Assembly (NCBI GenBank): GCA_023452965.1
Contig: JAEXUU010000513.1
Location: 1-29,546 of the forward strand
Direction of reading: 5' to 3'
Length of the DNA: 29,546 nt
Source: Pseudomonadota bacterium
Lineage (GTDB): Bacteria > Pseudomonadota > Alphaproteobacteria > Rhizobiales > Beijerinckiaceae
Below the pieces are notes generated by a model. The model saw only the letters and a list, made by a program, of their open reading frames with translations. It was not told the origin of the DNA and made no database searches. The position numbers were made by a program, and so were the translations under genes. Each line of letters starts with the position of its first letter. Position 1 is the first letter of the stretch. Shown here one piece after another: positions 1 to 29,546 of the stretch.

Positions 1-98
1 TCGGCCACAGCCATTGCCTGTCCGAACGGGCTGACGCCCGATCGCCCTCCGAGAAGGCCGTGGGAGCGGTCTCCAGGCCCGAAGGCCTGCGTCATCAT
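1..98 (-). CDS. 5' end of an unidentified gene cut by the left edge
   Basis: Reading leftward on the minus strand from an ATG-ATG pair at 98, the frame stays open to the window edge and gives about 32 residues beginning MMTQAFGPGDRSHGLLGG. It begins 41 bases after the stop of the Toprim gene and has the same direction, so it is probably the next gene of the same operon. The fragment is rich in glycine, serine and proline. No domain can be recognised from so little sequence. A weak GAG-type ribosome-binding site lies about nine bases before the start. Confidence 0.4.
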   Translation of the reverse strand, partial: MMTQAFGPGDRSHGLLGGRSGVSPFGQAMAVA

Positions 99-139
99 CA
101 CGATCGCTCACACCCCGAGCGCTCCCCTTCCCTCGCCGA

Positions 140-1201
140 TCACGCCGCCAGGGATATGAAGCGCGCGACGTCCTGAGGCGCGATCTGGTCCCGCAAACCG
201 GTTACCAACGCGTCATGGCCGAGCAGCCGGAGATCCTCGTTGAAGTCCCCGAGCCACGGCGAGAGTGCAACCGTCTCGATGCCGGCTGCGCTTGCGCGCT
301 CGATCAGGGTCGCCATCGCGGCGTCCCCTGCCGGATCCCTGTCGCGGGCGACATAGAGCCGTCGCAGCGTCAGCGGGAACAGGATGGCAGACAGATGGGT
401 CGCCGAGAGCCCCGCGATCGCCGGCAGGGCTGGCAGGACGGACCGAACGGAGAGCACCGTCTCGATGCCTTCACCGGCCGCCATCACCTCGCTGCCGAGC
501 CCGAACCGGACCGCCGAGCCGAGCAGATCCCCCATTGCACGCCGGGGCGTTTCGAGCGGCGCACGGCCGAGGCGGAGCTCGGAAAAGCCGTCGGGATCGA
601 GCCAGGTCCGATGCACGCCGGTCAGCCTACCGGTGAGGTCGGTGACCGCAGCAATCATCGCCGGCCAAGTCTCGGTCGGCGAATATTCGTCAGGTCGATA
701 GTAGCAGCGCGGATGGAAGCGCAGCGCGCCGGTGTCATGCAGCGCCGTGATGGCACGAGCCCGCAAATAGCTCTCCGCCAGCGTCCGACCGATGGACCGC
801 GACATGGCGAAGAGCCGCCGCGCCGCTTCCGGAGACCCTGCCGACGCCGAACCCGAGCCCGCGTTCCACCCTCCGGGTTCCAGATCCGGATGGGGAAGGC
901 TGAGGAAGCTGCGGGCTTCCTCAGCCACGTCCCTGAATTCAACCAGGCCGCAGCTCTCGCGGATGACGTCGAGGAGGTCGCCATGTTCGCCCGTTGCGGA
1001 ATCAGTCCATTTCCCAGCGGCGCCTTTGCCGGCTTCCGGCCCGACCAGCCGCACGAACATCGAACGGCCAGGTGCATTGCGAACATCGCCGACGAGCCAA
1101 TAGCGGCCCTGGCGCTTGCCGTTGGAGAGATAGTGCCGGCACGCTGCCTCCGCCCGTCTGCCAAGACGGTGGGCGAGCTCGGCAGCATCGAGGCGAGCCA
1201 T
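140..1201 (-). CDS. Toprim-domain protein, primase-like (DUF7146 + Toprim_3 type)
   Basis: The protein has 353 residues. The N-terminal half resembles the primase-associated DUF7146 region, including the W-x-D...GEHGDLLDVIR element near residues 65-81. The C-terminal half is a Toprim fold: GEGIET at about 243-248 supplies the conserved glutamate, ARDRDPAG at about 285-292 gives the DxD pair, and GDFNEDL at about 318-324 resembles the closing motif of Toprim_3. Toprim domains bind two metal ions and act in primases, topoisomerases and nucleases, so a priming or DNA-processing role in element replication or transfer is likely but inferred. The start at 1201 was chosen because its ATG shares one base with the TGA of the helicase gene (TGATG), indicating translational coupling. 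A further 36 codons in frame upstream lie inside the helicase gene and look non-native. Confidence 0.88.
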   Translation of the reverse strand: MARLDAAELAHRLGRRAEAACRHYLSNGKRQGRYWLVGDVRNAPGRSMFVRLVGPEAGKGAAGKWTDSATGEHGDLLDVIRESCGLVEFRDVAEEARSFLSLPHPDLEPGGWNAGSGSASAGSPEAARRLFAMSRSIGRTLAESYLRARAITALHDTGALRFHPRCYYRPDEYSPTETWPAMIAAVTDLTGRLTGVHRTWLDPDGFSELRLGRAPLETPRRAMGDLLGSAVRFGLGSEVMAAGEGIETVLSVRSVLPALPAIAGLSATHLSAILFPLTLRRLYVARDRDPAGDAAMATLIERASAAGIETVALSPWLGDFNEDLRLLGHDALVTGLRDQIAPQDVARFISLAA

Positions 1202-4200
1202 CACGCCACCTCCTTCTCGCTGACGCGCTCGACCGGGAACCGTCCAATCAGCTTGGCGAGAATCGCGGCGCCCGTACCGTCGGTCGGCACGAACATGCGC
1301 AGCTTCCACGAGATGATCTCGTGGAAGAGGCCAAAGGCGGACAGGCGCTCGCGCATCGTATCGGTGAAGCCGGACAGTTCGATCCGATGGGCGCCCATGA
1401 CGCGCACGCGCCGGAGCTGAAGGCCCTCAGCGAGGTCGAGGATGGTCCGGCCCTCGATCAGCGCACTGAACGCATCATCCGCCGTCAGCGTCGTGGTCCC
1501 GGTTGCCATCGCGCCGGCGACCCAGGCCGGCGACACCCTCCGGCCGATGATGCGCTCGCCATCATCGGTCTGGAGCCGATAGACGCGAGTCGACTCATTC
1601 GGCAGGCGCTTCCAGATCGGCAACAGCAGGCCTGCAACAATATGGATCGTCGATTCCGAGAAGATCGGGATATCCGCGAGCTCGGCATTCCAGGCCGCGA
1701 CGAAAGCGGCGCGATCCACTCCATGCCAGTGGCTCTCAGTCATGGTCTTGAACGTCGCGTAGTGCTGTTCCATCGGACGCAGAAGGGTGACGCGACGTTC
1801 GATCTCGCCATCGTCGAGCATCATCGACGGCGCGGTGAGCTGGACGGCCGCGCGCCCGGAGCGCTCGTTGACGAGAAGCACAGCGCGCGGGTCGTCGAGC
1901 CAGGCCAGCGCGGTGTCGAGAGAGACCGGCCGGTTCTTCTGACGCTGCGCCACGGTCAACAGCTGCGTCGCCGCGCCCGTGCCGGGATGGGTGTAGATGG
2001 AGCGTCGGTCCTTGACGACGAAGCTCTCCGCCTGGAGCGTTTCAAGGCCGAGATCGTAGATGCCGGCCGCGATCGCCCCCTCGACCTTGGCGGTCAGCAG
2101 CTGCTCGAAGGCCGAGAATAGAATATCCTGCAGGTCGATGGTGAGCGCCAGCAGCCGGTTGAGGAAGGTCGTGATCGGCGGCAGTTCATCCTTGATGCCG
2201 TTGTCGTCCATCAGCTTCAGGCCGGTCGTGTCCTCGAAGCGCTGCAGCGAGCAGCCCTCGACCTTGCCGCGGACCAGCAGGATGTAAAGCTGGCGCAGGG
2301 CATCACGCGCATAGTGGGATTCCAGATTGTCCTCCGGCCGGAACAGGCCCTGGCCGCCAGTCTGTCGCTGACCACGGGTGATCGCGCCCAAGGTATCGAG
2401 GCGGCGGGCGATCGTGCTGAGGAAGCGCTTCTCGGCTTTCACATTGGTCGCGATCGGCCGGAAGAGCGGCGGCTGCGCCGGGTTTGTGCGGTTGGTCCGG
2501 CCGAGCCCCTGAATGGCGGCGTCCGCCTTCCATCCGGGTTCGAGCAGGTAATGGACGCGCAGGCGCTGGTTCTTCGCAGCGAGATCCGCATGGTAGCTGC
2601 GACCCGTGCCGCCGGCATCGGAGAAGATCAACACGCGCTTCTGATCGTCCATGAAGGCCTGCGTTTCGGCGAGGTTGGCCGAGCCGGCGCGGCTCTCGAC
2701 GACGAAGCGCTGGCCCCTGCCGTCCGCGCTGGGCCTGCAGACGATGCGGCGCGAGCGACCAGTCACCTCCGCGACCACGTCCGTTCCGAAGCGCTGCACG
2801 ACCTGGTCGAGAGCACCCGGAACCGGTGGCAGGCTCGCCAGCTTCTCGATCAGCGCATTGCGGCGCGCCACGGCGTCGCGGCTTTCGACGGGCTGGCCAT
2901 CGCGGAAGACGGCACGCGATGAGATATTGCCGTCGCCATCCGTGAAGGGCTCGTAGAGCTGCACCGGGAACGAATGAGCGAGGTAGTCGAGAACATATTC
3001 GCGCGGTGTGATGTCGACACGAATGTCGGCCCACTCCTCGGCCGGAATTTCGGCCAGGCGACGCTCCATCAGCGCCTCGCCGGTCGAGACGATCTGGATC
3101 ACGGCCGAATGACCCTCATCGAGATCGCGCTCGATCGAGCGAATCAGGGTCGGGGTCTTCATCGAGGTCAGGAGATGGCCGAAGAAGCGCTGCTTGGCGC
3201 TCTCGAAAGCCGAGCGTGCGGCGGACTTCGCTTGCCGGTTCAAGGTGCCGGTGATGTTGGCGGCTTCCATCGCAGCATCGAGATGATTGTGGATCACCGC
3301 AAAGGCACCGGCATAGGCATCATAGATCCGTCGCTGCTCATCGGTCAGCTCGTGCTCGACGAGTTCGTATTCGACGCCGTCATAGGAGAGGGAGCGGGCC
3401 GTATAGAGGCCGAGCGCGCGCAGATCGCGCGCCAGGACCTCCATCGCGGCAACGCCACCGGCCTCGATCGCCTCGACGAAGTCGGCGCGGGTCGCGAAGG
3501 GAAAATCCTCGCCGCCCCAGAGGCCGAGCCGCTGGGCATAGGCTAGATTATGGACCGTGGTCGCGCCGGTCGCCGAGACGTAGACGATGCGGGCGTTCGG
3601 CAAGGCGTGCTGAAGGCGCAGGCCGGCCCGTCCCTGCTGCGAGGCGGCCACATCGCCACGCTCGCCCTTGCCGCCGGCCGCGTTCTGCATGGCGTGGCTC
3701 TCGTCGAAGATGACGACGCCGTCAAAGTCGGAGCCCAGCCATTCGACGATCTGCTTCACGCGTGAGACCTTCTCCGCGCGGTCGTCAGAACGCAGCGTCG
3801 CGTAGGTCGTGAAGAGGATCCCCTCGGGCAGCGTGATCGTCCTGCCCTGGGGAAAGCGGGACAAGGGCGTAACCAGCAGACGCTCCATGCCGAGCGCCGA
3901 CCAGTCGCGCTGCGCATCTTCCAGAAGCTTGTCGGATTTCGAGATCCAGACTGCTTTGCGCCGACCGCGTAGCCAATTGTCGAGGATGATGCCGGCGGAC
4001 TGCCGGCCCTTGCCGGCGCCGGTCCCGTCGCCGAGCATAAAGCCGCGGCGGAAACGGACGCTGCCGGATGCATCCTCTGGGGCCGCCTTCACGATGTCGA
4101 AGGTGTCGTCGACCGTCCAGGAGCCGGCGAGGAATTCGCCATGCGCCTCACCGGCATAGATCACGGTTTCGAGCTGGGCGTCGGAAAGGAGCCCATCGTT

Positions 4201-5532
4201 GACGAGGCCCATCGGCAGCATCGGGCGATAGGACGGCTTTGGCGGGGCGACCGACGCCATGGCGGCCGACTGGACGAGCTTGGTCGGATGCGGCTGGGCA
4301 TCCGGAATCCGGATCGCCTGCAACCCGTATTCCTCATAGATGGCATCGGTCAGCCGCGCACCTTCCGGCGGCGTCCAGTCGACAGTATCGTAGCTGAGCT
4401 CGACGCCCGCGATTTCACCGATCGGCGGGCACGCCGGGACTGGGGTCGCGGCGCGCGCGAGATAGCCGCGCACGGTCCGCGGCGCCGCCGCAATCGGCGC
4501 AACCTTCACAGCATCGGCGATCGGCATCCGCGGCGGCACGTGCGCAGCGATCCAGCCGAGGAGCGTCGCAACATCAGGGGCGACGCCCGGCGAGGCGGGA
4601 AAGCGGGAGGGATCGTCCGCCGGCAGTTTGTCGATGACGATGAGGCGCGTCTCGATCGTCGTGCCGTGCCTGGCATAGACAGCACAGTCGATCGCGGCGG
4701 AGAAGACGACGCGGGCGCGCTCCTGAAGGCGAATGAAGGCACCACGCCAGGCCGGCGCCTCGGGGCCGAAATTGGCTCCGGTGATGGTGACGAGACGGCC
4801 GCCATCGGCCAGCCGCGCCAAGGCGCTGGCAACATGACGATAGGCGGCGTCGGCGACGCGGCTTTCGACGTGGGCGAGGACCGAGAAGGGTGGATTCATC
4901 AGCACGACGGAGGGGACGATGCCTGGATCGAGATGATCATCGATCTGCGCCGCGTCGAAGCGGGTGACGGGCACGGCTGGGAAGAGAAGCGAGAGGAGAC
5001 CGGCGCGCAATTCCGCGAGCTCGTTCAGAACGAGCGACCCGCCGGCGATCTCGGCGAGAATGGCGAGCAGCCCGGTGCCGGCGGAGGGTTCGAGGACACG
5101 ATCGCTTGGCGTGACGGCGGCAGCCGTCACAGTGGCGATGCCGAGCGCGATCGGCGTCGAGAATTGTTGGAAGGCCTGGCTCTCTTCGGAGCGGCGGGTG
5201 TGGCTGGGGAGAAGGCCGGCGATCTTGCCGAGAAGCGGCAGGGCCGCGGCCGGCGAGCCGGCTTTGCGGAGAAGCGACTTGCCGTATTTACGTAAGAAGA
5301 GGACGGTCGCGGCCTCGCAGGCGTCATAGCCGGTCTTCCAGTCCCAGGCTCCGGAGGCGTCGGACGCACCGAAAGCGCTTTCCATGGCGGCGCGCAGGAC
5401 GTTTGCATCGATACGCTGGCCACGTTCGAGCTGCGGCAGCAGGAGAAGCGCGGCGGCATGGACCGCCGCCGCCGAGATGATGGCCGAATGCGACGCGGCT
5501 GCAGAGTCAGGGAGAGGGTACAAGGCGTTCAT
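1201..5532 (-). CDS. Strawberry-notch-family helicase fused to an N-terminal methyltransferase-like domain
   Basis: This giant protein has 1443 residues. Residues about 125-300 look like a Rossmann methyltransferase: VLEPSAGTGLL at 146-156 is the SAM-binding motif I and NPPF at 213-216 is the amino-methyltransferase motif IV. A superfamily 2 helicase follows: GDGTGAGKGRQ at 501-511 is Walker A, FDESH at 609-613 is the DExH box, and VSATGAT at 652-658 is motif III. The C-terminal helicase domain contains SDAGGTGRSYHADL and, near residue 1010, QGLGRTNRTNP, the strawberry-notch version of motif VI. Such proteins are common on alphaproteobacterial plasmids and integrative elements, where they are thought to act in DNA processing or protection; the actual role is unknown. 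The gene heads a minus-strand operon with the Toprim gene and is preceded by one of the structured leaders. Confidence 0.92.
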   Translation of the reverse strand: MNALYPLPDSAAASHSAIISAAAVHAAALLLLPQLERGQRIDANVLRAAMESAFGASDASGAWDWKTGYDACEAATVLFLRKYGKSLLRKAGSPAAALPLLGKIAGLLPSHTRRSEESQAFQQFSTPIALGIATVTAAAVTPSDRVLEPSAGTGLLAILAEIAGGSLVLNELAELRAGLLSLLFPAVPVTRFDAAQIDDHLDPGIVPSVVLMNPPFSVLAHVESRVADAAYRHVASALARLADGGRLVTITGANFGPEAPAWRGAFIRLQERARVVFSAAIDCAVYARHGTTIETRLIVIDKLPADDPSRFPASPGVAPDVATLLGWIAAHVPPRMPIADAVKVAPIAAAPRTVRGYLARAATPVPACPPIGEIAGVELSYDTVDWTPPEGARLTDAIYEEYGLQAIRIPDAQPHPTKLVQSAAMASVAPPKPSYRPMLPMGLVNDGLLSDAQLETVIYAGEAHGEFLAGSWTVDDTFDIVKAAPEDASGSVRFRRGFMLGDGTGAGKGRQSAGIILDNWLRGRRKAVWISKSDKLLEDAQRDWSALGMERLLVTPLSRFPQGRTITLPEGILFTTYATLRSDDRAEKVSRVKQIVEWLGSDFDGVVIFDESHAMQNAAGGKGERGDVAASQQGRAGLRLQHALPNARIVYVSATGATTVHNLAYAQRLGLWGGEDFPFATRADFVEAIEAGGVAAMEVLARDLRALGLYTARSLSYDGVEYELVEHELTDEQRRIYDAYAGAFAVIHNHLDAAMEAANITGTLNRQAKSAARSAFESAKQRFFGHLLTSMKTPTLIRSIERDLDEGHSAVIQIVSTGEALMERRLAEIPAEEWADIRVDITPREYVLDYLAHSFPVQLYEPFTDGDGNISSRAVFRDGQPVESRDAVARRNALIEKLASLPPVPGALDQVVQRFGTDVVAEVTGRSRRIVCRPSADGRGQRFVVESRAGSANLAETQAFMDDQKRVLIFSDAGGTGRSYHADLAAKNQRLRVHYLLEPGWKADAAIQGLGRTNRTNPAQPPLFRPIATNVKAEKRFLSTIARRLDTLGAITRGQRQTGGQGLFRPEDNLESHYARDALRQLYILLVRGKVEGCSLQRFEDTTGLKLMDDNGIKDELPPITTFLNRLLALTIDLQDILFSAFEQLLTAKVEGAIAAGIYDLGLETLQAESFVVKDRRSIYTHPGTGAATQLLTVAQRQKNRPVSLDTALAWLDDPRAVLLVNERSGRAAVQLTAPSMMLDDGEIERRVTLLRPMEQHYATFKTMTESHWHGVDRAAFVAAWNAELADIPIFSESTIHIVAGLLLPIWKRLPNESTRVYRLQTDDGERIIGRRVSPAWVAGAMATGTTTLTADDAFSALIEGRTILDLAEGLQLRRVRVMGAHRIELSGFTDTMRERLSAFGLFHEIISWKLRMFVPTDGTGAAILAKLIGRFPVERVSEKEVA

Positions 5533-5542
5533 CGGCGTTTCC

Positions 5543-5606
5543 CCGGAGAGCAGGAAGGGTCAAACCCGGCGGCGCTCTCTCGGACCGGACGGGCTCAAAC
5601 CCGTCC
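5543..5606 (-). promoter_or_regulatory. Structured 5' leader of the helicase gene (leader 1 of 4)
   Basis: Read on the minus strand, a closed hairpin of GGACGGG and CCCGTCC with a six-base loop (5587-5606) is followed by CCGAGAGAGC pairing with GCTCTCCGG (5543-5583, one bulge). The string GACGGGTTTGAGC and the TCCGAGAGAG element recur in the leader of the ParB-like gene. It lies 10 bases before the helicase ATG. It may be a cis-acting RNA or a protein operator; the layout differs somewhat from the other three leaders. Confidence 0.5.
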
Positions 5607-5633
5607 CGGCCCCACTCTGCCTCTCAGGCCACA

Positions 5634-5690
5634 TTGACTTGGACCACTCAATGGACCATTTCTCAGGAGAGGATTTCGAAGGAGGGTCCA
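5634..5690 (+). promoter_or_regulatory. Candidate operator/promoter of the toxin-antitoxin pair
   Basis: TTGACT at 5634-5639 could be a -35 element, although no good -10 follows. Overlapping its downstream side are two direct copies of TGGACCA (5640-5646 and 5652-5658), 12 bases apart, and an inverted TGGACC half-site at 5685-5690 next to the GGAGG ribosome-binding site. Antitoxins of this class repress their own promoters by binding such repeats, so an autoregulatory operator is a reasonable inference. Confidence 0.4.
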
Positions 5691-5694
5691 CGCG

Positions 5695-5952
5695 ATGCGC
5701 GTGTCTGTCAGCGATGCGAAGGGACAGCTCACCGAGTTGGTGAAGCGAGCGGAGGCCGGTGACGAGGTCATCCTGACCCGTCGCGGGCACGAGATCGTGC
5801 GCCTCGTCGCGGTGGCGGCGGCGCCCGGGTTGAAGGGCCGGCGCGCGCTGATGGAGAAAGTCAGGGCTGCCGCGGCTGCCAAGGCACTGCCGGGTGCCGA
5901 TGCTGCGCATAGCCAGGACTTTCTCTACGGCGATGACGGCATGCCCGCGTGA
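5695..5952 (+). CDS. Phd/YefM-type antitoxin
   Basis: The protein has 85 residues. The N-terminal part (MRVSVSDAKGQLTELVKRAE, then GDEVILTRRGHEIVRLV) is the typical Phd/YefM DNA-binding fold: a short strand, helix, and strand ending in a positively charged turn. The C-terminal third is alanine-rich and helical and ends near DFLYGDDGMPA, which would wrap around the toxin. A strong GAAGGAGGG ribosome-binding site lies eight bases before the ATG. The stop overlaps the toxin start as GTGA, so the two are translationally coupled. It neutralises the PIN toxin and probably represses its own operon. It is on the opposite strand to every other gene of the surrounding module, suggesting an independently acquired cassette. 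Confidence 0.9.
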   Translation: MRVSVSDAKGQLTELVKRAEAGDEVILTRRGHEIVRLVAVAAAPGLKGRRALMEKVRAAAAAKALPGADAAHSQDFLYGDDGMPA

Positions 5953-6332
5953 TCGCGGTCGATACCTCAACCCTCATGGCGATCGTGCTGGGCGAACCGC
6001 AGGCCGAAGCCTGCATGACCGCGATCGAGGAAGCGGAGCAGTTGCTGATCTCGGCCGGGACCGTCGCCGAGGCGCTGATCGTCGCGGGACGGCGCAATGT
6101 CGGCGATGAGGTCGGCGCGCTGATCTCGGGCCTCGGCTTCGAGATCGTCACGGTGACGGCGGCATCCGCCCGCCGGATTGCGGACGCCTATGGCCGCTGG
6201 GGCAAAGGGATCCACCCGGCCTCTCTGAACTATGGCGACTGCTTTGCCTATGAGGTCGCCATCGAACACGATTGTCCGCTGCTCTATATCGGCGACGATT
6301 TCAGGCAGACGGACGTGCGCTCGGCCCTCTAA
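5949..6332 (+). CDS. vapC: VapC-like PIN-domain toxin ribonuclease
   Basis: The protein has 127 residues and starts with GTG within the antitoxin stop (GTGA). PIN-domain acidic residues are visible: D5 in the opening AVDTSTL, E41 in TVAEALIV, D97 in NYGDCFAYE, and D116/D117 in YIGDDF. These form the metal-dependent active site of VapC ribonucleases, which block translation by cutting tRNA or rRNA; the specific RNA target cannot be read from the sequence. The length is normal for the family and all key acidic positions are kept, so it should be active. It serves as a stability (addiction) module when linked to mobile DNA. Confidence 0.93.
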   Translation: MIAVDTSTLMAIVLGEPQAEACMTAIEEAEQLLISAGTVAEALIVAGRRNVGDEVGALISGLGFEIVTVTAASARRIADAYGRWGKGIHPASLNYGDCFAYEVAIEHDCPLLYIGDDFRQTDVRSAL

Positions 6333-6341
6333 GTCAAGCCT

Positions 6342-6986
6342 TTAGCCGAACCGCCGGCCGGAGCTGGTAAAGGTATAGCCGTTGGCGCTGATGATTTCGT
6401 CGACGGCTTCATCAGCCGAGAGATGATCGTATTCACGCGCGAGCTGCCGGTAGAGCCAGTGCGCGAGGTCGCGCAGGGCCTCAGTCACATCCTGATCGGC
6501 GGTCACTGTCATGTCCTGATAGGTCGGACTGTCCCGTCCCACCGAAACCGCCATGCTGTACGCGTGGCAGTAGCGGCCGCATCGGGTGGTTTCAGCGCGA
6601 AGCTGATAGAAGTTCCTGCGCTGAATTTCGGTGAGGGTGTCGGCGATCCGATGGAGAGCTTCATCCCGCGGCGCGTATTCCCTGATGCGCCGCGGCGCGC
6701 CTTTGGCGTGGGCATAGTATGCCTCGAAGCAGGCGCCATCGCCCTGGCTCCAGAACCCCGTGAAATGGATCCGCGGTTCATTGCGTGTGCCGCCGCCACA
6801 AAGACGAATGGCTCGGGTCTTGAAGCGGATGCCGAGGATCTCGGCCACGTTCTCGAAATCCGCGAAGACGGCGCTGTACCAGTCGTCGTCGAAAGCGCTC
6901 TCGCGATACCAGGCGCGCGCTTTCTCCCTCCCCGCATCGCACAGCTCATCGAGCTGGTAGACGGTGGTTTCAATGATCTCAGGCAT
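6342..6986 (-). CDS. Conserved protein of the group often labelled 'antitoxin of toxin-antitoxin stability system'
   Basis: The protein has 214 residues starting MPEIIETTVYQLDEL. It is acidic and aromatic-rich, with conserved-looking stretches GFWSQGDGACFEAYYAHAKGAPRRIREYAPRD in the middle and LAREYDHLSADEAVDEIISANGYTF near the end. I recognise this layout from plasmid and phage proteins that databases often call an antitoxin of a stability system, but I know of no biochemical proof for that label. The start at 6986 is chosen from the protein family; an in-frame extension upstream runs through the neighbouring gene and looks non-native. It overlaps the upstream 151-aa gene by eight bases, so the two form one transcription unit. 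Its 3' end faces the end of the vapC gene, nine bases away. Confidence 0.75.
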   Translation of the reverse strand: MPEIIETTVYQLDELCDAGREKARAWYRESAFDDDWYSAVFADFENVAEILGIRFKTRAIRLCGGGTRNEPRIHFTGFWSQGDGACFEAYYAHAKGAPRRIREYAPRDEALHRIADTLTEIQRRNFYQLRAETTRCGRYCHAYSMAVSVGRDSPTYQDMTVTADQDVTEALRDLAHWLYRQLAREYDHLSADEAVDEIISANGYTFTSSGRRFG

Positions 6987-7434
6987 CGGAGCGCCCTCCG
7001 CCAGAGCGCTCGTGGAGACCGAGAGGCAAGCCGAGCATTTTAGGGTCCTTGGCCCTGGCCAGGATGGCTTCGCCTCGCGCCACCGCCCAGGCGGCCCGCG
7101 AGACCCATTCGCGCGACGGCGTAGCACCGGCGCGGATATCGACCATCATCATCTTGAGGAGGCCGAGTAGCGTTTCGAAATGCCGGGCCTTGCGCTGTAT
7201 CGTCTCGCCGAAATGGCTCGGCACGGCAAGAGACGGCGCCGAATAGTCAGCATTTGCGCCGGGCCAGATTCCAGTGACGAAGCTCTCGCCGGCGGACTCA
7301 TAGTCCGGCTTGCTGGCGTCCCAGTCACCATCGTCGATGGCGAGGCGGCAAGCTGCAGCGATTGACCGGGCGCGATAGTCGCTATGGCGAAAAACGGGCA
7401 GGTGATAGCTGGTCTCGATCGTGAAGATGGGCAT
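6979..7434 (-). CDS. Conserved hypothetical protein of mobile elements
   Basis: The protein has 151 residues starting MPIFTIETSYHLPVFRH. It includes ACRLAIDDGDWDASKPDYESAGESFVTGIW, which resembles small conserved proteins found beside the preceding family on alphaproteobacterial plasmids; no function is known. A GGAG ribosome-binding site lies upstream (TCAGGAGTGC). No membrane segment or signal peptide is seen. Gene overlap with the 214-aa protein suggests joint function, and the pair could be an ancillary plasmid module. Confidence 0.7.
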   Translation of the reverse strand: MPIFTIETSYHLPVFRHSDYRARSIAAACRLAIDDGDWDASKPDYESAGESFVTGIWPGANADYSAPSLAVPSHFGETIQRKARHFETLLGLLKMMMVDIRAGATPSREWVSRAAWAVARGEAILARAKDPKMLGLPLGLHERSGGGRSDA

Positions 7435-7458
7435 CGAAGCACTCCTGAAACGAGATTA

Positions 7459-7475
7459 CCCGGCATGGGGCCGGG
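7459..7475 (-). terminator. GC-rich hairpin between two minus-strand genes
   Basis: CCCGGC and GCCGGG form a six-base stem with a five-base loop. On the minus strand it is followed by TAATCTCGTTT, so there is only a poor T tract. It lies between the stop of the 187-aa gene and the start of the 151-aa gene, and could be a weak terminator or attenuator. Confidence 0.35.
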
Positions 7476-7514
7476 CAGTTCGGTGGGATGCTGTGAGGGG
7501 GTTGCGGCCAGCAT

Positions 7515-8078
7515 TCAGACGGCGCGAAGCAGCGCTACGCGCGCCCGCTGCCGCCAATCGGGATGGACGAGCCGGCCTTCGAGAGCGCTAGCTCGGAAGC
7601 GAAGCGAGCACGCTTCCGGATGATGCTGCGCTGCCGTCGCAAGCGAGGCCTCCCGGCGCAGGTCGCAGGCCTGCGCGATCACGACCCTGGCTTCGCCGTC
7701 AGAGGTGACCGGCACGCACCATTTGACGTCACGACCGCCAGCTTCGCTGGCGAGGACCTGGCAATGGTCGTCATCGATGATGATGAAGAGCCGCGGCGTA
7801 AAGGCGACAGCGCTGTCATCCTGGATGTCGATCCGATCCCGACAGGCCAGAGCTTCGACCGCCGCGATCGCGCCGACGATGGAATCGGCGGTTGCCAGGG
7901 CGACGTTGCGAGGGGCGGAGTAGGTGCCGGATGCGGGATCGCCATCCCCGTAATGTGCCTCGCCCAAGCAGGTGATCCGCAGCGGCGAACTCGGTGCGGC
8001 GGTGAGGGCAACGACTGCGCGGCTCGGAACCGTCGGGGTGTTCGGGACAACGACCGGAAAGGAAGGACGTGCATTCAT
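7515..8078 (-). CDS. Hypothetical protein, 187 aa
   Basis: I do not recognise a family. The protein begins MNARPSFPVVVPNTPTVPSR, has a proline/valine-rich N-terminus, then a region with alternating strands (ITCLGEAHYGDGD, RLFIIIDDDHCQVLASEAGGRD, VKWCVPVTSDGEARVVIAQACDLR) and an arginine-rich end. No signal peptide or membrane segment is convincing. The start at 8078 follows the leader structure and a GGAG site, as in the DUF932 gene; an earlier ATG lies inside the leader. Because it shares its leader type with the helicase, ParB-like and DUF932 genes, it is probably part of the same regulated module. Confidence 0.6.
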   Translation of the reverse strand: MNARPSFPVVVPNTPTVPSRAVVALTAAPSSPLRITCLGEAHYGDGDPASGTYSAPRNVALATADSIVGAIAAVEALACRDRIDIQDDSAVAFTPRLFIIIDDDHCQVLASEAGGRDVKWCVPVTSDGEARVVIAQACDLRREASLATAAQHHPEACSLRFRASALEGRLVHPDWRQRARVALLRAV

Positions 8079-8091
8079 CACGGATTCTCCA

Positions 8092-8132
8092 TGACGGGCT
8101 GCAGGAGAGGCTCTCCTCGCCATGACCCGTCA
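8092..8132 (-). promoter_or_regulatory. Structured 5' leader of the 187-aa gene (leader 2 of 4)
   Basis: On the minus strand TGACGGG (8126-8132) pairs with CCCGTCA (8092-8098), enclosing a perfect inner hairpin AGGAGAG-G-CTCTCCT (8103-8117). The outer stem is followed directly by TGGAG, the likely ribosome-binding site, and the ATG at 8078. This matches the layout of leaders 3 and 4. Confidence 0.6.
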
Positions 8133-8192
8133 CGGCCGATCCGGCCGATCTCTCCCTCTCTGCTCCGGGCGAGTGGCCGAGGCCCGCATGCT

Positions 8193-8220
8193 AAAAGCGC
8201 CCCGCCGGGAGCGGGACGCT
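8193..8220 (-). terminator. Intrinsic terminator after the antirestriction gene
   Basis: On the minus strand AGCGTCCCGC pairs with GCGGGGCGCT (one T-G pair) around a short loop, followed by TTTT. It begins nine bases after the stop codon of the antirestriction gene, the expected place for a rho-independent terminator. Confidence 0.75.
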
Positions 8221-8228
8221 TTCGTGGA

Positions 8229-8636
8229 TCAGTCGATGGCCTGATAGATGTCCGACGCTTCGGGATGCCCATCGACATAGGCGTGAAGACGCTCGTAGCC
8301 GTCGCCCAGGAAGCGCGAGCGGAACCGAAACGACAGGTGCGAGAAGGTGAACAGCGTCGCGATGATCCCCGCTGCCTCGGCGGAAACCTCGCCCTCGAAG
8401 CTGGTGATCCCGGCTTCGATCCGGAACCGAGGCTTCGAGGTCGGCGCGAGGAAGAGCGGCTGGCCGCGATCCTCGTAGAAATCCCAGTGGCCACCGCCAT
8501 AGTCGCGGGGGCTGAGGCGATCCATCATCGCGTAGACGGTGTTCTCGGCGACGATCAGCATCGGCATGCCGAACAGCCCGGGGAGGAAGGCTGGACGACC
8601 TTCGTCGGAGACCAGCGTTGCAGGATGCCGGGTCAT
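8229..8636 (-). CDS. ArdB/KlcA-family antirestriction protein
   Basis: The protein has 135 residues, close to the family length. Diagnostic stretches are MDRLSPRDYGGGHWDFYE near residues 38-55, FLAPTSKPRFRI, and the helix SAEAAGIIATLFTFSHLSF. ArdB/KlcA proteins are cytoplasmic inhibitors of type I restriction carried by conjugative plasmids; they protect incoming DNA during transfer. The start overlaps the stop of the 158-aa gene by four bases, so it is coupled to it. A strong terminator follows its stop. Its presence supports the view that this region is transferable. Confidence 0.85.
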   Translation of the reverse strand: MTRHPATLVSDEGRPAFLPGLFGMPMLIVAENTVYAMMDRLSPRDYGGGHWDFYEDRGQPLFLAPTSKPRFRIEAGITSFEGEVSAEAAGIIATLFTFSHLSFRFRSRFLGDGYERLHAYVDGHPEASDIYQAID

Positions 8637-9109
8637 GCCGCTGTCCTACCTTCGACCACGTCGGCGCCGACGGTGTCTTCGCACACTGGCTCGAGACGGG
8701 CATTGCGATAGCCGGATTTCGCGAGCCAGAGTTCGGCGGCGTTCTGGTCCTCGGCCAGATGCAGCAACTCGCCGCTCTCACTGAGGGTCTGGATGATCCG
8801 GACCTGCCCGACACGCGGGCGTTCGACGACACGGAAGGTCAGATCGCTATCGACACCGTAGGCGCGGGTCACGGTCATGACGATGATGCCGTCGCGACCG
8901 AAGCTGCCCTCGTTCAAGGTGAAGCAGGGCGGCGCGGTGTAGGTCGGCCGCTCGCGCTCCGGCACTTTTCGCACGAGGCGGCCGAGGCCGTTGCGCCGTT
9001 CCCAGGCCGCGAGCTTCTTGTTGAAGCGGGCCGGCGGCTTGGGACTCCCGTCGCTGTAGCTGATCAGCGAGCCGAGCGGAGCGATGTCGAATATGAGGGA
9101 TGCGGACAT
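8633..9109 (-). CDS. Conserved hypothetical protein, 158 aa
   Basis: The protein starts MSASLIFDIAPLGSLISYSDG and contains KPPARFNKKLAAWERRNGLGRLVRK, a stretch I associate with small conserved proteins of alphaproteobacterial plasmids; no function is known. The C-terminal half looks like a beta-rich fold (GIIVMTVTRAYGVDSDLTFRVVERP). The start at 9109 is supported by GGAGACAGACCT just upstream and by the terminator hairpin immediately before it, which makes the longer in-frame extension implausible. It is co-transcribed with the antirestriction gene through a four-base overlap. Confidence 0.68.
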   Translation of the reverse strand: MSASLIFDIAPLGSLISYSDGSPKPPARFNKKLAAWERRNGLGRLVRKVPERERPTYTAPPCFTLNEGSFGRDGIIVMTVTRAYGVDSDLTFRVVERPRVGQVRIIQTLSESGELLHLAEDQNAAELWLAKSGYRNARLEPVCEDTVGADVVEGRTAA

Positions 9110-9127
9110 AGGTCTGTCTCCAAAACG

Positions 9128-9154
9128 AAAATGCCCCGGTCGATGACCGGGGCA
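9128..9154 (-). terminator. Intrinsic terminator after the ParB-like gene
   Basis: TGCCCCGGTC and GACCGGGGCA form a perfect ten-base stem with a three-base loop (9132-9154), followed on the minus strand by TTTT, CG and TTTT. It lies about 50 bases after the ParB-like stop and just before the next gene's ribosome-binding site, so it separates the two transcription units. Confidence 0.82.
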
Positions 9155-9206
9155 GAAAAAGGGGATCAGGGAGTTCGCGGGGCGGCCGGAACCGCCCCGC
9201 CGGTGA

Positions 9207-11372
9207 TTACTCGGCCGCGACGAGGTGATGGCCCTCAACCTCTTCCGCCGCATCGCCGTCGTCCCCGGTCAGGAATTCCGGCAACGCCTCGACCTCGCCA
9301 TCGTTCGGCTCCGCAGCGGCTTCGCCTTCGAGATCCGCGGTGCGCAGCGGCTCGGGCAACCAGCCGGTATCGGCGAGCAGCCGTTCGGCCTGCGCGGCCA
9401 TGTCGCCTTTCTTCAGGTGCTCGATCAGCGAGACCGCCCGCTCGCCGGCGCCTTCACGCACGGCGGCCAGGATATGCGCCTTGGTGACGATCCCGAAATA
9501 ATTGGCGACGGTCGGGCGCCAGCCGGCGTCGACGACCATGTCGAGGCCGGTCGCATGAGCGAGGCGATCGGCCCCGGCGAGACGGCGCGCCAGACTATGC
9601 TGGCTCGGTCCGGCAGCGCTGTGATCGTTCGGCCGCTCATAGAGCGCGTTGACGCCATAGCTGACGCAATGGGCGAGCAGCGCCATCCGGCTGGCGTCGT
9701 CGAGGCCGGCGATCCAATCCCAGAGAACATCTTCATCCGAAGGGATGTCGGTCCTCCAGGCCTCGTAACGCTCATCGATCGCCTTCGCGGAGACGGATTC
9801 GGCCAGATCCGACCCCTGCGAAGCGAGATTGCGGTGGCGGATCGAGATTTCGAGACAGCCGGTCGGCGCGGCGTAGGAGTAGCGCTCCATCACCATCCGG
9901 TGCAGCAGCGCCGTCATCGCCACATGCGGATTTTCGGCAAGCGCCTGCTGCAGGGCCAGCGTGCGGTGGGCCGTGAGCTGTCCGACCAGACGCTCCGGCA
10001 GGGGCTTGATGACGCCGTCATCCTCTTCCTCCTCCTCAACTGGCTGGCCACCGATCGAGATCGCGGTGCACTGCACCCCATCAGTGCCGCCCGCGTACTC
10101 AGGATCGTCACTCGCCGCGCCGGATTCGTGACCGTCCCCATCCACGCCGAGCGGCGCCTCGTCGTCCGGTCGGACATAGCCGCGGTCGATGACAAGCTCA
10201 CCGTCGCGGTTGATGGTGAGGAAGACGCCGGCGCGCGCGACCTCATCTGGCTCGTAGATCGCCGGGCGGTTCTCGAAGGCCGCGAGCGCGGCTTCGATCT
10301 CGCTGAAGCGCTGATCGACCTCATCGGGCAGCTCGTCAGCATCGGCGTTTGCAGCTTCCAGATCATCGTACTCCTTGCGCAGGGCTTCGCGCGCTGCGCG
10401 CTCCTCCTCGGTGAGTTCCTGAGAGACGCTGCCGATCTTGCGCAGGCCGTTGGCATAGCCATAGGGCAGCTCGACCGCGGCTTCGATCCACTTCCAGCCC
10501 TGGGTCGCGAGCTCGTCGGCGAGCATGCGGAGCTTCTCGGTGACAAGGCGATCCAGCAACCCGACGTCCTCGAGCCAGCCGCTATCGTCGTCCGAAAAGA
10601 GGTCGCGCAGAACCGGACCGCCGGCGGCCTCATAGGCCTCCATCCCAACGAGGAGCGCACGCTTGTCGGACGAAGGCACCGTCTTCTCGGTCAGCATGCG
10701 GCGGATTTGCCAGGGCTCCTTCTGCCAGGAGTCGGCAATCCGCTCCCAGACCTGTTCCTGGCGCGCGTGATCGGGGTTGACGGTGAAGGCTTCCAGCATC
10801 GCCAGCGTCATTTCATCACGCGCATAGAGCTCGTGCAGCGCTGGCGACACGGTGGCGAGGCGAAGGCGCTGGGTGACATAGCGCGGCGTCGTGCGATAGG
10901 CATCGGCGATCTCCTCCCTGGTCATCCCGTCATCGACCATGCGCTTGAACGCCTTGAACTGGTCGAGCGGATGGAGTGCGAGGCGCACCGTATTCTCGGC
11001 CAGCGAGTCGTCGACCGCCGAGGTCTTGGCGTTCGCCTTCTTGACGAGACAGGGGACGAGTCCGTCGACCGGGAAGCGTCCGGCTTCGACAAGGCGCGAG
11101 ATCGCCCGGAAGCGGCGGCCGCCGGCCGGAGTCTCGAACTCGCCGGTCTCGTTGCCGTCGACGTCCCGGATGGCGCGAACATTCAGGCCCATGACGAGGT
11201 CCTCGCGTCGGTCGATGTCGTGCGTGAGTTCGTCGAGGTCGTCTTCGACCCCGATCTCTCGGACATTGCTGTCGGACAACCGGATCCGGTTGAACGGGAT
11301 GTCGCGCGACCGGGAGAACTCGATCATCGCGACGACGGGGGTCTGGGCCTTCTTCCTGGAAACCTTGGTCAT
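9207..11372 (-). CDS. Large ParB-like nuclease/partition-family protein
   Basis: The protein has 721 residues, more than twice the length of a chromosomal ParB. The ParB N-terminal domain is clear: IRLSDSNVREIG near 30-41, PAGGRRFRAISRLVEAG at about 82-98, and SLAENTVRLALHPLDQ at about 123-138. A KorB/ParB-like helix-turn-helix follows (MTREEIADAYRTTPRYVTQRLRLA, about 150-173). The long C-terminal part has an acidic coiled region (about 320-370), an EEEEEDD stretch and a helical end of unknown function. This long version is typical of plasmids and integrative elements of Rhizobiales and sphingomonads. It could serve in partition, in transcriptional control of the element, or in both. It has its own structured leader upstream and terminator downstream. 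Confidence 0.9.
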   Translation of the reverse strand: MTKVSRKKAQTPVVAMIEFSRSRDIPFNRIRLSDSNVREIGVEDDLDELTHDIDRREDLVMGLNVRAIRDVDGNETGEFETPAGGRRFRAISRLVEAGRFPVDGLVPCLVKKANAKTSAVDDSLAENTVRLALHPLDQFKAFKRMVDDGMTREEIADAYRTTPRYVTQRLRLATVSPALHELYARDEMTLAMLEAFTVNPDHARQEQVWERIADSWQKEPWQIRRMLTEKTVPSSDKRALLVGMEAYEAAGGPVLRDLFSDDDSGWLEDVGLLDRLVTEKLRMLADELATQGWKWIEAAVELPYGYANGLRKIGSVSQELTEEERAAREALRKEYDDLEAANADADELPDEVDQRFSEIEAALAAFENRPAIYEPDEVARAGVFLTINRDGELVIDRGYVRPDDEAPLGVDGDGHESGAASDDPEYAGGTDGVQCTAISIGGQPVEEEEEDDGVIKPLPERLVGQLTAHRTLALQQALAENPHVAMTALLHRMVMERYSYAAPTGCLEISIRHRNLASQGSDLAESVSAKAIDERYEAWRTDIPSDEDVLWDWIAGLDDASRMALLAHCVSYGVNALYERPNDHSAAGPSQHSLARRLAGADRLAHATGLDMVVDAGWRPTVANYFGIVTKAHILAAVREGAGERAVSLIEHLKKGDMAAQAERLLADTGWLPEPLRTADLEGEAAAEPNDGEVEALPEFLTGDDGDAAEEVEGHHLVAAE

Positions 11373-11386
11373 GATGCTGACTCCGC

Positions 11387-11428
11387 GACGGATCCCCGAG
11401 AGCCACTCTCTCGGAGCTGAAATCCGTC
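11387..11428 (-). promoter_or_regulatory. Structured 5' leader of the ParB-like gene (leader 3 of 4)
   Basis: On the minus strand GACGGAT (11422-11428) pairs with ATCCGTC (11387-11393), enclosing the hairpin CCGAGAG-AGTGG-CTCTCGG (11396-11414). CGGAG follows the outer stem as the ribosome-binding site and the ATG is at 11372. The outer stem bases differ from leaders 2 and 4 (A and T instead of G and C), yet pairing is kept, which is what covariation would look like. Confidence 0.65.
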
Positions 11429-11438
11429 ACGAAGCGAA

Positions 11439-11468
11439 GCGCCGCCCTCGTCCTCTGGAGGGCAGCGC
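11439..11468 (-). repeat. Imperfect GC-rich hairpin upstream of leader 3
   Basis: GCGCTGCCCTC pairs with GAGGGCGGCGC on the minus strand with one mismatch and an eight-base loop. It lies between the DUF932 stop and the ParB-like leader and has no T tract, so it is not a classic terminator. It may form part of an extended leader. Confidence 0.4.
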
Positions 11469-11546
11469 CACGTTCAACCGGGCCGGGCAGGCTCCGTCGG
11501 GCCATGCCGGAGATCGATTTTCTGACTGGGGCCCCTCGGGCGCCGA

Positions 11547-12740
11547 TCAGGCCGCCCGATCGAGCAGCTTCTTGGCCTTCGCTTCCAGGTCGAGGCGTGC
11601 GTCCTGATGGGGCTTGTCACGGGCAACGGCGGTGATGCCCTGGACGAAGTCGAAGATCGACTCCGGCGGGCGCCCCTCCTCGGTCAGGACGGTATCGATG
11701 ATCTTCGCCGTCTCGCCTTTCGAGAAGCCGCGCCGACGCAGGAAATCGGTGCGATCCTCGTCATTGCGCGCGACGAGACGCTCGCGCGAGGCCTTGATGC
11801 CGTTGATGAACGGTATCGGCGAGGAGTTGGCGAAGTTCAGCAGAGCTGGCGCGGCCTCGTGCGCGAAGCGGGAGGCTGCGTATTTCGAGTGGCGGATCGT
11901 GATCTCCTCGAAATCCTCGACGCCCCATAAATTGCGATTCTGGCAGACGGCGCGAAGATAGAAGCTGGCGATCCCGAGGGTTCTCGCGCCGACCTCGGAA
12001 TTCCAGCAGTAGAAGCCGCGGAAATAGAGATCCGGGGAGCCATCGGGAAGCCGGCCGGCCTCGATGGGATTCAGGTCGTCGACCAGGAAGATGAAGACGT
12101 CCCGGTCGGAGGCGTAGAGCGTCGTCGTGTCCTTGGTGAGGTCGACGCCCGGATTGTAGATGCCTGTCGACCAGTCGAGCACGCCCGGTACCTTCCAGCG
12201 GGTGTCGCCCGTGCCGTTGCCGGCAATACGCTGGACGGCTTCGACCAGTTCATGGTCGAAGATCCGGCCGTAATCGGGGCCGGTCACGGCGCGCAGTTCG
12301 ACACGACCGTCAGCGGCTTCGAAGGTCTTGACCTGCTCGGCGCGATGGTTGGTCAGCCCATATTTCAGGTTGACGCCGGCAAGCGGGGCCGGGAGCTGTC
12401 GCAGATAAGCGGCGGGCGCGCCGACCAGGCTGGCCAGCTGGCCGAAGCTCCAGTGAGTCGGCGCAACGGGAGCCTCCGCGCCGGGCAAGATCAAACTCAG
12501 CCGCTCAGCATCGTTTCGGCTCGCTTCCACTTGGATGCGGGCGCTCTCAACGGTCCGGCTGCGACTGCGCTCGGAGCGGGCGCCGACCTTGCGCGCGAGA
12601 TCTGTGAGCGACAGGAACCGCTCGTCATCGGGTCGGGAAAACCATTCGGACGAGACGCGGCCGACGCGTTCGCCGCGCGACACATCCACCTTATATCCGC
12701 CGCGAGGCTGGAGATGGGCATCGAGGATCTGCGTGGTCAT
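11547..12740 (-). CDS. DUF932-domain protein
   Basis: The protein has 397 residues and matches the DUF932 (phage/plasmid-like) family: LSLTDLARKVGARSERSR near the start, THWSFGQLASLVGAPAAYLRQLPAPLAGVNLKYGL in the first third, then RIFDHELVEAVQRI, SDRDVFIFLVDD and RGFYCWNSEVGARTLGIASFYLRAVCQN. DUF932 proteins occur on plasmids, phages and integrative elements; their role is not established. The start at 12740 is preferred because GGAGGT lies seven bases before it; an ATG five codons earlier overlaps that site. Leader 4 precedes it. It ends 174 bases before the ParB-like gene. Confidence 0.88.
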   Translation of the reverse strand: MTTQILDAHLQPRGGYKVDVSRGERVGRVSSEWFSRPDDERFLSLTDLARKVGARSERSRSRTVESARIQVEASRNDAERLSLILPGAEAPVAPTHWSFGQLASLVGAPAAYLRQLPAPLAGVNLKYGLTNHRAEQVKTFEAADGRVELRAVTGPDYGRIFDHELVEAVQRIAGNGTGDTRWKVPGVLDWSTGIYNPGVDLTKDTTTLYASDRDVFIFLVDDLNPIEAGRLPDGSPDLYFRGFYCWNSEVGARTLGIASFYLRAVCQNRNLWGVEDFEEITIRHSKYAASRFAHEAAPALLNFANSSPIPFINGIKASRERLVARNDEDRTDFLRRRGFSKGETAKIIDTVLTEEGRPPESIFDFVQGITAVARDKPHQDARLDLEAKAKKLLDRAA

Positions 12741-12753
12741 GACTGAGACCTCC

Positions 12754-12795
12754 ATGACGGGCGCCGGAGACCTCCTCTCAGCTCAATCCCGTCAT
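12754..12795 (-). promoter_or_regulatory. Structured 5' leader of the DUF932 gene (leader 4 of 4)
   Basis: On the minus strand ATGACGGG (12788-12795) pairs with CCCGTCAT (12754-12761). Inside is GAGA-GGAGG-TCTC (12767-12779). TGGAGGT follows the outer stem and is the ribosome-binding site for the ATG at 12740. The inner GAGGAGGTCTC copies the ribosome-binding-site string GGAGGTCTC, so the leader could switch between pairings. Confidence 0.6.
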
Positions 12796-12799
12796 CGGT

Positions 12800-13195
12800 G
12801 CCTCGCCCTCCTCTCACTCTCGGATGTGCGACGCACTGATATACGACGAGTAGGGCGCAGCTGCGCAGCGCGCATCACCCCTTGGATCCACCCGACCTGC
12901 CGCTTCTCTGAGTTCCCGATGATCGCCTGCACGGTGCGCGATTCGTCTTTCGACCGGCGAGATCCGCACCATTTCCGCGGCAACCTGCTACAGTGGAGGG
13001 AACTCTCCCGCAGAACCATCGGTCGCCGCACGCCCTGCAATCCACTGCGCGGCACAATAGCCGCCGAACTCAACGCCTTATTTCCGAACGTGTTGCGTAC
13101 GATGCAGCCTGGGTCTCGATCTGCCCGGTTCCGGCGCTGACGGCAAGCCGATCCTTGGGCACGCCTGAGGCCGACGCCATCCGATCTGGTCCTCG
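12800..13195. other. Junction region without a recognisable gene
   Basis: I see no convincing gene on either strand here. A minus-strand open frame spanning 12792-13844 runs through it but is arginine- and serine-rich with no domain-like pattern and crosses the IS5 remnant, so it looks like chance. Near 12838-12843 the minus strand reads TATATC, which could be a -10 element for the DUF932 gene, but no matching -35 is clear. The stretch is probably decayed sequence at the border of two modules. Confidence 0.4.
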
Positions 13196-13486
13196 TCAGT
13201 TTGAGATGTGATTGACGGTGTCTGGGAGGATGCCGTGATGGGTGAGTTGTTTCTGCTGAGCGAGCGTCAGATGGCGCGGATATCGCCGCATTTTTCGCTC
13301 TCGCATGGCGTGCCACGGGTTGATGGCGGCGCAAATTTCGGGCAGCGTCCGCGCCCACAGCACCGAGCCTCCGCCAAAGCAGGCTATTGGGAGCGCGGCC
13401 GCGTAGTTGTAGAAGCCGAGGCACCCGTTCACGATCACCACGGAATCGACAATCACGAGCGCGCCCGCCATGCTCAGCGCGAGCAA
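13196..13486 (-). pseudogene. Small membrane-protein-like open frame, probably truncated by the IS5 remnant
   Basis: The 96-residue frame starts MLALSMAGALVIVDSVVIVNGCLG and carries a strongly hydrophobic N-terminal half (residues about 3-45), like one or two membrane segments. From about residue 53 onward (HAMRERKMRRYPRHL) it is antisense to the IS5 transposase fragment, so the original C-terminus has been replaced. No ribosome-binding site was convincing. It may be a chance frame; no function is proposed. Confidence 0.3.
13238..13330 (+). pseudogene. Remnant of an IS5-family transposase (N-terminus only)
   Basis: The first 31 codons read MGELFLLSERQMARISPHF then SLSHGVPRVD, the characteristic opening of IS5/IS427-group transposases (normally continuing DDRRVISGI and the DDE domain). 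After PRVD the sequence changes abruptly and the rest of the transposase is missing. GGAGG sits just upstream of the ATG, as in intact copies. The fragment shows that an IS5-type element once inserted here and was then largely deleted. Confidence 0.7.
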
Positions 13487-13668
13487 GAAGTGCGGCTCTT
13501 AAACTGTTCCGGCTCGGCAGTTGACCGAACGACTTCGATGCCGTCGAGTTCGAACGCAAGCGCGATCCGGGCATTAGAATTCCTGCCAATGCATGCGAAT
13601 CGCGTAATGCTGCCCGGAGTGGTAGGTGAACACGACAAGTCGAAATCCAAGCGAACTGGAGAGTCATA

Positions 13669-14580
13669 TTGATCACGATGCGGCAGCTGGAGATGCTCTG
13701 CGCCGTGATCGAGACTGGCTCCATTACGCGAGCTTCCCAGCGTCTCAATCTTTCACAGCCAGCCGTCAGCAAGTTGATTGCGGCGCTTGAGGCGCAGACC
13801 CAGCTTTTGCTGTTTCGACGGGAGCATCGGCGCCTCGTGGTCACGCCGGAGGCTCACAGGCTCTATGCGGAAGCGCAGCGTTTGTTGACGGGCATCACGG
13901 ACATCGCCCGCCTCGCAGAAGAAATGCGTTCCCTGAATTCGGGGACGCTGTCCGTGGCGAGCCTTTTTGCCACCGGGCATCGGTTGGTGCCGGAGGTGCT
14001 CGGTCGGTTCCTGCAGGAAAGGCCGGCTGTGAACCTGGCTTATCAAGTTCGAAGCTCGAACAAGATCATGCAATGGGTGGTCGCCAACCAGATCGATGTC
14101 GGCATCGCGATGACGTCGATCGACCACGATTCCGTGGAAAGCGAGATCCTCTGCTCGGTGAATGCGGTCTGCGCGCTCCGGCCCGACCACCCCCTGGCGG
14201 CTCGTGACAAGATCACCGCTGATGACCTGGCCGGCAACCGCTTCATTTCCTTTGGGTCTGAAGGGCGGATGCAGGCGATCGTCGACGACACATTCGACGC
14301 CCTCAACGTGAAGCGGCGGGTCATCGGGAGAGTCTATAACTCCGCCACAGCTTGCAGCCTTGTCGCGCAGGGCCTTGGCATCGCGATCGTGGACCCGTTC
14401 TCGGCTGCAGATTTCCTGGGCAGGGGAGTCGTCACAAGGCGCTTCGAGCCGCGCGTCGAGTATACGTTCAAGCTGCTTTTCCCGCGTATGCGAGAACGCA
14501 GCCGCCTACTCGAGGCATTTCTGCCGGCGCTAAAGTCAGCCGCAGCCGAGTGGGTAGCTGACTGTGAGGGGCAGTCCTGA
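13669..14580 (+). CDS. LysR-type transcriptional regulator
   Basis: The protein has 303 residues, normal for the family. Residues 1-62 form the winged helix-turn-helix (MRQLEMLCAVIETGSITRAS, then LNLSQPAVSKLIAALE). The rest is the periplasmic-binding-protein-like effector domain (TLSVASLFATGHRLVPEVLGRFLQ, IDVGIAMTSID, ITADDLAGNRFISFG). The TTG at 13669 is preferred because GGAGAG lies five bases before it; the ATG at 13678 is the alternative. It lies upstream of, and in the same direction as, the transport and catabolic genes, and probably controls them in response to the transported compound. Most LysR genes are divergent from their target, so this same-strand order is less usual. Confidence 0.92.
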   Translation: MITMRQLEMLCAVIETGSITRASQRLNLSQPAVSKLIAALEAQTQLLLFRREHRRLVVTPEAHRLYAEAQRLLTGITDIARLAEEMRSLNSGTLSVASLFATGHRLVPEVLGRFLQERPAVNLAYQVRSSNKIMQWVVANQIDVGIAMTSIDHDSVESEILCSVNAVCALRPDHPLAARDKITADDLAGNRFISFGSEGRMQAIVDDTFDALNVKRRVIGRVYNSATACSLVAQGLGIAIVDPFSAADFLGRGVVTRRFEPRVEYTFKLLFPRMRERSRLLEAFLPALKSAAAEWVADCEGQS

Positions 14581-14609
14581 GGGCCGAAAACAGCCCCTTC
14601 AGCTGCGAG

Positions 14610-14645
14610 ATTTTCGCATAACTTTGTGGAATGAATAGCGAATAT
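14610..14645. promoter_or_regulatory. Candidate LysR operator in front of the transport operon
   Basis: The stretch between the LysR gene and the binding-protein gene is AT-rich compared with its surroundings. ATTTTCGC (14610-14617) and GCGAATAT (14638-14645) form a dyad matching at seven of eight positions with a 20-base centre. LysR regulators bind dyads upstream of target promoters, so this is a reasonable operator candidate. No convincing sigma-70 promoter could be assigned. Confidence 0.35.
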
Positions 14646-14740
14646 CTTACGATTTGACCGCTTGCCGTGGCGGCGGCACCTTGTCGAGCAGCGGAGGACG
14701 CTCGAACGCCTCCGCCAACTGGGAACGGGATATCGTTGGA

Positions 14741-15829
14741 ATGACGAACTCATCGAGCGAAAATACTCAGCCAAAACCGACTAGGCGCGAGCTCCTGGCG
14801 GCTAGTGCCGCCATTTCTGTCGCCGGCTCGATGCCGGCTTCCTGGGCCGCCGCCGAACCGGCCAAGCCGAAGGCCATCGTCGTCAATACGTCCGGCGGCG
14901 TGGTGAACAAGGTCATGCGGAAGGCCTACTTTGCCGAATTCGAGAAGCGCTATGGCATCCGGGTGATCGACACGAGCCCGGCCGACACGGCGAAGCTGCG
15001 CGCGATGGTCGGCTCGGGCAATGTCGAATGGGACGTTACCGAGATTTCGGGTCAGGACGGCGTTCTCGTCGAGCGGCTCGGGCTCCTGGAACCGCTGGAC
15101 CTTGCCATCATCGACCTGTCGCGCTTTCCCGAGCATCTGAAGCAGGTGAAGTATCTCTTCCCCCGGACCGTATACTCGACGGTTCTCGGCTACCGGAGCG
15201 ACAAGCTCAAGAACGGGCATCCTGTTGGGTGGAAGCAGTTCTGGGACGTTAAGGCATTCCCAGGACGCAGATCGCTCCGCAACCATCCAACCGACAACCT
15301 CGAATTCGCCTTGCTCGCCGACGGTGTCGCGCCTGACAAGCTCTATCCGCTGGATGTCGACCGGGCTTTCCGCAAGCTCGACGAGATCAAGCCTCACATC
15401 AACGTCTGGTGGACGGCAGGCGCCCAGCCGGCGCAGCTGCTGATCGACGGCGAGGTCGACATGGCTTCCGGATGGAGCGGGCGGTTCTACGATCTCGTCA
15501 TGAAGGACGCGCCTGTCGCCATCGAGTGGAGTGGCGGAGCGATCAAGCAGAGCGACTTCGCCATACCGAAGGGCGCGAAACATGCCTATTGGGGCCAGAA
15601 ATTCCTGGCGGTGATGGCGGAAGCCGAGCGCCAGGCAATCTACACGAACGAGCTGGGCTATCCGGGGCTGAACCTGGATCAGGTCAAATTCGTCGAACCC
15701 AAGGTTGTGCCGCATCTGATCACGAGCCCCGAGAACATCGCGAAGCAGTTCTTCCTCGACTCAGTGTGGTGGGCGGATAACGGTTCAGCCGCCATCGAAC
15801 GGTGGAACAAGTGGATGCTCAAAGGCTGA
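14741..15829 (+). CDS. ABC transporter periplasmic substrate-binding protein (polyamine/Fe3+-type, family 1)
   Basis: The protein has 362 residues. The N-terminus has a Tat-like signal (PTRRELLAASAAISVAGS, then MPASWAAAEP) with probable cleavage after the AWA at about residue 37. The mature part begins with the strand KAIVVNTSGGVVNKVMRKAYFAEFEKRYGI and resembles PotD-like proteins that bind small charged compounds. TYPICAL lobe motifs include WDVTEISGQDG, YSTVLGYRSDKL and a tryptophan-rich C-terminus. The ATG at 14741 is used because the signal peptide starts there; 29 in-frame upstream codons look non-native. It delivers ligand to the two permeases encoded downstream. The substrate is unknown. 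Confidence 0.88.
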   Translation: MTNSSSENTQPKPTRRELLAASAAISVAGSMPASWAAAEPAKPKAIVVNTSGGVVNKVMRKAYFAEFEKRYGIRVIDTSPADTAKLRAMVGSGNVEWDVTEISGQDGVLVERLGLLEPLDLAIIDLSRFPEHLKQVKYLFPRTVYSTVLGYRSDKLKNGHPVGWKQFWDVKAFPGRRSLRNHPTDNLEFALLADGVAPDKLYPLDVDRAFRKLDEIKPHINVWWTAGAQPAQLLIDGEVDMASGWSGRFYDLVMKDAPVAIEWSGGAIKQSDFAIPKGAKHAYWGQKFLAVMAEAERQAIYTNELGYPGLNLDQVKFVEPKVVPHLITSPENIAKQFFLDSVWWADNGSAAIERWNKWMLKG

Positions 15830-15905
15830 CGGTTTCATCCCTCCGATCGCCGCCGGACAGCGCTGAGCCGGCTGCCGACACCCCCAACTATCTGGTATAG
15901 CAAGC

Positions 15906-16769
15906 ATGATTATCGACTACAGGGTTCGCGTGCCGATCGATGAGATCCGGCGCGTGATGATGAGCGGCCATCTCAAGGGATATCGCCGGGTCTATGGCCA
16001 ATCGGCCAGCCAAGTCGACTATGACGCCTGGTGCGAACGCCCGTTCGAGGACTTTCTAGGTCATCTCGACGAAGCCGGCATCGACAAGGTTCTGTTCCAG
16101 GCGAAAGATGTCGAGACGACCTTCGGCGCGAAGCTTCCGAACGAACTCGTTCATTCGGTCGCGCAGCGGGCGCCGGGCAGGATCATGTTCGGCGCGTCTG
16201 TCGATCCGCACAAGGGCGCGGCGGCCCTCGATGAAATGGAGCACGCGGTCAAGACGCTCGGTGCGGTCGAGGTCAATTTTCAGCTCTTCGAACTGAAGCT
16301 CTTCGCTGACGATCCGATCATGAAGCCATTCTACGCGAAGCTGTCTGAGTGGGGCGTTCCGGTCGGCCTCCACACGGGCATGAACTTCTCGGATTCCATC
16401 CCCATGGAATATGGTGATCCGATCCGGATCGACCGCGTGGCATGTGAGTTCCCCGATCTCAAGATCGTTGCATGCCCGCCCGGCTTCCCCTGGGTTACGC
16501 AGATGATCGCTGTCGCCTGGCGGCATCCGAACGTCCATATCTGCACGGCCCCGGTTCGGCCGAAATATCTCGGGAAGCCGGGCACGGGATGGGAGCCGCT
16601 GCTGACCTATGGAGACAGCGTGTTGCAAGATCGCTTGATCTTCGGCACGTCCTGGCCGCTGCTGCCCTTCAAGCGCTCGATCGAGGAGATATGCGCGCTG
16701 CCGCTCAAACAGCAGACGATCGACAAATGGCTCGGCGGCAATCTCGCAAGGCTCTTTAATGTCGACTGA
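15906..16769 (+). CDS. Amidohydrolase_2-fold protein with degenerate metal site
   Basis: The protein has 287 residues and the overall layout of the amidohydrolase_2 family (decarboxylases and lactonases such as ACMSD-like enzymes): opening IIDYRVRVP, a mid LHTGMN with H156, then CPPGFPW at 190-196 and FGTSWP near 246-251. In active members the opening is normally D-x-H-x-H, the third motif has H-x-G-x-P and the last is FG(S/T)DWP. Here the first two histidines, the third-motif histidine and the last aspartate are replaced, so metal binding is doubtful. It could be a ligand-binding or structural relative, or use a different chemistry. It sits between the binding protein and the ATPase gene, overlapping the latter by 11 bases, so it is firmly part of the operon. 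Confidence 0.82.
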   Translation: MIIDYRVRVPIDEIRRVMMSGHLKGYRRVYGQSASQVDYDAWCERPFEDFLGHLDEAGIDKVLFQAKDVETTFGAKLPNELVHSVAQRAPGRIMFGASVDPHKGAAALDEMEHAVKTLGAVEVNFQLFELKLFADDPIMKPFYAKLSEWGVPVGLHTGMNFSDSIPMEYGDPIRIDRVACEFPDLKIVACPPGFPWVTQMIAVAWRHPNVHICTAPVRPKYLGKPGTGWEPLLTYGDSVLQDRLIFGTSWPLLPFKRSIEEICALPLKQQTIDKWLGGNLARLFNVD

Positions 16770-17853
16770 GGTGGTTTCCGGTCGTACCGAAATTCTGGCG
16801 GTTCGAGGCGCGCGCAAGAGCTACGGGCAGGTGCGGGCGCTGGAAAGCGTCAGCCTGTCGGTCGGCGCCGGTGAGTTCGTTACGCTGCTCGGTCCGAGCG
16901 GATCGGGGAAGACCACGCTCCTGAAGGCGATCGCCGGCTTCGAAGACATCGACGAGGGCACAATCCGGCTGGGTGGTGAGGACATCACCCATGCGCCGCC
17001 GGGCCGGCGCAATATCGGCATGGTGTTCCAGAACTACGCGCTCTTCCCGCATATGACGGTCGCGCAGAACATCGCCTTTCCCCTCGAGATGCGAGGCGTC
17101 GCTCGCTCGGAGATCGCCAGGCGCGTCGAGGACGCGCTGACGGTCGTCGAACTCGGCGGGTATGGCGCGCGGCTGCCGCGCGAACTGTCCGGCGGCCAGC
17201 AGCAGCGCGTCGCGCTGGCGCGCGCCACCGTCTTCAGCCCTCGCCTGCTTCTGCTCGATGAGCCGTTCAGCGCGCTGGACCGCAAGCTTCGGGAGAACAT
17301 GCAGGTCGAGTTGCGGCGGCTGCAACAGCGCCTCGGCCTGACGACGGTCTTCGTGACGCATGATCAGGAGGAGGCGCTGCTTCTCTCGGATCGCATTGCC
17401 GTCATGAGCACGGGGCGCATCGAGCAGCTCGGGACTCCGGATGCGATCTATGACAATCCGGCCAACTATTTCGTTGCCGGCTTCGTGGGCGAAGCCAATC
17501 TCGTGCAGGCTCTGGTGGAAGCTTCGGGAGCGGGTTGGAGCCTGCGCCTGACGAGCGGCGAGACGCTAGCGGCGCAGCTTCCCGACGGCTTCGAAGCGGG
17601 TCGGGAACTGCAATTCGTGCTCAGGCCGGAGCGCATCCGCTGGCTCGATCAGCCCGGCGAGGCGGATAACGGCTTTGCCGCGGTCGTCGTGGAGCATCTC
17701 TATCTGGGGCAGGACAGCAAATATCGGGTCCGGCTCGAATCCGGCCTTGAACTCGTGCTGCGCCGTCAAAGCCTCGGCACGGATCGTCCGCGACGGCCCG
17801 GCGAGACCGCCTTCGTCGGCTGGCAGGCGAGCGATATGCGGATCGTACCATGA
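16759..17853 (+). CDS. ABC transporter ATP-binding protein (PotA-like)
   Basis: The protein has 364 residues. All nucleotide-binding motifs are intact: Walker A GPSGSGKT at 45-52, Q-loop glutamine at 91 in VFQNY, signature LSGGQ at 143-147, Walker B LLLLDE at 163-168, and the H-loop histidine at 201 in VTHDQEEA. Residues about 240-364 form a C-terminal TOBE region, as in PotA, FbpC and MalK-type importers. It powers import through the two permeases that follow. Its start overlaps the amidohydrolase gene and its stop overlaps the first permease start as ATGA, giving tight translational coupling. Confidence 0.95.
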   Translation: MSTEVVSGRTEILAVRGARKSYGQVRALESVSLSVGAGEFVTLLGPSGSGKTTLLKAIAGFEDIDEGTIRLGGEDITHAPPGRRNIGMVFQNYALFPHMTVAQNIAFPLEMRGVARSEIARRVEDALTVVELGGYGARLPRELSGGQQQRVALARATVFSPRLLLLDEPFSALDRKLRENMQVELRRLQQRLGLTTVFVTHDQEEALLLSDRIAVMSTGRIEQLGTPDAIYDNPANYFVAGFVGEANLVQALVEASGAGWSLRLTSGETLAAQLPDGFEAGRELQFVLRPERIRWLDQPGEADNGFAAVVVEHLYLGQDSKYRVRLESGLELVLRRQSLGTDRPRRPGETAFVGWQASDMRIVP

Positions 17854-18704
17854 GCACCGCGGCCCTGGCGCTCAAAGCCCGCTCCAGTGAAGGCAGACAG
17901 CAGCGCCTTTACCTTCTGCTGGCGGCTCCCGGTTTCCTGCTGCTCGCAGTGCTCTTCGCCTTCCCGCTGTTCGACCTGATGCGGCTCAGCGTCGAGAACG
18001 GGAGCCTGTCGCATTACCAGCAGGTCCTGTTCGGCGAGGTCTACGTGCGCGTCTTCGCTAATACGGTGAAGATCGCGGTCGTCGTGACCCTGCTCTGCGC
18101 CGTACTGGGCTATCCGGTGGCGCATTTCCTGGCAACGGCACCGCGCTGGTGGGCACTCTTCGGCCTGCTCTGCGTCGTGCTGCCGTTCTGGACGAGCCTG
18201 CTAGTGCGCACCTATGCGTGGATGATCCTCCTCGGCAACAACGGAATCATCAACCGCCTGCTGGTCGGATCCGGGCTCGTGGAAAGGCCGTTGCCGCTGA
18301 TGCACAACGAGCTCGGCGTCACGATCGGCATGGTCCATGTGCTGCTCCCGTATTTCGTCTTCCCCGTCTATGCGGTGATGGCGCGGGTCGACCGCACGCT
18401 GCTCAGCGCCGCGGAAGGGCTCGGGGCGCAGCCCTGGCAGATCCTGCGGCGGATTTATCTGCCCCTGACACTCCCCGGCGTGGTTGCCGGCTGCACGCTG
18501 GTCTTCATCCTCGCGCTCGGCTTCTTCATAACGCCGGCGCTCCTGGGCGGCGGCAAGGTCATGATGCTTGCCCTGCTCATCGAGCAGCAGGTGTCGCAGA
18601 TGCTGAACTGGGGCCTGGCCTCGGCGCTCTGCATGATCCTGGTCGCTGCGATCCTGCTGTCCTACTGGGCGATGAAACAGTCGGCGAGAAGGGGAACGGC
18701 ATGA
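17850..18704 (+). CDS. ABC transporter permease 1 (PotB-like)
   Basis: The protein has 284 residues with about six membrane segments; the first spans residues about 20-42. The EAA loop that contacts the ATPase is seen at about 187-206 (SAAEGLGAQPWQILRRIYLP). This matches PotB-type permeases of polyamine, iron and related importers. It overlaps the genes on both sides by four bases (ATGA), so ATPase and the two permeases are produced together. It forms the inner-membrane channel with permease 2. Confidence 0.93.
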   Translation: MSTAALALKARSSEGRQQRLYLLLAAPGFLLLAVLFAFPLFDLMRLSVENGSLSHYQQVLFGEVYVRVFANTVKIAVVVTLLCAVLGYPVAHFLATAPRWWALFGLLCVVLPFWTSLLVRTYAWMILLGNNGIINRLLVGSGLVERPLPLMHNELGVTIGMVHVLLPYFVFPVYAVMARVDRTLLSAAEGLGAQPWQILRRIYLPLTLPGVVAGCTLVFILALGFFITPALLGGGKVMMLALLIEQQVSQMLNWGLASALCMILVAAILLSYWAMKQSARRGTA

Positions 18705-19513
18705 CGCGCCGCGGACGCCACACCCTCCCGCGCCAGGCGGCATCGGTTCTGTTTCACGCCTTCTGCGGCCTGGTCTTCCTGTTTCTTCTGCTGCCCTTGA
18801 TCGTCGTCGTGCCGATTTCGTTCAGCGATTCCGCCTATCTGCAATTCCCGCCACCACGCTATTCGCTGCGCTGGTATCGCGAATTCCTGGGCGATCCGAA
18901 CTGGCTCGACGCCGCTTGGCGGAGCCTCAAGATCGGGGTGACGACGGGTTTGATGGCGACGGCGCTCGGCACGCTGGTCTCGTTCAGCCTCGTGCGCGGG
19001 AGTTATCCGGGCAAGAGTGCGCTCGAGCAATTCGTGATGGCGCCGATCGCACTGCCCAGCATCGTCTACTCGGTCGCGGCCTATAAATTGTTCTCGACCT
19101 TCCAGCTCGTGGGATCATGGCAAGGCATTGCCCTGGCTCACACGATTCATGCGCTGCCTCTAGTCGTTCTCGTCGTGGGATCCTCGCTTCGCACGATCGA
19201 CATATCGACCGAGCTGGCCGCCCAGGGATTGGGCGCCAGCTGGATGACGGCGGTCCGCCGCATCACGCTGCCGCAAATCCGGCCCGCGCTCATCTCCGCA
19301 GCGTTCATCGCCTTCATCAGCTCGTTCGACGAACTGGTGATCGCGATGTTCCTCGGCGGAATCAACGTGACGCTGCCGAAGAAGATGTTCGACAGCATCA
19401 TGTACGAGATCGATCCGACGATCGCGGCAGTCTCAGTACTGCAGATCGCGCTCGTGGTCGTCGTCCTTCTCGTCATTGGCCGCCTTGGAACAGGCGTCCG
19501 CCCCACCGCCTAA
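18701..19513 (+). CDS. ABC transporter permease 2 (PotC-like)
   Basis: The protein has 270 residues and starts at an ATG that overlaps the stop of permease 1 (ATGA); a longer in-frame extension upstream lies in the wrong frame of permease 1 and is rejected. The first membrane segment is at about 20-40 (FCGLVFLFLLLPLIVVVPIS), followed by the PotC-like SFSDSAYLQFPP loop. The EAA loop is at about 171-195 (ELAAQGLGASWMTAVRRITL). The last segment is VSVLQIALVVVVLLVIGRLG. Together with permease 1 it completes the importer. Confidence 0.93.
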   Translation: MTRRGRHTLPRQAASVLFHAFCGLVFLFLLLPLIVVVPISFSDSAYLQFPPPRYSLRWYREFLGDPNWLDAAWRSLKIGVTTGLMATALGTLVSFSLVRGSYPGKSALEQFVMAPIALPSIVYSVAAYKLFSTFQLVGSWQGIALAHTIHALPLVVLVVGSSLRTIDISTELAAQGLGASWMTAVRRITLPQIRPALISAAFIAFISSFDELVIAMFLGGINVTLPKKMFDSIMYEIDPTIAAVSVLQIALVVVVLLVIGRLGTGVRPTA

Positions 19514-19552
19514 CACAAAGGCGGTCCTCCGATTGCTCAACCGGTCCCTGTC

Positions 19553-21181
19553 ATGAAGAATGATGCCCGCCTCTACGATCTTCCGGCCGCCTCGGAACGC
19601 TTTAGTCGCATCGAGAGCGACCCGCTCCCGCCCAATTTGGGTGCGCTGGTCGATCAGCTTGCCGACGACGTTCCGGACCGCCAAGCCTGGTACTTCTTCG
19701 AAAGCGGCGAGCGCAGGACTTTCGGCGAGCTTCGGGAAGAGGTGAACCGCCTCGCCAACGGTCTGGCGGCTATCGGCGTCTCGCCCGGCACGCATGTCGG
19801 CGTCATGCTGCCCAACGTACCGGCCCTGCCGCTGACCTGGCTTGCGCTCGCGCGTATCGGCGCCGTCATGGTGCCGGTCAATGTGCGCTACACCGCGCAT
19901 GAGCTGGAATATGTCATGGATGACAGCCACGCGAGCTTCCTCGTGGTGGATACGGAGTTCCTTCCCGCCGTTACCACTCTGCGTCAACGCCCCGGCTTCG
20001 ATGCCGGTGTCATCCTGCACGGCGGTGACGTCACCGGCTTGCGATCGTTCGATGCGATTCGCGCCGGCCAGGAGGCGATCTATCGGGGGCCCGCGCCGGA
20101 GACAGACGATCTCCTCAACATCCAGTACACCTCCGGCACGACCGGCCTACCGAAGGGCTGCATGCTGACGCATCGCTACTGGCTGACGGTCGGCAAGGTT
20201 CACGCCCGGTGCGACGACCAGAGTTACGAGCGCATCATGATCACGCTGCCGTTCTTCTATATGACGGGCCTATGGCAGCTGATGATGGCATTCTATCAGC
20301 AGGCCTGTGTCTTCGTCGCGGCGCGCCAGAGCGCGAGCCGCTTCATGGATTGGGTCCGCGAGCACGAAATCGACTTCTGCATCTATCCTGCGCTCGCCTA
20401 CAAGCAGCCGCGCTCGCCCCTCGATGCGTCACACCGGGTCAAGCGCGCCAACATCTACGGCTTCCCGCCGGGGGACCATTTCGGGCTCGAGCAGCGGCAC
20501 GACCTCTACGCGCGCGAAGGGTTCGGGATGACGGAGATCGGCTCGGGCATGATCGTGCCGATCGAGGCGGAGGAGATGGTCGGCTCGGGTTCATGCGGGA
20601 TACCGGCGCCATTCCGCGAATGCAGGATCGCCGACGAGAACGGCAACACGGTCCCGGTCGGCACGGTGGGCGAGCTGCTGGTCCGCGGGCCAGGGATCAT
20701 GAAGGGCTATTATCGCAAGCCTGAAGCCAACCAGTCGGCATTCTGGGGCGACTGGTTCAGGACGGGCGATCTCTTCCGACAGGATGAGCGCGGCTATTTC
20801 TACATTCTCGGCCGCACCAAGGATACCGTCAGGCGCTCGGGCGAGAACATTGCGGCGCGCGAGGTCGAATCGATCTTGCTGGAGATGCCCGAGATTGCCG
20901 AGACGGCCGTCGTCCCGGTGCCGGACGATCTGCGCGGCGAGGAGGTCAAGGCCTATCTGGTCCTGCAGCCGGGTCTGACGCAGAGCGATCTGCCGCCCGA
21001 GCGTGTCATCGACCATTGCAAGGCGAAGCTCGCCGTTTTCAAGGTCCCGCGCTATCTGGAATATCGAACCGCAGCCCTGCCTCGGACCGAGTCGGGCAAG
21101 GTATCGAAACCACCCCTGCTCCGAGAAAAATCCGATCTTCGCAGCGCCAGCTGGGACCGTGTCGATGATGTTTGGCGATAG
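19553..21181 (+). CDS. AMP-forming acyl-CoA ligase (ANL superfamily, CaiC-like)
   Basis: The protein has 542 residues, normal for the family. Core motifs are all present: YTSGTTGLPKG at 192-202 (ATP P-loop), YAREGFGMTE at 319-328, RTGD at 403-406, GRTKDTVRRSGENI at 420-433 (hinge) and PRTESGKVSK at 510-519 with the catalytic lysine K516. Such enzymes activate a carboxylic acid with ATP and transfer it to CoA. The closest overall feel is crotonobetaine/carnitine-CoA ligase, but substrate cannot be read from motifs. Thirty-nine bases separate it from permease 2, so it probably belongs to the same operon and activates the imported acid or a product of it. The IS3 element begins ten bases after its stop. 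Confidence 0.93.
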   Translation: MKNDARLYDLPAASERFSRIESDPLPPNLGALVDQLADDVPDRQAWYFFESGERRTFGELREEVNRLANGLAAIGVSPGTHVGVMLPNVPALPLTWLALARIGAVMVPVNVRYTAHELEYVMDDSHASFLVVDTEFLPAVTTLRQRPGFDAGVILHGGDVTGLRSFDAIRAGQEAIYRGPAPETDDLLNIQYTSGTTGLPKGCMLTHRYWLTVGKVHARCDDQSYERIMITLPFFYMTGLWQLMMAFYQQACVFVAARQSASRFMDWVREHEIDFCIYPALAYKQPRSPLDASHRVKRANIYGFPPGDHFGLEQRHDLYAREGFGMTEIGSGMIVPIEAEEMVGSGSCGIPAPFRECRIADENGNTVPVGTVGELLVRGPGIMKGYYRKPEANQSAFWGDWFRTGDLFRQDERGYFYILGRTKDTVRRSGENIAAREVESILLEMPEIAETAVVPVPDDLRGEEVKAYLVLQPGLTQSDLPPERVIDHCKAKLAVFKVPRYLEYRTAALPRTESGKVSKPPLLREKSDLRSASWDRVDDVWR

Positions 21182-21257
21182 ATATCACTAACTGGTCTGC
21201 CCCCTGAAAAGTGGCCCTCCCTGAAGTAGGCTTTTGAGCCTTTGGAGGATGCCTGTG

Positions 21258-21536
21258 ATGCCGCAGAAGAAGCACAAGCCTGAAGAGATCGTCGCGAAGC
21301 TACGTCAGGTCGACGTGCTGTTGTCTCAGGGGCGGCCAGTCGCGGAAGCGATCCGAACGATCAGTGTGACCGCGTTCACATATTGCCGTTGGCGCAAGGA
21401 GTTCGGTGGCCTGAAGTCCGACCAGGTGAAACGGCTGAAGGATCTGGAGAAGGAGAACGAGCGGCTACGGAAGGCCGTGTCGGATCTGACGCTTGAGAAG
21501 CTCATTCTCAAGGAGGCTGCCTCGGGAAACTTCTGA
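21258..21536 (+). CDS. IS3-family transposase OrfA
   Basis: The protein has 92 residues and begins MPQKKHKPEEIVAKLRQVDV, the usual start of IS407-group OrfA. It has an N-terminal helix-turn-helix that binds the IS ends and a C-terminal leucine-zipper-like helix (LKDLEKENERLRKAVSDLTL). The ATG at 21258 has GGAGG nine bases upstream. It ends with SGNF and a TGA, six bases after the slippery heptamer. Confidence 0.92.
   Translation: MPQKKHKPEEIVAKLRQVDVLLSQGRPVAEAIRTISVTAFTYCRWRKEFGGLKSDQVKRLKDLEKENERLRKAVSDLTLEKLILKEAASGNF
21524..21530 (+). promoter_or_regulatory. Programmed -1 frameshift site of the IS3 transposase
   Basis: GGGAAAC in the OrfA frame reads G-GGA-AAC, a canonical X-XXY-YYZ slippery heptamer, four codons (counting the stop) before the end of OrfA. 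Shifting back one base continues as GKLLSPSRRRRCIDHAMIKFG directly into OrfB with no stop. This would yield the fused OrfAB transposase. Confidence 0.75.
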
Positions 21537-21571
21537 GCCCCTCCCGCCGCCGACGCTGCATCGACCACGCC

Positions 21572-22405
21572 ATGATTAAGTTTGGCGTGTCGGAGCGGCT
21601 GGCGTGCCGGATCCTGGGGCAGCATCGATCTACGCAACGCAAGGTGCCGGCGGGACGGAGCGACGAGGTGGCGCTGACCGCCGACATTGTCGAGCTTGCT
21701 ACCCAGTATGGCCGCTATGGCTATCGCCGGATCGCAGCGATGCTGCACGCGTCAGGCTGGGCGGTGAACATCAAACGCGTCGAGCGGATCTGGCGGCGGG
21801 AGGGGCTCAAGGTGCCAGCGAGGCAACCGAAGAAGGGCCGCTTATGGTTGAACGATGGATCCTGCGTTCGGCTGCGACCGGAGTATCCCAACCATGTTTG
21901 GTCCTACGACTTTGTCGAGGATCGCACTCATAATGGCCGGAAGTTCCGCATGTTGAACGTGATCGACGAGTTCACCCGGGAATGCATCGCGATCCGGATA
22001 GACCGGAAGCTCAAGTCCACCGATGTTATCGATGTCCTGTCCGATCTCTTCATCCTGCGCGGCGTGCCGCGGCATGTTCGTTCGGATAATGGTCCCGAGT
22101 TCGTCGCCAAAGCGGTGCGGGGGTGGATCACAGCGGTCGGCGCGAAGACGGCCTTCATCGAGCCAGGCTCGCCTTGGGAGAACGGCTACTGCGAGAGCTT
22201 CAACTCCAAGCTTCGCGACGAGCTCCTCAACGGCGAGATCTTCTACAGCTTGGCCGAGGCAAAAGCCGTCATCGAAAGCTGGCGCCAGCATTTCAACACC
22301 GTGCGGCCCCACTCATCGCTCGGATACAGGCCTCCGGCACCGGCCGCCATTGTACCGCCGCCAAACCCATCGCCAGACATGGCCGCGAAGCCGACCATGC
22401 ATTAG
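21572..22405 (+). CDS. IS3-family transposase OrfB (DDE integrase domain)
   Basis: The internal ATG gives 277 residues, but the frame is open back to the slippery site, so the natural product is probably the OrfAB fusion. An HTH_21-like segment lies at about 35-85 (QYGRYGYRRIAAMLHASGW). The catalytic triad of the integrase fold is intact: D113 in VWSYDFVED, D172 in RSDNGPEF and E208 in SPWENGYCESF, which keeps the DD(35)E spacing. The protein therefore looks able to cut and join DNA. Confidence 0.93.
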   Translation: MIKFGVSERLACRILGQHRSTQRKVPAGRSDEVALTADIVELATQYGRYGYRRIAAMLHASGWAVNIKRVERIWRREGLKVPARQPKKGRLWLNDGSCVRLRPEYPNHVWSYDFVEDRTHNGRKFRMLNVIDEFTRECIAIRIDRKLKSTDVIDVLSDLFILRGVPRHVRSDNGPEFVAKAVRGWITAVGAKTAFIEPGSPWENGYCESFNSKLRDELLNGEIFYSLAEAKAVIESWRQHFNTVRPHSSLGYRPPAPAAIVPPPNPSPDMAAKPTMH

Positions 22406-22440
22406 ACTGAAACCGGGCCACCCAATCGGGGCAGACCAGT

Positions 22441-23373
22441 CGGTACGCCAGCCTTCAGGGCCAGTTCGACCGCCGCCAGCACGACCTCCTCGTCATGCTG
22501 CAGGACCAGGGCCAGGATCTCGACCACCTCCCGGTCGCCACCTGGCGTTTTGAGCAGATGCTGTTGCAGCGACCGGAAGGCCGGCGGCATTTCGGCAAAG
22601 GGGGCACCGTTACGCAGGGCCCCGGGTTTGCGCTGGAGGACGGCCAGATAATGCCGCCAATCATAGACCGTCCGGCTGAGACGATCATGCGAGCGGGCGA
22701 AGACCCGGCGATGTTCGCCTTCGCCGCCATGGTCGATCGAATGAAGACCGAGGAACGCTTCGACGAGTTGTTCCATGTCGATGACGACAATTTTCGACCG
22801 TATCATCATCACCCATCCTTCGACATCAGGTTTTCGTTCCGCTGGCGGAAGACCGTCGAGGATGCCTGGACCTATGGGGCCATCACCTTCAGCCATACCT
22901 ATAAGCCTCGCCCCCAATACGGAGCGTCCGTTCCCAAACGGCAGCCGAGCGCGGCGAAGCGGCAAGCCGCCTTGCAAGAGTACATCGGCCGCGAATGGGA
23001 GCGCCTGTACGGCACGGCACTCTGCACCGTCCGCGACTTCTTTCAGGCGGGCGGTGATGGGAGTTCGATTCCCGAGACCTTCAGGGCCGTCACGGACTCG
23101 CAGGGATACCTGAACAACTTCAGCGCCCGCTGGTGGCGGGGGCGAGACGACGGACAAGCCCTAGCCCGCAACGCAGTCTATCCGGAATTGGCTGGCGTGC
23201 GGGATTTCCGCGTGAGCCATGCCGCTCCACTGAGCGCCAATGACTGCCTTCCCCGAATCATGACAGTGTCGCCCGCATTGCGCGGCTCATTGGCCAGCGG
23301 CTCGCCTCGGAGACCCGGGCAAGGACACGATCACGCAATCAGCATTTTGTGGTTCCCTGAGCGAACGGGATAA
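22441..23373 (+). pseudogene. Unidentified gene lacking its 5' end beside the IS3 element
   Basis: The reading frame is open from the IS end through 23373 with no stop. Its first residues after the IS are RYASLQGQFDRRQHDLLVML, which look native, so the original start lay further left and was lost when the IS arrived or recombined. An internal ATG at 22495 would give 292 residues. The middle portion (AFAAMVDRMKTEERFDELF, then DIRFSFRWRKTVEDAWTYG) looks like a real helical protein. After about residue SARWWRG the sequence loses that character, so the end may also be frameshifted. I do not recognise the family. It is probably not functional. Confidence 0.55.
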
Positions 23374-23395
23374 GCAGTTTCGGGAGGGCTTTGTC

Positions 23396-23674
23396 ATGAG
23401 CGCGGACTTAAATTTGGATGATATGGCCCGCCTGTTGGCTCTGGAACATGCTTTTGGCGCTCTGGCACTTATCTCCGCAGGCAATTACGCGCACCTGGCA
23501 GGTGTAACGCCGAGCGAGGCCGTGCAACAGTTTCGGGCGGCGATCGAGGGCGCAACGTATGATGCTGGTACCCGGCCGAAGGAGCTGCAGGCCGCCATGC
23601 GTGCTCACCTGAAACGGATGTTCGATCATCTGGCCAGCATGGCGAAGCACGCTGACCAGGGCGTGGCACCCTGA
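23396..23674 (+). CDS. Small hypothetical protein, 92 aa
   Basis: The protein begins MSADLNLDDMARLLALEHAF and is helical throughout, with no signal peptide or membrane segment. A strong GGGAGGG ribosome-binding site lies seven bases upstream. No family is recognised. It follows the broken gene directly and stands 162 bases before the restriction-modification pair, on the same strand, with the SOS box between them, so it is transcribed separately from the latter. Confidence 0.65.
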   Translation: MSADLNLDDMARLLALEHAFGALALISAGNYAHLAGVTPSEAVQQFRAAIEGATYDAGTRPKELQAAMRAHLKRMFDHLASMAKHADQGVAP

Positions 23675-23776
23675 TCTTCAACAGGAGCCTAGGCCCTGAA
23701 TGGAGCGCCGCGACGGCTTCGCTTGTAGCGGGTGCCGATGTCCTTTACGTCGAGCGCGACTTGCGAGAAGATATTC

Positions 23777-23791
23777 GTTCATAATTTGTTC
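23777..23791. promoter_or_regulatory. LexA (SOS) box upstream of the restriction-modification operon
   Basis: GTTC-ATAATTT-GTTC is a perfect match to the alphaproteobacterial LexA box GTTC-N7-GTTC. It ends 45 bases before the methyltransferase ATG. A second, one-mismatch box (GTTC-TTATTTT-GTGC, 23788-23802) overlaps it by sharing the middle GTTC. The surrounding bases are AT-rich and TTGCGA at 23761-23766 could be part of the promoter. This predicts repression by LexA and release after DNA damage. Confidence 0.7.
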
Positions 23792-23836
23792 TTATTTTGT
23801 GCAAGATCGGTGACGTTACGGTAGGGTTCGCATGAC

Positions 23837-25654
23837 ATGAAGCAATCCGTCCGCCTCCACCGCCGCGCGCAGTCTGGCAACGCCTTTGTGCGGGTCGATG
23901 ACGCACCGCGCAGCCTCCAGGTGGGGCGGGTGATGGCGCGGGCCTGGGCGGACCAGATTGATGACCGCCGCCGACAGAGCGCCGCCTGGGCGTTTATTGC
24001 TGAAACCATCCGAGCTTATGTCGATGCACAGGGCCAGGTGCTGGGTACCAGCCTCCAGGTCTCGCCTCTTCAGCTGGCATTGACCTATCAGCTCGATACC
24101 TCGGCGGCCGAGCTTGCGGCAACGCTGGGCCGGGCCGCTGCCAACCTCGCGCCGCTGCAGGCCTGCTATCAGATCAGTGCAACCTATACCGCCTTGCTGC
24201 CTACGTCGCTCCGGAGCGAATGGGGCGCCTATTATACGCCACCAGCGCTGACCGAGCGCTTGCTGCAGCTGGCAGAGGAAGCGGGCACCGACTGGACCAC
24301 CGCGCGCGTGCTGGACCCAGCCTGCGGTGGGGGGGCCTTCCTGCTGCCGGTCGCGCTGCGGATGCGGCAGGCCATGCCAGAGCTGTCATCGGCCGCGTTC
24401 ATCACCCATCTGGCGACCCACCTTCGGGGGTTCGAGATCGATCCCTTCGCGGCCTGGCTGACACAGATTTGGCTGGAGACCACGTTCGCGGCGGAGACAG
24501 CCGCCGCAGGGTGCCCCTCCCCGGCGATTGTCACGGTCGGCGACAGCCTCGATCAGGCGCCGGGCGCAAAGGACGGCTACGACCTGGTTATCGGCAATCC
24601 GCCCTACGGCCGCGTCAAGCTCACGGCCGCGCCGCGGGCTAACTATGCCCGCAGCCTCTACGGTCACGCCAACCTTTATGGGGTTTTCACAGACCTGGCG
24701 CTGCGCTGGACCCGACCAGGCGGTGTCGTTGCCTATGTGACCCCGACCAGCTTCCTGGCGGGCGAATATTTCAAGGCGTTGCGCGGCCTCCTGGCCAAAG
24801 AGGCGCCACCGGTGGCGATCGATTTCGTCTCTGCACGCCGGGGCGTGTTCGAAGATGTTTTGCAGGAGGCCGCTCTTTCCACATACCGACGCGGTGGCCG
24901 TTCCCGGCAGGCTGTCGTCCACTTCCTGGATATCGCCGACAGCGACAGCTTCGCGGTCACCCATGCTGGCAGGTTCAAGCTGCCGAAGGATGCGACCGAT
25001 CCGTGGCTGGCGCCTCGTGAGCCAGGCCAGCAGCGTCTGGTCGAGCAGCTGGTCGGAATGCCGACCAGGCTGGCCGATTGGGGCTACAAGATTTCCACCG
25101 GCCCGCTGGTGTGGAACAGGTTCAAGGATCAGCTGCGGCTGAAGCCCGGCAAGGGGCACCTCCCCCTGATCTGGGCCGAGGCGGTATCGGCCGACGGCAA
25201 GTTCACCTTCAAGGCCGATAAGCGCAATCACCAGCCGTACTTCAAACCCACGGCAATCGATGATTGGCTGAAAGTGACCCAGCCCTGCGTCCTGGTGCAG
25301 CGCACGACGGCTAAGGAACAGGCGCGCCGCCTGATCGCCGCCGAGCTGCCCCAGCAGCTCATTGCGCAACACAGCGCCGTCATCGTTGAAAATCACCTCA
25401 ACATGGTGCGGCCTCTGAACGGGACGCCGAAGATATCTCCGGCAGCCGTCGCGGCCGTCCTGAACAGCCGCTCGGCCGACCAGGCATTCCGCTGCATCAG
25501 CGGCAGCGTCGCGGTGTCGGCTTTCGAGCTGGAAGCCCTGCCCCTGCCGAGCGTCGAGCAAATGCGCAGCATCGAGCGCCTGTTGCAGGTTGGCGCTCCC
25601 GGCGCCGCTATCGAGAATATCCTGCAAGCGATCTATTTCGGGGCCGATGCATGA
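23837..25654 (+). CDS. N6-adenine DNA methyltransferase of a type II restriction-modification system
   Basis: The protein has 605 residues. Residues 129-144 (WGAYYTPPALTERLLQ) are motif X, VLDPACGGGAFLLP at 158-171 is the SAM-binding motif I, FEIDPFAA at 199-206 is motif II and NPPYG at 254-258 is the catalytic motif IV of adenine methyltransferases. The C-terminal half (from about 380) likely recognises the target. It is paired by an ATGA overlap with a BsuBI/PstI-type nuclease, so it protects host DNA at the same site. The LexA box is upstream. The start codon is preceded by ATG-ACA-TGA, a two-codon frame whose stop overlaps the real ATG, which may influence initiation. Site specificity is not deducible from sequence alone. 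Confidence 0.93.
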   Translation: MKQSVRLHRRAQSGNAFVRVDDAPRSLQVGRVMARAWADQIDDRRRQSAAWAFIAETIRAYVDAQGQVLGTSLQVSPLQLALTYQLDTSAAELAATLGRAAANLAPLQACYQISATYTALLPTSLRSEWGAYYTPPALTERLLQLAEEAGTDWTTARVLDPACGGGAFLLPVALRMRQAMPELSSAAFITHLATHLRGFEIDPFAAWLTQIWLETTFAAETAAAGCPSPAIVTVGDSLDQAPGAKDGYDLVIGNPPYGRVKLTAAPRANYARSLYGHANLYGVFTDLALRWTRPGGVVAYVTPTSFLAGEYFKALRGLLAKEAPPVAIDFVSARRGVFEDVLQEAALSTYRRGGRSRQAVVHFLDIADSDSFAVTHAGRFKLPKDATDPWLAPREPGQQRLVEQLVGMPTRLADWGYKISTGPLVWNRFKDQLRLKPGKGHLPLIWAEAVSADGKFTFKADKRNHQPYFKPTAIDDWLKVTQPCVLVQRTTAKEQARRLIAAELPQQLIAQHSAVIVENHLNMVRPLNGTPKISPAAVAAVLNSRSADQAFRCISGSVAVSAFELEALPLPSVEQMRSIERLLQVGAPGAAIENILQAIYFGADA

Positions 25655-26706
25655 ACTGGCCTGCGCTGCTGCCTCGCGTTGCCGTTCATCAGCGGCTGCA
25701 GATGATTTTCCCGGAGGGGACGCATAACCGAAACTATCTGGTCCGTGAGCTATCGGCCAGCACGGTGTTCGTGGCCCTGTATGTCGGCGCCATCCATGGC
25801 ATTGGCGGGTTCATCGGGCCGAAGCACGTTTACCGCATGACCGATGTCCAGGCTGCGGCCGATGACTTGGCCAGCCGGGCCGAGTATGCCCAGGCGATCA
25901 ACAAGGCCGGTCACTTCGCTCCCGGAAAGCCCTGGTACGCTGACACCACCCGCGAGCCCATCCGCGACGAAACCCTACGGGAAGGGCTGGTATCGATCGG
26001 AGCGTTCATCGAACGCACCGATCTGCCGACGACATCGAGCAAGCCCCGCTACGCCCTGCAGCCGGAGTTCGCCGCGCTGTTCGATCCGGACCTGGATGAG
26101 GTGGCGTTGGCTGATGCTATCGCTGCCTGGCAGGACAAGTATCTGAGTGCGGGTGCCCGGGCGCGCATCGCGATCGTGCGCCGGGGAGCTGCCACAGGTG
26201 GCGATCATGTGCTGGTGACATTCCCCAGCGGGGAAACCCGGCGGCTCAAACCCGGCCCCAGCTCCGAGATAACCAAAGCCGTCATCGAGGTGTTCGCTCC
26301 GCAGTTCCTCGGCCAGGCCGCCGTCGTGTTCGTGAGCGAGAGCGGGAACAAGGTGGTCGAAAGGGACGACAACCTGGCGAGGTCCATTGGGCTCGACATC
26401 AAGGCCGATAAGAACCTGCCGGACATCATCCTGGTCGATCTGGCGCCGGAACATCCCCTGCTAGTATTTATCGAGGCGGTGGCCACCGATGGGCCGATCA
26501 ATCAGCGTCGAAAGGAAGCGCTGGCCGACCTTGCTCGCGAAGCTGGCTTCCCGACGGAACACATCGCCTATGTGACCGCGTATCTCGATCGGAGCGGGTC
26601 ACCGTTCAAAAAGACGGTCGATGCCCTGGCCTGGGGCAGCTACGCCTGGTTCGTTTCCGAGCCCGAGGGGCTGATCGCATTGTCAAACAATCGGTCGAAT
26701 CTTTAA
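25651..26706 (+). CDS. BsuBI/PstI-family restriction endonuclease
   Basis: The protein has 351 residues. The N-terminal 160 or so residues form a helical, winged-helix-like region (HNRNYLVRELSASTVFVALY). The C-terminal catalytic region has LPDIILVDL (D258) followed by LLVFIEAVATDGPI (E275), the family's version of the PD-(D/E)XK nuclease site with the conserved EAV-x-x-x-GPI signature. BsuBI and PstI cut CTGCAG, but family members need not share that site. Its ATG overlaps the methyltransferase stop, so both enzymes are made from one mRNA, with methyltransferase first. Confidence 0.9.
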   Translation: MNWPALLPRVAVHQRLQMIFPEGTHNRNYLVRELSASTVFVALYVGAIHGIGGFIGPKHVYRMTDVQAAADDLASRAEYAQAINKAGHFAPGKPWYADTTREPIRDETLREGLVSIGAFIERTDLPTTSSKPRYALQPEFAALFDPDLDEVALADAIAAWQDKYLSAGARARIAIVRRGAATGGDHVLVTFPSGETRRLKPGPSSEITKAVIEVFAPQFLGQAAVVFVSESGNKVVERDDNLARSIGLDIKADKNLPDIILVDLAPEHPLLVFIEAVATDGPINQRRKEALADLAREAGFPTEHIAYVTAYLDRSGSPFKKTVDALAWGSYAWFVSEPEGLIALSNNRSNL

Positions 26707-26760
26707 GTCCGATCAGTAATATTTGCCTTATAAAGTCGATTGGCAGAAAGCTGAATTGCT

Positions 26761-28026
26761 ATGCAGAACAGTAAAAAGCCAATGCCGCTGACGACAATAC
26801 GTGGCATCAGGAAGCGCATAAATACGGAGCCGGATTTTCAGCGTCCGCCCGTCTGGGGAACGAGCCAAAAGCAACTGCTGATCGATACGATCCTTCGGAA
26901 TTACGACGTGCCGAAGCTTTATTGGCGCCGGACGAGCACGAAGCCTCCGGAGACCTATGATGTGGTAGATGGTCAACAGCGGCTGCGGGCCATCTGGGAT
27001 TTCTTCGACGGCAATTTCAAGCTGCCCCGTGACGCCGAGCCGATCAACGGTGAGCAGATCGCGGGCTGTCATTATGACGACCTGCCGGACGAACTCCGGA
27101 GCCATTTTGATGTGTATCCGCTCGATATCGTCGTTTTGGAGGATACCGACGAAGACGAGGTGCGGGAGATGTTCCTGCGCCTTCAGAACGGCACATCGCT
27201 CAAAGCCCAAGAAAAGAGGAATGCCTTTCCGGGCAAAATGCGCGATTTCGTGCGGCAGACGGCGCAGCATCCCTTCTTCCAGCGGGTTGGCTTCGCAAAT
27301 GCCCGCTATGCCTACGACCACATCGCCGCGCAAATGGTTCTGCTGGAAATGCAAGGCGGCCCGGCGAACGTCAAAAATGCCGACCTCAATCGGATGTATA
27401 ACGAGAACCGAGGCTTTGAAGCCACCTCCCCTATCGCGAAATCGGTAAGGCGGGTTCTCGATATTCTAGCGGATGTGTTCCCGGAGAAGACCCCCGAGCT
27501 TGAACGCTACAATGTAATCGCCTTGTATTGCGTCGTTGCCGAATTGCTCCGCCAGTATGTGATCGATGAGATCAGGCCCAACCTCCATGACTGGTTTGTT
27601 GAGTTCGAGGCAGTGCGACGCCAGCAAGATGCCCGGCCGGAGGACGAAGCTGAGGCCGATTGGGTGAGTTACCGGGAGAAAATCAGCCACAGCACGGATG
27701 CGGTGGATTCGATCCGGTTCCGGATGGAGTTCCTGCTGCGTCACCTGCTGGAGAGATTCCCCGCGCTATCTCGCAAGGATAACCAGCGAGGCTTCACGCA
27801 TGTCCAGAAGCTGGCGATTTTTCGGCGCGATAAGGGAATGTGCCAGGTTCGCCTCCGTTGCGAGGGTGTGAAGATCACCTGGGATGATTGGCACGCTGAC
27901 CATATTCAGGCTTGGTCCCGGGGCGGGAAGACTACCGTGGAAAATGGCCAGGTCGCCTGCACCGCCTGCAATATGTCGAAGGGCGCAGGCGCTGCTTCAC
28001 CACCACTTGTTGCCAATCTACCCTGA
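26761..28026 (+). CDS. DUF262-HNH nuclease (GmrSD-like defence protein)
   Basis: The protein has 421 residues. The N-terminal DUF262 domain shows FQRPPVW at 26-32 and VVDGQQRL at 68-75, motifs that bind and hydrolyse nucleotide in GmrS-like proteins, then MFLRLQNGTSLKAQEKRNA. The C-terminal HNH nuclease has DWHADHIQAWSRGG with H378, D380 and H381, N395 in VENGQ, and C367, C400 and C403 that probably hold zinc (plus C361). Related DUF262/HNH fusions cut modified or phage DNA. It begins 54 bases after the restriction gene. The composition becomes more A/T-rich here. No good ribosome-binding site was seen. Confidence 0.88.
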   Translation: MQNSKKPMPLTTIRGIRKRINTEPDFQRPPVWGTSQKQLLIDTILRNYDVPKLYWRRTSTKPPETYDVVDGQQRLRAIWDFFDGNFKLPRDAEPINGEQIAGCHYDDLPDELRSHFDVYPLDIVVLEDTDEDEVREMFLRLQNGTSLKAQEKRNAFPGKMRDFVRQTAQHPFFQRVGFANARYAYDHIAAQMVLLEMQGGPANVKNADLNRMYNENRGFEATSPIAKSVRRVLDILADVFPEKTPELERYNVIALYCVVAELLRQYVIDEIRPNLHDWFVEFEAVRRQQDARPEDEAEADWVSYREKISHSTDAVDSIRFRMEFLLRHLLERFPALSRKDNQRGFTHVQKLAIFRRDKGMCQVRLRCEGVKITWDDWHADHIQAWSRGGKTTVENGQVACTACNMSKGAGAASPPLVANLP

Positions 28027-28051
28027 CATTTACGCCAGTCGGAGCAGTTCT

Positions 28052-28549
28052 ATGGATCTATCGTCTAAATCTGACAAAGAGTTAGATCAATGGATTCACA
28101 ATCACGAGCGGAAAGCCGCAACCGGGGCGCCGCTCTTCACGCTCTTGCTTGAAGAACGGGCGCGGCGCAGTAAGATTAAACATATCCTAGACGTTGAGAA
28201 ATCTTTGGGCGCCTTGCGGCAAGCCGCGATCGAACAGCGCTGCATCTCCTACGGCGAATTGGCGGCCGTCAACGAAGTGGCCTGGAGCCAGGCGCACCAT
28301 CGTATGAACGGCGCCAACGGTCATTTGGATCGGCTTCTTGATGTATGCCACGCCCGAGGCCTCCCCATGTTGCCTGCGATTTGCGTGAACAAGCAAGGAT
28401 TGGCTACCGGCGAGCTGGAAGCGCCAGCGCTTGCTGGGTTTGCAGAAGGAGCCAGGCGGTTGGGCTTCTCCGTCACGGACGAGCTGGCGTTTCATCGCCA
28501 GTGCCGGGATGAATGTTGGGAATGGGGCCGACAGCAGCAATCGGCTTAG
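28052..28549 (+). CDS. Unknown conserved-looking protein with a winged-helix-like segment
   Basis: The protein has 165 residues and starts MDLSSKSDKELDQWIHNHERKA. GGAG lies seven bases upstream, and it begins 25 bases after the DUF262-HNH gene, so it is likely translated from the same mRNA. The middle part, ISYGELAAVNEVAWSQAHHRMNG, followed by LDRLLDVCHARGLPMLPAICVN, recalls the wHTH region of alkyltransferase-like proteins (ISYGE-type motif), but the catalytic PCHR motif is absent. No function can be assigned; its place between nucleases suggests an accessory defence role. Confidence 0.65.
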   Translation: MDLSSKSDKELDQWIHNHERKAATGAPLFTLLLEERARRSKIKHILDVEKSLGALRQAAIEQRCISYGELAAVNEVAWSQAHHRMNGANGHLDRLLDVCHARGLPMLPAICVNKQGLATGELEAPALAGFAEGARRLGFSVTDELAFHRQCRDECWEWGRQQQSA

Positions 28550-28725
28550 TGCTCGGCGTCCCTGCCTTATACTTTTGCATGCAAGAGCCGCTAGGATGCG
28601 TTCATATCGATGGCCCTCATCAGGCCACGGTCTCTGCCTCGACCAACACGCTGGCAAATCCGATAACAGCCATTATGAAACAGGCCATCGAGTACCCCAT
28701 TAGATTTTGCACCAAACGGGAATAA
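28513..28725 (+). CDS. Possible small protein, 70 aa, in the gap before the DUF559 gene
   Basis: The frame starts inside the end of the 165-aa gene (MLGMGPTAAIGLVLGVPALYF) and continues through the otherwise empty gap. The start region is hydrophobic like a signal or membrane anchor, followed by a polar tail. No ribosome-binding site or family is recognised. It could be chance; it is listed because nothing else occupies this stretch. Confidence 0.25.
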   Translation: MLGMGPTAAIGLVLGVPALYFCMQEPLGCVHIDGPHQATVSASTNTLANPITAIMKQAIEYPIRFCTKRE

Positions 28726-28775
28726 CAACCTGCTGATATGGCTCAATCCTTTCGAATCCGGCTCTTAGAGAATAG

Positions 28776-29357
28776 ATGAGTTACTTCCAGCGCGGGCTTC
28801 TGGCCGCTGTCCTTATACTTTTCGGAATGGTCTTCTGGCCGCTCCTAGCTGTGGGCGCTTTAATCGCTTGGTCGGTCTACCAAGACATTCGTGAAGAGCC
28901 GGAACGCAAGCGGCAGGAGGCAGAAATTGAGGCGAGCCTCAATCAGCCGATTTCTGTCGATGACATGCGCAGGAGCTGTGAGTCGCCCGCTGAGGAGGCT
29001 TTCTTCGACGCCATGGTATCCGCTTATGGTATGACGTCTGGCCCCGGTTGCATCGCAGGAAATGGCATCCGGCTACGAACCCAGAGCGGTCATAGTCATC
29101 TGCGCATAGGGCGCGGTTCGGCATGGCGTCAGTTCCGCGGTGACTTCCTCATCGACGATAAACTCGTGGTCGAGATCGACGGAGCGACGTGGCACAGTAG
29201 CCCGGAGGCTATGACCCGCGATGCCGCACGCGATAAGTTAATTCAAACGGAGGGCTACACGGTCCTTCGTATTCCGGCGAGTGTTGTCTTCAACACCCCT
29301 GCCCAGGCTGTTAGACGGGTTGAGGAGGCTCGACGCAGACTGAGCGCTGCGACATGA
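28776..29357 (+). CDS. Membrane-anchored DUF559/PD-(D/E)XK-type nuclease
   Basis: The protein has 193 residues. Residues about 8-33 form a clear membrane segment (LLAAVLILFGMVFWPLLAVG), followed by a charged helix (REEPERKRQEAEIEA). The nuclease domain has E73/E74 in SPAEEAFFDAM, D123 in RGDFLIDDKL, E133 and D135 in VVEIDGATWH with H140, and an ending typical of DUF559/Vsr-like folds (ARDKLIQTEGYTVLRIPASVVFNTP). Vsr-like proteins nick or cut DNA. A membrane anchor on this fold is unusual and would place cleavage at the inner membrane, probably facing the cytoplasm. The gene ends the plus-strand series. No strong ribosome-binding site is seen. Confidence 0.8.
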   Translation: MSYFQRGLLAAVLILFGMVFWPLLAVGALIAWSVYQDIREEPERKRQEAEIEASLNQPISVDDMRRSCESPAEEAFFDAMVSAYGMTSGPGCIAGNGIRLRTQSGHSHLRIGRGSAWRQFRGDFLIDDKLVVEIDGATWHSSPEAMTRDAARDKLIQTEGYTVLRIPASVVFNTPAQAVRRVEEARRRLSAAT

Positions 29358-29383
29358 CCGCCGGGATGGCTTGGCGACTGATG

Positions 29384-29409
29384 TTGCATAAATCAAGACT
29401 TTTGCATAA
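29384..29409. repeat. Direct repeat TTGCATAA next to the transposon end
   Basis: TTGCATAA occurs at 29384-29391 and again at 29402-29409, 18 bases apart, in an AT-rich patch 11 bases left of the transposon end. Tn402/Tn5053-type elements prefer resolvase (res) sites as targets, and paired short repeats are common there, so this may be part of a disrupted res site. This is only an inference. Confidence 0.3.
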
Positions 29410-29420
29410 GCGCCCCACCC

Positions 29421-29546
29421 TGTCATTTTCAGAAGACGACTGCACCAATTGACGGGGCGTAACGCCAGGTGTGCAGTCGGCTCCTGACCACGCAATATCA
29501 GAAGTCATCTGCACCAATCTCGACTATGCTCAATACTCGTGTGCAC
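29421..29546 (+). mobile_element. Terminal region of a Tn402/Tn5053-family transposon (class 1 integron-type IRi end), cut by the window edge
   Basis: 29421-29445 is the 25-base terminal inverted repeat beginning TGTCATTTTCAGAAGACGAC and ending TGCAC, which I recognise as the IRi/IRt type of Tn402-like transposons and class 1 integrons. Inside it are further copies of the transposase-binding repeat TCAGAAGACGACTGCAC: an inverted copy at 29471-29487 (15 of 17 match), a direct copy at 29498-29514, and a weaker one at 29530-29546. The bases after each repeat resemble, with changes, the outer end of integron 5'-conserved segments. The element extends to the right, so tni, mer or integrase genes may follow outside the window. 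Confidence 0.85.

What the first reader, a model, noticed from the sequence alone, without database searches (positions are those of the whole stretch)
5543..12795. Four related structured leaders precede separate genes of one mobile-element module
The helicase, 187-aa, ParB-like and DUF932 genes each have a leader built from a GACGG-type arm, a GAGAG-rich inner hairpin and, in three of them, a closing CCGTC arm directly followed by a GGAG ribosome-binding site (8092-8132, 11387-11428, 12754-12795; variant at 5543-5606). In the ParB-like leader the outer stem changes to GACGGAT/ATCCGTC, keeping pairing. This suggests a shared cis-regulatory RNA, or an operator for a common regulator such as the ParB-like protein, coordinating the module at translation.
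Basis: seen in the sequence. Interest (0 to 1): 0.78.

Follow-up and report, generated by a model that had tools for sequence, protein, structure and literature searches.

The report
Shared RNA leaders of plasmid genes
Several anti-restriction and upkeep genes of mobile DNA elements in alphaproteobacteria each begin with the same kind of folded RNA leader, which usually hides the ribosome-binding site, so one unknown signal could switch the whole gene set at the level of protein making.

Summary
The window has three copies of one leader (R1 bits 72, 57, 49; next site 19) and a longer variant before the helicase. Both recur on alphaproteobacterial mobile elements. A class I covariance model finds 170 sites in 78 sources, all in the orientation of the ParB-like gene, before at least seven unrelated families, mainly ParB-like, DUF932, ArdC and the 187-aa family. 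A class II model (helicase, ArdB-like, DUF6878) finds 60 sites, three of them class I. The covariation score exceeds all 500 shuffles for both. G-U pairs outnumber A-C mismatches 94 to 24 in the inner helix, favouring RNA over a DNA operator. No Rfam family matched.

Most likely these are cis-acting RNA leaders that control translation of one module through an unidentified factor. Early switching-on after transfer is inference. Against: in the window only the ParB leader is predicted firmly closed, and many plasmid records with a leader are typed non-mobilizable.

The parts
11379..11470 (-). class I leader of the ParB-like gene (model R1 match, 72.4 bits)
   Evidence: the equivalent site is found in 77 of 78 sources
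11447..11456 (-). upstream purine element AGAGNNAGAG (here AGAGGACGAG, one departure)
11387..11428 (-). hairpin GACGGAT..ATCCGTC with inner CCGAGAG/CTCTCGG helix
11381..11384 (-). Shine-Dalgarno GGAG, predicted paired with CUUCGU before the hairpin
8085..8173 (-). class I leader of the 187-aa gene (57.2 bits); GG of GGAG predicted mostly unpaired in the leader alone (0.85)
8150..8159 (-). AGAGNNAGAG element (AGAGGGAGAG)
12748..12835 (-). class I leader of the DUF932 gene (48.8 bits; model match 12748-12834)
12811..12820 (-). AGAGNNAGAG element (AGAGTGAGAG)
5533..5635 (-). class II leader of the strawberry-notch helicase gene (model R2, 77.2 bits; in its training set)
5615..5624 (-). AGAGNNAGAG element (AGAGGCAGAG)
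9207..11372 (-). ParB-like protein gene, 721 aa (PF17762 HTH_ParB)
11547..12740 (-). DUF932-like gene; start taken as ATG 12740, as in relatives (the ORF opens at ATG 12755, which overlaps the Shine-Dalgarno region)
   Evidence: Pfam DUF932 only below its cut-off
7515..8078 (-). 187-aa protein gene, no Pfam or NCBIfam family
1201..5532 (-). strawberry-notch type helicase gene, 1443 aa (PF13872, PF13871)
8229..8636 (-). ArdB-type antirestriction gene (PF03230), no leader of its own in the window; some relatives have a class II leader
140..1200 (-). Toprim gene of the module, no leader found

Best explanation
The leaders are the structured 5' untranslated regions of separate genes in one anti-restriction and DNA-handling module of alphaproteobacterial mobile elements. 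Shown by comparison: an upstream purine element AGAGNNAGAG, then a conserved hairpin with a GACGGG-type base and an AG-rich apical part; in class I the lower stem continues into the Shine-Dalgarno sequence. Inferred: folding hides the ribosome site and keeps translation low; a trans-acting factor that reads the purine elements, most likely an RNA-binding protein, opens or locks the fold and so sets the genes of the module together. Further inferred: the purpose is a burst of anti-restriction and DNA-handling proteins after transfer into a new cell, before the factor builds up.
For: 170 class I sites (E<=0.1) in 78 sources, all in the orientation of the ParB-like gene; 7-9 nt between GGAG and start in 161 of 170. 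Clusters downstream: ParB-like 77, DUF932 35, ArdC 24 plus 1 frame of 17 aa, 187-aa family 20, 128-129-aa family 5, RadC 5, an unassigned 306-323-aa family 2, helicase 1 (weak, 21 bits). Covariation on the MAFFT alignment A1: score 0.318 against 0.222 shuffled, 0 of 500; slid controls at most 0.112. Class II A4: 0.374 against 0.234, 0 of 500 (A4 is fitted to the model). GG of GGAG unpaired: median 0.0015 in 118 leader genes, 0.14 in 262 other genes with GGAG in the same 81 sequences; opening cost median 7.4 against 4.4 kcal/mol. One shuffle of the 8 nt before the hairpin raises mean GG accessibility from 0.058 to 0.248. Six annotated plasmid stretches not used for training (three chosen by a ParB-like match, three by a leader match): 12 of 13 class I sites above 30 bits and 6 of 8 class II sites above 30 bits end just before an annotated CDS. 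Leader in 27 and ParB-like in 35 of 385 genomes, both in 23; the 4 leader-only genomes carry truncated or fused ParB or DUF932 pieces.
Against: No expression data of any kind. The Shine-Dalgarno letters are fixed, so pairing with them shows little two-sided covariation; columns 42/98 and 43/97 fail to pair in 19 and 31 of 90. The measure 'pairs with a change on both sides' is reached by 14 of 500 shuffles and 4 of 500, and shuffles do not control for relatedness. In the window the 187-aa leader is predicted open (0.85 unpaired) and the DUF932 leader intermediate (0.36). 60% of the other GGAG genes also have P below 0.2. AGAGNNAGAG has no proven role and no binder was found. Class II does not obviously cover its Shine-Dalgarno. 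No sigma-70-like promoter was found in 5400-13000, so transcription of the leaders is unproven. For the transfer-timing step: plasmid records matching a leader are typed non-mobilizable in 50 of 96 and 91 of 224.
Confidence: 0.65

Rival explanations
1. DNA operator: a dimeric protein such as the ParB-like protein binds the inverted repeat in duplex DNA and represses transcription.
For: Inverted repeats near gene starts; a ParB-like HTH protein is encoded in the module.
Against: G-U pairs 94 against A-C mismatches 24 in the unselected inner helix; all 170 model sites in one orientation; narrow distance to the start codon. The position at the ribosome site is unusual for an operator (general knowledge).
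Confidence: 0.08
2. Single-strand DNA promoter of the Frpo kind, active on the incoming strand.
For: Gene content resembles leading-region modules; Frpo-type promoters precede such genes (PMC11541004, passages); no duplex promoter found in 5400-13000.
Against: No promoter-like hexamers noticed in the leaders (by eye; one search scans duplex promoters only); the hairpin abuts the Shine-Dalgarno, so a transcript starting below it would have almost no leader; the wobble pairs kept are those of the coding strand, whereas a hairpin on the template strand should keep the opposite kind.
Confidence: 0.05
3. Transcription attenuation or processive antitermination site: linear AGAG element plus hairpin read by RNA polymerase-bound factors.
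For: Linear element plus hairpin at nearly fixed spacing; terminator-like hairpins lie before two other module genes.
Against: Many module genes in a row each have their own leader, where a processive system would need one; no U run after the hairpin, which is followed by GGAG; overlap and pairing with the Shine-Dalgarno.
Confidence: 0.1
4. Constitutive feature: a hairpin that stabilises or insulates each mRNA, without a switch.
For: No binder, ligand or induction known; very stable folds (class I mean about -32 kcal/mol).
Against: Strong conservation of purine elements that are not paired in the class I fold; stronger predicted hiding of the Shine-Dalgarno than in other genes, the opposite of what an expression aid would need.
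Confidence: 0.12

Closest known systems
Establishment gene regulatory sequences EGeRS1 and EGeRS2 of pLS20-family plasmids (PMC8708921; abstract, part 1 of 3 of the Results and section 4.1 read)
   Same: One conserved element repeated before several establishment operons including ardC; EGeRS1 is rich in inverted repeats and sits immediately before the ribosome site.
   Different: EGeRS1 is 420-750 bp on pLS20 (Bacillus) and its mechanism is given as unknown; EGeRS2 carries a promoter controlled by a repressor. The present leaders are about 90-105 nt, alphaproteobacterial, one per gene, and class I pairs with the Shine-Dalgarno.
Frpo/ssi single-strand DNA promoters (PMC11541004, passages)
   Same: Hairpin elements before anti-defence genes of conjugative elements.
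   Different: Frpo carries promoter elements in the folded DNA; none was noticed in these leaders, and the wobble pairs kept are those of the coding strand.
STAXI RNA motif (PMC2864571, passages)
   Same: Candidate structured motif near genes for SSB, integrases, topoisomerases and antirestriction proteins.
   Different: STAXI is repeated pseudoknots with frequent UUCG loops; no STAXI match in the window, in six loci at gathering score, or in L005, L111, L112 at E<=5.
radC RNA, Rfam RF01754 (named in a table of PMC2864571; its gene associations are recalled)
   Same: Proteobacterial motif, recalled to precede DNA-handling genes of mobile elements.
   Different: 149-position model of other architecture; only a match below its cut-off, on the + strand at 7720-7895, outside the leaders.

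Membership tests
Any Rfam release 15 family | match at or above the gathering score | tested here: not met
   0 matches in the window and in six loci
Any Rfam release 15 family | weak match overlapping a leader | tested here: not met
   none of 7 matches at E<=10 in 5400-13000 or 6 at E<=5 in L005, L111, L112 overlaps a leader
Cis-regulatory structured RNA (kind) | compensatory base changes across relatives | tested here: met
   class I; class II, fitted alignment; relatedness not controlled
Cis-regulatory structured RNA (kind) | consistent position before start codons of several gene families | tested here: met
Cis-regulatory structured RNA (kind) | transcribed and changes expression | not testable with these tools
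   no expression data
EGeRS1/2 | same sequence element | not tested
   different length and structure as described in PMC8708921; sequences not compared
Frpo ssDNA promoter | -35 and -10 like elements in the folded strand | tested here: inconclusive
   none noticed by eye; no sigma-70-like site in 5400-13000 (a duplex scan only); relatives not scanned
RNA thermometer | stem that melts near growth temperature | tested here: inconclusive
   class I mean about -32 kcal/mol at 37 C argues against; no melting calculation was run
DNA operator | departures from pairing equally frequent as G-U and as A-C (indirect criterion of mine) | tested here: not met
   inner helix G-U 94, A-C 24

The most novel reading that the evidence does not exclude
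Alphaproteobacterial conjugative elements run a dedicated post-transcriptional regulon: one factor reads two related leader architectures and switches the translation of ten or so unrelated anti-restriction and DNA-processing genes, giving zygotic induction at the RNA level rather than at promoters.
Probability: 0.3. Interest if true: 0.85.

Novelty: new variant of a known kind. Interest (0 to 1): 0.7.

Why it matters
How conjugative elements time their anti-restriction genes is known from few cases, in what I read at promoters (single-strand promoters, repressors) or by unknown means. A widespread RNA leader before ArdC, ArdB-like, ParB-like, DUF932, RadC and helicase genes would give a handle on establishment genes in a large bacterial class, mark unknown genes as part of the same programme, and point to a missing regulator that can be fished with the RNA itself.

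Tried and rejected
Rfam identity: searched at gathering and at permissive thresholds, nothing on the leaders. DNA operator and single-strand promoter: argued against by wobble asymmetry and position. The outer six pairs of A1 were selected for pairing with G-U allowed and A-C not, so they are left out of that count; in the Shine-Dalgarno extension the counts are 159 G-U and 11 A-C, inflated because GGAG is fixed.

Rows dropped: a loose arm-and-GGAG pattern gave 217 places, 172 on + and 45 on - (the - places include the window's own leaders and look-alikes inside genes). A stricter pattern gave 168, 132 distinct, 96 after the 90% redundancy filter; I dropped 7 of these as look-alikes (six on - in L003, L004, L005, L010, L025, L030 and one in L053), leaving 89, and added back the window's ParB leader, which the filter had removed. 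The orientation claim rests on the model search, not on that selection. Three of 80 loci (L012, L013, L015) were left out because their leaders looked identical to those of L010.

Antisense RNA source: exact AGAGNNAGAG occurs 110 times on the ParB-coding strand (90 followed by leader-like sequence) and 8 times on the other in 40 of the 80 loci, against about 6 per strand, extrapolated from one mono-shuffle of 20 of them, so no complementary source stands out within these loci. A competing hairpin in the 18-nt linker is weakly supported: mean -4.03 against -3.55 (sd 0.16, 40 swaps) kcal/mol for swapped halves; relatedness is not controlled.

Leader without ParB: four of 27 genomes, but these carry truncated or fused module genes, described only. 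Of plasmid records with a leader-like match, the 40 of 96 and 60 of 224 shown are all of genera that I know as alphaproteobacterial.

Papers: eight searches (the last found none). No title or abstract start in their listings describes these leaders; only four of the papers were opened, in part. The library holds open-licence papers only.
Full report
What is there. All genes named in the finding are on the - strand. Three leaders, before the 187-aa gene, the ParB-like gene and the DUF932 gene, have the arms reported, with inner AG-rich hairpin and GGAG two bases after the closing arm. A covariance model built from 90 leaders (the three of the window among them) ranks these three above everything else in the window: 72.4, 57.2 and 48.8 bits; the helicase site follows with 19.4 and the best other site with 14.2.

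Is it more than chance. A search for relatives of the ParB-like protein kept the best 80 of 167 loci, from alphaproteobacterial and a few oddly labelled records. In the 54 of 80 loci that I printed, the region before that gene is visibly conserved. The model found 170 sites at E<=0.1 in 78 sources (window and 77 loci; three loci with identical-looking leaders left out), every one in the orientation of the ParB-like gene. Clustered by the following reading frame these are ParB-like 77, DUF932 35, ArdC 24 with one further frame of 17 aa, 187-aa family 20, 128-129-aa family 5, RadC 5, an unassigned family 2 and the helicase 1; 161 of 170 have 7 to 9 bases between GGAG and the start. ArdC and RadC were named by Pfam on one member each; the window's DUF932 protein falls below the Pfam cut-off. 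In six annotated plasmid stretches not used for training, 12 of 13 class I sites above 30 bits end a few bases before an annotated CDS: ParB five times, DUF932 and RadC twice each, ArdC, a zincin-like protein and a hypothetical protein once each; the thirteenth, in L131, has no annotated gene after it. Three of these stretches were fetched through a ParB-like match and three through a leader match, so one leader in each of the latter is there by choice.

Structure. The 90 training leaders were picked by pairing of the six outer positions, a GGAG after it and a start-like triplet, so that stem is circular; the inner helix was not used for picking. On the MAFFT alignment, RNAalifold by itself extended the outer stem through the two bases after it into GG of GGAG. 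With the structure named, 93.0% of cells pair, 12 pairs show changes on both sides, and the covariation score is 0.318 against 0.222 in shuffles (0 of 500) and at most 0.112 when slid; the number of pairs with two-sided changes alone is reached by 14 of 500 shuffles. The larger model-fitted set of 128 distinct rows gives 0.320 against 0.223 (0 of 500; two-sided pairs reached by 4 of 500). In the inner helix G-U pairs number 94 and A-C mismatches 24: the coding strand is the one whose pairing is kept, as expected for RNA and not for a duplex operator or a hairpin on the template strand.

A second feature lies upstream: AGAGNNAGAG, mostly 18 bases before GACGG; under a relaxed purine pattern 2 of 90 leaders lack it. 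The exact pattern occurs 110 times on the ParB-coding strand and 8 times on the other in 40 loci. It is not explained by the class I fold.

The ribosome site. In 118 leader genes the GG of GGAG is unpaired with median probability 0.0015, in 262 other genes with a GGAG in the same sequences 0.14; below 0.2 in 92% against 60%. Opening the site costs a median 7.4 against 4.4 kcal/mol. Only identical stretches were removed, so related loci count repeatedly. One shuffle of the eight bases before the hairpin raises the mean from 0.058 to 0.248. In the window itself the picture is mixed: ParB-like leader closed (0.001), DUF932 intermediate (0.36), 187-aa leader open in isolation (0.85), which I ascribe to a competing linker hairpin. 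With bases after the start codon included, the opening costs of these three are 6.8, 5.3 and 4.2 kcal/mol. A competing linker hairpin is a weak general trend.

The helicase variant. It is not a poor copy of the first type but a second architecture of about 105 nt: AGAGNNAGAG, then in most relatives a long hairpin with a GACGGG- or AAGGG-type base and GAGAGAGAG near the tip, then GCTCTCC before the Shine-Dalgarno. A model from 19 sequences (window included) finds 60 sites at E<=0.01, all in the orientation of the ParB-like gene; three are class I leaders at lower scores (25-26 bits), and the class I model hits helicase leaders weakly (18-24 bits), so the two types look related. The frames after 10 of the sites were read: helicase, ArdB-like, DUF6878 and a 138-aa protein. 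In the six annotated stretches 6 of 8 class II sites above 30 bits end before an annotated CDS (helicase three times, DUF6878 twice, a hypothetical protein once); two lie in stretches without annotation. Pairing is supported by 21 of 23 pairs with changes on both sides and a score of 0.374 against 0.234 shuffled, with 81.9% of cells paired, on an alignment fitted to the structure; swapping halves costs 2.2 kcal/mol on average. The window's own helicase leader has a rival two-hairpin fold as its minimum.

Distribution. The 12 genomes with ParB-like but no leader have only relatives at most 42% identical; the split is not clean, since one genome with leaders (G172) has a 38% relative. The four with leader alone carry truncated or fused ParB or DUF932 pieces. 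All 24 genomes chosen through ParB loci have 1 to 15 leaders. Named plasmids include pCHQ1 of Sphingobium indicum UT26S and pMLb of Mesorhizobium japonicum. Of 224 plasmid records matching one leader, 113 are typed conjugative, 20 mobilizable and 91 non-mobilizable; of 96 matching another, 35, 11 and 50.

How it most likely works. Shown by comparison: a conserved RNA-type fold tied to start codons of unrelated genes of one module. Inferred: translational control by hiding the ribosome site, and a common trans-acting factor reading the purine elements. Inferred further: timing of anti-restriction functions at entry into a new cell, by analogy with establishment regulons of pLS20-family plasmids (PMC8708921) and leading regions (PMC11541004). 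The factor is unknown; no result here favours the ParB-like protein.

Novelty. No Rfam family matches, and no title or abstract start listed by eight searches of an open-licence library describes these leaders. Repeated regulatory sequences before establishment genes are known; an RNA leader of this form and reach appears not to be described in what I could search.

Noticed in passing
window 5695-6332 (+): A Phd-type antitoxin and a PIN-domain (VapC-like) gene sit between the helicase and the 214-aa gene on the opposite strand of the module.
   Followed up: partly
window 9132-9154 (-) and 7457-7477 (-): Terminator-like hairpins with a TTTTCG- or ATCTCG-type tail directly precede the ribosome sites of the 158-aa and 151-aa genes, and similar hairpins stand before most relatives printed: perhaps a third kind of leader in the same module.
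   Followed up: partly
window 5640-5658: Direct repeat TGGTCCA-TTGAG-TGGTCCA (- strand) between the helicase leader and the antitoxin gene; a TGGTCCA also precedes the helicase leader in L001.
   Followed up: no
window 13669-22405: Beyond the module lie LysR-type, ABC-transporter and CoA-ligase-like genes and an IS3-type transposase (21234-22405), likely cargo; from reading the translations only.
   Followed up: no
L120 592-9075: pCHQ1 carries a second SSB-Toprim-helicase-ParB-ArdC module in which neither model found a leader.
   Followed up: no
L132 24584-24687 and L133 36745-36848: Class II matches in stretches without annotated genes; possibly unannotated genes or remnants.
   Followed up: no
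L106 1127-1221: A class I match whose closing arm and GGAG look lost; possibly a decayed copy.
   Followed up: no
L047: Record titled Bacillus sp. 2B10 carries this alphaproteobacterial module; probable mislabelling or contamination.
   Followed up: no
L010-L013, L015, L016: The same module with identical-looking leaders appears in records titled Paracoccus, Gemmobacter, Maricaulis and Erythrobacter, suggesting recent transfer or assembly contamination.
   Followed up: no
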